Shown here one piece after another: positions 1-64,000 of a DNA stretch of 64,000 nucleotides. The notes under the pieces were generated by a model that was not told the DNA's origin, did no database searches, and saw only the letters and a program-made list of their open reading frames with translations. The first letter of the stretch is position 1, and every line of letters starts with the position of its first letter. The position numbers and the translations under genes were made by a program. This DNA comes from Bryoerythrophyllum caledonicum (Eukaryota; Streptophyta; Bryopsida; Pottiales; Pottiaceae), in the NCBI GenBank assembly GCA_963971425.1, contig OZ020526.1:6847976-6911975 (forward strand). The letters run 5' to 3'.

Positions 1-389
1 CTTGCATAGTTGTTTTGAACATGCTACACCCATCTTCTACTTCTAAAAATTGGAGTATAAGGAACTAACATCATGCTTAACAAGATGGTAATGGATTTAG
101 ACCTTGTGTAGTGCAAAAATTTGACACCAAGTGAAGTCGAAGTCTGCTGATCCATTGAACGCAGGGAAGAAAATGAACCATTTGCTTGACTTCAAACACT
201 ATTATCTTCTAATCCGTGCGGTCAAAGTTTATGAAATTTTGTGAGCATACTACTCAATGAGTCTGAATTGAGATCCTATGGTCAAAACTAGAAATCAAAG
301 TTTTTTTTTCCTTCTTTGTTTAATGCACTAGAACCCAAGAATTTTGAAGTGTTTTTGGTGTAAAACTGTCACGGTACCTTAGGGGTTAA
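1..389 (+). mobile_element. TTAA-flanked ~952-bp element, partial copy (copy A)
   Basis: Right part of the dispersed non-coding repeat that recurs about ten times in this window. It ends in the family terminus GGTACCTTAGGGGTTAA, and its left part lies outside the window. No coding capacity is visible. The family is described under the 4,944-5,896 copy. Confidence 0.8.
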
Positions 390-2190
390 CTCAATAGATC
401 CTTGTGATGCTCTAACAACATTTTAAGGCAAGTGGGTGATTAAAGCATGTATGCCTAACAACTCCAACCTCACCTTCCTTCAAAGATTTGGGCTTCAAAA
501 ATTCCAATTGCTCACCAATGATTAAATGGGAGCATGATATGGAATGGTTCAAGCTTAAGGAGCACATCGTTTTACACGTTCGAAGACGTGGCAGTGCACC
601 TGTGATGTATGGGCCAATGTTAAAGGGAGATTTTGCTTATCTTTTGTTCATAAGGTAACAAATCAAGTCCCAAACAGGAACTCCAAAAGGTCTAGAGATG
701 ATTTTAACTCCCGGAGTCGTACCTGGACCCGGGCCTAATTCTGGACCTCATTAGGGTTTCAATTATGTGCTTAGATTATGCTACATGTAAGGAATTCGAT
801 GTTGTCAGTCCGGTTTCTAACCCTTTAGGTCACATATATGTGCGATTAGGTATTCTAGTAACCTTAATGCCTTCCATTAGATAGAAGTTAGGTTTGGTTT
901 GCCTAGATCTAATCTGAATAAAATCTAATAGATTGAGTCTTGATCCGTACAACCCAAGCCTAATTTTCTCAAAAACACACTCTCAACCTTAAAATCTAAC
1001 CTCTAAGCATTCGACCATAGGACAAACATACTTTAGGGTTTAAACAAGAGTTCCATTGCTGCACACATGCTCCATACAACCCACAGTCTTCTGACCTTGA
1101 GTATCAAACTACAACTCCAACCCTCATTACTCTCCTCCTATTCCCTCTCTACCACCCACCATCCTTTCCTCATTTCAAGTGACAAGAAGAGAGAGAGAGT
1201 CCTCGGCCTACCCCCTCTCAAAACCCTAATGACGTCCATCCATAGAACCTAATTTTTTCATCTGCAGTAAGTAGTTTCTTCTGTAATTCCTAGTAAAGAC
1301 AAAACAATAAACTACCGAACCCCATAAAGTTGGTCAATAGCCAAGTTAGTCAAATTTGTTAAGAGAAGACCTCCTCGGGTCATTGATGGATGATTAAATG
1401 AATCTATATTGTGGAGAAGTGAACCCTCCTATTATTGATACAAATATTTCCAACAAGAAAGTTGCCCAACTTCATAGAGCTAAAATGAGAAGATTTATAG
1501 ATATCTAGGTGATCAATGAGGCTAGGTTTGTTCAAGGTAATGAAGTTGCTGCCATGTTTGGCCTTCATAGGGAGGGGGAGAAGAGAGGTGGAGTTGAACC
1601 GCTTTGATTAGACATGTGGAGTTGGACCGGCAAGAGGAGGCTCAAATGACACTTATCAAATCGAAATCGCGGAGGCTAAAGTTCGCCGGCCCTATTTAAT
1701 TGGGTACCCCTGGCCCCCTATCTTGAGACAAGCTTTCCTCCATGCCTGCCACCGTGCCCAACACATGTGATCCTTCCACGACCTTACCATGCTCGAAATG
1801 TACAGCCCTGTTGCACTGCAATTGGATGGCTCCACCTTTTAGGAATGGATGGCTGATAGGAGGGGTGTTTTTTAATAAGTCGGTGCCATCCTTCGTGACT
1901 CCACTGGTTGGACACCTTTCCTCGCTTTGCCTTCTTTGTGATGTTTCTTGTCGCTATCTATTATATAGTTGTGTTGTTTTGACCAGTCATATGCAATCAC
2001 ATGCCTCTTGGTATCTAGCCATGTGTGCTTTGGCCTTGCTCGGTCAGCCCTAGCCTAGGCCGTTCGGGTGCCCTTGTCCACGCCTCCCTAGCGCCCTCTT
2101 GCACTATGGCACTTAGTATCTTTTCTTCTCTTTAAGCCCGATGGGCTCCTTTTGGTCTTGAGTTCAATTCCCATGCCAAGACATGACATT
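390..2190. other. Intergenic stretch, no gene recognised
   Basis: The only open frames are short, with no recognisable domain or codon pattern. From about 1,560 to 2,150 the base composition becomes more GC-rich, suggesting an old insertion, but I cannot assign it to a family. Confidence 0.5.
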
Positions 2191-2194
2191 CAAC

Positions 2195-2697
2195 TCGGTT
2201 TGCAACCTTCTCATTGACCATTCGGATTATCATTCTAAAAGATATTGAATTCACAAAAAAAAAGAAATGTGAATTGGAAATTTTTGAACCTCCATTCCTT
2301 GCACAATTTTTTTGAATATGCTACATCCTTCTCTACCTCTATAAATTAGTTTACAAGGAACTAATATCATGCTTGACATGACGGTAATTGAATTTAGAGC
2401 TTGTGTAGTGCAAAAATTTGACACCAAGTGAAGTCAAAGTCTGTTGATACACTCAACGTAGGGTAGATCATGAATTGTCTTCTTTGCTTTAAACACTATA
2501 ATTTTTCAATCTGTGTGATCAAAGTTTATAAGAATTTTTGATTATGTTACTTGATAAGTCTTAATTGAGATCCTACGGTTAAAATGGGAAGTAAAAGTCA
2601 TTGTTTCTCATTGCAAAAATGATTTTTCTCATTGCATTAGAATCAACAATTTTGAAGTGTTTTTGGAGTGAAATTGTCAAGGATTTTTAGGGCTTAA
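2195..2697 (+). mobile_element. TTAA-flanked element, 5'-truncated copy (copy B)
   Basis: Diverged right half of the ~952-bp family ending in TTAA at 2,694-2,697. The terminus abuts a LINE fragment at the codons for V-F-N of its 3' end. An uninterrupted LINE copy would read GTGTTTAAC there and so contains TTAA. This fits insertion at a TTAA target. Confidence 0.7.
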
Positions 2698-2812
2698 ACA
2701 CCCAATCGTTCTTGGCAATCCAGATAGTCCACAAAGCAATACTATGCAGGAGAAGCCAAATTCTACTGACCTCCCAAAACTTCCTAGACAATCTACTTGT
2801 AACGATGGAGTG
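2698..2812 (-). mobile_element. LINE ORF2 3'-region fragment
   Basis: The minus strand encodes a run ending in WTIWIAKNDWV, preceded by IWLLLHSIAL. The same conserved block occurs in the LINE copies at 4.6-6.4 kb, 8.1-8.9 kb and 28.5-28.9 kb. This W-x-x-W-x-A-x-N-D-W-V block is typical of the C-terminus of plant LINE reverse transcriptases, after the zf-RVT domain. The piece is bounded on both sides by TTAA-family elements. Confidence 0.75.
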
Positions 2813-2813
2813 T

Positions 2814-3764
2814 TTAAACCCTAAAAGACCAACTCTTCAAAATGGGCTTTATGAAAGTTTGGTCAGGTTCCTGTGGTTTCAATTGCCAACATTCCTCTTT
2901 GAAATTCTTATTAAAAAAATTCATTACCAAGACCTTAGTGGGAAAACAAATTTTTCCTAAATTGGACATTTGATGAAAAAGTTATAGAGTTTTGAATTTC
3001 AAATGGGGAGAGCGGGCACCTCGGGCACCTCCAAAAATTTTTGCTAGGACACTCTATTGAATGTGAGATTTTCAATACTTGCAAGTAATATTGTTTCCCT
3101 TCATATTGTCAAAAATAAGTTCTTGTCTTTAGTGAAAAATAGCATACCAACCCAAGTCAAACATTTTCACACATTGTCACACATTGTCGGGCAAGGTACC
3201 TAAAACACTTCTTCTTTTCCACATAAAACCTATAAATCTTTATATATTTCACTGTTATTTTTCCACAACAATATGTGGTGTAAACCTTCTTATTGACCAT
3301 TTGGATTATCAATTTAAAACATATTATGTTCACAAAAAAATAAAGTGTGAATTGGCAAATTTCAAACCTCCACTCCTTGCACAGTTGTTTTGAATATGCT
3401 ACACCCGTCCTCTACCTCTAAAAATTGGTGTACAAGGAACTAACATCATGCTTAACAAGATGGTAATGGATTTAGACCTTGTGTAGTGCAAAAACTTGAC
3501 ACCAAGTGAAGTCAAAGTCTGCTGATCCATTGAACGCAGGGAAGAAAATGAACCATTTGCTTGACTTCAAACACTATAATATTGCAATCCATGCGGTCAA
3601 AGTTTATAAAATCTTTTTTATATATTACTTAATAAATCTTAATTGAGATCTTACAATCAGAACTAGAAATCAAAGTTTTTTTTTCCTTCTTTGTTAATTG
3701 CACTAGAATCCAAGAATTTTGAAGTGTTTTTGGTGTAAAACTGTCACGGTATCTTAGGGGTTAA
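2814..3764 (+). mobile_element. TTAA-flanked element, full-length copy (copy C)
   Basis: Full-length member of the family, about 951 bp, bounded by TTAA at both ends (2,814-2,817 and 3,761-3,764). The left terminus resembles the family start CCCTAAAAGACC, and the right terminus is the inverted match ending AGGGG. No open frame of note is present. Confidence 0.85.
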
Positions 3765-4203
3765 GTTCACAAAAAATTAAAGTGTGAATTGGCAAATTTC
3801 AAACCTCCACTCCTTGCACAAATGTTTTGAATATGCTACACCTATCGTCTACCTCTAAAAATTGGTATATAAGAAACTAACATCATGCTTAACAAGATGG
3901 TATTGGACTTAGACCTTGTGTAGTGCAAAAATTTGACGCCAAGTATAATCAAAGTCTACTAATCCACTGAACACCGAGAAGAAAATGAACTATTTGCTCG
4001 ACTTCAAATACTAAAAATCTTTCAATCCGTGTGGTCAAAGTTTACAAAATAATTGTAAACATATTACTTAATAAATCTGAAATGAGATCCTACGGTCAGT
4101 ACTAGAAATCAAAGTTTTAGTTTCCTTCTTTGTTCATTGCAGTAGAATCCAACAATTTTGAAGTGTTTTTGGTGTAAAGCTGCCACGGTACCTTAGAGGT
4201 TAA
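3765..4203 (+). mobile_element. TTAA-flanked element, right-half copy (copy C')
   Basis: Tandemly placed second copy of the right half of the same family, starting directly after copy C. It ends at CCTTAGAGGTTAA (4,191-4,203). The junction skips the left ~500 bp of the element, so it is either a partial duplication or an older copy truncated by copy C. Confidence 0.7.
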
Positions 4204-4280
4204 GGTTAGGTTTACCTCATCCTTGCTCAAAAGTGTTACCAATGTTATTAAGAATCTTGGTGATGTAACACCAAGTATAG

Positions 4281-4552
4281 CCAGGGCAAATTGACCCCCT
4301 CACTAGGACTTACCCAAGGGGCCACGAGGTGGTGGGGCCAAACCTAGCCCCTATTTTGTTTTTGGATGGGGCCCTATTTATAGCAAGGGAGGGCATGGCA
4401 GGGTAAACTATGGCCGTAAGTCCCAAATTTTTCCCAAAAATCCAAAAAAAGCCTCTGGACCCCCCAAAATAAGAGGGCCAGAAAAATGACCCCATGCAAT
4501 TAAGACAAGGCCCACCTCAGGTAAGTCCCAGGGAGGGGTCAATTTGTCCTGG
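4281..4552. mobile_element. MITE with ~18-bp terminal inverted repeats
   Basis: The ends CCAGGGCAAATTGACCCC and GGGGTCAATTTGTCCTGG are inverted repeats with one mismatch, and a second inverted pair (GACTTACC/GGTAAGTC) lies inside. The interior carries a C/G-rich module around GGCCAGAAAAATGACCCC. That module recurs at 6.5, 6.85, 7.6 and 8.5 kb. No coding capacity is visible. I could not find a convincing target-site duplication. Confidence 0.75.
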
Positions 4553-4565
4553 CCTACCAAGTACC

Positions 4566-6443
4566 TTTTTTTTTTTTTTTTTTGCAGCAAAACGAAAACC
4601 AGTTTTGATTGCAAAAAGTCACAAGTACAGACCGGAGTGCCAGTTCCGGCAACACCAAAAGAGACTCAAGACTCTGAACTAACATGAAACTCTTTGACCC
4701 AAACAATGTGGTCACCTTGAACGCTACATAGCAACTCATGACAACCCCAAGTGGAGTCGAAAAGGTTGACTGCCTTGTTTCTGCTAGCCTCCGTGTTGGC
4801 AGTGAGAACTCTGCCCCAAACAATCCTCCCATATTCAGTGAGGCCCTGTCAAATAACGTTTTCAACCTTATAGTCATTCCACCTCAGCTGGTTGAACACC
4901 CAGTCGTTCCTGGCAAGCCAGATGGTCCAAAGGGTAATCCCTCTTAACCCCTAAAGGACCAAGTGTCCAAATTTGGCTTTTTGAAAAATCAGTTAGGTTC
5001 CTATGGTGTCAATTTCCAACATTCCACTTTGAAATTTTTACTATAGAAAGTCATTACCAAGAGCTCAGTGGGAAAACAATTTTTTCCTAAATTGGACATT
5101 TGATGAAAAAGTTATAGGGTTTTGAATTTTAAATTGGGAGGGCGGGCACCTCGGGCACCTCCAAAAACTTTTGATAGGACACTCTATTGAAAGTGAGATT
5201 TTCAGTACTCGCAAGTAATATTATTTCCCTTCATGTTGTCAAAAAAAAGTTCTTGTCTTTAGTGAAAAATAGCATACCAACCCAAGTCAAACATTTTCAC
5301 ACATTGTCACTCATTGTCGGGCAAGGTACCAAAATAACTTCTTCTTTTCCACATAAAACCTAGAGATCTTCATATTTTTCACTTTTTATTTTTTCCACAA
5401 CAATATGTAATGTAAACCTTCTTATTAACCATTTGGATTATCAATCGAAAACATAATAAGTTCAAAAAAAATTAAAGTGTGAATTAACAAATTTTGAACC
5501 TCCACTCCTTGCACACTTGTTTTGAATATGCTACACCGTGTCTCTACCTCTAAAAATTGGTGTGTAAGGAGCTAACATCATGCTTAACAAGATGGTAATA
5601 GATTTAGACCTTGTGTAGTGAAATTTTTTGACACCAAGTGAAGTCGAAGTCTGCTGATCCACTAAACGCAAGGAAGAAAATGAACCATTTTCTTGACTTC
5701 AAACACTATAATCTTTCAATCCGTGCGGTCAAAGTTTATGAAATTTTGTAATTGTATTACTTAATAAGCCTTTATTGAGATCCTACGGTCAGAACTAAAA
5801 ATCAAAGTTTTTGTTTCCTTCTTTATTCATTGCACTAGAATCCATTAATTTTGAAGTGTTTTTGGTGTAAAACTGTCTTGGTACATTAGGGGTTAAGAGG
5901 AGCCAGGTTCTACTGAGGTTCGCAAATCTCCGAGGTGGCCTACTTCCAAAGAGAGCCTATTTGAAATTAACACCACCCCATTGGGAGTGCGGGGAGTTAC
6001 TAAGACAACGAAGAATCTCGTTGACGTAGTCCCACGCGCCTCTAGCTTGGCTACAGCTCCAGAACCTCTGCAGAATGCTCTCCTGCTCTCCCAAACTACA
6101 AACGATGCAACTATCATCAATGAGAGGGGAAGCCCGTTTCCTCCATTGGTTCACGGCAACTGCTAAGGCCCACCAAGTATCACTCGCCTGCAGTCAGGCC
6201 CAAATCAGTGGAGAATGCTGTCCTGCATACCTTTAAACAACCTTATTTAAAACAGAAACTCTGGAGACAGTTTAAAAACATTCTCCATCTTATCCTTTGC
6301 TTCAGATTCCCACAAGTTGAGGCAACAATCCCTACCAACCAGAGCTCTTCTCCACACTGGCTAGATGATTGGCCTAAATGCAGGAACTGTTTTAAAACAA
6401 AGGAACAAAACTGGAAAGAAGGACGGGAGCATCATCTCACCTT
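4566..6443 (-). mobile_element. LINE 3' end (zf-RVT to poly-A), interrupted by a TTAA element
   Basis: Minus-strand LINE remnant with an 18-nt T run (its poly-A tail) at 4,566-4,583. Between 6,160 and 5,940 the minus strand shows a zf-RVT-like pattern: CIVC, then FWSC about 20 residues later, then ARGAW. It continues through RRFANLSRTWLL to the LARNDWVFNQLRW block. The frame is split by the element at 4,944-5,896. Removing that element together with one TTAA restores W-L-L-L-R-G-I-T-L-W without a gap. Scattered stops show it is dead; one in FK*ALFG is TAG, probably a former CAG. Confidence 0.8.
4944..5896 (+). mobile_element. TTAA-flanked ~952-bp element, copy D (type copy)
   Basis: Best-defined copy: 953 bp including TTAA at both ends (4,944-4,947 and 5,893-5,896). 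Termini read CCCCTAAAGGACC and, inverted, CCCCTAATGTACC. It sits inside a LINE reading frame, and the flanks join perfectly if TTAA is counted once, so the target-site duplication is TTAA. A TTAA target with C-rich inverted termini is the hallmark of the piggyBac superfamily. The element has no transposase frame, so it would be non-autonomous. The superfamily assignment rests on target site and termini only. Confidence 0.85.
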
Positions 6444-6700
6444 GGGATCTCAATCTTGTGGTTGCACGAGGTATTTTGGAGAGAGGTGGGCCCTTGTCTT
6501 CATGGCACCCTCTCATTTTTGTGGGCCTCTCATTTTAGGGGATCTAGAGACTTCTTTAAGAAAAATAATTTGGAAGCCTCTTTTTTCTTAGAAGCCCCTA
6601 TTTTCTATAAAGAGTTTCACATCCAAAAATAAAATTGGGGCAAGGTTTTACCCCCACCCCCTTCCGAAAATACCTCATGCAACCAAATTATTGAGATCCC
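6444..6700. mobile_element. MITE with ~34-bp terminal inverted repeats
   Basis: The ends start GGGATCTCAAT and continue through GGTTGCACGAGGTATTTT. The right end is the inverted match with about five mismatches. The 257-bp interior shares the C/G-rich module of the 4.3-kb MITE although the termini differ, so the two may be sister families with exchanged ends. No coding capacity is seen. Confidence 0.7.
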
Positions 6701-6739
6701 TCATCTTGTAGAAGGTGGGATTTTATAAAATAATCTCAC

Positions 6740-7090
6740 GAGCTTTTCTTGGAGGGGGTGGGGAAAAATCCAGATGGTGGACCCCAATATTTTGGTCGCA
6801 CGGGCTTCTTTGAGGAGGTGGGCCCTCGTCTTAATGGCATGGGGTCATTTTTCTGGCCCTCTCATTTTAAGGGGTCTAGTGGGTTTTTTAAAGAAAAAAT
6901 TTGGACAAATTTTAGGGCTGCGGCCTCAAATTACCCTCGGAGCCCCCTCTTTGCTTAAAATAGGTTCCCCATCCGAAAACAAATTAGGGGCCATGTATTA
7001 CCCCACCCCTCCTCCTCCTCCTACTCCTCCTGTGACAAAGATCCTTGGTTGACCCCTATTTTATTTTTGGATGAGGGCCCTAGGTTCTCA
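6740..7090. mobile_element. MITE-related C/G-rich module
   Basis: Shares the internal block (GGGGTCATTTTTCTGGCCCTCTC-like, read in segments) with the MITEs at 4.3, 6.5 and 8.4 kb. Clear terminal repeats are not visible, so this is a degraded or rearranged copy. Short open frames here are by-products of the C-rich repeats. Confidence 0.5.
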
Positions 7091-7560
7091 CTCCCCAAAT
7101 ATCATAACAGAGCGCATTACCCATGTAAAGCGGCCAATAGGCATCATTCACCCACTGAGTCCAAATCACAAGCTAATACACATGATTGGAGAATGATGCT
7201 CGCTAGGCGAGCAATCAAATGAAGGCACTCTCTCTGATTCCTGGGAGACAAACTCCCTGATTGCGTCGAAATTAGGAATATCATAACCCAGCATATCCTC
7301 CTAATGGGCTATGGTATGGGCTGAATCACTGTCCATTTCCATTGGCTGTCCCGGAGGGAGCATAACTATTGGCCAGTGGTGTTTTGATCTAAATATATGG
7401 GAATACAACACATTCAAAGTGTGTCATTGGTCCAAGTGTCCGTATTTCCGCTTCATTGGCATGCCAGCATTGCTTGGAGAGTGTGCAATGATTTTAGTGG
7501 GCAGTCCCATGTGATAAGCCGGTGCTGGGGGAGTTCTCATTGGAACTCTTTAAATCATGT
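7091..7560 (-). mobile_element. Probable LINE reverse-transcriptase remnant
   Basis: Minus-strand translation gives short LINE-like stretches such as WTQWVNDAYWPLYMGNALCY in changing frames. It lies upstream, in LINE orientation, of the LINE pieces at 4.6-6.4 kb and may belong to the same insertion. Heavily decayed; assignment is tentative. Confidence 0.4.
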
Positions 7561-7745
7561 AGACGGATGGTATGGGAAGGGGTGTGGGCAAAACCTGGCC
7601 CCTACTTTTACGTTGGAGGGGGGGCCTATTTTGACCAAGGTAGGGCTTTCAATGATAAATTGGGTCCACAGATCCCAAATTCGGCAAAACCAATTCCAAA
7701 AAAAAGCTTTTGGACCCCAAAAGAGAGTACGGTAAGCTATGCAAA
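7561..7745. mobile_element. MITE-related module fragment
   Basis: Carries the same GGGCAAAACCTGGCCCCTA and CCAAAAAAAAGCTTTTGGACCCC blocks found inside the 8.4-kb MITE. Ends are not resolved. No gene is seen from here to 8,085. Confidence 0.45.
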
Positions 7746-8150
7746 TGAGGTCTACCCTGACCCACCCTGTGCGACATCCATCTACATGGAATAAAGAGGT
7801 CCGTGCTCATTGGGTATGTTCCTTCAATCAAAATCCAGAGCACTTGCAAATCTGGTCCATGATTCTGGAGTTGTTTTTTGGTTTTAGGTCAAGGTACCTG
7901 AAAACGAGAATGTTGCTGAACATGCTCATATGTACTCACTCTCTTCATTTCAAGCAGTTTAGGCCCCACAAGATAGGGCATTTGCATACTATGCCGTGGA
8001 ATTAAAGAACAGAATACAGTACAAGTGGTTCCAGGTACATTCTTCGTTTCAGGTACCTCTACCTCAGTGCCATTCCAGTGATTTATTTTTTTTGTTTTTT
8101 TTGTTTTTTTGTTTGCACAAATAGAATAAGATTTCAATTACAAAAAAAAA

Positions 8151-8360
8151 GGGTCACAAAACACAGAGGAGCGTGCAAGGGCCGGTCATGCTAGAGACCG
8201 TAAAGAAACCAAGTCACCCACTTGCCTTGCGATTTGACAGGAAACCCCCCAAAAAGGGTCACAAAACACAGAGGAGCGTGCAAGGGCCGGTCATGCTAGA
8301 GACCGTAAAGAAACCAAGTCACCCACTTGCCTTGCGATTTGACAGGAAACCCCCCACGCT
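8151..8360 (+). repeat. Tandem duplication of 105 bp across a LINE/MITE junction
   Basis: Two copies, 8,151-8,255 and 8,256-8,360, look identical by eye. Each contains LINE 3' sequence followed by the outer ~20 bp of the neighbouring MITE (GATTTGACAGGAAACCCCCC). The duplication must therefore post-date the MITE insertion. It generates a spurious open frame with a 35-residue repeat. Confidence 0.85.
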
Positions 8361-8612
8361 CAGACTTACCAGGTGGGGGAGGAGGTGGTGGGGCCAAAAC
8401 CCGGCCCCTATTTTGTTTTTGGATGGGGCCCTAAATTTAGCCAAAGGGGGACCTGTAGACTAAATTCAGGCTATAGGCCCCAATTTCGGAAAAAAAAAGC
8501 CAAAAAAAGCCTCTGACCCCCCCAAAATGGGAGGGCCAGAAAAATGAGCCCATGCAATTAAGACGGGCCCCGCTCGGGTAAGTCCGAGCTTGGGGGGTTT
8601 CCTGTCCGCGCC
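8336..8612. mobile_element. MITE with ~30-bp TIR and 10-bp target duplication (Mutator-like)
   Basis: Inverted ends GACAGGAAACCCCCCACGCT / AGCTTGGGGGGTTTCCTGTC extend inward to GACTTACC / GGTAAGTC. It is flanked by the 10-bp direct repeat CTTGCCTTGC (8,326-8,335 and 8,613-8,622). Excising the element with one repeat restores the LINE reading QGKWVTW. A 9-11-bp duplication with long inverted repeats points to the Mutator superfamily. Confidence 0.8.
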
Positions 8613-8959
8613 CTTGCCTTGCCTAGTGCACACCGCCTCGGAATAACCCCAATCGGCATTAAAATGGGTGGTTTCTTCAATCCTCTTCTAGTCGAAGTTG
8701 GCCATCACGACGCGTCCCCACGTTACTCTGCCGCAGTTCGTCAGCCCCTGCGAGATGGCGTTATGAACTTTTGCCTCGGTCCACTCGTGTTGATTGAACA
8801 CCTAGTCATTCCTTGCAATCCACAGAGTCCAGAGCGTGATGCCTCAGAGGAGGACCCAAATCCTAAAATTTCCAGGTAACTTGGTAGTGAAGAATGCTTA
8901 TCTAATGTTGGGTTTGTTCCATCTCTCTCCTTCAAGGTTCCCTACAACGTTGACAATTT

Positions 8960-9911
8960 TTATCCCTAAATTTCCAAGAGTCCCCTCGGAGGACTCTTGA
9001 AGATTTGGACAGATTCATGTGGTGTCAATTTATAACAACATTCTTTGAGTTTTTTTACTAGAGATGGACATTGCCAAAAGCGTTTCTGGCAGTACAATTT
9101 TTTCCTAAATTGGACATATAAAGCAAAATTTATGCCATCTTAAGGCAAAAGCTCACAAGAGTGGGCATGTCAGGCAACTCCAAAAAATTTGCTAGGACAC
9201 TCTATCAGATGTGAGATTTTCAATACTAGCAATTAGTATTGTTTCCTTCTTTAATGTCAATTTTTTTCTCCGTCTTTAGAGAAAAATTGCATGTTAATCC
9301 AAGTCAAAAATTTCAAACATTGTCACACATTGTCAGGCAAGATACCAAAACTCTTCTTATTTTCTACATAAGAACTAGAGATCTCAACTTTTTTACTTTT
9401 TATTTTTCCTACAACAAGATGTGGTGTGAACCTTCTTATTGACCATTTGGATTATCATTCTAAAACATCTTCAATTCAAAGAAACAAAAAACATGAATTG
9501 GCAATTTCTGAACCTCCACTCTTTACACAATTGTTTTGAAAATGCTACACCCCTAATCTACTTCTAAAAAATTGGTGTACAATGAACTAGTGTCATGCTT
9601 AACATGATGGTATAAAATTTAGACCTTGAATAGTGCAAAAATTTGACACAAAGAGAGGTCAAAGTCTGTTGATCCACTCAATGCAGGGAAGAGTATGATC
9701 CATTTTCTCTACTTCAAACACCATAAATCTTTCAATCCGTGCGGTCAAAGGTGTATGAGATTTTGTGAGTAGGCTACTAAATATGTCTTAATTGAGATCA
9801 TGTGTTCAGTATTATAAATAAATAAAATTGTTTCCTTCCTTACTCATTGCAGTAGAATCAACAACTTTGAAATGGTTTTTGTGGGAAATTGTCACAAAAT
9901 TTAGAGGTTAA
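8960..9911 (+). mobile_element. TTAA-flanked element, diverged copy (copy E)
   Basis: Full-length but diverged family member of the expected ~950-bp size. The right terminus is TTTAGAGGTTAA at 9,900-9,911; the left terminus is eroded near 8,960. The internal landmarks ATTGACCATTTGGATTATCA and CCGTGCGGTCAAAG are present. Confidence 0.7.
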
Positions 9912-10655
9912 GAATGCTGTGACAAACCCCTATTCTCTCTTCCAACGACGCTAGAATGCGAGCAATGAGGGGTGATAGGTGAGCAGTGAGGAGGGAGGAT
10001 AAAAATGGACATGAATATTCTAATTATAGGAATTCCCTACAAATGATATTTGGAATTTTCTTTTAAAAGTAGTTTTTGCAACCTAATACCGTGGTTTACA
10101 AATGTCTTATGTGATTTTTCACTTACAAATGGGCTATGAAATTGCTTCACATGAAAATAAATGTTGAATTTTAGGGACAAACCTAACCAAACTTTAATAT
10201 GGAGTTGACTATTTCTTGTCATTAAATGGATGAATAAATTTGGATGATATATTTCATGGATGGACAAAGTTTATGGATGAATGAAGTTTAGGGCATCCAT
10301 TCAAAATCTCATCTAGTTTTACGAAAATTTCTCTATGAGTGACATGAAATTTAATGGGAAACAAAAACTATGTTAGTTTACAGTGCTTCATAATTCATGC
10401 CGCATAACAAAATATACCTTTCAAGAGTGAAGATGAATCACTGAACTACAAGATTTTAAAGAAGTCAAAAGATGTTCTTCTATACCAAAGAGCCTACTAG
10501 GCCCATTTATTTCTTCTTTTTTTTGTCTAATTTTTTTGATTTTTTTCCCCGTTCCCAACAACGGGTAAAACATGTTTCAAAATTTGTTTCCTCAACAAAT
10601 TCTACTATTTCTACAAGTGAAAATCGTTGAACTTCACAAGTTTTTTGTTAAGCCT
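9912..10655. other. AT-rich intergenic stretch
   Basis: No gene, long open frame or known repeat family is recognised. A short block at 9,960-10,000 has several near-copies of GAGCAATGAGG, related to the CTCACTG repeat at 11.76 kb. Confidence 0.4.
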
Positions 10656-10659
10656 AAAA

Positions 10660-11470
10660 GGGTTCCTTGGTACCAAGGAGCCATTTTGGCCCTCCAAAGT
10701 TTTGTGTAGTTTCAAAGTTAAACTATAAAAGAGGCAATAACTTGCTATAACTACTATGACCAAAACAAAAAAAAACTTGGAAATTACTATTGCGGAGTAG
10801 GAGCTGTACTTCATTGAAACTAAGACTTGGTGCATGTATATACTTATCGTCTTCCAGGTTTGCCTTGCACAAGAATTTGTATACATAATACAAGTGTTTG
10901 CAGTTCACCCACGCTTTGCGTTTGCCTAATGCGCCACTGCGATGAAGATTATAGTGGAAGCAAGAATTTTAGTGTTCAAAATTACATAAAAGTTTGGAGT
11001 GCCAAATGGGCACTTTGGTACCAAGGTGCCATTTTCCCCTCACTCAAATTGTAGTGGAAGCAAGAATTTTGTATTCAAATTTACGGAGAAGTTTGGAGTG
11101 CCAAATGGACAATTTGGATAACCCCTTAAGGAGAATTTTTCTTAATGGGCGACAACTTTTTCATATTATTTTAATAATATTTTATTTTTTTAATTTTTTT
11201 GGTTTTTTCCCTCAAGGCGCTCCTCGATACTGAGGAGCCTCTGAGCTAGGTTTTTTTTTCCTTCTTTTTTTTCACCCTCAGGGCGCTCCTCGGTACCGAG
11301 GAGCCCCACAATAGGTGGTTTTTTCTTTTTCGTTTTTTTTTTTTTTGCTTTTGCCCTCAGGGATCTCCTCGGTTTCGAGGTGCCCTTCGGCAGGTGGTGG
11401 TGGTGGTTTTTTTTTTTTGGATTCGCCCTCAGGACGCTCCTCAGTACCAAGGAGCCCCTCGGCTGGTTTC
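10660..11470. repeat. Palindrome cluster centred on GGTACC-type hairpins (array 1)
   Basis: At least six imperfect palindromes of the type CTCCTCGGTACCGAGGAG lie near 10,670, 11,018, 11,217, 11,282, 11,361 and 11,432. The last four are spaced 65-79 bp and are separated by T-rich tracts. They resemble the hairpins in the arrays at 35.7-36.3 kb and 47.7-48.7 kb, so this is one dispersed family. Confidence 0.75.
10779..10908 (-). pseudogene. Fragment of SWIM zinc-finger transposase C-terminus
   Basis: The minus strand encodes NCKHLYYVYKFLCKANLEDD followed by KYIHAPSLSFNEV. This matches in order the end of the SWIM domain and following block of the pseudogene at 36.3-40.0 kb (YCKHLYYIFLKICK, then FFIHAPTFSFNE). 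The upstream CxC part of the finger is missing, so only a ~40-codon relic remains. Confidence 0.65.
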
Positions 11471-11762
11471 TCTTTTTCTTTTTTTTCTTTTTTTAATTAA
11501 TATTTTAGAAGTTGCTATATTTTTTAAAACTATAAGCTGAGAAATCATTCATTTACATTCATCTATCTACATTCATCCATCTATCTACATTCATCCAAAT
11601 ATTCTCCAAACAATTTATTTCCGGGTTTTTAAATCCATTTTTTTCCCATTTTGAACTTTTTTCATACCACGGAAATAGGTCACAATGTAAAATTGTTTAT
11701 TGTAAATCATCCCAATTATGTGGTTATAGGGTGACCAAGTGAAAAAAATAAATTGCTTACGG

Positions 11763-11837
11763 CTCACTGCTCACCGCTCACTACTCACTGCTCACTGCTC
11801 ACTGCTCACTGCTCACTGCTCACTGCTCACTGCTCAC
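11763..11837 (+). repeat. 7-bp tandem repeat (CTCACTG)n
   Basis: About ten copies of CTCACTG, imperfect at the left end. It has the period of plant telomere repeat but not its sequence (TTTAGGG), so it is not telomeric. Confidence 0.9.
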
Positions 11838-12119
11838 ATTCTAGCATTCCAATTTCATGTTCTCTCTTCTCTATCCCTTGTTTTGACCACCCTTGTTTTT
11901 CCATGCTCTAGAATATGATAGTTTCCTTCTACATGAATACCACTGTATTGTTGAGTCTTTCCAACACATTATAAACTATTGAATGAATCCACCTTAAATT
12001 TACCTTTTAGTGCTTGGTTAACAATAGCCATGATTTGGAATTTGTATTGAACTTTTTCTTTGAGTTTCTTATAATTGAAATATATTGTCCAAATTAGTAT
12101 CTACTTTGACAAAGTTGAG
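11838..12119. other. AT-rich intergenic stretch
   Basis: No gene or recognisable repeat is seen. Confidence 0.4.
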
Positions 12120-12690
12120 TTCTATTCATAATCTAAAGTTTGGCAAAAATTTACACCACATCCAAAGTTTAATGGAATAGATTATAGTGTTTAAAGTTAA
12201 TATATAATTGTATTAAAAATTGTAGGTTTTGGAGGGTGCACCACTTTACCAATCTATGGAATCTTGCAAGAAAATTTATAAACCAAATAGAACTAGTTTA
12301 AGCATGCAATATGTTAATAGCTTGATGTTGACATATAAGATGCAAATTAAAGATTTATTATGATTTTCAGATTCTACCTACTTGATTATATACAAAGATG
12401 TTCCAAAATTATACAACTCAAAACAAAACTTCTCAGGTGATGAGAGAGATCAACAATCACACAACAATGAAGATCTTAAAGACAATCAAAGTTTTAGACC
12501 ATAACCACATTCCATGAATGTAAAATACAACATAGTAGGTGCATTAAGTTTGTAGGTATTCATTGTATTTGAGTGTATTTGATGTATCCAACAACACAAA
12601 CCTGTATGGTGGACATGGACTTTGTGGTGGAACAAACGGACACTTTATTCAGGCCGGTCCCCCTTTGCAAACCAAAATTATTCTTCTTCT
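12120..12690 (+). repeat. Dispersed repeat S, copy 1
   Basis: Shares, in inverted order, several blocks with 30,540-31,040. Examples are the GGAGGGTGCACCACTTTA block, GAGATCAACAATCACA, and GGTGGACATGGACTTTGTGG (same sense locally). No coding capacity is apparent. Probably an old mobile element of unknown class. Confidence 0.5.
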
Positions 12691-12880
12691 TCTTATCTAA
12701 CAACACGTTATGTGGTATTCCAAAAGTACTATAACTCCAAACCATGATCAGACTCTTGCAAAGTGTGCATGCAATGTGCATCAAGATTTGAATTTCAAAG
12801 TTGAGAATCTTGTTCGTCATGGTATCACCTAGATTGAGATTTTTCCGTCTCATTGATCCAACTATGGTCATGCGGCCATT

Positions 12881-14208
12881 CACTCCTAAAGGACCAAATG
12901 TCCCAAAATGAATTTTTAGAACTTTGGCAGGTTTCTATGGTGTCAACTTTCAACAATCATCTTTGAGATTCTTACCGTACATGGGCATTTCTAAAAGCTT
13001 TGAAAGAATACAATTTTTTTCTACATCCGGCATATGATGAAAAAGTAATGCTTCCAAAAATATCAAGCAGCTTGGGCAGTTTGCCAAGTTACTTAAAACA
13101 CAGTTTAAGAAAAATAAATTTGCAACCAATCAGTGTAACCTCCTTTGAGAATATAACCTCAGAATAGTGTCAAAACTTCACACCAAGAGGCATCAAAGTT
13201 TCCACGCAACGTGCAAAAAACCTTATAATCTCTCACATAAATAGGCACAAAATAAGATTTAAAAATTTTCACTTTTCTCCCTTTCTTGTTTCCTAACATA
13301 ATTATAATTTTTATGTTCATCATTTGGATTTCATACGAAAGTCAAATCACAAAGAAATAAAATGTATTTTGTGTAATTTTAGACCCCTTCTTGTTGCAAG
13401 ATTGCTAAACGCCTTTAATAAAAATAAAAAGAACTTCAAGGCATACAAGAGTGACTAGGCCTAGGACAATCTACAAGTAGATTAGATCATTACAAACATC
13501 ATTTACAAATTGGGCACATTTCATCGCAACTGGTCGTAACGGAAATCACTATAGTTTGCCCATTAGACTCCAGTGTACATTCTCACTGCATTTGTTGGAA
13601 GCGTACATATCCTCAAAACATAACTTAGGTCATGGATCAAACAAAGATGAAGTACCGGTCCACCAAATTTGCAAATTACTCCAAAAGTGACCTCCTATGG
13701 GCCTCTCATCCTTAAAGGATTAACATCCCTAAATTTATCATATTACATCACATAGATTGATGGTAAAAATTCGCAACTTTGCATAATGTAAACATTTCAT
13801 CACTTTTTTAGTAAGATGAATGCTAATCCTACTAAATCAGGGTGCAAAAAAATCATTGAAATATTTCAAATGCTATAATCTTCCCATTTGTGCGGTCAAA
13901 AATAATCTAAACAATCAATCTTCCCATTTGTGCGGTCAAAAATAATCTAAACAATCAATCTTCCCATTTGTGCAGTCAAAAATAATCTAAACAATCATTC
14001 TTCCCATTTGTGCAGTCAAAAATAATCTAAACAATGATGTATGTAGTACATAACAAGATCTTATGATTAGAAGTGGAATAAGATAATATTTAGTGTAAGC
14101 ATTTACAAAAAAAAAAGTGTGCTTAACACGAAGTATCATCTTCAGTGTAGTTTTTGGAGTTCTTTTTTCATTTTTTCATGAACATAATCGTGGTCCTCTA
14201 AGGGTTAA
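12881..14208 (+). mobile_element. TTAA-flanked element, diverged and expanded copy (copy F)
   Basis: Starts with CTCCTAAAGGACCAAATG and ends CTCTAAGGGTTAA, the family termini. It is longer than other copies (~1.3 kb), partly because of an internal 40-bp repeat expanded four times. It ends about 320 bp downstream of the COPB2 stop codon. Confidence 0.65.
13879..14038 (+). repeat. 40-bp tandem repeat, four copies
   Basis: Units beginning TCTTCCCATTTGTGCGGTCA start at 13,879, 13,919, 13,959 and 13,999; units 3-4 have CAG for CGG. The unit derives from the internal CCGTGCGGTCAAAG region of the surrounding element, so it is a local expansion. Confidence 0.9.
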
Positions 14209-14531
14209 GGTTTTGATAGGACTCTCTTTCATATTGAAAAGTGAAAAGCATGCGCACTTCAAGCTAGCACAAAAATATTGCTCAAAACGGAGGTTCTCGT
14301 CTCACAGTCGTGAAATTATGAGGCATCTACATGTGGACATAGCAGAATTAACACCCTGCAAAAGTGAAGAAATTTCTAATGCTCCAATACTGGCAAAGTG
14401 CGTGTTCCTAAGTATGATCCAGGGCAAGTAATGCTATATAATGGGATATTCCTATAACAATGATGTATGGAGAAATGCCAACTAATCCACTTACAAAAAA
14501 CGAGAGAGGAACTATGTCAGAAAATTTACAC

Positions 14532-17500
14532 CTAGTCATCATCTGCTGACGGTTTTTCATCTCCATCATCCGCTGACGGTGTTTCATCTCCATCATCCGC
14601 TGACGGTGTTTCATCTCCATCAACCGCTTCCTCCACCTCCTCGCCCTGTGATTCAACAATGTGTTCTGGGTCCTTGAAAACTTCAACTTGTTCATGAGCT
14701 CCTTCCCCTAGTACATCCTCAACGAAATCCTCACCCTAAAATAACCAGGAAAAAAAACAATTAACAAGCGTAATTCTTAGTTTAACACCCTTCCACGAAA
14801 GCTTGGTTGCAACTTCTGTAGTTAGTAACCATAGCTTGATCTACGTTAAAAGGACATCTCATCAGTCATCAACTGGTGTTTTAATCCGATATTTTATAAA
14901 AAGGAGCCAGAAATCAATGTAGCGTGTACCTCCTGCAAACCATGGCCATTTTCAGCAGGCTCATCCCCATTGATGTCCAGGCCTTGTAAATCTTCAGTCA
15001 ACTCTTCATCAACCCCATTGATGTAGCTCAGATATTTTGATGCGGGAATGGACTGGCTCCTGGTAAGCAATAACCAGACATACGATGTCTTAATACATGC
15101 ATCAAGAACTGTTCCATGGTTGGGTACATATGGGAGACAAAACGATAGCAACTACTTCGTAATCTTGCTTACCTTTGCTCCCTCAGACTGATTTCAGCAG
15201 CCAAGGCAGCTTCCCAGTCTGGGAACAGGTTGGGGTATTCTTCTGGATCTGCCAAGGATTCTGCAGCCTTTTGATTGATCTGTCCGCATGAACGAGAAAC
15301 AATGAAAATTAAACACCAACCACAAGTACATGTTTAACACGATATTGGGAATTTTTATCAGATTGGGACTATTTTCAATCTAGTATCTGCTAGGCAACTG
15401 ACCATGAGATGAAAATCTGCAATCTTCTGAATACTGTGTTGTTTGTGATTCATAATAGTTCTCATCTAATCGTGAATGTACAGTAGGGTGCCAAAAGTGA
15501 CAAGGGATGGTAAGCTTGAACGTTTTGATACAGTACCTTCTTCAGATCATTGCGCCACAGAGCAACTATTCTGGACACTTGGCTTGGTAGGTAGGTTCGT
15601 GCCATAAACGCAGCTTCGGGAATTCGATTGCTGCACAACAGATTGATCGCACAACATTAAATGCATGTATAGAGATCAAGATCTATTAACAGTGCATTCG
15701 TGAGAACCTCCCAATGACCTCATATAACACTAGTTCCTGTTGCTAGTCTAAGTCATTCCAGGCATCCTCGCTTTTCTTATCGTCGACCCTAAAGAAAAAT
15801 GAGCGCCTCACGCTGGATACCAATCAACTTCCTTGCGGGACTCGGATGTAGGTAGCCTCGAGATAACCCTTTCAAAGCTTGACATGTTGAATATTGAAAA
15901 ATCTCTTACCTTTCTATGAGCAATTCAATACACTCTTCAACCTTCCCAAGGAGGAACAACGATACAAAGGCGACATTATTTTTGCCATTCTTCCGAGCTG
16001 AGGCAATGAGCGTTTCTAGTCCCTCAGCATCGCCAAGAGCCGAATAGAGCAGCAGCAAACCGCTCAAGTCTTTAGCATGCCGCAGGCATTCCTCTGCAAC
16101 ATCCAACTGCAATCACGCAGGACAACCACACAGAATAAATTCTAAAGCCTGGATGAAACTTCGCCACGCAAATCTTAACAAGACCGAGAGTAAACATTGT
16201 ACCTTTCCAGCAGACATTGCCATTTCTCCCAGTTGCTTCCACTTGGACTCGCTGTGTGATTCCTCAGCGATGGTCTAAATCAGACAACCACAAATACAAT
16301 CAGTCCACTGTGAATTGACATGGTATTCCAAAATGACCACAATATTCCACTAGACACCATGAACCTCAAGCTGCATTTCAATACGAGTCAAGCACAGTCC
16401 TTGAATCATGATAATCATATACTAGGAGATAATACGTCACCTTTGCCACATCAAGCTTGCCAAGCTGCACAGCGAGCTCGAACTTGTAATCAGGGTCTGT
16501 AGCAACATTGAGAGCATCTTCAACCATTCCACGTGTCTCCAAAAAGCGTGCAACACTGTCATTCCAACACGTTTGAGTCAGAGGTTGATTCATTGTCAAA
16601 TAGCATGATCCGTTTATAAATGGGAATTGAGAGAGAAGCAATATAGAAATGACACAGAAGACATGGTGGAGAACTCTAGAATAATACAGAAACTCTCCAG
16701 AAGAAGGATATCGTACCTGTTCATTTGCTCCTTCGGAATTGTGGGGAGCACTTCTTCTGCTCTTTCGTAATCCTCTCGCAATATCAAAGTCTTATACTCG
16801 ATCAAACTGAGAAGCAGCGTGTAGCTCATGATGCTAGAAATTCCAAGAACATACATTACTGAGTCAGTATAGCGATTGGTAACTCGCAGCAATCCCAAGT
16901 ACTTCTGAAAAGCGAATGGACATTTCTCATTTCAGTGTACTTGGCACCTGGGTAGATATTCAAAGAGGGCGTAAACATGGCAACGCAAAACAACCCAGCC
17001 TGATTCTTTCTTTCATTACAGAACTAGTGCTTTGTCTTTGGATTACAACGGACGATTTTACTTACTTGAACTCCTTGTCAATAAGGTACACTCGACTTTG
17101 ATTGGCCAAGTACCCGAGCAGGTACATTGGTCGGTCCAGATGGAACATTGTGGTCACCTGTTAAAGCAAGCCCGAGATAAGAAGATATTAGTGAAGCTTA
17201 GAAAGCCACCGCATGTCAAGCAAGACCTGTCCATGTGAACGTTAGCTAGCTCCATCTACATCATGACTTACCTCTCCACCAACACAGTAATTTAAACGCC
17301 AGGCTGAGTTGTTGTAGATGAAACAGTCGCCAACCCAAACACCAGTCCTGACGCGCTCGGGGATTTCATGAAGTAGTTCAAATGCATCCTCTACCCCTTG
17401 CTCGTCTACAGGTTGACCACTTTCCAAATACGATGTTACAACATCTTTCTGAAATATCACAACACGATTCTGTTAATCAATCACCCCCAAAACACGACCA

Positions 17501-20500
17501 TAGAACGACATGAGACCAAATAGAGAACATAAAATTAAGTTGAAGATATGAGACCACGCCGAAGTAACTGAACAAGCGAAAGCCCATCTTATATTTTGGG
17601 CATGTCTCAGCGACACTGAATACTTACGTTGTACTTGAGGATGTAAAATGAGTTGTCGCTGGCAATCGTAACCAGATCTCCACCGTCAGACCAGTAGACG
17701 TCCTGAAACCAGAAAGTCCTCGTTATCAACATTGAACCTTGACCTTGCAGGCAAGGAAAAGTACTACAAACTGAATCCAGGGTGTTTGCATTTACGTGTA
17801 GAATATTACCTTCACAACAACATCAATCCTGCGAACCACTCTGCATTCTGCCCAATCATAAAAACAGATAAACTCGTTGGTTCGCACTGCAAGCAAGGTT
17901 CCACCAAAAATGCCTTCGGCAGAAAATGTGGGTCGGATGCTTTTTCTCTCCTGCAAGAAGAAAATATACTCAACATATGCAAATCCACAATGGAAAATCC
18001 TCAACCCAGGACTCAAGAGTTCTCAATAAGATACCTCGAAAAGATCTAAATGGCTTCATCCCACTGCAACTCTTTATTCATGGCCGCTATCCATGACCTA
18101 GAAAGAGGTTCTCTGATAATTGCAACAACGCACCTGAAAAGACTTGTTGAAGATCTTGATCTTTGAAGTACTTTCTCGCACAGCATATTCACCATCGTTT
18201 GACCAAACAAACTCCAAGGCAGAGCCAAAGGACCTGTTCCTCCAAGCAAGAGCGGTGTAGATAATGTACTCCCCGTCACCGCATACAACCACAAACCTCC
18301 CATTTGGGTTGTGTTCCAAGCTCTGCATCGCAAAACAAAAATGCCATGGGAAGTGACTACCAATAAGCTTTACAGTTCCACATAATGAAAGAGCATATAA
18401 CCTGCCCTACACCTAAAGCCCGTCAGAGTCAGTGTAGCCCAAGGGATCTATAAGCTACTGACACGCTGAATCTATAGAAGATGATGAAATATACAACATA
18501 ATTGCCTCTCAATTGTTCAAGCAATCTATGAAGTTAAGAGTGTAGGTGATAATGGATTTTGTAACCGCAAGATGCAAATGCAAGGCTGCTAGAGCTCAGA
18601 GATACTGATCATCTTTATAAGGAAATGCCTAATATTAAGAAGGTACAGCAGAGCCTCAACCTCAAGTAAAGAGATCCCACCTGAGGATAAAGGTCGCAGC
18701 TTCCAAGCTCTTTGACTGCTAAAGGTAATCGTTCTCCATCTGTGACCTGTTACATCAAGTGCAAGCTCTTAGCAATGTCCACGTTCAAAGTTACAAATGG
18801 AATCAACTAGTACACAAGATGCCTAATCCATCATTGAAACAAATAAGAAGGTTGAGCTTAGATGGCGTTGTTGCAAACCTCAAAATCTGCTGGAACTGCT
18901 TTGATGTTCACAGTCTGAATTTCATTATGTTTAGCCCATATGATCTTGCCGCTGTTGTCCATGCTGGCAACAGGTTCCTCACGTCCAAGTTTGATCATGA
19001 TAGTGCCCTCATCGTAGCCAATAGCAACCCTGCACAAAGTAGAGTGATTATAGTCAACACCATGAAGAATGATGGCAAAACATGGGAACAGAACCAGCAA
19101 ATTCAAACTCTCAAACAAGAAATAATGAAAAGCCTGGCAAGAGCAGAGTTACATCAAATGTGGAATCAATCTTCATTGACTCAGAAAGTCAACTTACCTG
19201 TGAGAGCCCTTAATATAGCCGATAGTCCACACTCGCTCCAAACCATAATTTAGAGTATTCTCCAATCTATGATGCGCATACAGAAAAAGCCATAGTAACT
19301 GTTAGAACAGTGGGAATCAATCCTCACAAATTGTATCTATCCCCACACTAATCAATCAATTGCAAGCACCATGCAACAACATAACTTCGCACCTGAGGGG
19401 CTTACAATGTATACACAAAATTTCAGAACTAAAGAAAATTTCTAGGAAAAGGCACGACGCAATCACCTATAGGTAGTTGCATGCCAGATGCGTACTGTCC
19501 CGTCTTCTGAGCCTGTCATAATAATAGGCAGCTCTGGGTGGAAGGCTACAGCTGACACATTGTGTGTATGTCCCTCAAGCGTTTGAACGCAGCTCTTGGT
19601 CTGGTAATCCCAAACCTGCTCCATTACATAGGCATGACATTAGTACTTCCCAGACCAGTATAGTTCAGCGTGAAACAATGCCAGAGTTAATAATTCTATG
19701 TCAGAAAAAGCAGTGAAGAGAACAGTGATTTCCTTGGAGCACTTCGTAAATAAACCATTGCCGTTTGTAATAACATTGAGGTGCAGAATCAAGCACGTAA
19801 AGGTTACCTTCGCAGTTTGATCATCTGAACCAGTAACGAGGTATGGTCGATCACCACCGCTGAAATACTCCACGCAATTCACACCTTTCTGATGAGCTTC
19901 TAGAGTAAAGTTGGGCTCAGGTGACCCCAAGTTCCAGATCTGATTACAAAGCAAGCCAAGCATGAAAACCATTCGATTCTTCATGCACTTTGAAAAAAAA
20001 TCTCTACAAGGCAAAAACTAACACATCAACTACAAGGAAATATACATGTTGCTAATAACAGTAAAACAGTCTACAACTAAGACCTCCTTGACAATACAAT
20101 CTAGATGAGATAAGCGACAGTACAATACCTTGATTGTACGATCCAACGAAGCACTGGCAAAGGTGTTGTTGTCCTTGGGATTGATGGTCACTTGCATGAC
20201 ATAATGAGAATGCCCTTCAAAAACTTGAGTGCAAGCCCATCCCTTGTCCCAGTCCCACAGCTTAATGAGCATGTCGTCCGATGAAGACAGTACACAGGGC
20301 AGAGTAGGATGAACAGCAATGCTACGAATGTAGTCAGTGTGAGCCTCGAACTGTTTCACTTTGTCCATGGTGTTGTAATTGTACACCCGAATGAACATGT
20401 CGTCTGCACCGGCCACAACCCACTGCTTGCGCGCTATAAACTTGGCCGATCGCACTGCCACCGAAGAACAACAACACAGAACACTTAGAGAACACATAGA

Positions 20501-22287
20501 GAACACACCATTCAACTGGTTAAAAGAAGGTTCAAAAGTATCAGCAGTGCAACACCATTACAACACCACTACATATCTAATTTAAATAGACACCCTGCAG
20601 CAACCATAGTAAGTCTGTATATCATTGAAAAAGTGTTCCTAGCTGACGAAAAGTATTGGCATCTAAATGATTAAGCTCTTCAAAAATCTAAAATCCTGTG
20701 CCTGTAACGCCTAATAGAATGTACCTGGTAGCTCTGTAACCTCGAAAGACTTCACAAGAGTCTGTAACAAACAAAAAAGTGATGTTAGGAGCGCGTAAAC
20801 CAGAAACGAAAAACGTAATAACATGGCATATTATGCCAATGACCAGTAAAATATCTCTATTATAAAAAGATTATGAGCATGGCCATATGATTTCATTCGT
20901 CTCACCTGATTTTGATGATTCCAGATGCATACACTGCCCGTATACAAAGCAGCAAGTATCCTAAAGCAATCAATCCAACACTGTAACTTTAGAAAACCCT
21001 TCTCGCACGACAAACAAAAGCTCTAGATCGATCAGTACACGCTGAATGAACGAATTTTAGCAAATTACACTGAGTGCCCACAAATTTCAGATCAACATGA
21101 ATATTCTCAGAGAAGCACATGATACTAAGCCAGAGATTCAAAATGCATTTTAGATAACAGATGCTTTAGCCACTTAACCCTTAAACGTCAGAACGGCCCA
21201 CTGGTGACCACAGTATTCTACATGTATGGTGTCGTATTTGAACATGATATTCAGATTGATTGAAATGACCTTCAAATGAAAGATGTTACTTGAAGAATCT
21301 TCAATCCAAAAGTGTAAGAGGCTTGCTAAAGTGTTTGATTCATTTTTTGTATTCCACAGAGCAAAATACGTGTCTGTGCCTGTATATATGGTTCCCGACT
21401 GACGTATTACATTAAGACTGCTCATGTACAAACACCAAGCCCATGTAAACAATGTGTCAAACATGCTTAAAAATGCAGACGGTAGGAAATAGTACCATGG
21501 TTCAGTAGGGTGAATATCCACTGACTTCACCCGATCCGACCTTTGCGCAAGTTTCCGCTGTTTAGATCAAAACGAGGGTAGAACAATTCACTCAGCGATC
21601 AATCATCCACAATATCAACATGATGCCAAAAATAAAATAATAAAATAATAGACTACCACAGAAGAAACGAGTGAGAGAGAGGACCTTGATATCCAGGCGG
21701 AGCGGCTGTCATCACATCCCACGCCCACCAAATCATCGTCAAAACCAAGATGAGAAGAACAAGCTATCAAAAATGACATAAAAATCAACCATGGCATAGT
21801 ATCATCCTCTAATTCAATCAACAAGCCATAACCTAAGATGATGTGATACCATTAGAATTCTAACCATCCTAGAATGTACACCAGTACTCACGCAATCAAC
21901 ACATGACTTTCCTTCCCCAATCAACTCCCACATTAACCCTAAAACACTCAACAAGCTCAAGTACAGGAGCTCCAATGCAGCAGCTCCTACACTAGAGGCG
22001 CAAATCAAACCCTAATACTCATCATCTCATGCTTAATCTCCACCATTCTCCGCTAGAAAGATCGGACTACATTGCTATCCGAAACCCTAACGCTCCTCTA
22101 ACCCTACTACCCCCAAACACACAGACATACACACATTGTTTGCACACCCTAAGAGGCAGATCAAGGAAGAATCCAGATGCTCTACTGATATATGAGATCG
22201 ACGACGGCTGCGATTGCAGGATACGAGCCCAAAGGAGGCGAGCAAGAGGTCGTTGGAAGCGGGGAGAAGAGGAGCGTTGCGTACCAT
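14532..22287 (-). CDS. COPB2: Coatomer subunit beta' (beta'-COP), 24 exons, 926 aa
   Basis: Subunit of the COPI coat, acting on Golgi-ER retrograde vesicles and cargo selection. The first exon contributes only ATG (22,285-22,287); exon 2 (21,685-21,705) gives PLRLDIK. CDS exons: 21,496-21,557; 20,906-20,960; 20,725-20,761; 20,129-20,454; 19,808-19,939; 19,467-19,615; 19,198-19,266; 18,879-19,029; 18,681-18,746; 18,134-18,322; 17,810-17,950; 17,628-17,702; 17,272-17,448; 17,066-17,157; 16,717-16,833; 16,441-16,555; 16,203-16,274; 15,910-16,106; 15,537-15,630; 15,173-15,279; 14,930-15,059; 14,532-14,735. All introns are GT-AG and the joined frame stays open. WD40 repeats occupy roughly residues 10-260 ([20 protein letters not shown]), followed by the coatomer WD-associated region ([15 protein letters not shown]). 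Length matches plant homologues (about 910-930 aa). The acidic tail ends in a 9-residue repeat. Stop is TAG. Confidence 0.97.
14535..14622 (-). repeat. 27-bp coding repeat in COPB2 tail
   Basis: Three in-frame copies of GDETPSADD (the last GDEKPSADD) form the extreme C-terminus of beta'-COP. Plant homologues have acidic, variable tails, so this is a lineage-specific expansion in a tolerant region. Confidence 0.85.
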
Positions 22288-23317
22288 GGCTGGAAGCGGG
22301 GCTGCGAGGGGGGTTGGCGACTACGGAGGCCGTGGCGATGGATTGGAGTGAGCTGCGATCTCTTGCTGCAAACTTCAGGAATCCGCGCAATCGTTTCTAG
22401 TTTCTAAGTTCTGGAGGACGACGACCGAAACGCGTCACGGATTCTAAAACCGATAGTATCTACAAATAAGGTACATAAATAACGAAAGTGTTGGTTTTGG
22501 GTGGGGTGACGGATTTTGGTTGTCTTCCTCGCTGATTGCTGCAGACGAAGTCGTGGGAGTCATGGTCGTGAGCTTGTTGAAGGACGGACGGAGACGGATC
22601 GTTCGTTCGTGATGGTTCTGTTCGTTCAGTGGTGACCCCCCATAACCGATAACTCAAGCAATGTGCATATATGGAGAGAGGAAAGAATTATAAATTTATT
22701 TTTCAGTGATAGGCAACGGAATTGTGATTTCTTTTTCAGTCATTTTATTTATTTTTCCGATGAAATGTGAATAAGTAATAAATTTTTTAAGTGTGTTGTC
22801 ATGTATGATGCCAATCAATATCCTCCGTAAGCACTGCCCAAAAGTAAGGGGTCATGAGTTATAGTGAACCATTATTTGAATGGGTGAATGGGTGAATGGG
22901 TGGTAATGGGATGGAAGTGGGTGGAATAGACCCCAATTTTATAGATGTTGGAGATGGGATTTTGGTTGGTTACCGGGGAGGTTTCTTGAATGACGGTGAC
23001 AATGGCCAGTTTTCCATTTTATTATTTTAAATGATTGGGTACTTACGCATTAACTTAACTACTCTATTAGTTCACTTGACATTCTTTTACTTCTAAATAT
23101 GCTCTATCTTGTAAAATTAGTTTAAATTATTCATATTACCTTACCATATTAGGCCCAAGGTGTACCTGTTGGGTTGATGAAAACAATAATATCTTGATCA
23201 ATATATATCATGCCTCATTCATTCACCCATTCATTGTATCTCATTGTATACACCCACTCATTTTATCTCTGTATATAGTAGAATAATTGAGAAAATTGTA
23301 ACCTAAACGATAACTGA
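22288..23317. other. COPB2 upstream region with direct repeat
   Basis: Contains the COPB2 5' leader/promoter (minus strand) and, at 22,640-22,960, a segment matching 32,925-33,220 in the same orientation, with TGTGCATATATGGAGAGAGG as the best-kept block. A short (GGGTGAAT)n run lies near 22,878-22,903. Telo-box motifs AAACCCTAA at 22,007-22,015 and 22,082-22,090 lie inside COPB2 intron 1. No other gene is seen. Confidence 0.55.
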
Positions 23318-23913
23318 GGGCCGCTTCACACTATGCCCAAGTCGAGAGGTTGACCGTCAAAATGAGTGGCCAAACTATGGCGAGAGGCCAAACTTTTTTG
23401 CCAAAAAAATACATTAAATAATATAGATTGAAGGTTTGGCCGGTCGTGGTGTGAAGCCCCAAAGGCCAAGTCCAAAGTCCAAACCCCATATCATTACTCC
23501 AAAAAAAATCAGCCCAAAAAAATCAGCCAATCAAAATCAACTAAAAAAATTAGCCCAAAAAAAATCAGCCAAAAAAATCAGCCAAAAAGAAATTAGCCAA
23601 AAAAAATCAGCCCCAAAAATCCGGTCTCTTTCATCTAATGGTCTAGATCTTGTCACTTTTTGATTATTTTAATAAAAAAAATCGATGGACTCTTGATTGT
23701 AGTTTGGGTCGAGCAAAATGGGCGACCCAAGTTTTGCTCGAGAGGCCGTCGCTTTGGCGCCAAAACTACCCAAAAGTGTTGCCATGTAGGACGACGGCCT
23801 TTGGAGTTTGGGCACAAGTGTGAAGGCCCAAAGTCCGGACTTTGGCCATTCTACCAATCTCATTGGTGGAAATCGACGGCCTCTCAACTTGGCCACCAAG
23901 TGCGCAGCGGCCC
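23318..23913. mobile_element. PIF/Harbinger-like MITE, copy 1
   Basis: Inverted ends GGGCCGCTTCACAC / GTGCGCAGCGGCCC, flanked by the 3-bp direct repeat TGA (23,315-23,317 and 23,914-23,916). A 3-bp duplication with GGGCC termini suggests PIF/Harbinger. The interior contains A-rich repeats of CAGCCAAAAAAAT type and no transposase. Confidence 0.75.
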
Positions 23914-24476
23914 TGAAGTGCATCATTTTGGAATTGCATATAAAACACGTCACATCGTTGGTTCGTTCAAAAAAGGCAACGAAAGTGTGGAAAATGAGGT
24001 ATCCAAGTACCCATTTAAATCTTGATACGCAATGAAGTCATGTTTTGAAACGAGTTTGTGTGACATGGAGGACTTGAAGAAAATAGAGGCTTGGGAACTT
24101 GAGGGAAGTAGGGTCTTGAGGGACTTAAGGGAAATGAGGACTTAGAGGACCAAATAGGGAAGTAGGAATTACCCTTGCACTGTAAGCAATAAGATTAGCA
24201 GCTAATCTAGGCTACTCTAATAGATGACGTTGTAAATGGAACTAATTGAACATTCAATAAATATATACTATAATTAAATTTTAATATTATTAAAGACATG
24301 ATAACTAGCAACCATTCTTCATTTTAGATTTTATTACTTCATCAATTTATGAAAAGCCTCAAAAGCTGTACACATGTGGCATGAAATAAATAATAAATGC
24401 TTCATTTGATGCCATTAATTTCTTCATCAATGGTTATAGTTTCTCAACTCTTCACACAACTTATACATAAATATTA

Positions 24477-24743
24477 GGGCCGCTTCACACCAAAACCAAG
24501 GTCAAGAAGCCGTCGATTTACACCAATGTCTACGAGAATGGCCAAAGTTTGCCTCTCGACCTTCGAACCAAAGGCCAAAGGCCAAAATCCAAAGGTTGTG
24601 GCCCAAACTTGGGTCGCCTTTTTAGCTTACCCAAACTTCCATCAAGAGGTCGTCAACTTCCTTCAATTTATATGATTCAATGTCTTTCTTGAGCCGAAGT
24701 TTTGACAGTCGGCCTCTCAACTTGGCCCGGTGTGAAGCGACCC
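24477..24743. mobile_element. PIF/Harbinger-like MITE, copy 2
   Basis: Inverted ends GGGCCGCTTCACACC / GGTGTGAAGCGACCC with 3-bp direct repeat TTA on both sides (24,474-24,476, 24,744-24,746). 267 bp and non-coding. It lies about 280 bp upstream of the RPL10A start codon, at the outer edge of that promoter. Confidence 0.85.
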
Positions 24744-24903
24744 TTAGTGCATCAACACAAAGCCCAAGTTCATAGTGTGAATGCGATCTCTCTCGTGCTA
24801 GAAACATGTTCGCGTTCACCCGAGCCTCAATTGCGTTCCCTAACGAACCTAGAGTATTCCAGCCCCCGAACATAGAGCCCTAGGCTCGGAAGCCGACCCT
24901 GGA

Positions 24904-24912
24904 TTAGGGTTT
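24904..24912 (+). promoter_or_regulatory. Telo-box (TTAGGGTTT) upstream of RPL10A copy 1
   Basis: The motif lies 110 bp before the start codon. Telo-boxes are common near the transcription starts of plant ribosomal protein genes. The match is exact, but function is inferred from position. Confidence 0.5.
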
Positions 24913-25022
24913 GGGTTTTGTAAAACGAAGCGAGGACGGTATAGCGGCTCTCTTTGGTTCGTCCTCTGCTCGAGCTCGCGTCGCAACTCCGAGGGGGATT
25001 CGGGCCCTAACCGCTAGCCACC

Positions 25023-26442
25023 ATGAGGTAAATGTTCTATGCTTGCACGCCGTTCTTCCTGTTCTTCTTCTCGTGGAGTTTGCCTGAAAAAAATCTCAAG
25101 AAAACGGTGTCCCGGAAGTTATTAGGTCTTTTAGGGTTCTGGGGTTTGGGGGTTGGAGATGAAGTCTCTGTCTTAGAGGTGCTCTTTAGAATATCACTTG
25201 TTTGGAGGTGTTCGTGGGGAGGGACCTCGTTAGGGTTTCGGGTTTTCATTCTGAGTTCTCTGTTTTCGGAGTGGCGGTGCCTGGTTGATTTCTAGGGTTT
25301 TTTTTAATTTGTTTTTACTCGAGATGTGAAGAATATACTTTGATTGGAATGTCTGTTTCGGTTTAAGTGGTCGAGATATGGGATGACGGGGTTAGTTTGT
25401 GTCCACTTTGGACTTGGAAGGTTTGGTTTAGGGTTTTGGTTTCCGCGTGTGGTTTTAGGGTTCTGGTTTTGACGTGAGAAGATGATGTCGTTGTGGTTGC
25501 AGTAAGCTTCAGAGCGATGTCCTCAGGGAGGCCATCACCCAGATCACCACGGCCGCGAAGGAGAAGAACAGGAAGTTCACGGAGACCGTGGAGCTCCAGA
25601 TCGGTCTGAAGAACTACGACCCCCAGAAAGACAAGCGTTTCAGCGGGTCCGTGAAGCTGCCCCACATTCCTCGGCCCAAGATGAAAGTGTGCATGCTCGG
25701 AGATGCCCAGCACGTGGAGGAGGTGCGTGCGTTCTAAGTAACGAGGTGCATTGTTTAGGTGTTGGTGGGAGCAGTTGACTGGAATCGCGGCTGAAGTGTT
25801 CGTGTGGAATGGCATGATGGCAGGCGAACAAGATCGGGATGGAGTGCATGGACGTGGAGAGCTTGAAGAAGATGAACAAGAACAAGAAGCTGGTGAAGAA
25901 GATGGCGAAGAAGTACCACGCGTTCTTGGCGTCGGAGTCCGTGATCAAGCAGATCCCGCGTCTGTTGGGGCCCGGTCTGAACAAGGCCGGCAAGTTCCCT
26001 GCGCTGGTGTCGCACCAGGAGTCGCTGGAGGCGAAGATGATGGAGACGAAGGCGATGGTGAAGTTCCAGCTGAAGAAGGTGCTGTGCATGGGAGTGGCCA
26101 TCGGCAACTGCGAGATGGAGGAGAAGCAGATCTTCCAGAACACCCAGATGAGCGTCAACTTCCTTGTGTCCCTGCTGAAGAAGAACTGGCAGAACGTAAG
26201 TAGTGGCGTGAGTGGAATGTCGTTACCAAATTGTTTCATGTGCAAGTCTTGAGAGTCTGTCATTTTTTTGTGTTGCGGTCTGAAATCTGGTTTGCTGGTA
26301 ATCGATATATCTTCTGATTGTGAGCCATGTTGTATATTTTGAGATGTAGAATGTTTTCATTATGTTAATGTGGTTGTTGCATGTACAGGTGAGGGTGTTG
26401 TACTTGAAGACAACCATGGGAGCTCCCATCCGTATCTACTAA
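25023..26442 (+). CDS. RPL10A: 60S ribosomal protein L10a (uL1), copy 1, 4 exons, 216 aa
   Basis: Component of the large ribosomal subunit that forms the L1 stalk near the E site. Exons: 25,023-25,027 (ATG AG), 25,503-25,722, 25,824-26,195, 26,389-26,442, with GT-AG introns. The joined 651 nt give 216 residues, the usual eukaryotic length. It starts [13 protein letters not shown] and ends [12 protein letters not shown] before TAA. The uL1 core includes [16 protein letters not shown], the conserved rRNA-contacting loop. GC-rich codons contrast with the AT-rich surroundings. It is the partner of the inverted copy at 31,268-32,682 and is probably functional. Other open frames here are shadows. 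Confidence 0.97.
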
Positions 26443-26659
26443 TTTTTTCATCATGTAGGTAGCCAGTGGGACCTCCGGTCATAATGGTAGACCGTGCAGA
26501 TGATGTTACTTTGTGGTGGCTGCCACTTTCAATTATTGGAATGTCAGTTTTGCATGCCATCCAGTATTTCGCTGGCTCTTCCTCATATTTTGTTCCATTT
26601 CTTCTTGGAAGTATTGTGTCTGGTTGGTTGGTTGGTTGGTTTCGCGTGCTGATCATTGG

Positions 26660-27122
26660 GGGCCGCTTCACACTTCGTGGCCAAACTCCGAAGGCCGTCG
26701 TCCTACATGGCACCAAAGCGATGGCCTCTGGAGGAAAACTTGGATCGCCCATTTTAGTTGACCCAAACCGCAATGGAGAGTTTGTCGAATTTTTTAACAA
26801 AATAATAAAAAACTGACAAGATCTAGGCCGTTAGGTGAAAGAGGCAAAAAATTTTGGGCTGATTTTTTTTGTTGTAATTACATGGGGTTTGGGCTGATTT
26901 TTTATGTTGTAATTACATGGGGTTTGGGCTGATTTTTTTTGTTGTAATTACATGGGGTTTGGGCTTTGGACTTGGCCTTTGGCGCTTCACACCATGACCG
27001 GCGAACCTTCAATCTATATCATCTAATGTTTTTTATTGGCAAAAGAGTTCGGCCCTTCGCCATAATTTGGCCACTCATTTTGATGGATAGTCACTCAACT
27101 TTGGCGTACTGTGAAGTGGCCC
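26660..27122. mobile_element. PIF/Harbinger-like MITE, copy 3
   Basis: Ends GGGCCGCTTCACACTTCG and, inverted, GGGCCACTTCACAGTACG. It inserted about 220 bp past the RPL10A copy 1 stop codon. Its interior holds three tandem 35-bp units (26,856-26,960) starting GGGCTGATTTTTT. The flanking duplication is not clear. Confidence 0.7.
26856..26960 (+). repeat. 35-bp tandem repeat, three copies
   Basis: Units at 26,856, 26,891 and 26,926, nearly identical, each ending TACATGGGGTTT. Internal to the MITE; the same word (GGCTGATTTTTTT, inverted) is scattered in MITE copy 1. Confidence 0.9.
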
Positions 27123-27343
27123 TCAGTGTGGATTACATTGAGGGATATGCATGAGGCAAAGGTGTTTCTGACCAATTTTTTTAAGTAGTAGCAAATTTTG
27201 ACAACACACAAGTGTTCATATGATTGAACATAGTTTGAGGTCAATATGATTTTTAATATATGTGAATCAAGGAACTTTGTGATCGGCCTGTTTTGGGAAA
27301 TAATGCTTGGAAATCTTCTTTTTTGGGTTATCTTAATTGTATA

Positions 27344-28038
27344 TTAACCCTCAAAGAATTAAATCCTGCAGGTTCCTATGGTCTTGATTTTAGGTCATGA
27401 ACTTCTGGAAATTTTTAATGAAGTTATGGCATGGTAGTAGCTATGTGACAATAAATTTTGTTCACAACAGTCCTTTAGAAAAAAATTTATGCTATTCTAA
27501 GTGCAAAATTGGGGACTCCAAGCAGCTCCAACATGTTTTCTAAGTCTCTTTGGGCAGGTTCCTACAATTCGTAAAAAGACTTCATCGTTTTACATCTTAT
27601 TTATCACTTTTTATTTTTTCTACAACAATATATGGTGTAAACCTTCTTATTGATCATTTAGATTATCATTCTAAAACATATAAAATTCTCAAAAAAAAAT
27701 TGTGGATTGACAATTTTTGGACCTCCACTCCTTGCACACTTGATTGAATATGCTACACCCCTTCTCTACATCTAAAAATTGTTGTATACAAAACTAACAT
27801 CATGCTTAACATAATGGTAAAAGATTTAGACCTTGTATAGTGCAAAAATTTAATACCTTCAATCCGTGCGGTCAAAGTGTATGAAATTTGTGAATATCTT
27901 ACTTAGTAACTCTTTATTTAGATCCTACGGTCAAAATGATTAATATAAGGTTTTTATTTCCTTCCTTAGTCATTGCGCTAGAATCAACAATTTTAAAGTG
28001 TTTTTGGTGTGCAATTGTCATGGGCTTTTAGGAGTTAA
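27344..28038 (+). mobile_element. TTAA-flanked element, internally deleted copy (copy G)
   Basis: Bounded by TTAACCCTCAAAG at the left and TTTTAGGAGTTAA at the right. It is about 250 bp shorter than full length, lacking part of the middle. No coding capacity. Confidence 0.75.
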
Positions 28039-28469
28039 GATGAATTCTTCATATAATGAATATCACTTTCTTTGATAATTTCATGTCTCTAGTGTGAAAA
28101 AACATTTCAACCCAAGTCAATCATCCCCATACATTGTTGAGCATGGTACCAAAAATACTTCTTCTTTTCCACATAAATCTTTGAGATCATTACATTTTAA
28201 CTTTTCAATTTTTTCACAACAATATATGGTGAAAATCTTCTTATTGTTTCTGAATGGATTTTCATTTTAAAACATTTTAAGTTCTCCAAAAAATACAACA
28301 AGAATTGAAATTTTTTGAACCTCGACTCCTTACACGATTGTCTTGAATGTGCTACACCCCTGCCCTACCTTTAAAAGTTGGTAGTACAAGGAACTATTAT
28401 CATGCCTAACATGATGGTAATGAATTTAGAGAATTTAGTAATGATGTGTAGTGCAAAAGTTTGACACCA

Positions 28470-28945
28470 CGCAGAGATGGGGCCTCCCTTCCCTCCAGCA
28501 AGCCCTTTTTGCCTCTCGGCCTCCTCGTAAGTTTCGGAAACTCAGCAGATTTTAGTTGCTGCTCCGTGGCATCACCATATGGACTCTGTGAATTGCTCGT
28601 AATGACTGGGTGTTTAATCAACACCGTTGGACTCCTTACAAGGTTGAAAGTGTGATCTAGCAAGGCCTCACTGACTACGGGAGGATTGCGTGGGACAAGA
28701 TTCGGACGGCAAACACGGAGATGAACAGGGCCAAAGCGGCGTCTAATTTCGATTCCAAGTGGGGCTGCAACAAGGCCTTGTGCACGAGGGTGGGGAGTCG
28801 GGTCGTGTGGGTTAGAGAGTTCCACTAAGGTCCCGGTTTTCTCTTCGGTCTTGCACTGCCGGCCTTGGAGTGTGTTTTTGTATTGGTTCCTTGGTTCTTT
28901 TGCAGTTCAAAATTCGTTTTGTTTTTATGCCAAAAAAAAACAAAA
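28470..28945 (+). mobile_element. 5'-truncated LINE insertion with 16-bp target duplication
   Basis: Encodes the LINE C-terminal block (WIARNDWVFNQHRW, then GLTDYGRIAWDKIRTANTEM) and ends in an A-rich tail at 28,932-28,945. The 16-bp direct repeat CAAAAGTTTGACACCA flanks it exactly (28,454-28,469 and 28,946-28,961). That repeat is normal sequence of the host element, so this is a target-primed insertion. Same family as the LINE ends at 2.7, 4.6 and 8.1 kb. Confidence 0.85.
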
Positions 28946-29018
28946 CAAAAGTTTGACACCAAGTGAAATCAAGGTCTTGTTGATCCACTCAATGTAAGGA
29001 AGAAGATGAACGGTTTTC

Positions 29019-29225
29019 AGTACACTAAACATTGAATATAGTGTAGAGAGATTATTGATGTAGATCAGCAACACTAATTTCCATCAAAGCATGTGCATGC
29101 CAAGTTCTGATTGGGTATTTGTTCTCAAGCAAGTGTGTGTCAGTCAGCAATTGCATGTAAATTTTCAATTAGTGTAGGAAATTTCAAACAGTCTAGTCTA
29201 CACTATATCCAGGGAACGGTGTACT
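29019..29225. mobile_element. Short MITE, family T, copy 1
   Basis: About 205 bp with inverted ends AGTACAC...ATATAGTGTAG. An inverted-orientation copy lies at 51,832-52,026 and a partial one near 56,250. Inserted into TTAA-family copy H. Confidence 0.75.
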
Positions 29226-29400
29226 TCAAACACTATGATCTTGAAATTGTGCAATCAAAGTATATGAAATTTTGTGTGTACGTGTACTTAATAAGTCTAA
29301 ATTGAGGTCCTACAATTAAAAGTAGAAACACTAGTTTTTGTTTCCTACCTTACACTAGAATGAATAATTTTATAGTGTTTTTTAATTTAAAGAAAATTTT

Positions 29401-29659
29401 ATTTTTCAATACCATTATTCAACATCATGAAAATAATCATGATAAACTAAAATGAAGTCATGAAAATTTCATTATTTCATTTTAAAAATAGCTTGATTAT
29501 GGTGATGTTATAATTATTATTATTATTATAACTAATATTTCTATTTTAAATATTTGACTTTAATAATTTTAAATACATAATATATATTTTGTTTAGAAAT
29601 TGATTTAGAAGCTAAGTTGAAGCAATTATTTGATGTGAAATAGTGAAGGAACTTTTGAG
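29401..29659. other. Very AT-rich spacer
   Basis: Contains a (TTA)n/(ATT)n-like run near 29,510-29,535 and no gene. Confidence 0.5.
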
Positions 29660-30410
29660 GCTTACCCCCTAAAGGACAATTTGTACCTACAAGGTACAAA
29701 TTAATTTTGGGCAAGTTTCTAAAAATCCAATTTTGAAGATTACTTCTTGAATTTTCTAGTTAGAATACATGTTATTTTTTATTTTCTTTTGGACTTGTAA
29801 GGAAATAGTTGTGGTGCTTTAAACAAAAACATCTCAACTTTTGGGCAGCTGGGCAGAATACCATAGAGATGAATACAGTAGTAGTACATTAGAGTTGACT
29901 ACTGCACTTTTGGAGGCGGATAGTAGTGAAGGAAAGTTCTTGGCAACCTTCATTGTTTTCACTTCAAAAAGCATAGAAATTAAAGATTGAACATATTTTT
30001 AAATTTTATTTTATCACTATGTTTAGAATAATTTATAATAAATCTATCCATGGGTTAAATTATGATCTAAGAAATTTTTCTTGATTTTAAAAACAAAATT
30101 GTTGTCCTGTGAATAGGGTCACTTTCAATATCCCTTCATTGCCATTTCATTTTTCTTATTCTAAACACCTCCATTACTAGTAATTATTGATGTGCAATGA
30201 CCTAACACAAGGTAGAATATGAATTTGTGCAATGTGTAGTGCAAAATACGCCATTTTCTTAATTAGAGTATGTTGATCCAATCCACCTAAGGGAAAAATT
30301 TACTTTACTGCACTCTTAAAATACATGTATTTTACAATCTTTGTGGTCAAAGTTTATGATTCTTTTTTACTGTTCCTTGTAGTACGCCAAATACCAAATA
30401 TAGTGAGGAT
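29660..30410 (+). mobile_element. TTAA-family copy J, old and diverged
   Basis: Begins CCCCCTAAAGGACAATTTG, close to the family left end, and retains TGTAGTGCAAAA and TTTGTGGTCAAAGTTTATGA landmarks. Size and order fit the family, but similarity is low. Confidence 0.5.
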
Positions 30411-30419
30411 ACATTGGTA

Positions 30420-31060
30420 ATGTGGGTGAAAACGATGTGGACCACATAAATTACGATTTTGGAATACAATTAATGTGGACACATTTCAACATGTGTTATG
30501 CCACTCTACCATTGAGAGAAGGCAATAGTTTCTTAGTACTAAACCTATGTCCGGTGGACATGGATTTAGTGGTGGAACAGACAAACACTTTATTTACTCC
30601 GACCCCTTTTAACCTCGTAGCGCCTTTGTCTTTGAGACATTCTTCATTGTTTTGTGATTGTTGATCTCTCTCCACATACAAAACTACCGTTTTGAATTGT
30701 GTAAGGTTGGAACATTGTTGTATACAATCAAGTAGAAAAATGAAAAAAAAAACACCAATAATTGTATACAAACATTTTCCTCGCATATGATATGTCAATG
30801 CAAAGCTATCAACCTAGTGCACATGTGAACCGCTCTAATTCAAAGCAAAAATAATTCTTCCAAAAATCTATTGATGGTTAAAGTAGTGCACCCTCCAAAA
30901 TCCACAGTTTTCACTACCAATATACAGTAACGTTTAACACTATAATCTACTCCATCAACCGTTGGATGCTGTGCAAAAATTCCCCAAAGTTCAGGTGATG
31001 CAAAAATTCCCCAAAGTTCAGGTCATGGGTTAAGTTCAATTTTGTAAGGTTAGATATCAA
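30420..31060 (-). repeat. Dispersed repeat S, copy 2 (inverted)
   Basis: Shares blocks in inverted order with 12,120-12,690. A 29-bp phrase with AAATTCCCCAAAGTTCAGGT is duplicated in tandem around 30,975-31,025. No coding capacity; class unknown. Confidence 0.5.
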
Positions 31061-31267
31061 TATTAATCATGTGTAGACCGAATTCATGCCATACCACATT
31101 ATAGTTAGTCACTGAGTCGTGTAGAAAGATTCGAAACATCTACCTCAAGTGTATCATAAGCATTTGCAAAAGTGTGCGCTGGAGCAAAACGAGAAGGTAA
31201 CGAGATAAATTCTCTCTCTGAATAAAAAGTCACGCACGAAACATGATTTACACTTCAAACTCAAGAA

Positions 31268-32682
31268 TCAGTAGATACGGATGGGAGCTCCCATGGTTGT
31301 CTTCAAGTACAACACCCTCACCTGTACATGCAACAACCACATTAACATAATGAAAACATTCCACATCTCAAAATATACAACATGGCTCCCAAGCAAAGTA
31401 TATCGATTACCAACAATAGATTTCGAACCGCAACACAAACAAGACTTGCACATGAAACAATTTGGTGACGACACTCCACTCACGCCACTACTTACGTTCT
31501 GCCAGTTCTTCTTCAGCAGGGACACAAGGAAGTTGACGCTCATCTGGGTGTTCTGGAAGATCTGCTTCTCCTCCATCTCGCAGTTGCCGATGGCCACTCC
31601 CATGCACAGCACCTTCTTCAGCTGGAACTTCACCATCGCCTTCGTCTCCATCATCTTCGCCTCCAGCGACTCCTGGTGCGACACCAGCGCAGGGAACTTG
31701 CCGGCCTTGTTCAGACCGGGCCCCAACAGACGCGGGATCTGCTTGATCACGGACTCCGACGCCAAGAACGCGTGGTACTTCTTCGCCATCTTCTTCACCA
31801 GCTTCTTGTTCTTGTTCATCTTCTTCAAGCTCTCCACGTCCATGCACTCCATCCCGATCTTGTTCGCCTGCCATCATGCCATTCCACACAAACACTTCAG
31901 CCGCGATTCCAGTCAACTGCTCCCACCAACACCTAAACAGTGCACCTCGTTACTTAGAACGCACGCACCTCCTCCACGTGCTGGGCATCTCCGAGCATGC
32001 ACACTTTCATCTTGGGCCGAGGAATGTGGGGCAGCTTCACGGACCCGCTGAAACGCTTGTCTTTCTGGGGGTCGTAGTTCTTCAGACCGATCTGGAGCTC
32101 CACGGTCTCCGTGAACTTCCTGTTCTTCTCCTTCGCGGCCGTGGTGATCTGGGTGATGGCCTCCCTGAGGACATCGCTCTGAAGCTTACTGCAACCACGA
32201 CGACATCAACTTTCCACGTCAAAACCAGAACCCTAAAACCACACGCGGAATTCCCCAACGGAAGAAACCCTAAACCAAACCTTCCAAATCGTCAAAGACG
32301 TATAAGTGAACACAAGCTGACCCCCTTATCCCAATTCTCGACCACTTAGACCAGAACAGACATTTCCATCAACGAATCACCAGAATACATTCTTCACATC
32401 CCGAATAAAAACCAAAAACAGAGAACTCGGAATGAAAACCCTAAACCCTAACCAGGTCCCTCCCCACGAACACCTCCAAACAAGTGATATGCCAAAGTCT
32501 CCAGGCTCCCGTACCATCACCTCTAAGACCGAGACGTCATCTCCGACCCTCAAATTCCTAATGAACCCCCAATCCTAATAAACCTGATGCTGCCTTAACG
32601 CGGTTGCTTCAGTCACAATTTCTGCACACGAGGAGGAGAAGACGACAACGAACGCCGTGCAAGCATAGAAAATTCACCTCAT
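31268..32682 (-). CDS. RPL10A: 60S ribosomal protein L10a (uL1), copy 2, 4 exons, 216 aa
   Basis: Inverted second copy of the uL1 gene. Exons: 32,678-32,682, 31,969-32,188, 31,496-31,867, 31,268-31,321; intron positions and phases equal copy 1, and the total is 651 nt. By eye the coding exons are identical to copy 1 except the stop (TGA instead of TAA). Intron 2 differs at only two positions, whereas introns 1 and 3 carry many substitutions and indels. The start again follows the G-A-T-G-A-G|GT pattern. Homology stops right after the stop codon. Probably expressed, as no defect is visible. Confidence 0.97.
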
Positions 32683-32770
32683 CGTGACCAGAGGAGTTGC
32701 GACGCGAGCTCGAGCAGAAGACGAGCGAAAGGGAGCCGCAGCGTCGTCCTCTCTCCCTTTCACTAAACCT

Positions 32771-32778
32771 AAACCCTA
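32771..32778 (+). promoter_or_regulatory. Telo-box (AAACCCTA) upstream of RPL10A copy 2
   Basis: Lies about 90 bp upstream of the start codon, in the opposite orientation relative to the window but the same relative to the gene as in copy 1. Function inferred from position. Confidence 0.45.
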
Positions 32779-32924
32779 TTCCAGGGTCGGCTTCCGAGCC
32801 CAGGGCTCTATGTTCAGCAGCTCGGAGAATCTAGGTTCGGTTGAGGTTCATGTGCTTTTCATTGGGAACGCTGGTAAAGACCACGGCCCTAATCACCATG
32901 TTGACGAAAGGTCAGGCCCCCTAA

Positions 32925-33220
32925 AACCGACAAGTTAAGGAATGTGCATATATGGAGAGAGGAGATATGATAGCCAATATTATTACAATTCCAACCTAAG
33001 TGATTTCATATTTTTTCGATGAAAAATGAATAAGTTATGGATTTTCAAACTGTGCCGCCATGTTTAGTGGGTGGCTAGTATTAGGTACCCCCCGTAACTA
33101 ACGACCAAAAGTAAGGGTCTTGATTAGTGGCAAACCTCCATTTGAAGCTGAGTTGGTGGTTATGGGATGGAAGAGGGTTGGATATACCACAAATTTGTAG
33201 GTGTTGGCTATGGGTTTTTG
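32925..33220 (+). repeat. Direct repeat of the COPB2 upstream segment
   Basis: Diverged copy of 22,640-22,960 in the same orientation: TGTGCATATATGGAGAGAGG, then a TTTTTTCGATGAAAAATGAATAAG-like block, then ACCAAAAGTAAGGG. Both lie immediately upstream of a minus-strand gene. Confidence 0.65.
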
Positions 33221-33429
33221 TTGGTTATGGAGAGGCTTACCTTAGTACTTCTGTTGCGAGTTCATCCCATTAGTAGATCCCATTAGCACTCTCGCTTCTA
33301 AAATGGCATTACGTGTTATCATCCAACATTTTACGGATGAAATACTAGCGGATGAAGTTTTGGATGTAAAAATTTCATCCCTACATATCTCATCCGTCCA
33401 GTCTCTGATGAGCATTTCAAAAATACTCC

Positions 33430-35090
33430 TGGGCTCCAAATTGTAAGCCCAACAATGAGAGGAAATAGTTCATTGGGGGTTGTAGTATGACTTTACGATG
33501 TCTAGGGGTAAACATATTAGTGTATTCTTATTAAAAGATGAAGTATATCCTACCGTTCTTAACCCCAAAGGTACCGTGACAGTTTTACATCAAAAACACT
33601 TCAAACAAAATGGATTCTAGTGCAACGAATAGAGAAGGTAACAAAAACTTTGATTTTTAGTTCTGACCGTAGGATCTCAATGAAGGCTTATTAAGTAATA
33701 CATGTACAAAATTTCATAAACTTTGACCGCACAGATTGAAAGATTATAGTGTTCGAAGTCAAGAAAATGGTTCATTTTCTTCCCTGCGTTTAGTGGATCA
33801 ACAGACTTTGACTTCACTTGGTGTCAAAATCTTTCATTGCAAAAGGTCTAAATCTATTACCATCTTGTTAAGCATGATGTTAGCTCCTTACACACCAATT
33901 TTTAGAGGTAGAGACCGGGTGTGGCATATTCAAAACAAGTGTGCAAGGAGTGGAGGCTCGAAATTTGTTAATTCACACTTAAATTTTTTTCGAACTTTAT
34001 ATGTTTTTGATTGATAATCCGAATGGTTAATATGAAGGTTTACATTACATATTGATGTGGAAAAAATAAAAAGTGAAAAATATGAAGATCTCTAGGTTTT
34101 ATGTGGAAAAGAAGAAGTTTTTTTGGTACCTTGCCCGACAATGAGTGACAATGTGTGAAAATGTTTGACTTGGGTTGGTATGCTATTTTTCACTAAAGAC
34201 AAGAATTTTGTTTCGACGACATGCTGGGAAATAATATTACTTGCGAGTATTGAAAATCTCACTTTCAATAGAGTGTCCTATCAAAAGTTTTTGGAGGTGC
34301 CCCAGGTGCCCGCCCTCCCCATTTAAAATTCAAAAACCTATAACTTTTTCATCAAATGTCCAATTCAGGAAAAAAAAAATTCCCACTAAGGTCTTGGTAA
34401 TGTCTTTATATATTTAAAATTTCAAAGAAGAATGTTGGAAATTGACACCATAGGAACGTGACCGAACTTTCAAAAAGCCCTTTTTGGACACTTGGTACCT
34501 TAGGGGTTAAAGTTAGCCAAATCAATTGTTGGATCCAACAATCAAGTTCACTAAATGTTTTAGAGGGTGAACTATGAGCTCATGGTTTCTAGGAGTGAAC
34601 GTGTTAGTATGTAATTATTAAGAAATAGAGTATGTGCTACCCCTCTCAAAGTTAGTGGGATCAATAGTCGGGTCCGAAAATTGAATTCACTAAAATATTT
34701 CAAAGGGATTGTATGAGTTTATGGTTTCTAACTATGAAAATTTGAGTGTATACTTATTCATGAATAGCCTATTTTTCTACCACTCAAAAAGTTAACAAAA
34801 TCGACTGTCAAATCCAATAATTTAATTCATTGAATTGATATTGCACGATTGTACGAGTATATGATTTCTAAGGGTGAACATGTGGGTGTGATTTTGTTAA
34901 GACTTGGTGTTTCCGTTACCCATCTCAACGGTAGGCAAATCAGTTGTTGGGTCCAACAATTGAATTCTCCAAATATTTGTGGAGGTGTAGTATAAGTTTA
35001 TTGTTTTCAGAAGTGAACATGTTAGTGTCCTTTTTTTTTTAAGAAGTGGTGTTTGTGGTATCCCTCTTAAGGATAGGAAAATCAAATCTT
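33430..35090 (+). repeat. Tandem repeat, ~145-bp period, split by a TTAA element
   Basis: At least five diverged units. Each contains a phrase like CAATTGTTGGATCCAACAAT, then ATGGTTTCTAGGAGTGAAC, then GTTAGTGT. The first unit (33,430-33,558) continues after the TTAA-family element at 33,559-34,510. A related, inverted array is at 52,440-53,040. Confidence 0.7.
33559..34510 (-). mobile_element. TTAA-flanked ~952-bp element, inverted full-length copy (copy I)
   Basis: 952 bp from TTAA to TTAA (33,559-33,562; 34,507-34,510), reversed relative to the other copies. Neighbouring repeat units read CTCAAAGTTAG where the joined flanks read CTTAAAGTTAG, so the target was TTAA. Independent support for the TTAA duplication seen at copy D. 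Confidence 0.85.
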
Positions 35091-35735
35091 GTTGTTTGAA
35101 GAGTTCAATAACTACAAGGACAAAAACGTGCTCGTTCTTGTAACTTGAAAGACCTATACGCAGATCAAACGTATCATTATGACTCATACGATGGATCAAT
35201 CGGGGCCTTAAGCGGTGGATATCATACTCGTCATGCAATTTAGGGTGACATCCAAGCGGATCCAGTCATTGGTGGATAGCACAGCCATTGGAGCATCCAT
35301 CCGGTTGGTGTTGTGGAAGATGGTGAATAAAATTTGGAGGTGTCTTGTATGTGAGCGGAGAGCGGTGAACAGAAAATTCAGCCGTAGAGAGCAAAGTATA
35401 TTCAAAATTTTGGGAATATTCATGGCATATTCGAATATTCACAATATATTCGACTTAATTTAGAATATTTTGTGATTATGCTTTAAAAAGTAATTTTTGG
35501 GACCCAAGATCGTGGAACCATTTTCGCTAGGATTTTTGGAGTCCCTAGTACATCCTCCCCTCTTTGCCTAATATGTTTATTTTTGTAGGCATACATGACT
35601 ACTTTCTTCTTCTTCTTCGTCTTCTTTCTCCCATTTTTTTTTCTACTTCTTCTTCATTTTTTTTTCTTCATCTTATTCTTCTCCTGCTTCAGTGGATTGA
35701 CACTCTCAAATTCAAGGAAAAGTTGTATTTCCAAA
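35091..35735. other. Intergenic stretch with polypyrimidine tract
   Basis: No gene. A CTT/TTC-rich tract lies at 35,604-35,692. It is probably a microsatellite. Confidence 0.5.
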
Positions 35736-35739
35736 TAAA

Positions 35740-36330
35740 AATGAGCAAGTACCCTCTCAAAAACAAGAGGGTATATTTCTAAAAATAGGTAGCATCCAAA
35801 GTGGAAAAAATATAACGAGGTACATTCTCAGAATTAAAAGGGTACATTTCTAAAAATAGGATCTTGCAAAGTGGGGAAACCACAATGAAATATCCTTTCG
35901 AACCCTAGATGGTATGCATTTAGTACGCAATTTTGATTGGGGTACAAATACAATCATGTACCCTCACGGAAACGAGAGGATACACATCTAAAAGTAATTG
36001 TTCTTGCAATATGGATAACCACGTTGGTGATGTATCTTCTCGGAACCGAGAGGTTACATATCTCCCATTCCTAGAAAACTATTAATTTTGAAGCACTCAA
36101 AGGAGAAAAATGAGCAAGTACCCTCTTGGCAACAAGAGGGTACATTTCTAATAATAGGTATCATGCAATGTGGAAATAACATAGTAGACTACCATAAAGT
36201 ATAACAAACAATTCTTGATCTTCCGCACTTAAAATAGTTTGAGTATAGTGTATTTGAAAAAGACGATCATGTACCCTCTCGGAAACGAGAAGGTACGCCT
36301 TACAAAAATAGTAGAAGTATGTATTCTATT
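35740..36330. repeat. Palindrome array 2 (GTACCCTCTCGG...type)
   Basis: Seven imperfect palindromes near 35,750, 35,820, 35,890, 35,957, 36,030, 36,116 and 36,271. The best are GTACCCTCTTGGCAACAAGA and its continuation GGGTAC. Spacers include TTTCTAAAAATAGG repeated several times. Related to arrays 1 and 3. Confidence 0.75.
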
Positions 36331-36336
36331 CTAAAT

Positions 36337-39300
36337 TCAAGAATGTGCAAAAGTGCCACTTTCTAGAACGAGTTTTCCCTCGTTGAAGCTGAAGGTGGGT
36401 GCATGAATGAAGAAGTGGACGTTGGGTTGAAGTTTACAAATCTTCAAAAAAATATAGTACAAATGCTTGCAATACGTGAACGGACTCCGTCCACAAAATT
36501 CGTTCATGATCTTCGTAAAGGCTGGGCATGTACAATGGAGAAACGCGCTCACCGTGATTGTATATGATGTCTCATAAGGGAGAGTACCTGAGTTGAGTGT
36601 GATGATGCATCCGAAGCAAGGATGTGGAACCATGCGCACAGAAGTAATAGATGCGGTGAGGAGTTCGGCTGATCCTATTGACCGTCTTTGATTCGTACTG
36701 GGCTTGGCGGAAGAGCGCTTCAAATTTTTCCCACTCCTTTTCGAAGGCTACTAGTTAGGATAATCGAACACGAAAATGGAATTCAGGTCCAATGGTGGCC
36801 TTCCTGTTGAAAAGAGGCGCCTCGGAGATATTTGTTCTTTCTGTGGGAGATGAAATCGGGCTAGTTGTAAATCCACAATCTCAACGCGAGTGAGATTCGT
36901 GCCAATCATAACCGGCCAAACGTCCAGGATAGGAGGCTTCTCCCTACAAACCCAGGGACGTCTTAGACATTTTACACAACGGTCGATGTCGTCGTTGCAG
37001 TAGTAAAAGTCCGTGGATTTATAAAATTTATTTGCTCTATATTCAAATGTACCAGTGTAGGTAGGTGCAAGAGTTGGCTTTCCTCGTCTCACAATCCTCT
37101 CCGTGCATTTCTTACTAATTCCCCTACGTTGTGCCCAACACTTCTTAGCCGAGTTGGCCAGCACTCAAGGAATATGCGTTGGATTGGCGTTGGTCTCTTG
37201 TATTGCTGTAACAGGGCGAATTCCAGCCCTGCATACTAAAGACGCATTCAGAATTGGATGCGGCGTTTGTGATGGTGAAACCTTTTCATTTGGAATACCA
37301 TCATTTTCGTCAGTAATGGGCACAGGTATAGATGACGTTCGAAGTCGTCTAGAGGGATACCGAGGATGAGAAAAGTTTATCCTATCGAGACGATGTGATT
37401 CGTCGTCGGCACCAAGTGGTAAATTGGTCTTCACTTAAGTGTGCCAAACACTTCCTTGCCCTGCACATAAGAATCACCCGTACAGAATTCATTTGCCCCC
37501 GGCATATCCATCATGAGATCGCCTAGAACACGTGGATCGCCCGTCTTTCGGGCTCTTCGTTCGGCAGCACGAAGCTTCAACTCTTCTTTGCTGGGACATG
37601 TCCCTCCAGCACTACATTTCTGAAATTGATAATAATTAACCACTTGAAGAAATGCCCGGACGTAATCATCTATGGTTGCGACGTAGAGATCTCCACCGTT
37701 ATTGCCCAAAGCTTGCTTCGATTTGTTGTGGATGGATTCGACAAGATTATAAGAAGGCATATCCGCGAGTTCATCTTCAGACATGCTTTGTACAAAATCA
37801 TGCACGTTTATTACAGAGATTAAATGTAAAAGAACCAAGATGGTACATGTACAAAGAAATAATACATGAGTCATGAATCCACCCCACTGTCGATAACGAA
37901 AGTGCCAGAATGCCAACCAAAGATCAAAGTGCTGAAACCCACTTTCCGAGACAGCTCCTTAGAAAGCCCACGATGCACGAATAGATTGATATAATTTCTT
38001 AGCCACTTCCATAGTAATGGCCTTCATGTATTGTTGGCATAGTGTGTTGTGTTGTTCTCGTAAAGGTCCTTCAATGATGTACTTGTTAGAATGCTTCACC
38101 ATCAATTGTGCCCAATGGAATTGATACATGCGCTCTCTATCCACATCAGTTTGTCCTTGTTGCCGCTACTGTAGATAATCCAAACAACATTCCAATTAGC
38201 TTGGGCACTGTCGGCCATAAATCCTTTAAATTGTGCTGACGGAAGTCCATGTCGAGCCATCACAACGTTTAGATTTTTCCAAAATAACATCTGCTCTGCC
38301 GCATCCTCCGACTACATATTACAGCATGTAATGCTCATGACACGACAGTAGGTGGCGTCATACACATGGCATGCCATGGTTGTCTATCCCTTCATACGTT
38401 TAACGTGATCAAACATCAACCAGACATGTTCCAAGTCACCGCCTTTTTGCATACGCTTCACCAAATCGACGCCAGAACCCGGTCCACTTCTGACATCTTG
38501 AATACAAATATCTTTTCTAAATCATCACCTGGAAACATGTTCTTCTGAAGAAATGGCCAATTGCTAAGTCCCCGTAACCTCGTGATGCTGTCTAATACGC
38601 CATACTTCTTAAGGTACCAAAATGAAACCACTTTGTTACAAATACTTGGAGATCCCATGTCCTCGCACTTACCTGACATTGGAACTAACTCCTCAAAACT
38701 AAACAGTCTCTCTGGATTGTCCTCTTCGCGCAACAAAAATTCTCCCACAAGGTCCTTACTTGCCTCTAAAACTATGGAACTTTTAGTGGCAAGCTGAGGG
38801 GTTCTTTGAATTAGATCACTAATTAAGGAGTTGATACCCTCCTTGACATCTCGATAATCCCCTACTCTTACAAGATGGTTGTGTGACCCTAGATAAATAC
38901 AAGTACGTGTGATATTGTGCTTGCTCGAAACATAATAAACTATAGCAAGGCATGATGCAAGACATGAGGGGGCATGCGACAAATTTTGCAAACTAATGTC
39001 GAGTCCAAGGGAGGTACATGACCTGGAGTAAATGGAAGGAGCGTAACTCCTTCGAATTCCGTAACATTAAACGGTGTCGTCCGATGGTTTCTCTGCAAGA
39101 ATTCACAATCAGGATTGTTGCATCGTAGATGCCCGACACACTTAGAAGTCTGGAAGTGTAGCCCGTGGTCATTGATGATATTCGATGTGATGGTCTTCGT
39201 CCACACGTGTCCATCGTATCTTTTGCCGATGCCATGCATGGACTTTGCTTGAATAGATGACGCCGACGGTTGCGTAGGAGGAAGCTCAAAAATGACATCA

Positions 39301-40028
39301 CCATTAAATTGGTGCGGAAGATAATCTACTTTCATATGGCACATTCTATTGTAGTCTAAAAGTTTCAAAGGATTTTTACAACGTGAACGGGAACGCAGAT
39401 GTCTCAAGCACGATAGAACACTAAGTATAGAGGAGCCAATTGGACGATCAAGAGGGCATGACATTGGAGTATGAGATGTAGGAAGGTATGACACCGGCGT
39501 GGTAGTCTTAGGTGGGCACGACATGAGAGTGGTATTCTGAGGGGGACAAGTCGGTGGGATAGAAAACTTTGGCTGACAACTTGTATGAGAGGGGGACTCA
39601 TCATCCGAGGACAAGATTACCACGCTCTCCATACCAAGTTCTACCTTCACTCCAACTCCAGCTCGGAGTGGGGTGTGCATGCTACATGACGAGGACCGAT
39701 GAGGAGTATGGATATGGGTTGGGGTAGAGATTGTAGAATCTAAGAGTCCATAAATCCTATACTGTCATGTGGCAAGTTTTCACACTCTCTGCGATCCCAC
39801 GTCCACAACGTATTGCATAGCGATAGTATGAGTGAGCTCCGCGGTTACCTCGCCGTAGACTTCTTCCTCAATGTAGATACCCTGCAAGAATGAGAATCCG
39901 AGACTCAATAACAAGGAAGTCACTGATGCGACGCCGTCACTATCTAAACGACAAGTAAGAGGCACGCCGACGCCACTGGCACGAAGAAAAACAAGTGAAG
40001 GCGCTGGAGCTTGAGAAGATGAAGCCAT
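36337..40028 (-). pseudogene. Degenerate MULE-type transposase with SWIM zinc finger
   Basis: Minus-strand pieces in order. MASSSQAPAPSLVFLR starts at 40,028. A Cys-rich block follows (KCVGHLRCNNPDCEF, then STLVCKICRMPPH), then CIYLGSHNHLV with EGINSLISDLI. Next is a DDE-like transposase core: FDHVKRMKG, HVYDATYCRVM, FKGFMADSAQANWN, ERMYQFHWAQ, then AFWHFRYRQWGGFM. The C-terminal SWIM-type finger reads HCTCPAF...YCKHLYY. Several frameshifts (e.g. near 38,150 and 38,470) and stops break it; one TAG sits where related proteins would have Gln (M*SEDA). Intron-like gaps may remain. A fragment of the same family lies at 10.8 kb. Probably a decayed Mutator-like element or domesticated relative. Confidence 0.75.
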
Positions 40029-40150
40029 GGCAAGGGAAGATGAGAGGTGAGTGATTGAGATGCAAGTAGGGGTTGTTGGCTCAAATACTCACCTTGGCAG
40101 TGTCTTGACAAGATTAGAGAAATAGAAAGTGTTTGTGGAAAACGGCGCAT

Positions 40151-41700
40151 GCATAAATTTTTAGAGGAAATTCAATTTTAGTTTGAAAAATAGCCATTCT
40201 AATGCAAGACGTCTAATAGTCTCATAAATATCTCAAATACTCAAGATACTTTCATCTCAAAATGTTTTAAAACATGCGGAAGGTTTTGTACGTAAGCGCC
40301 GAGCGGGGCAACAAAAAATTTAATATTTTTGTGGCAGACAAGCATCTCCAAGCGAGAGGTACTCCAAAGATACAGTGACTATGGTCACTTTAGTCTACAC
40401 CCAATTTTGGCTATACATCAGGTGCTTCGAGATCTTTCAATTAGATTGCTCAAATGATACATCATGAGGAGAGGCGGCCGCCTTAACAGGAACGGTGTTC
40501 CCATCTCAACGTCGTTCTAATGAATAGCCATCCTAACATTGGATGGGGTTTAACCGGCGAAAGGCAGTGTCACATTTGTATTATGTTTCAGAGTGGGTAA
40601 TGTGTGTTATGATAGAATAGATGCAGAAGAAGCGTAAGAAGGTGAAAGCAATTTTCTCGACTCAGAGACAGAGAGCGTGGTCACGAATTCAATGGAAGAC
40701 AGGAAAGGGGGCTACTAGGGTTGGAGAGGTTAGCAGGCTGGAGGAAAAAGAGGGGGACAGAAACAGAAGGACGCGAGTACACCAAGAGAAGAGGACCACA
40801 AGAGCATTACTGCAGGATGGAGAGAGAGAGACAAACACGAGGACGTGACCGTAGGAGCACAAGATCAGGTAGGATGGCGGGGACAACAAGGAGCCTGGCT
40901 AGCGAGTTTGCAAAGTTACCTGTTGTGACGGAGACGTCGAGAAATAGGTCTGCACCTGTCGACGGCGAGATGCAAGTCTCAATTGATTTAAACCGAGTAG
41001 AGAAGACGCAGATAATGCTTCATTGATTTGATTTTCTTTTAAACCAAACATGCAGGCATAGAAAAATTAGTCATTGGAAACTTCCTTGATGTATGATGTG
41101 GAATACCGGGGAGGGAAAAGGATGAGTGCAATTTTTTCACGATGACCAAAATATCCAAGTTGTTTAGTACTTGTTGCCGGATGTGACTATTTGGGTTGGT
41201 GTGGGACTCCGTTCCTCCATTGTGCCGGAAGTTAACCTTAAAATCCTGCAAAAATAAAAATTTTAGTTAAGTAGTTACGATAGTTCGTACTAGAATACAA
41301 CCTACAGTCAGCATGCAAGAATAAAGACAAATGGACCCGGCTGCAAACCCTAAATGAGCCTAAAGCTACAAAACGTAAAGCCGGAATTGTTAACGGAATT
41401 TCGAGACAGTCTGTTATTCGGAACTGTCATCCGGAGCTGTCACCATTAGCTATCATCATGAGCCGTACTAACGACCAAACTACAAAAGGCTGTGGTGCGA
41501 GGGGAAACTCTTTCTTTGCATTTCTTCTTTGCGTGTTGCGGTTCCGCTCCAGCTCTCTCTGTCTCTCTTTCTCTCTCTCTCTCACTCACTCACTCTTGCG
41601 TTTCCTAACCACTGGCCGTTAGGGTTTGCAGTTCAGACACTTAGAACGGATGTGTGTCCATTAGGGAAGATTTTGTGAGGTTGGTGCGTGCAGGGACAAC
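40151..41700. other. Intergenic stretch, no gene recognised
   Basis: Short charged frames around 40.62-41.03 kb have low complexity (R/K/E-rich) and no recognisable domain. A CT-rich microsatellite lies at 41,550-41,592. Confidence 0.45.
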
Positions 41701-41775
41701 CTTGAGAGGACGTGAGGAAGTAGGCAGACCTCATGAAGATGGTCCCTATGGCGAAGAAGATGAGGATGGATAGAA

Positions 41776-43713
41776 ATGGGCACGAAACGGAGAGACGAAG
41801 AGCCGGCCGTTGCGCTCCCTTCCTTGATAGGAGTTATTTTGGACATCCTAGCAGACCTAGACAAGTACAACATGCTGGAGGAGAGCTTGAAGACCATAGG
41901 GTGCGAAGGCTTGCTCGAAGTCGCCTGCGGCATCCGGGAGGAGGTCTACGTCCGGGAGCTTGTAGGCACTCCGGACCCAAAGTACGAAGGGTTGCTGCGA
42001 GCCCATCCGGAGCTCTGGGGAGTTCCGGAGTGGACCCAGACATACCACTTTCGGGCCGGCTGCACCAAGGTGGTGGAACAACGAGACGAGTTCCTGGTGG
42101 AGGAGTTCGAGGGACAAGCCGACCCGAAAGAGGGCTACAATATGCAAGACCTTCGGCACCGAGATGCCCAGCTGGTGCTAGGGTTTTTAAACCCTATTTT
42201 CCATCCGGAGAAGCCGAGGCGGGTGGTGGCAAAGTGGGCCTGCACTTTCCTCGGAGCACTCCGGGGGAAGATCGTCGTGGACTGGAGGATGTTCATGAGC
42301 AAGATGATCAACCGTCTCGTGGCAAACCTCCAGAAGGTCAAGAAATCGGCAACCCCACTGGCCTCCTATGTGGTGCACTATTATTGTCATGACTAACAAC
42401 TCACTCCAGCAGAGGTGAGACAGTATGTTGAAGTCCTCAGCCTCCAGAAGTACGGAAGTGAAGAGTTGGAGGAAGAATCTGGAGGGGCAACAGAACCAGT
42501 ACCGAAAGCAACAACTGTGGACACTCCGGAAAAAGACCGGAGGACTCAGAAGAGGCCTCGTGGGAAGGAGCCACTACTGGAGAGTCCGGACATCCGCATC
42601 TCCTCCCCATCGTCCAGAGAAGATGACTCTGGACCTTCAGCGGAAGCCAGCCCGAAGAGGAGGAAGATTGACCCGGTGGATTCCAAGGGTCAGCTGAAGG
42701 AGATGGATGATCTCCTGCATGAGGTCGGCTGGAGAGTGGCCATCCTCAAGGAGACCAACTACATCGTCACCACCGGGATAGAGCAGATCTTTCGGAGTCT
42801 GGGAGTCAGCTGGCAGGAGAACGTCATCAACAGCGAGGAAGATCTCCGGAGAAGGGAGACCCACACGAAGGCGTTGCACCTTCAAATCTCCACCATCTAC
42901 AAGGCCAACACAGAGATAGAGAAGAAGGAAAACACTATCTTTAGGAGATAGCGCTGGCGGCGGTGGCGTGGAGATAGGCGGAGGCAAAGGCGAATGCATG
43001 CGCCGCTGTCGTGACGGAGGTCTGGAAGGCCCTGGAGTTTCCGGTAGGCGTGGTCAACCGGAGCCAACTATTCACCGAGCTGGTGGAGAAAGAGAAGAAG
43101 GTGAGCAAGGCCAACAACATCCGGTTTCTCCTGGATCAAGCAGAGAAGATGGGTCAGATATGGGAGCAGATGAAGCTGCTGGTCGATAACATCACCTTTA
43201 TGGTTCCGGAAGACCAGGCAGCCCTAGTACCGGAAGGCGTTACGACCCGTGGACGGACCACGGCCCCTCCGGAACCACCACATCCCAAGTCAATTCTTGC
43301 TCCGAGTACCTCGGCGAATTCGAAGTCCCCGAATACTCCGTCACCTCGGACACCGACAGAGGGCATCGTATCTCCTCTCTTGTACGAGTGGGATACTGAA
43401 GAAGCTGTCGGATCTGCTGTCGCCACCAAACATGCGTCTGCTAGATCCTCCGGCAGAAGACGACCCCCAACCACCTCCGAAGTCCGTATACCGGAGGTTG
43501 GCGCCCGAAACTGGAAGTCCCTCCGGAAGTTACAGGGACTTGGTCCAGGAGGCCAGGTCAACTTCTGAGCCGGAACCACTAGCACTTCCAGTTCCGGAAG
43601 GGTCACCGGAACATCCACCTCCACCACCGTCTACCCGAACTCCAGCGACCGGACCGACGACTCGGAAGACTAATATTTTGCCGGCAACAGCGAAGAAGGC
43701 GAAGGGCAAGTAG
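41776..43713 (+). pseudogene. Broken GC-rich coding region, unknown family
   Basis: Three segments: 41,776-42,951 in one frame broken by TAA at 42,394; 43,011-43,568 in a second frame; and a Pro-rich tail to 43,713 back in the first. The N-terminal ~200 residues look globular (GFLNPIFHPEKPRRVVAKW, FMSKMINRLVANLQKVKK). The middle is acidic with KRRKID, and then a helical, coiled-coil-like part follows (RSQLFTELVEKEKK). The tail is Pro/Thr/Ser-rich. GC content and heavy use of CCGGAR codons differ sharply from the neighbours. It resembles the accessory or gag-like proteins of plant retroelements in layout, but I do not recognise the family. Confidence 0.5.
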
Positions 43714-43719
43714 CGGGCT

Positions 43720-45100
43720 CCAGTGGAGATCTCCCTCTCTCGCAGGAGTGGGAGAAACCGGGGACCGGGTGCTCCGACTTAGCTTCGTTTAGGTGTAGCA
43801 TTTTTGGGTTTAGATTCCGGATCAACAACGACTAACGATGGGGCTCCAAGTGCACCCGGCTGCTGACGGAGTCGACTGCCGGAATTTGTAGTTAGAATAG
43901 GAATTCCGAAGCCGGAAACTGTTCCGAGATTATAGGATCTGAGATCCAATCTGGGACTTTTCTGGGTTTCTTGGATATTTTAGATACGATCTAGCGGATT
44001 TCCAGTAGATGCAGCTAGAAAGGACGCTAGGTTTAGAAGGGAATAAGTTAGTATTTAGTTGTGGGGTTTTGGGGAAAAACCTTTTATCTTGTTCTTCTCA
44101 CTCTGAATATACTTCAACCTTCTTGCCTGATCTGTTTCCTTGTAACCTTGGTGTGGAGTGGACATTGTGTGAAACAAATCCATTCTTGTAGGCATGATTG
44201 TGTGAGGATTCTTCCAAAAGTGGAGTGGTAACCTTATATGCTAGAGAGAAAACCGTCAGGATCCGTGTCGAGAGATCGCCTAGGAGAGTTGGAGGGCTAT
44301 TGCAGAGGTGTGCTTGGTAGACTCCAGGGTCCGGAAGTAGCCAAGAAGGGAAGGGATGAACTACAGAGGTGATCCTCGTAATCTCTAAGGAATGGAAGTT
44401 TCCGTGTTACCTTGATTCCGGTTAAGGCCGGAATTCTCCCCCAAGATAGGAAAAAGCCTGATGCATAGGTCTAGACGAAATGCCCCTGGTGCGGGGTGAC
44501 AACCGCTCCGGAGAATTACAGTTGTTCTTACCGGAATGTCGTTGTAGTCCGGATTTGACTCTTTGTGACCGCATCCGGAACGCCATCCGGATGTCGTGAG
44601 AGCTTAAGTCTAGGAGCAACAATCCAATGACCGGTTAGCAGAGTAGGGAGAGTGGTGTTCGGTCACTATAAGTTCCGGGCAGTGGGTGTCTAGCCACTTT
44701 AAGTCACAAGGCACTGGAGAATCCAGCCACTTACACAAAATAGGATCAGTGGACTTTGGCCACTCGTTTAAAAACTCCAGAAGACTCTCTGAGGAGGAAC
44801 AAAGACAAATCAAACTACCCACCGGACTTCTGGAAACTATTGTCGGAAGTTGTTGTACCAAATCCGGATTCCGGAAGGATCTGGATCCATAATACATTAG
44901 TAAAAAACATAGCTAACCTTTAAGCGATTGTTGTGATAGTCTAGTAATTAGGAGTATTTGGAAAAGAACATTAGGTCTCTGGGGGAACAAGACCGGAGCG
45001 GTTACTTTGGAAGCATATAGTGACGATTGGATGCATTCCGGACGAATACTGTCTCTACGAATTGCAACAGTTGGTATTATTAATGCGACGCTCAAGGAGA
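43720..45100. other. CCGGA-rich non-coding island
   Basis: More than fifteen occurrences of CCGGA/TCCGG in otherwise ordinary-looking non-coding DNA, continuing the word bias of the coding segment upstream. Possibly the 3' part or LTR of the same element. No terminal repeats were found. Confidence 0.5.
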
Positions 45101-45679
45101 TAATTTGTATTCTATATCGTTAGGCATGATGTGCAAAGGGTCCTAATCAAATTCGTAATCGTCTCACGGTGGCGGCCATTCGCGGTTGAATTGATGAGTC
45201 GGGGCGATTCCATGATGTGATACATTGCCATAAATAGTTCTTAAGACGTCATATCGACTAGTAATTTTAAAGATGGCTAGTTGCGGTCCTTGAAGGGAAA
45301 GTCATGAGTGGTGCCATTGCAATGAGTTAGTACGTGGTTAGAAAGAGGCATCATATACCGTCATACGGTAGAGTACTTCATAATGACTCATTGTGGATTG
45401 GAGTACTTAGTCTGAAAGTAACATCACACATGTTAGAGTACCAAGGAGTCATAGTTGAGCATAGTTATAAGACAGTCATGGTAATGATGTTGTACTTGTT
45501 AAGTGATATTTTGGTGGTGAGATAATGATAAAAGCGGAGCACTAAAAACCCCTTTATTCATCCGTGGACACTATAAATTAAGAGCTTGAGCTTTGGAGGA
45601 GCTCATTTTCTCCCCTCTTGATTTGTGTGTGAGGTTATTGCTTTTCGTGCCGTGCGTTGACAAGTGAGGGTGCGCTGTG
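45101..45679. other. Intergenic / possible 5' leader of the next locus
   Basis: No coding frame of note. The last ~90 bp, before the ATG at 45,680, may be 5' untranslated sequence. Confidence 0.4.
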
Positions 45680-47339
45680 ATGGGGAAGAAAAGAGGGAAG
45701 AAGAGGGCGTTAGAGGTTGAGGATGTTGAGTTGCACGTGGTAGAACTAGTGGTCGTCTCGGCTGGACTTAGAAAGCAACGTAAAGGAAGGAATGCTAGAA
45801 AGGTTAGGATGGCCAGTAGAAGGGAGGGGATGACTGACAGTGAGAGGGTGGACATCCATGTTTTCAAAAGGCAGAAGGTAAGATGCTAACAACGGTTGTG
45901 CGGGAAATGAGGGGGATTAGGGTTTAGGGTTTCAAGCAGATTTTGGTTTTAATCTAACCGATTATGGGTTTTGCTTGAAAATGAGAATTAATGATGCGGA
46001 AGAGGCCCCTCCAGACATAAACGAAGACGAAACCTTAGTCAGACTCCAGATGCGGCGAGTGCAGTTGATGTCGTCAACATCGACAGCGGTGGAGATGATG
46101 GAAGGGAGCTAGCCGAGGTGATAGAGTCGGCGGAGGAAGAAGATGTGGAGGGGGATGAGTCGGAACGAAGGCGGAAGGGAAAGATGACCGCAGACCTAGA
46201 GGAGGACAATCCAGAAGATGCGACCGAGCAAGAATCAGAGGACGATGTTGCGAGTAGTGAAGAGGAGGACGAATTGAATCAGGGCGAGAGCGATGCGAGA
46301 AGTATAGAGGAGGACGACAATGCGGACGAGAGTCAAGGGGGAAGTGCGGACGGAGCTGGAGCCCTCATTGGTCTCAACAAGGCGGACAATGAGGTGGCAA
46401 CAAGACAAAAGAAAGGGAAGGGATAGAGGAGGGAAGCATCCCTTGACGAAGATGTCGGACTCCTTGGAAACGATCCCGACATTGATATCAATGAAGTCGA
46501 GAAGAGAATGGGACTAGCGTACAACCCCGATGCGTTTGCAGCCATTCATATGATGCAGCAAAACCCAATTGAGAAGTTTTCCAGGCTCCAGATTCCTCTC
46601 TGCCGGATGTTGCCAATGCAAGAGCTATGGGGAGTTCACGATAACGACAAGATGCGGCTGATGGGAGAATTTCAGCATGGAATTCGACCTGATAAAGCGG
46701 TCTTCTACGTTGTGCTGATTGGAAGAAACGGGGAGGAGGTTGCAGTCGCCAGCGACACCAAGATTAAATGGTCTGATAGGTAGACTACTATCAACGATGG
46801 CTTCGAGAGATCATTGGCAAGGGACCCTGACCTAAGAGAGCTTTGTGGTAAAATGTTCTTCATATATGACGGTAACCACCGACACGAAGCTTGGATGGAA
46901 GTTGTTAATTTGAAGAAGGCGGGTGACCAAGCGTTCCACTTGGTGCACGGTCAACCCGAATGCACTATTGTCGACATCACTGCGAGCGGCTACCCTAAAA
47001 TCATAGCCGCGATGCAAGCCGTTAATAGGTACATCATGAATTTCATTGTAAATTCATTAGTTTAAATACAAATTTTGTGATTAAGCTAATTATGATTCGT
47101 CCTATCAGCGCCAACGAAAGATCATTCGTAAAGACAAATACAATGCACGTGCTGGATTGAATCAACGTGTTTGGGAGAAAGCCATTGCAGTATTTTACCG
47201 ACTTGATTCTACATGACAAATACAATCAGTGCCTCAAAAAGGGCTTTGGTTCATGGTATCCAATCCATGCATTTCAGGTATGATTTCAATTATGATTTTT
47301 GCATTTGTAGCTAAATTAGTTTAATGATTTGATATATAT

Positions 47340-47445
47340 TATATCTAGTAACTGACGTAGTGTCTATTAGTTAACTGAAGTGGTGTCTATTAGTTAACTG
47401 AAATGATGTCTATTGGTTCATTGAAATGATGTTTATTACTAATCA
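47340..47445 (+). repeat. ~25-bp tandem repeat in intron
   Basis: Three to four copies of a unit containing GTGTCTATTAGTTAACTGAA, drifting toward the right. It lies in the intron just before the 47,458 exon. Confidence 0.75.
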
Positions 47446-47734
47446 ACAATTATGCAGAATGAGATACACGAGGCGACTAGGGACGAGCGAGTCGCATTCT
47501 CATTTGATACAAAAGCCGAGGAACAAACCGGGGCAAACATGCGGTAGCATGTGCAGGTGGCTATGGTCGCCAAAAGAGAGAAACTAAAACAGAAGTTTGT
47601 CAACCTTGTTAGTGTCGCGAACCCTGCAAATGGCCCTGAGTTCTTGGACCAGGTAATTCGTTGCTTCTGCCACTTATACTGCTTCCTATTTCCTTCTAAG
47701 AAGATCATCGTGGATTAGGGCCCCATTGGGGCCC

Positions 47735-48650
47735 AGCTCTATTGTACTAAGCCACTTCTTCCCACAACAACATTTCTCGAAGTTTGGCCGCAATGGAGCC
47801 CTACCCATGGTGTACCTCTTGGAAACGAGAGGGACACCATGAGTTGGGCTCTATTGCGGCCCAACTCTAGGGATAACACCCTCTCATTCCGAGAGGGTGA
47901 CACCCCTGAAGTTGGGCCGCAATGGGGCCCTACCCATGGTGTACCTCTTGGAAACGAGAGGGACACCATGAGTTCGGCCACAATAGGGCCCAATCCATGG
48001 TGTCACCCTCTTGGAAATGAGAAGGACACCATGAGTTGGGCCGCAATAGGGCCCTACCCATGGTGTACCTTTTGGAGACGAGAGGGACACCATGACTTGG
48101 GCTCTAAGGCGGCCCGACTCTAGGGGTGTCACCCTCTCGTTCTGAGAAGATGACACCCATGAAGTTGGGCCGCAATCGGGCCCTATCCATGGTATCAACC
48201 TATGGTTTCCAAAAGGTATACCATGGATTGTCACCCTCTCGTTTCCAAGAAGGTGACACCATGGGTAGGGCCCTATTGGGGCCCAACACGACGGGTGTCA
48301 TCTTGTCGTTCCGAGAGGGTGACACCCCTGGAGTTGGGCTGCAATAGATCCCAACTTATGGTTTCCTTCTCGTTTCCAAGAGGTACACCATGGGTAGGGC
48401 CCCATTGCGGCCCAACTCTAGGGGTGTCACCCTCTCGGAACAAGACGGTGACACCATGGGTAGGGCCCCAATGCGACCCAACACCATGGGTGTCACCCTC
48501 TCGTTCCGAGGGGGTGACACCCTTGGAGTTGGGCCGCAATCGAGCCCAACTCATGGTGTTCCTCTAGTTTCCAAGAGGTACACCATGGGTAGGGTCCAAT
48601 TGCGGCCCAACTTTAGGGGTGTCTCCCTCTCGGGAAGTGAGGGTTATTCC
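47735..48650. repeat. Palindrome array 3: about 14 hairpins, ~65-bp spacing, in an intron
   Basis: Alternating palindromes of two types, GTACCTCTTGGAAACGAGAG and GTGTCACCCTCTCGTTCCGA (with their complementary halves), near 47,811, 47,874, 47,939, 48,001, 48,061, 48,126, 48,192, 48,229, 48,295, 48,357, 48,423, 48,491, 48,555 and 48,619. Spacers are variants of GTTGGGCCGCAATGGGGCCC, themselves partly palindromic. The array sits between the exon ending at 47,652 and the coding block near 48,700-48,950 of the ParB-methylase locus. Confidence 0.85.
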
Positions 48651-51366
48651 CTAGGTTGAGGCAGCAATAGATCCGACTTCCATTGATAATTTCGTCTCCT
48701 TGTGATTTGCTAGTTCAGATCTGCCTTCATTATAGTAGGTGCATTGGGACAAGAATAGAGATGGGTCTTGAGAAGCTCCAGCTAATAGCAACCACTCATG
48801 TGCCTGCAAAGTACAAAGTCGACCGGATGAAAATTTGGAAATCGTCAGAATTCTAAAGGAACGAAATGCATTTCCCTTTCCATCCTTGCGAAGAGTCTGA
48901 TCTGAGGTTGTGTATCAAACAGGCAGTGTTCTATGCACTAGTGAGTTTTTCTTACCCAGGATGATGCGTTATCATTTGTAAACATCCTACTCGATTCTAA
49001 CGTGTACTTTCCATTAGATTGAGGAAGAAATTGCAAAAGACATGGACGTAGAGTTAGAAGGGCTAGCAATGAATTGGAAGGTTGTGGACAAGCCTCTAAA
49101 TTAGAGAGCATATTTGGAGGTTTGGAAAACGCGGCTTTGGAGCCATGCGTTCAACGGAATCTTCAGTGGAAAGATGCCATTCATAAGGCTGACGAAGTGG
49201 GATGAGTTCAAGCCCAAGCGGGAAATTGCGAAGCGGTTCATGTATCGCTACATTAGGCATGAGCTCTACTTGAAGGGGGCTATGGTGGAGCTTCCCAATT
49301 AGATGGAATCAGCTTTTGCCTTATTGTCTTCCACTTGCATGTATTTGGCCAATTAGACGAAAGTGTATCCTATTCCTGATTCGAAAGAGTGTTGCTGGTA
49401 TGTGGAATGCAGCAGAAACTATTGCTACGACACCGAACAGTCCATTAAGGATGCATGCGGGCCATTGATGGCGCCAGTTTGCTTGAGAAGGTTGCACCTC
49501 TAGTGGCGGAAAAGGCTTCTAAGAACAAACGTGGTCCTCCATTGAGTCCAAATTCCAAACGCATTCAAGCTAATTTGAGGGCAAAGGAGTAGTGAGACAA
49601 ACAAAAAGCCGAGAAGAAAGTTGAGATAAAGAAGAAAGAAGCCGAGGCAAGAAGGGAAGAGGACGTTGTTGTCGAGGATGTTGTTGTTGCTGAGGTTGAT
49701 GTCATGGCGGAGGAGACGGGGGCAACTCTGTTTGAGCAACATGCGGATGAGCCTGCAAATCTACAGGACTTAGTCACAAGAGCCCACGGAGAGGGAACCT
49801 CCGGGGAGGACCGGGCTACTATGATGGAAGTCACCGACAGAGCTACCCAAGAGCGCCCTTTAACGTTCCATGTGGTTCGCCCAACAACCCGACAGCAACC
49901 ACCTCGCTTGTCAAAGTCACCGTCATATGGTACCTCGCAGATTGCACAACAATCCAAATCGGTTCAGCTTTCGCATTTGCAACCACTAATTGATCCCACG
50001 CCAAGTCTACTCATCCCGACTTCGCCAATTGAAGGTATGTCTCATGGTCAAGTTGAATTAATTTTAAATTCTTCGATTTGCAAGGCCGTCTGGCAAGAGA
50101 TCACCAATTTGTAATGTCTAGCAACGAGGAGAAGAAGTGTGTTGTGGATGGAAAGACTATGGAGATAGAGGCGTCAGTTGATCTCATTTTTGCGGAGGTA
50201 CCGGATAATCAACTTGTGTCTGGCGTCTCTGATAATGTGCCGTCATGGAATGTTCTCGATCTTCACTGGATGAAGAATATTTTCTCCTTTGCCAACAAAT
50301 TTCTGCACGACGACGGAGGGATGTTCATTGTGTATGTTGATGACCACGAACTGACAAAGAAAACCATTCAGTCATTCTTCGCGGCATACGGTTTCCAGTT
50401 TCACCAAGAGTGGTACGGAGTCAACGGAATAAACACGTGGAGTGAAAGGCCACATGGCACCTTTTCGGGTAGTCCTTCTTATTCGAGCACCGTCAATTGT
50501 TCAGCCTTACTTGGTCCAACGAAAGTCCAAGTTTTGATTCCGCACCAACAAGGCTCTGATTGATATAGACATTGACATATTCCAAGGCGATACTATTTGG
50601 AATTTCGTAACAAAGGAAACCCAGACATCGACCAATGGCAAAGTCTAGCGGAGAGCGAAGGAGCGTGGGCAATACTTCTATTCCTCGTTGATTTTGTCAG
50701 CAAGTGACGAGGTGAGCATTGTTGTAGACGTTACTGCAAGGGTTGGTGAGTCTATCATAAACTATATTGTGGTCCTTTTTTCTATTATTTTAAACCCTTT
50801 GATTGTTATGCTTTTTGTAGGCGCCTCAGTAATTGTCTGTTAGGACCATGGAAGACGCATTATTGCTCTTGAGGCTGATTAGGAGGTATTTCAAGCATTG
50901 CTTTAGCCAATGATTACTATTCATGCTGATGACGACGAAGTATCAGGTGGAAACGATTCAATTGATCCCGAAGAGCTACAAGAGGATGTTCTGGATGCAC
51001 AATTGGACTTAGACGACTAGGACTTCGTGCCAACACCATTACCGAAGCGTTCAAAAATTTTCAGGCAGTAAGTAGAATGGATGGAATTCGGTATATTTTC
51101 TAGTATGCAAACTAAACATCGCTCAAAGCTTTTAAATTGTTTTTTTGTTTCAATGCTTAACATTGAATCATACTATGAGCAGCACACCTTCTTTTGCGTC
51201 TATGCCTGTTTATGCTAAGGACATGGCAAATGCACTTGCAATTTTGAAGTCGCCCCCAACTAGAAGGAGCAAACGAAGGCGGGATGATCTAAACTTTGGT
51301 GTCATGAAGTTCATTGATGACCAAGCTACTGTAGAAAATACTTTGGAGTCGTCTTTTGACTCCTGA

Positions 51367-51831
51367 TAAGTACCTTTGAGACTTTCGGGCATGTATGACT
51401 TCCGGATTTTAACATGAAAATACTTCATCATGATAATGGCTCGTAACTCTGACTTTGTAGTGAAAAGTTGTAGGTTTTGTGTAAAAAGTTATTCTCTTTC
51501 GGGAAAAAGTGTAAAAAATGATGTTTTTTGTATGAAAAAAGTTCAAAATTTGGCATGGGTCTTTCCATACACGTCATTTTCAGGGTTTTTGGCGTGGCTC
51601 TTTTCACCTTCTTACAAATACTTTTCGGTATTTGTTTTTTTTGCATTTTTTGCATTTTTTAAGCGATTTTGCCTGAATTGTGCATGACAAGGTCACATAT
51701 GCTCGCACATGCTTTTTCCCACGCTCAGCTCAATTTCGTCTCAAGTCGTTGAGTCCGTAATTGCGACCGCGGTGATGCCTTCCACTTTGGTTGTCCACTG
51801 CAATCTCTCACACTTGAATAGCTACACCGTT
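51367..51831. other. Intergenic stretch
   Basis: T-rich, with GCATTTTTTGCATTTTTT near 51,642. No gene is seen. Confidence 0.45.
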
Positions 51832-52026
51832 CTGTGAATATAGTGTAGACCAGACTATTTGAAATTTCCTACACTAATTGAAAATTTACATGCAATTGTT
51901 GACTGACACACACTTGCTTGAGAATAAATACCCAATCAGAACTTGGCATGCACATGCTTCGATGGAAATTAGTGTGAGTGATCTACATCAATAATCCCTC
52001 TACACTATATTCAGTGTTTAGTGTAG
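51832..52026. mobile_element. Short MITE, family T, copy 2
   Basis: Near-identical reverse complement of the 29,019-29,225 element over about 195 bp, with the same inverted ends (CTACAC... / ...TTAGTGTAG). Non-coding. Confidence 0.8.
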
Positions 52027-53340
52027 TTTCCTTGGATAAGTTGGTTTGGAAGTCAAAGAAGCTCGAGATTCATTGACAACTATATGAGGAAGCTTGGCCA
52101 ACCGATGACCTTGCGTTTTGTTACCAATCTCCATTACCTTTCTACTTGCGACATGATTGGGGCTACTGTGAACGTATTACACAAAAATCGATTGTACTAG
52201 TAGGTGCCTCCAAACTCGAATGACGGCGTCGATTGATTTGGATGATTTAGTTGATTTAGGTTATTTGGGCTTATACCTACGCCAATGACTATGTACTTAT
52301 TGTGACCATTCACCTCTTTAGTAAAACAATATTTTTGACTAGTTTATTATTATTGAGTATGTATTTGTTCCACCACAAACCACATACCCCAAAATGATTA
52401 AACAATCAATCTTCAACCTTTGACAGTGAGACTTTCTAAAACTATCATACTTTAAATGCACCCATTTCTTTCCTTTGAGATCTAGACATTATTGTAAGCC
52501 CTCCAGATAAATTAAAGATTTCAATTGTTGGACCCTACAATTGATATGTTATTCTTTGGAAATGGGGACAACTATAAGCCTTTTAGGCTCAAAATCAAAA
52601 TTATATTGCACTCAATACACCAATCAAGTACATGGGCTTGCTAAGAGAAATTTGTAAATTCAATTGTTGTATTCAATAATTGAATTAGGTTCTATTCACA
52701 AGGGGTACATACACCCTTGAGTAACTTCACAACATGAATCCACCCTAAATCTAACAACATTTCTACCCCCCTGAAATATCAATTGATTTCAATCATTGAC
52801 ACCATCAATTGAATTTGCTATCCCTCAGAGGGGTTACATGCACCCTTGAGTAATATGTGAACATGAATTATTTAGCAACTGAAGTTCAAAATGTCTATTT
52901 ACACCCACTAAAATATTTATTGACTTCAATTGTTGGACCCAACTATTGATTCCACTTTCTTTGACAGGGTGGCACATACATCCTTCAATACTCAAAAAAT
53001 ATTAACAACCTACACCCCTAGATTGCACTCTTTCAAATTCCCCCTTCAAACGTTTGATCTCAACAACCATACTCTCCATTTTGAGCCTTCTTGCTGGAAG
53101 TGAAGCGCTCAACACCTTTCCAGCTCTCTACTATCGGAGGTCCTTTATACCTCTTGGTCATGTGCACTGATACTGGAACCAACAGTGCATTATATAGGCA
53201 TGTGGGATCTCTCAATCTCTCATGTATTGGAATCATGGACCAATCAATGAAAGGGGGGGTTCTTTAGAAGGCAACCCATATGTTGTGATTCTCTGGGGAC
53301 AAGGGAAGAAAGATAATTGCTACATTGTTGGAAGGATTGA
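52027..53340. repeat. Intergenic region with inverted relatives of the 145-bp repeat
   Basis: Between about 52,440 and 53,040 there are three to four diverged units with TCAATTGTTGGACCC and GGGGTTACATGCACCCTTGA. They are the reverse-strand counterparts of the 33.4-35.1 kb array. No gene is seen in the rest. Confidence 0.55.
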
Positions 53341-53880
53341 GAATGGCCTGCTGAGGGCTCCGTAAATTCTGGTGAGGGCTACTACAAAGAGTTAGTCTCA
53401 GATTTGTTGTTTAGGGCAACAAGAGGTACTGGGCTTGCACCTACCCCACCTCTTGCATGGTACTTGTGCATTTTTGGGGAGAGACGTGTAGTGTTGGAAA
53501 GAGGGTTCTTGTCACTTAGATCTACTTGTGTACACATTTTCAACGCACCATGCACAGATCTGAAGAGCTGAGGCTCAATAGTTAAAAGGTGGAATCAACT
53601 GGTGAGCATCTGAAAGTGGTTTGAAGAGCTAGAACTCCAAGTTGGCAGATAGATCCAAGAACCCAAGCCAACTTGTGATACACAAGTTAGATCTAAGTGA
53701 CACCAGATAGATCACGTCCAAAGCATACACACAACTCTTACAGCAACCTAGATCCGGTGCCACACACCAAACAAGATGGATTCGAAAGACTCAAGCACAT
53801 TGACAACTCAAGATCAGGTCAAGAAAGCTCCTCCAACAGCACCAGCACACTCCATCAACTACCAAAATGACAAGCATCCC
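53341..53880 (+). repeat. Copy of the retroelement leader region
   Basis: Matches 56,480-56,960 in order: GGTGAGGGCTAC/GGTGAGGGGAGG, then TTTAGGGGCAACAAGAGGTA-like and AAAGAGGG...CACTTAGATCT blocks. The downstream match is the presumed 5' leader of the 2A-bearing element, so this is probably a solo leader or truncated relative. Confidence 0.5.
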
Positions 53881-54696
53881 TCACCTCTTTAATGTTGTTT
53901 GATTATAGGCTCCAGTGATTTTTGGGCTTCTAAATTCTATGTCATCTGCAAATCTTTGAAATTAAATTTGAAAAAATGTCGAGTTTCATTCCTACTTCCA
54001 CATCTGTTTACTGTGTGACATACAATGTCATTTGTGTCCCCACTGGCTTAAGTGGTCGGAATTGGAATTCGGTGCCTCTACCAATCATAAAGTGCCTCTA
54101 CATAATTTCTGATTTCTTACTTTTTAGGTTACTGATAATAAAAAATCTTTCACAAATCTCGTCCCCCATGCATGTTTTCCATGTAACATAAATCAGGCCA
54201 GGGACAAAAGTCTGACTGACACGCTAGTATTCCCCCCAAAAAACCATTTCAGCTGATACCAAAGAACATTTACATTGACCAGCAAACTCTGATTCAGTGT
54301 TACCATTTGAAGCGATATACGAAATCATGGTTCTCCGGAAAGAGCAGAGTTCAAATTCCTGTAAATGTTGTATCATAGTGAAGACTAGAAAAAACCAACC
54401 CCAGCAGCAAGGTGAAGAGGAATTCAACATTCCTGAAACTATGACAACAAAAATGGAGGTGAAACTAGGGAGGTGGAGGAATCAGCGTGCGTACTTCCAA
54501 CGATGTGTGAGCTCTCTCCCCGCTTTCACGCACCTCCCCATGTAGGTCAATTCTTTCGAGCAGGAAGTCTGAACGAGTGAAAATCAACTATTTGCAACAA
54601 AGACAAATCCGAAAGACAGAAGTGCGGTTATGTGAAGGACACTGGCATTGATGATGGAGCCTGTTTACTGTACACGACGATCACAACCACATTGTA

Positions 54697-55732
54697 TCAA
54701 GAGGATCCGCCGCCTGTTTGGTGGAGCATGGCATCAATCTCATCACCGTCTTCCATGTCGAGCTGCACATTCAGATTCCCTCAGAAAATTAAGAAAAATA
54801 ATGAAGAACACAAAAATAAGCAATAACACATAAAGGTGACACAGCAGTGGATACTCTGAATGCACTCGAACAAAAAACACTCGTTCTAGAACAACGCTTC
54901 GATGCTTCTAGGAAGACTACTACAAGCAGACCCTACCACACCCCAAGAAGAAAAAGAAGAGCATCCCAGTCCTGCTCCATCAAGTGCAAGAGAAAGACAA
55001 CACAAACCTCGGCAGGGGTCTGTTCAGCCCGCAGACGGCGGCCATCGAACAAGAACGCGATCGACGAAGGGTCCACAGACTGGCGATCACAGTAAGCATT
55101 CATCAGCTTCCGCAAAGTGGCGGTGCTCTTGATTCTGAAGAACACCTCCCCTCCATCCTACAACACAATCAAAACCACCTCTATCAGCACATCCAAGGCA
55201 TCCCTGCACATGTTAATACCCCTCCGCGCCACAGCTTACCACACATACAGCCCTCACACACCATAAGCCTCAACATCACCACGAAACCAATTCCAAACCG
55301 TAAACTCGAAACCAAACGCCGACCAGAAACAAATCCAAACCATAAACTCGAAACCACACGCAGACCAGAAAATCGGCTCACATTCGATCCAATCTCAGAC
55401 ACATCCCGGTACAGGACGGAGCACCATCCACGTCACCGCCTCACTAACAAAACACCGGGTGTTCCTGAAACCGACGGCCATCGAAACCAACACATAAACT
55501 AAAGGGGACCCTGCTCTCTTCACCTTCGAAAATCACTCCAACCTACACTTGGAGAAAAATCCGCACCACAAACCCTGATCGCACGAAAACCCCAGGAAAC
55601 ACCGCCACAACCAGTTGTGGCACTCACCTGGCCCTTGACCTTGAGGTTGATGTGCTGCCCGCCGGCTCCGTCGAGCGGCTTCTTCTCGTCCTGCTGCGTG
55701 CCCGGGGTGCCGGCGTCCTCCACTCCTGCCAT
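54697..55732 (-). CDS. SUMO1: SUMO (small ubiquitin-like modifier), 3 exons, 106 aa
   Basis: Protein modifier that is conjugated to lysines through its C-terminal glycine after protease maturation. Exons: 55,628-55,732, 55,008-55,157, 54,697-54,762; GT-AG introns; 321 nt in total. It starts [20 protein letters not shown], then the beta-grasp fold ([48 protein letters not shown]). The end is [12 protein letters not shown], so cleavage after Gly-Gly removes GSS. The N-terminal tail has no obvious psi-KxE site. Length fits plant SUMO1/2 (about 95-110). No defect is seen; this is a functional gene. Confidence 0.97.
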
Positions 55733-55916
55733 CGCTCCCGATCTCCAAAATGCGCGCCGCGAGGGGGAGAGGATATACGGCGAGGGCGAGAGAGAGCAGG
55801 TAGCGGAAGCAGGCGAAGACGGGAAACGCAGAGGAGGGAGCGTGAGAGGAGAGGTGGCGATGGCGGAAGCAGGAAGACGAAAGGCGTGCCAAGCAAGCTG
55901 GCCGTGAGAGGCGTAC

Positions 55917-55925
55917 AAACCCTAA
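55917..55925 (+). promoter_or_regulatory. Telo-box (AAACCCTAA) upstream of SUMO
   Basis: Exact motif 185 bp upstream of the SUMO start codon. Such boxes often lie near plant transcription start sites. Confidence 0.45.
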
Positions 55926-55959
55926 CGCACCCTCAGCGTTGATGTGAACCCGCTGCTTT

Positions 55960-56225
55960 GCCTACGCTCAAGAAGCTCTCCGAACCTTCCCCTAATCCAG
56001 CCCCCGCTCTCACTAATCACCCCGCTTACCGCCTCTTTAGTTACTTGGAAGCCACTAATGTCGTCTTAAGTGGTGGTGACGTCACGCCCCCCCTCTCACT
56101 AATCAGCCTGCTTATCGCCTTCATTAATTACTTGGGAACCCACTAATGTCGTTTTCGAGGTGGTGACGTCACGGCCCCTTCCACTAATCACCCCCGTTAT
56201 TGCCCTCATTAGTCACTTGGGAAGC
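55960..56225 (-). promoter_or_regulatory. Three ~85-bp repeats upstream of SUMO, two with TGACGTCA
   Basis: Repeated phrase CACTAATCACCCCGCTTACC ... ACTTGGGAAGCC ... CACTAATGTCGT occurs three times. The palindrome TGACGTCA lies at 56,077-56,084 and 56,164-56,171 (87 bp apart), about 345 and 430 bp before the SUMO ATG. TGACGTCA is the classic bZIP (TGA/CRE-type) binding site. A regulatory role is inferred. Confidence 0.5.
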
Positions 56226-56239
56226 CAATACAGTAATTT

Positions 56240-56340
56240 TGGTATTTAGTGTACCATACACTACACCGTTCCCTGAATATAGTGTAGACTAGACTATTTG
56301 AAATCTCCTACACTAATTTCATTAAACGCAAATTAAAGTG
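56240..56340. mobile_element. Short MITE, family T, partial copy 3
   Basis: Retains the terminal ACACCGTTCCCTGAATATAG and following ACTAGACTATTTGAAAT block, then diverges. The other end is not found. Confidence 0.6.
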
Positions 56341-57241
56341 GTCCACTTCAATTTTCCATCCACATCAAATCATGTCCATTAGAAATAGTGTGGCTTGTTA
56401 CAAAATAAAACACACGGGAATTGATGTGGATAAGTTTTTACAAGTTGTACCCTAAAACCAAGCAAGTGTGTATTGTACCGTTCATTGAGGGAGAACGCTA
56501 GGATGGCTGTGTGAGGTCCGAAATTTCTGGTGAGGGGAGGTGGAAAGACTTAGCCGTAGAACAGAGGTTTAGGGGCAACAAGAGGTAGTTGGCCTTGTTG
56601 AAGAGCTCCCCATGCATCTGTTTTGTGAGGTAGGACTCGTCGAAGTGTAGTGAAGGTTGGAAGCAGCTCAAAACGTTAGATCTGGGCTGGTGATGCCGAA
56701 AGAGGGAGTTTGACACTAGATCTGTGCGAAGTAAGTCTGAAAGCACGGAGCTTGTGTTGGTCACATAGATCTCCTACCTTAGAAGTCAGATCCGGCCCAG
56801 ATCAGAGTGTGCTACAAGCAAGATTGCCTGAAGCAGCTCACAGACGTTCACTGGGGTTAGCTAGATCATTGTGGCATATGGACATGTGGTTAGTGTGGAG
56901 TGTACTGAAAGCCTGGGACTAGTGTTGGCCACACACACAAAGCATCCTGACCTCAATGATCAGATCTGCCCCAGATCGAAAACTTAGATCTACCAAGTCC
57001 TACAAAGTCTCCCCATCCTCCCTGATCCAGATACTCTAGCTTAGAAGCCATTAGAGGAAGAAACAGCAGTATCAGGATTTCAACCGACGAGACGACGCGG
57101 ACAACGCTGCAACAGGAAGGAGAAACGATCCAGAAGAAAACACGACCGCTCGAATGCCGACCTGCAAACCAAGCTATCTCTAACTCCCTCGTTGTTTGCA
57201 CATCTTATTATCTTTTCATTTCCCTGCTTGACGCATTACCA

Positions 57242-60200
57242 TTGTTGCCTTGCTTAGTAATTTTATCTGCTCCTTACTTTGATTTTAGTTATGTAGCTTG
57301 CACCCCCTCTAGATATACTCATGCCCACAATGTCCTAAAACTAGATGTCAGCATAACCTGCAACAAAGTCCCCATAGTTAGAAAACACACCCTAGGCTCA
57401 CGTAGTAAACTCACACCTAGTAAGCAATTCAGAACAGGCCCACACACACACATTAAGCACACACCCTGTAGAAACAGGAAACACACGCCACAGTGCCACC
57501 GAATTAACTGTAGACACAAGTCGATAAGTATACATCAACTAACAAAAAGAACCAATATATACCCTACACACAGAAACAAGGAAGTTAGAACAAAACTACT
57601 GATTATTACTCTCGTAGGTCCTGTCAACAATCACGCACAGTGCGCATACAGAAAACAACGTCAACAATGCGCATGCATCAAAACAGTAGACCAGATCTGG
57701 GAGCACCACAACCTTGGAGGTGAAAAGAGAAAGACTGGACAACAAGATCCGACCACAATAATCCGCACCAAAACGACAAGAATATCAGATACAGTATCTC
57801 TCAACCCCTCTCATACTTCTAACTGTAGAATTCATTTCCACTGTTCACGTCAAAATCCATGCATATTCTTGATACTAGAAATTGTCATCAGTAGTCAAAA
57901 TAGTACAACCTATCCATACATAATGTGGGGATGGACGAGATCTAACCAAGTCTGTTGCAACCTACATCTTCAAAACTTCAGTCTAACTAGTAGATGCAGC
58001 TACAGTAACTTAGATCACGTCGTTCAAGAGCGACGCCCCCTGCATCAACAGACGCTCACATCAGTAACTCAGAACGACCGAAGATATCTGCGCATCAGAG
58101 ACACCCACAACATAACAAGAAGCGAAATCAAAGAAACAAAGGCACTGCACCGAACAACACTTCTCACCGAAGTACCCCAGATCAGTATAGTTGACTGGAC
58201 CTTCTACTGGACCTTACAGACAGTAATACCAACAAAAGCCAGCAGAGAAGAGCCTCGAACCCTAGACCTCATCTACAACAACAAGAGAAGTAAAGAAATA
58301 TCAGTCGATCGACAGCCGCTGTCACCACAACAACCACGGGTGGTGAAGACCCAAGTCCAGCGCAACGGAGCTTGCCAGACAGAGAACCACCAATTACCAC
58401 GCCCTCGGCGACGATACACGCTGCATAGCGCTGCGGCAACCCCACACACACAACGAGCACCAAAACGGGATCTACAACAACAAAACCCTCAATGGCAAGA
58501 ACAACACCAGAGACCATTACGTCGACTTCTCTGTGACCCCCAGCGACCCCCCTTTGCGACCTCCTCACCAACGGTACTAACCCCATACTTCTCCATCGAC
58601 CCTCTGAATTCCACCCACCTAGGACCTACCTCCTACTACCCACGACCTCACCCTCGACCTCAACCAGCCAATAGTGACCACCCTCTACTGTTCAACGACC
58701 TTCCCATACGGACCAACGACCTTCTCTTAGTACCTTGTTACCCCGCTATAACACATAGCGACCTTTTTAACACACCCAGCGACCCCTCTCTAGTATGTAG
58801 CGACCTCCCTGCGGCGACCACCAACCTCCCACTTGCGACCTTCTACTCCCGAATCTTCCACCCGACAGAAACAAGTAAGGTATGTAAGATTAGGTCTGAT
58901 TTTTCAACAGCAGAAATGGACCACAGAAATTCTCAGAAAGCCCTCACCTTTAGCGATAGAATGGACATAGAACCCTTGCCAGAAACCCTAAAACGCCTCC
59001 AAGCTGAACAAGCAGACAAGGCGAACGAGACTAACTCAACCTCCAGCAAGAAACTGAAAGGAGTTACGATTGAAGAAGTTATGGAGGAAACATGTAAGAT
59101 ATCCACTAGTGTGCCTGACTTTACTTCTTTCAAGTTCTGGTTTGGTTTTCAGGTGATGGAAGACTTGGCAGTGGCGGAAGGACTTGACGTACTATTCTTT
59201 GGCGAAACTATTGAAGACATGATGACCAGAGGTATTGAAGAGGAAGAAGCCTGGGAAATCAAAAACGCCAGAATTGCCTTTCCGCGCATCCCCCAAATTC
59301 TCTACCCACAATCAAGAGCTGCTGGAGGCCTCGGAGGTCAGCATTTCAATCTGACTCAGGTTCCTGCTAACATCAAGGTTGATGAAAACACAGGTTTAGC
59401 GCTGGACTTCCACATAGCGATCCAGTTTGAACTACCTGCTCACCCCATGATGCACGACGACGTCAAAGCAATGATAGCAGCTCGTCTTCAGAAAATGAAC
59501 ATCCCAACTGGTAAGAAAATCATAGAACCTATATCTATTCATTGTTTGAGCTTTAAAGCAGGAGGCGGACGTAAACATGTTTGGTCAGGATTGATTAAAC
59601 TCCATCTCATGCGACCTGAGCTGGATGGTCTTATTCTTCTCAAAGGACTTCGACCCTTTATACTGAAGATTGACGAAAATGACGTAGTAGGTAAGGTGTG
59701 CAAGTCCTACAATAGCATTGCTTGCAACTCTAGTCTATCAGTAAAAATTCAATCTCCTTCTCTATGTGGCATTTCAGCTAACAATCTTTTCAAAGAGATC
59801 CTTGTGTCCAGCTTTAAGAGGGGGCACGAGTTTGAAAATCACAGGTGTGCAAAAAACACGAGATGAAGCTTTTGCCTTCATCATGTCAACAACTCCACAG
59901 CAAGCACAGAAGATCGAGTGCCAGCAAGTGACGGCGCACCAAGAGATTCTTCAACCAAAGCTCACACACGGGAAAGGGAGAATGCCCATGAGCAAGGAAC
60001 AGAAGGCAAAAAAAGATGCGCTTACCCTCACCCTCTCCCATCTCCCCCTACTCCTCCCTATTCAGGACACTACAAACGCCATCAGGAAGATTATAGGCGC
60101 TAACGGAGTTAGCTCCATTTGGTATCATAAAGAGGTAGGAACGTGCCACAATGGTAGCGCTAACGTGGTGTGTTCTAACCCAATAGTTTACAGGACCTTT

Positions 60201-60332
60201 GTCAACAAGACCGTTCCAGTTGATGGACACTTTGTGTTGTTCGCACCCCACATTAGAAGCATAGACGGAGCTAACCCCCCATCTCAAGCCCAACTAACGG
60301 AGTACGGATTTAGCGACGTAAACAAGCTATAG
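57242..60332 (+). pseudogene. ORF1-like protein of the retroelement, one frameshift
   Basis: Open from 57,242 to 59,866, then continuing in another frame to 60,332. The first ~550 codons are low-complexity (His/Thr/Pro/Arg-rich) and may not be translated. A likely real start is the Met at 58,916 (MDHRNSQKALTFSD). After it the sequence looks globular: IPQILYPQSRAAGGLGGQHF, DFHIAIQFELPAHPMM, then WSGLIKLHLMRPELDG. The frame changes near the G run at 59,819-59,824, where joining gives SFKRGGTSLKITGVQKTRDE. An 87-nt GT-AG segment (59,691-59,777) could be an in-frame intron. No family is recognised; a nucleic-acid-binding ORF1 is the best guess from position. Confidence 0.5.
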
Positions 60333-60601
60333 TGAATACAGTAGAGACCTTCCAGCTCCAAGCTACTTCAGATGTGATCACCAAAAAAGACCTGGTGGAA
60401 GCCTTTGAAGCCAACAATAAGGTCCTGAGAGAAGAGGCAAAAGCACTAGCGGAGGAGAAAGCTCAAGAACTCAAAGACCTCAGGATTCAAATGATGAAAA
60501 TCCAGGAAACGGTTGCAGTGACCTTCAGCATGATGCAAGGTATTACGGGAAGCATGACACCTAACTTACTTGGTGAAGGACCGTCAAACATGTTAAGGTA
60601 A
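60332..60601 (+). CDS. Coiled-coil segment following the ORF1-like frame
   Basis: About 89 codons, opening at GTG next to the ORF1-like stop and in a different frame. The heptad-like run from VEAFEANNKVLREEAKAL to AQELKDLRIQMMKIQE predicts a coiled coil. It is probably the C-terminal multimerisation part of ORF1, separated by a second frameshift, rather than an independent gene. Confidence 0.45.
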   Translation: MNTVETFQLQATSDVITKKDLVEAFEANNKVLREEAKALAEEKAQELKDLRIQMMKIQETVAVTFSMMQGITGSMTPNLLGEGPSNMLR

Positions 60602-60649
60602 CCAACCTCAGGGACTCTAGATCATCCAGATTGAATTTTCTTATAAACT

Positions 60650-61365
60650 TTGATAGAACAGCATTACAAGTTATTAGGTACACATACTCGAACTCCAGGT
60701 ACATACTGGATATGCACTACAGTAACTGTATTTTCCTCACGTCTAAATACAAAAAACATACGTATACACATACTGGATTATGTACATATATACACATATA
60801 TATACAAATACAAATCCAAGTACGAACTCATATACTGATACGTATATAAATACAGATACATATTCAAATTCAAGTACGAATACGAATACAAACACAAATT
60901 CATATATAGATACAGGCACGAAAACATATACGAACAAAACTACAAACTCAAACGAGAAATTAAATACAAGAATGGATGGAGACACAGATACAGACAGGAG
61001 TACAGACGCTATTCAGAAAATTAAGAAAATAAATACCCAAACAAAAACCTATCAATCACCGAAAAAATTAATACACAAAATGAAAACAAGAATAATAATA
61101 AAGATATATAACTCCTCACACAGTCCAAGTGAAACAGAAAACTCAAATCCCAACAAAAACACTCTCCATAACTCAACTCTCAGACTATACACACAAAACC
61201 TCTATACAAATACTAATAAAAAAACGGAAACAAATACTAAGACAAATATTGAGACACATATTAATACAAAAAGACAGAAGAATACTAATACTAATACAAA
61301 TACACATATAAATACAAAAACAACTACATATCATCAAAGATACACAAACAAGAACATAGGAACAA
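60650..61365 (+). repeat. Thr/Asn-rich low-complexity DNA
   Basis: A/C/T-rich runs built from ACATA, AATAC and AAATACA words, which read as T-N-T-N in one frame (open from 60,780). It is similar to 62,800-63,100. It probably arose by slippage; whether it is translated is unknown. Confidence 0.6.
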
Positions 61366-62585
61366 ATAACAGTACTAAAAATAGAATACGCTTCCTAAGG
61401 AAAACAGAAATAAGGGATGGAAATTTAGCCAAATTAGGAATGAGAATTCAGTATAATAAGAATAAAAATATCAAGAACATAACTATAATCTGCAGTACAA
61501 AAAATAGGAAAAACTTCCTAAGAGAAAGGAAAATAAGAGTTGGAAAATTAACCAAATTAGTAATGAGAAGTAAATATAATAATAATACAAATATGAAGAA
61601 AAGAGCTATAAACTGGCGGACTAAAAATAGAAAATGCTTCATAAGAAAATCAATAATAAGAGATGGAAAATTAACCAAATTAGTAAAGAGAAATAATTAT
61701 GAAAAGAATAAAAATATTAAGAATACAACTATAAAAAACAATACTAAAAATAGAAAAAGCTTCCTAAGAAAATCAAAAATAAGGTATGGAAAATTAACCA
61801 AATTAGTAATGAGAATTAATTATGAAAAGAATAAAAATATTAAGAACACATCTATAAAAAACAATACCAAAATTAGAAAATGCTTCCTAAGAAAAAGATA
61901 AATAAGGGATGGTAAAATAACCAATTTAGTAATGAGAAGTAAATATAATAAGAATAAAAATATTAACAACAGAGCTAAAAACAGCAGGACTAAAAAAAGA
62001 GAATGCTTTATAAGGAAATCAGAAATAAGGGATGGAAAATTAACAAAATTAGTAATGAGAATTAATCATGATAAGAATAAAAATAGGAATGAAACAGCGA
62101 AAAACAACAGTACTAAAAATAGAAAATGCTATATAAGAAAATCAAAAATATGGGATGGAAAGTTAACCAAATTAGTAATGAGAATTAATCATGTTAAGAA
62201 TATAAGTATTAAGAACACAACTAAAAACAACAGCACTAAAAATAGAGAATGCTTTGTAAGAAAATCAAAAATAAGGGATGGAAAGTTAACCAAATTTGTA
62301 ATGAGAAGTAGTTATAATAAGAATACAAGTATTAAAAAAAAAATTTAAAAATAGCAGTTCTAAAAATAGAAAATGCTTTGTAAGGAAATCAAAAGTAAGG
62401 GATGGAAAGTTAAACAGATTAGTAATGAGAAATAGTTATAATAAGAATACAAGTATTAATAACACAGCTATAAATAACAGTACTAAAAATAGAAAATACT
62501 CTCTAAGAAAAAGAAAATTAAGGGATGGAAAAAGAACCAAATTAGTAATGAGAAGTAATAAGAATAAAAATAGTAGAAATGTGTT
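61366..62585 (+). repeat. Ten tandem 123-bp repeats encoding 41-residue units
   Basis: The marker GGGATGGAAAATTAACCAAA (and variants) starts at 61,414, 61,537, 61,660, 61,783, 61,906, 62,029, 62,152, 62,275, 62,399 and 62,522. Every step is 123 except one of 124, caused by an extra A in an A run near 62,335. Units translate as a Lys-rich peptide (KSKIRDGKLTKLVMR, then NKNKNIKNT). The frame is open from 60,780 except for a TAA at 61,899, then closes at 62,346 and continues shifted to 63,195. Confidence 0.9.
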
Positions 62586-62809
62586 GAGAGTATGTAGAAT
62601 TATTAAAATAGGAGGTTGGATTACTGTGTCGCCGGCCGGTTTGGCGCCGAAGGTGACAAAAATAGACTTACTAAAAATAGAAATTCTAATAAAAGTAATA
62701 ATATATACGAATCTGATTGAAATAAATATCAATCTGTTTTTAGAAATCATAGCTTTAGACAAAATATGTTTAGAAAGAAATCTTTTAGGAAACTCATTAT
62801 TTCAATATA

Positions 62810-63100
62810 CGGGTACATATACTGATACGTATACTGATACTTATACTGATACATACACCGATGAGTATACTTATAAATATACTGATACAAATACTGGTGC
62901 GTATACTGATGCACATACTTGTATGTATATAAATACAATTACTTATACTTATACAAATGCAAATACCAATACAAATAGTGGTACGTGTACTCACACGAAT
63001 ACTAACACAAATACTAACAAAGATATTGATACAAATACCAAGACAAAAACCGTGACATACACTAATACAAACATACAAAAGAATACTAATATAATATCAC
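62810..63100 (+). repeat. 12-bp TACTGATACRTA-type repeat and T/N-rich tract
   Basis: At least five copies of ATACTGATACRT near 62,815-62,900 give a TDTYTDTY reading, then diverge into ACTAATACAAAT words. Related to the tract at 60,650-61,365. Confidence 0.8.
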
Positions 63101-63235
63101 ATAAAACTACATACACACACGCAAAGACAACCACACACCATCAACGAAACACATACATATACATACACACATACAAAGACAAACACATACAATAAAAAAA
63201 ACACAAATACCACATTCAAAAACAAAAAATTCTAA

Positions 63236-64000
63236 AACAAAATAAAAAAACCCATCTACTACAAACTACTAATATTAATTGGAGGAGACATGGAGACTAA
63301 TCCCATGCCGAACATATTAAAAAGACACCCCGCTTCGCACAAAAAGAATGCCAAAACATATTTCATACCAAATACTAATACAAACACCAAAACAAACAAT
63401 TGTACAAACCACAAAGTATATAATAACACCGCATATAAAAAAAAGGACTTAAAAACCACTTTAAAAACCAACATAAACCCACATACAAATAGTCTTAAAC
63501 ATAATAGTTACATATGCACACGGACAAAAATTACGAAGATAAAATACAACCAATCATACATACATACATACACTACTAAAACAAAAACAACCACAAAAAA
63601 CACATGGACAAAAAATAAACTAAAGACGAAAACAACTACACCTAATATAAAAATAAATAAACCCACAACTCACACACAAAATACAAATATCCACCTACCC
63701 CCAAACCAACAAGTCATAAATAACACAACAAAGCATTTAAAATACACCACTAAACATATATACCACAAACTTCTACTACTTCTAGGAGGAGACATTGAAA
63801 CCAACCCGGGACCCATGCCCAATATACTAAAAAGACATCCTACATCACATAAGAAAAATGCCAAAATCTACTTTATACCTAATACCATAAAACTCCAACC
63901 AGAATATGAACACATTGCAAAACCCTTCGCACCATTTCTAAAAAACACACATATATTACACCACATACAAAACACTTCCCACCCAAACATTGCCCAGTAC
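63236..64000 (+). CDS. Start of ORF2-like frame with two 2A-type motifs (3' end outside window)
   Basis: Open in one frame from 63,236 to the window end. A complete 2A-like motif, LLLLLGGDIETNPGP, lies at 63,770-63,814, with the expected skip between Gly (63,809-63,811) and Pro (63,812-63,814). It is followed by MPNILKRHPTSHKKNAKIYF. The same block occurs 504 bp (168 codons) upstream, at about 63,263-63,370, as LLILIGGDMETNP-MPNILKR. There, six nucleotides encoding Gly-Pro are missing, so skipping should not occur. Between the copies the frame is T/N/K-rich. The sequence after the second motif probably leads into the endonuclease/RT beyond the window. Confidence 0.6.

Follow-up and report, generated by a model that had tools for sequence, protein, structure and literature searches.

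A ParB-like/methyltransferase-like pseudogene of Bryoerythrophyllum caledonicum is probably the decayed second gene of a large DNA transposon

A broken, spliced gene with ParB-like and methyltransferase-like parts lies at 45680..51366 on the forward strand of the window (the whole 64,000-nucleotide stretch of DNA analysed here). Taken as a whole, the best explanation, which we consider probable, is that a large DNA transposon has this as its second gene, here in a decayed copy. The identity of the element as a transposon, with a second gene of the ParB-like/methyltransferase-like kind, is very likely. Much more tentatively, we infer that the product of this gene is an accessory protein. No description of such an element came up in full-text literature searches. 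A fusion of ParB-like and beta-methyltransferase-like domains, which has been described in phages, would belong here to a eukaryotic DNA transposon that multiplies.

The window copy extends from an ATG at 45680 to a final TGA at 51366. Exon 1 (45680..45877) is an open frame that starts with a lysine/arginine-rich run (MGKKRGKKR...) and ends at the donor AAG|GTAAGA. Exon 2 (45995..47028, 5′ border tentative) runs from an acidic stretch into the ParB-like domain with its Box II, DGNHRHEAW, and exon 3 (47109..47277), which is 50% identical to subfamily B, completes the ParB-like region. A frame break once placed in exon 3 was discarded because the splice site keeps the frame. Exon 4 (47458..47652) comes from the exon model. 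It is followed by an intron in which a repeat search found a GGGCCC-rich array of direct and inverted repeats (47716..48660); repeat frames akin to this array also occur in two paralogues, L246 and L265. Exon 5 (48719..48940, 41% identity to subfamily D) belongs to the element-specific middle region. Exon 6 (49018..50034) encodes an element-specific domain and a charged linker; subfamily A has a stop-free frame of 611 aa to which it is about 83% identical. In profile alignments, exon 7 (50085..50745) covers the stretch of the methyltransferase-like domain between AEVPD, at the motif IV position, and motif I. Exon 8 (50821..51070, 3′ border approximate) finishes motif I and also contains motif II, and exon 9 (51181..51366, 5′ border approximate) is an open frame for a basic C-terminus. 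All these exons are on the forward strand.

Six introns have GT...AG borders (exon joins 47028/47109, 47277/47458, 47652/48719, 48940/49018, 50034/50085 and 50745/50821). The frame is kept across them, except for breaks inside exon 6 (near 49450) and exon 7 (near 50460). One more break, tentatively placed near 46000, lies in the acidic region of exon 2. As modelled, exons 2-8 contain 16 in-frame stops (12 TAG, three TGA and one TAA). An earlier, sequence-only reading had described a broken copy with exon-intron junctions and basic runs at both termini, and the model bears this out. All four motifs named in that reading were located in the spliced forward-strand model. DGNHRHEAW lies in the window open frame 46784-47062 (+) and VDLIFAEVPDNQ in 50057-50560 (+). 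Motif I, given there as VVDVTARVGAS, is interrupted by the intron 50746-50820 (VVDVTARVG|GAS), and HGRRIIALEAD is in the exon after it.

The search for paralogues that the same reading had advised revealed 133 matching stretches in the 437-Mb genome of the species, a number that includes the window's own two and counts some genes split over two rows. Copies of the family are thus numerous, and they are closely alike. Many of them have stop-free frames exon by exon, not over the whole gene; in subfamily B, 11 rows have 569-aa stop-free frames. In all 20 of the paralogous regions fetched, the ParB exon was upstream on the same strand, although it was cut by the region edge in some. Both parts therefore keep one order and one strand in 20/20 regions, which argues against two separate genes and for the single gene proposed earlier.

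The earlier reading had linked the gene to mobile elements, and had interpreted it as a modification system turned into a family of nuclear genes. The first idea held up. The second did not, because the gene rides a multiplying DNA element with its own transposase-like gene, inverted ends and, in the single copy delimited, a target duplication. A related possibility is that the host domesticated a gene family that came from bacteria or phages, and that the adjacent transposase-like gene is coincidental. Fusions of this type do occur in phages: one survey describes a ParB-CTPase domain fused to N6_N4_Mtase (PF01555) (PMC12704722). We recovered one such phage fusion (L202), in which the ParB part comes first and the methyltransferase follows. 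The paralogues with stop-free exon frames would also fit a host gene. However, two copies on different contigs are about 99.3% identical across 15.9 kb. Moreover, four copies end at one identical base, beyond which their flanks are unrelated, a target duplication is present, and the transposase-like gene recurs in divergent orientation. These observations largely refute domestication, which we regard as very unlikely. A horizontal origin of the fusion itself is possible. As far as the phage proteins are described in that source, they share with the present gene the joining of a ParB-like part and a beta-class methyltransferase in one protein, and a mobile-element setting. The gene studied here differs in being spliced, nuclear and carried by a plant DNA transposon, in having several hundred element-specific residues between the two parts, and in the replacement of its catalytic tetrad.

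The decayed transposase-like gene of the window element is at 36841..39998 on the reverse strand. It was delineated by tblastn with two stop-free frames of subfamily D, of 718 aa and 343 aa, which matched the window collinearly (E = 5e-124 and 8e-62). Full-length versions were found at 25 places with 88-100% identity, and 20 of them were without stops. In 14 of the 19 subfamily D places, the transposase-like gene was divergent from the second gene and 8.5-9.8 kb away from it. The other five had none within 12 kb, and two of these had one at 20 and 25 kb. It was also upstream of the second gene in the window and in L268, the sole subfamily B copy examined. Pfam transposase families gave no match to the 718-aa and 343-aa frames at E = 1, and no part of the second gene or of the transposase-like frames reached a curated Pfam cut-off. 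Therefore, we use "Mutator-like" for how the element works and not for membership. MuDR and other Mutator-like elements combine the transposase gene mudrA with an accessory gene, mudrB, and the two genes of MuDR are convergent. The present element is likewise a DNA transposon of two genes with inverted ends, its target duplication falls within 9-11 bp, and a D...D...CxxH...E-like pattern could be read by eye in its transposase-like frames. In contrast to MuDR, its genes are divergent, the transposase-like frames have no Pfam match and the second gene has other domains.

The one copy whose two ends could be delimited is 16,677 bp long, with imperfect inverted ends, which share CA and GCTAGTTTGTGAGC, and a 10-bp target duplication, GTACTTAGGT. 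This 10-mer was counted twice in 299,370 bases. A direct search of this copy revealed no near-perfect terminal repeat. The combination of inverted ends with a target duplication of the Mutator-like length (9-11 bp) is thus observed in the single copy delimited at both ends. For the window element, we could propose tentative subterminal inverted repeats at 34518..34960 (left, recognized by its inverted match to the right part) and 52499..52979 (right, with internal direct repeats). Their inverted match covers 71 bp at 83% identity (E = 2.6e-12), with shorter ones beside it, and the repeats contain palindromes. These candidate ends imply an element of about 18.4 kb; a target duplication was not found at them.

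Phages and giant viruses typically carry genes for ParB and methyltransferases. The element might accordingly be left over from an integrated virus or from a larger cargo element, with the transposase-like gene as only one gene among others, and a length of 16.7 kb is large enough to suggest this. But of the frames of at least 130 aa listed for the delimited copy, all long ones are part of the two genes, and the few others are 130-138 aa. The target duplication and inverted ends also suit a DNA transposon, so that a viral or cargo remnant is highly improbable. The DNA transposon remains the preferred reading, and the product of its second gene has an acidic region first, then a ParB-like region with Box II, a middle part specific to the element and, last, a methyltransferase-like domain of beta layout.

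Judged from sequence, a ParB fold of the 5′ region is likely. The Box II GxxR with its conserved arginine is present as DGNHR in the window and in subfamilies A, B and D. When a ParB profile built from sequences selected for DGNHR[LF]EA was compared with the 346 window ORFs of at least 60 aa, the best score was that of 46784-47062 (15.7 bits; next 5.9). In a profile-profile comparison with phage ParB domains, using a paralogue alignment chosen on DGNHR, the probability was 94.4% (E = 8.6e-8), against 0.22% for the control. A ParB-type Box II region, as seen in the sequence-only reading, is supported. Pfam ParBc did not match the 5′ region. Alternatively, the label may be wrong, and an element-specific fold may carry a chance DGNHR motif, which would leave the rest of the explanation standing. 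Profile support beyond the motif is weak: when only the residues around it were shuffled, 239 of 2000 sequences scored as high as the real one. In addition, two AlphaFold models were of low confidence (pLDDT 32.5 and 48.4). Also, one of 39 viral ORFs with DGNHR[LF]EA (L188) resembles by eye a different SAM methyltransferase. Against a chance motif, however, stands its conservation together with the flanking pattern in distant subfamilies (DGNHRYEAW, DGNHRLLAW), as well as the profile-profile match. The subfamily B exon also resembles DUF1015, in a match (E = 0.0072) that falls short of the cut-off, and one report lists this domain (spelled DU1015) among those fused to ParB-CTPase (PMC12704722). 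We therefore think that a wrong label is unlikely. Several subfamily B copies have the frame of the ParB exon itself split, and a search of viral contigs with a longer Box II pattern returned none.

The methyltransferase-like part was recognized by several comparisons. Among the same 346 ORFs, a methyltransferase profile scored best on the motif-IV ORF 50057-50560 (9.2 bits; next 2.8). The spliced 3′ part reached 30.6 bits (E = 1.4e-11 for one sequence) against our own phage-based profile, and the best of 2000 shuffles reached 6.0 bits. PF01555, proposed for checking in the earlier reading, ranked first among the Pfam families and was matched along most of its profile (E = 0.0099), but its 16.3 bits were below the cut-off of 26.7; the subfamily A exon alone gave E = 0.22. 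Sequence-profile alignment across the domain had a probability of 92.4-95.5%, and the profile alignments placed motif IV before motif I, in agreement with the beta-class layout claimed before. The two halves alone scored 9.4 and 24.2 bits, and when swapped they scored 30.5 bits, equal to the native total. Thus, the motif order rests on the alignment and not on the score. Phage and plasmid tblastn with the window parts gave one sensible match, a Syn19 DNA methyltransferase (E = 4 in the collection, 5e-6 pairwise). A PHROGs search with 50102-50560 hit one family of no assigned function (E = 0.0018). Searching viral contigs with the window proteins gave nothing of use, nor did tRNA and Rfam scans of the window. 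A sequence search of the PDB returned designed TIM barrels and other weak matches, which we took as chance.

The catalytic tetrad, (D/N/S)PP(Y/F/W), was found in none of the 33 distinct places where it was readable, of 36 examined. All 33 lacked the PP pair as well as an aromatic residue at the fourth position, and the replacement follows the pattern (E/Q/D)(V/I)P(D/E). The window's EVPD had been taken as a sign of its broken state. This cannot be upheld, since paralogues with a stop-free exon frame have EVPD too. In all 31 distinct places where the SAM-binding motif I (DxxxGxG-like) could be read, its last glycine was kept; the aspartate was kept in 30, and the middle glycine was variable. 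A replaced tetrad beside a kept motif I suggests an inactive or altered enzyme. The part is accordingly related to the beta-class N6/N4 methyltransferases of PF01555 by fold, and its catalysis is putative.

The gene might still be a working DNA-modification gene, whose beta-class methyltransferase is active with an unusual motif IV and marks the element DNA, for example for steering or protection. The conserved glycine and layout would agree with this, and a phage homologue (H188) also has a non-canonical tetrad, DLPY. However, the aromatic residue and the PP pair are missing everywhere, and in the bdelloid N4CMT a change of SPPY to APPA is reported to have abolished activity (PMC8885841). We regard an active enzyme as rather unlikely. 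The same source describes N4CMT and a Marchantia 4mC enzyme as eukaryotic N4C methyltransferases acquired horizontally. Compared by these descriptions, the present gene resembles them as a bacterial-type amino-methyltransferase in a eukaryotic nuclear genome, and it differs from the active SPPY enzyme N4CMT in having no SPPY/DPPY, in being a multicopy element gene and in its ParB-like partner.

Since none of the copies checked has kept the catalytic site unchanged, the protein of the transposon may aid movement or escape from silencing rather than methylate DNA. The transposase-like protein would move the element by cut-and-paste, and the second protein would be its DNA-binding accessory. Its ParB-like part would load onto element DNA with nucleotide, and its methyltransferase-like part would bind DNA and SAM without the usual methylation. 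The protein would then aid transposition or prevent silencing of the element, as MURB or VANC, to which it has no known relation in sequence, do in other plant elements. VANC of the Arabidopsis VANDAL elements is reported to bind tandem repeats in non-coding element DNA and to be anti-silencing (PMC10398659). The shared features are a DNA transposon with an accessory protein and repeats in non-coding parts, and anti-silencing is only proposed here. A more specific version, which we consider speculative and rather improbable, is a parS-like anti-silencing system of bacterial origin in a eukaryotic mobile element. A ParB-type DNA clamp joined to a SAM-binding pseudo-methyltransferase would load at the repeat arrays of the element, spread, and block or compete with host cytosine methylation. 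In subfamily A, the loading sites would be the palindromic GGGCCC-rich repeats of intron 4, and in subfamily D, tandem repeats of about 230 bp. Should the protein turn out to bind element DNA or to resist methylation, it would represent a new route of silencing evasion for plant transposons. For annotation, gene families in such plants that look like "ParB" or "DNA methylase" may belong to transposons and not to host modification systems.

TAG is in excess among the in-frame stops of the window copy (12/16). At the 12 TAG sites, subfamily A has tryptophan in four and glutamine in at most four, the others being R, K, S or L. These paralogue residues rule out CAG-to-TAG decay by CHG methylation as a general cause. 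For the same reason, a variant code with TAG as glutamine was dropped. CAG/CTG occurs less often than expected in the window (observed/expected 0.727), but the C/T mismatch rate between repeats was only 0.089 for CHG, 0.075 for CHH and 0.135 for CG.

The window copy of the ParB-methyltransferase-like gene begins with an ATG at 45680 (exon 1, + strand) and its last exon frame ends at a stop at 51366. The motifs named in the sequence-only reading were found where it had placed them. Exons 2 to 8 are joined by six introns with GT...AG ends (phases 2, 0, 0, 0, 1 and 1, in order), and the frame is kept if breaks within exons 6 and 7 are allowed. Sixteen in-frame stops lie in modelled exons 2-8 (45995-51060), and 12 of them are TAG. 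Relatives have W, Q and other residues at the TAG sites, and no single cause of the TAG excess was found from the paralogue residues at these stops. The frame is broken near 49450 and 50460, with a further, tentative break near 46000. The window copy is a pseudogene with introns. As the introns were retained, a retrocopy origin is ruled out and the copy arose at the DNA level.

Neither the separate gene pieces of the methyltransferase-like part nor its unspliced reading matched anything in Pfam beyond weak, unrelated families. After intron removal, PF01555 was the top family (E = 0.0099), with a score that fell short of the family's cut-off; residues 54-239 of the query aligned with positions 29-217 of the 221-position profile. 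Against a profile of 15 phage methyltransferases, the spliced part scored 30.6 bits, compared with at most 6.0 for 2000 shuffles (1376 of them listed). Its two halves scored 9.4 and 24.2 bits separately. Because the total was still 30.5 when the halves were swapped, the motif order was read from the alignment.

The 5′ part of the gene is likely ParB-like, judging from its sequence. DGNHRHEAW is a Box II motif, and a search of viral contigs for DGNHR(L/F)EA gave 40 stretches, from which 39 ORFs were obtained. By eye, 37 of these were ParB-like (the exceptions being those of L188 and L225), and one matching ORF, L202, is itself a ParB-methyltransferase fusion. The window ParB part scored 14.2 bits against a profile of 27 of these viral ORFs; full shuffles reached at most 4.1, but 239 of 2000 motif-keeping shuffles scored as high. 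With the paralogues aligned, the profile-profile probability was 94.4%, against 0.22% for the methyltransferase control. Structure prediction gave poor models of this part.

We searched the genome that holds the window (C15:6847976-6911975; 437 Mb in all, 894 contigs) with query P0001 at E up to 0.001, scoring the best candidates. At least 133 stretches matched, including the window's own two, and some genes span two of them. Identities fell at about 59-87%, 39-51% and 34-35%; we name these groups subfamily A, subfamily B (which includes its relatives) and subfamily D. Many matches sit in long stop-free frames, each an exon frame rather than a whole gene; in several subfamily B copies the ParB frame is split. 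All 20 regions fetched, mostly picked for long frames, had a ParB-coding exon match upstream on the same strand (clipped by the region edge in some), which speaks against chance neighbours.

The sequence-only reading had taken EVPD for a broken catalytic tetrad in this copy. Motifs were read in 38 loci, which represent 36 distinct places without the window's own (L230 equals L265 and L231 equals L246). At 33 of these places motif IV could be read, as EIPD in 10, EVPD in nine, QVPD in four, DVPE in three, EVSD in two, and EIRD, DVPK, EMPD, EVPN and KVPD once each. None of the 33 had PP or an aromatic fourth residue. As the tetrad is replaced in every readable place, its loss is a family trait. 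Motif I was readable in 31 of the 36 places, with the last glycine in all 31 and the aspartate in 30.

The gene is linked to a second one. In subfamily D, the DNA upstream of the ParB exon carries a gene in divergent orientation, with one frame of 718 aa and one of 343 aa. Its 718-aa part occurs at full length in 25 places of this genome, at 88-100% identity, and 20 of these places are stop-free. By eye rather than by any profile, its protein looks like a zinc finger with a D...D...CxxH...E pattern after it, as found in Mutator-like and related transposases. This transposase-like gene was found, divergent and 8.5-9.8 kb off, in 14 of the 19 subfamily D methyltransferase places compared; it was absent within 12 kb in the other five, two of which have one at 20 and 25 kb. 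The one subfamily B copy examined (L268) has it too, at 44.7% identity, and sequence matching placed a decayed one in the window at 36841-39998 (- strand). A second transposase-like lineage, with 748-aa frames in a 72-73% group of the own-genome list, had no nearby methyltransferase match that we noticed.

Two copies on separate contigs are about 99.3% identical across 15.9 kb, and four copies stop at the same terminal base, with unrelated DNA beyond. One delimited copy (C3:33867786-33884462, 16,677 bp) is flanked on both sides by a 10-bp direct repeat, GTACTTAGGT, a target duplication; this word occurs twice in the 299,370 bases counted. The ends of this copy share CA and GCTAGTTTGTGAGC, and no near-perfect terminal repeat was found in it. 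The two element genes of the window lie between inverted repeats at 34518-34960 and 52499-52979, which may be the ends of the window copy. GC-rich open frames at 41724-43713 (+), between the two genes, are perhaps a nested insertion; the two frames checked had no Pfam match. Immediately past the right end of the element in L256, a subfamily D stretch, there is a hAT-like transposase remnant (7931-8764, reversed; by eye).

The transposase-like protein would move the element, the ParB-like part would bind DNA, and the methyltransferase-like part might bind SAM without ordinary catalysis. A GGGCCC-rich array of direct and inverted repeats occupies an intron of the window gene (47716-48660), and related repeats occur in introns of paralogues L246 and L265. 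Subfamily D carries ~230-bp tandem repeats in the stretch that separates its ParB exons from its methyltransferase exons (L256, L257 and L259, about 830-2200, reversed). Accessory proteins of this sort have precedents in plants: according to PMC10398659, VANC proteins of VANDAL elements bind tandem-repeat non-coding DNA of the element and cause methylation loss; here the arrays are in the introns of the gene, so a VANC-like role is worth testing. Phage ParB-N6_N4 methyltransferase fusions are reported in a ParB-CTPase survey (PMC12704722), and its main text contains no word that starts with "plant". No paper on such an element was seen among the full-text matches listed, judged by title and abstract start, with subscription journals mostly outside the scope.

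The window also holds coatomer-like exons matching a WD40 profile and, by eye, ribosomal protein L10a copies, which have the appearance of nuclear DNA from a land plant or another streptophyte; the segments at 25340-26447 and 31263-32372, which include an L10a exon, are inverted copies with 93.8% identity. A MITE-like sequence of 203 bp with inverted ends lies just downstream of the ParB-methyltransferase-like gene (51823-52025) and again at 29021-29223 (93.6% identical). LINE-like frames at 63236-64000 (+) and 60747-63195 contain GGDMETNP/GGDIETNPGP, a signature of 2A-like peptides, preceded by long Thr/Asn-rich repeats.
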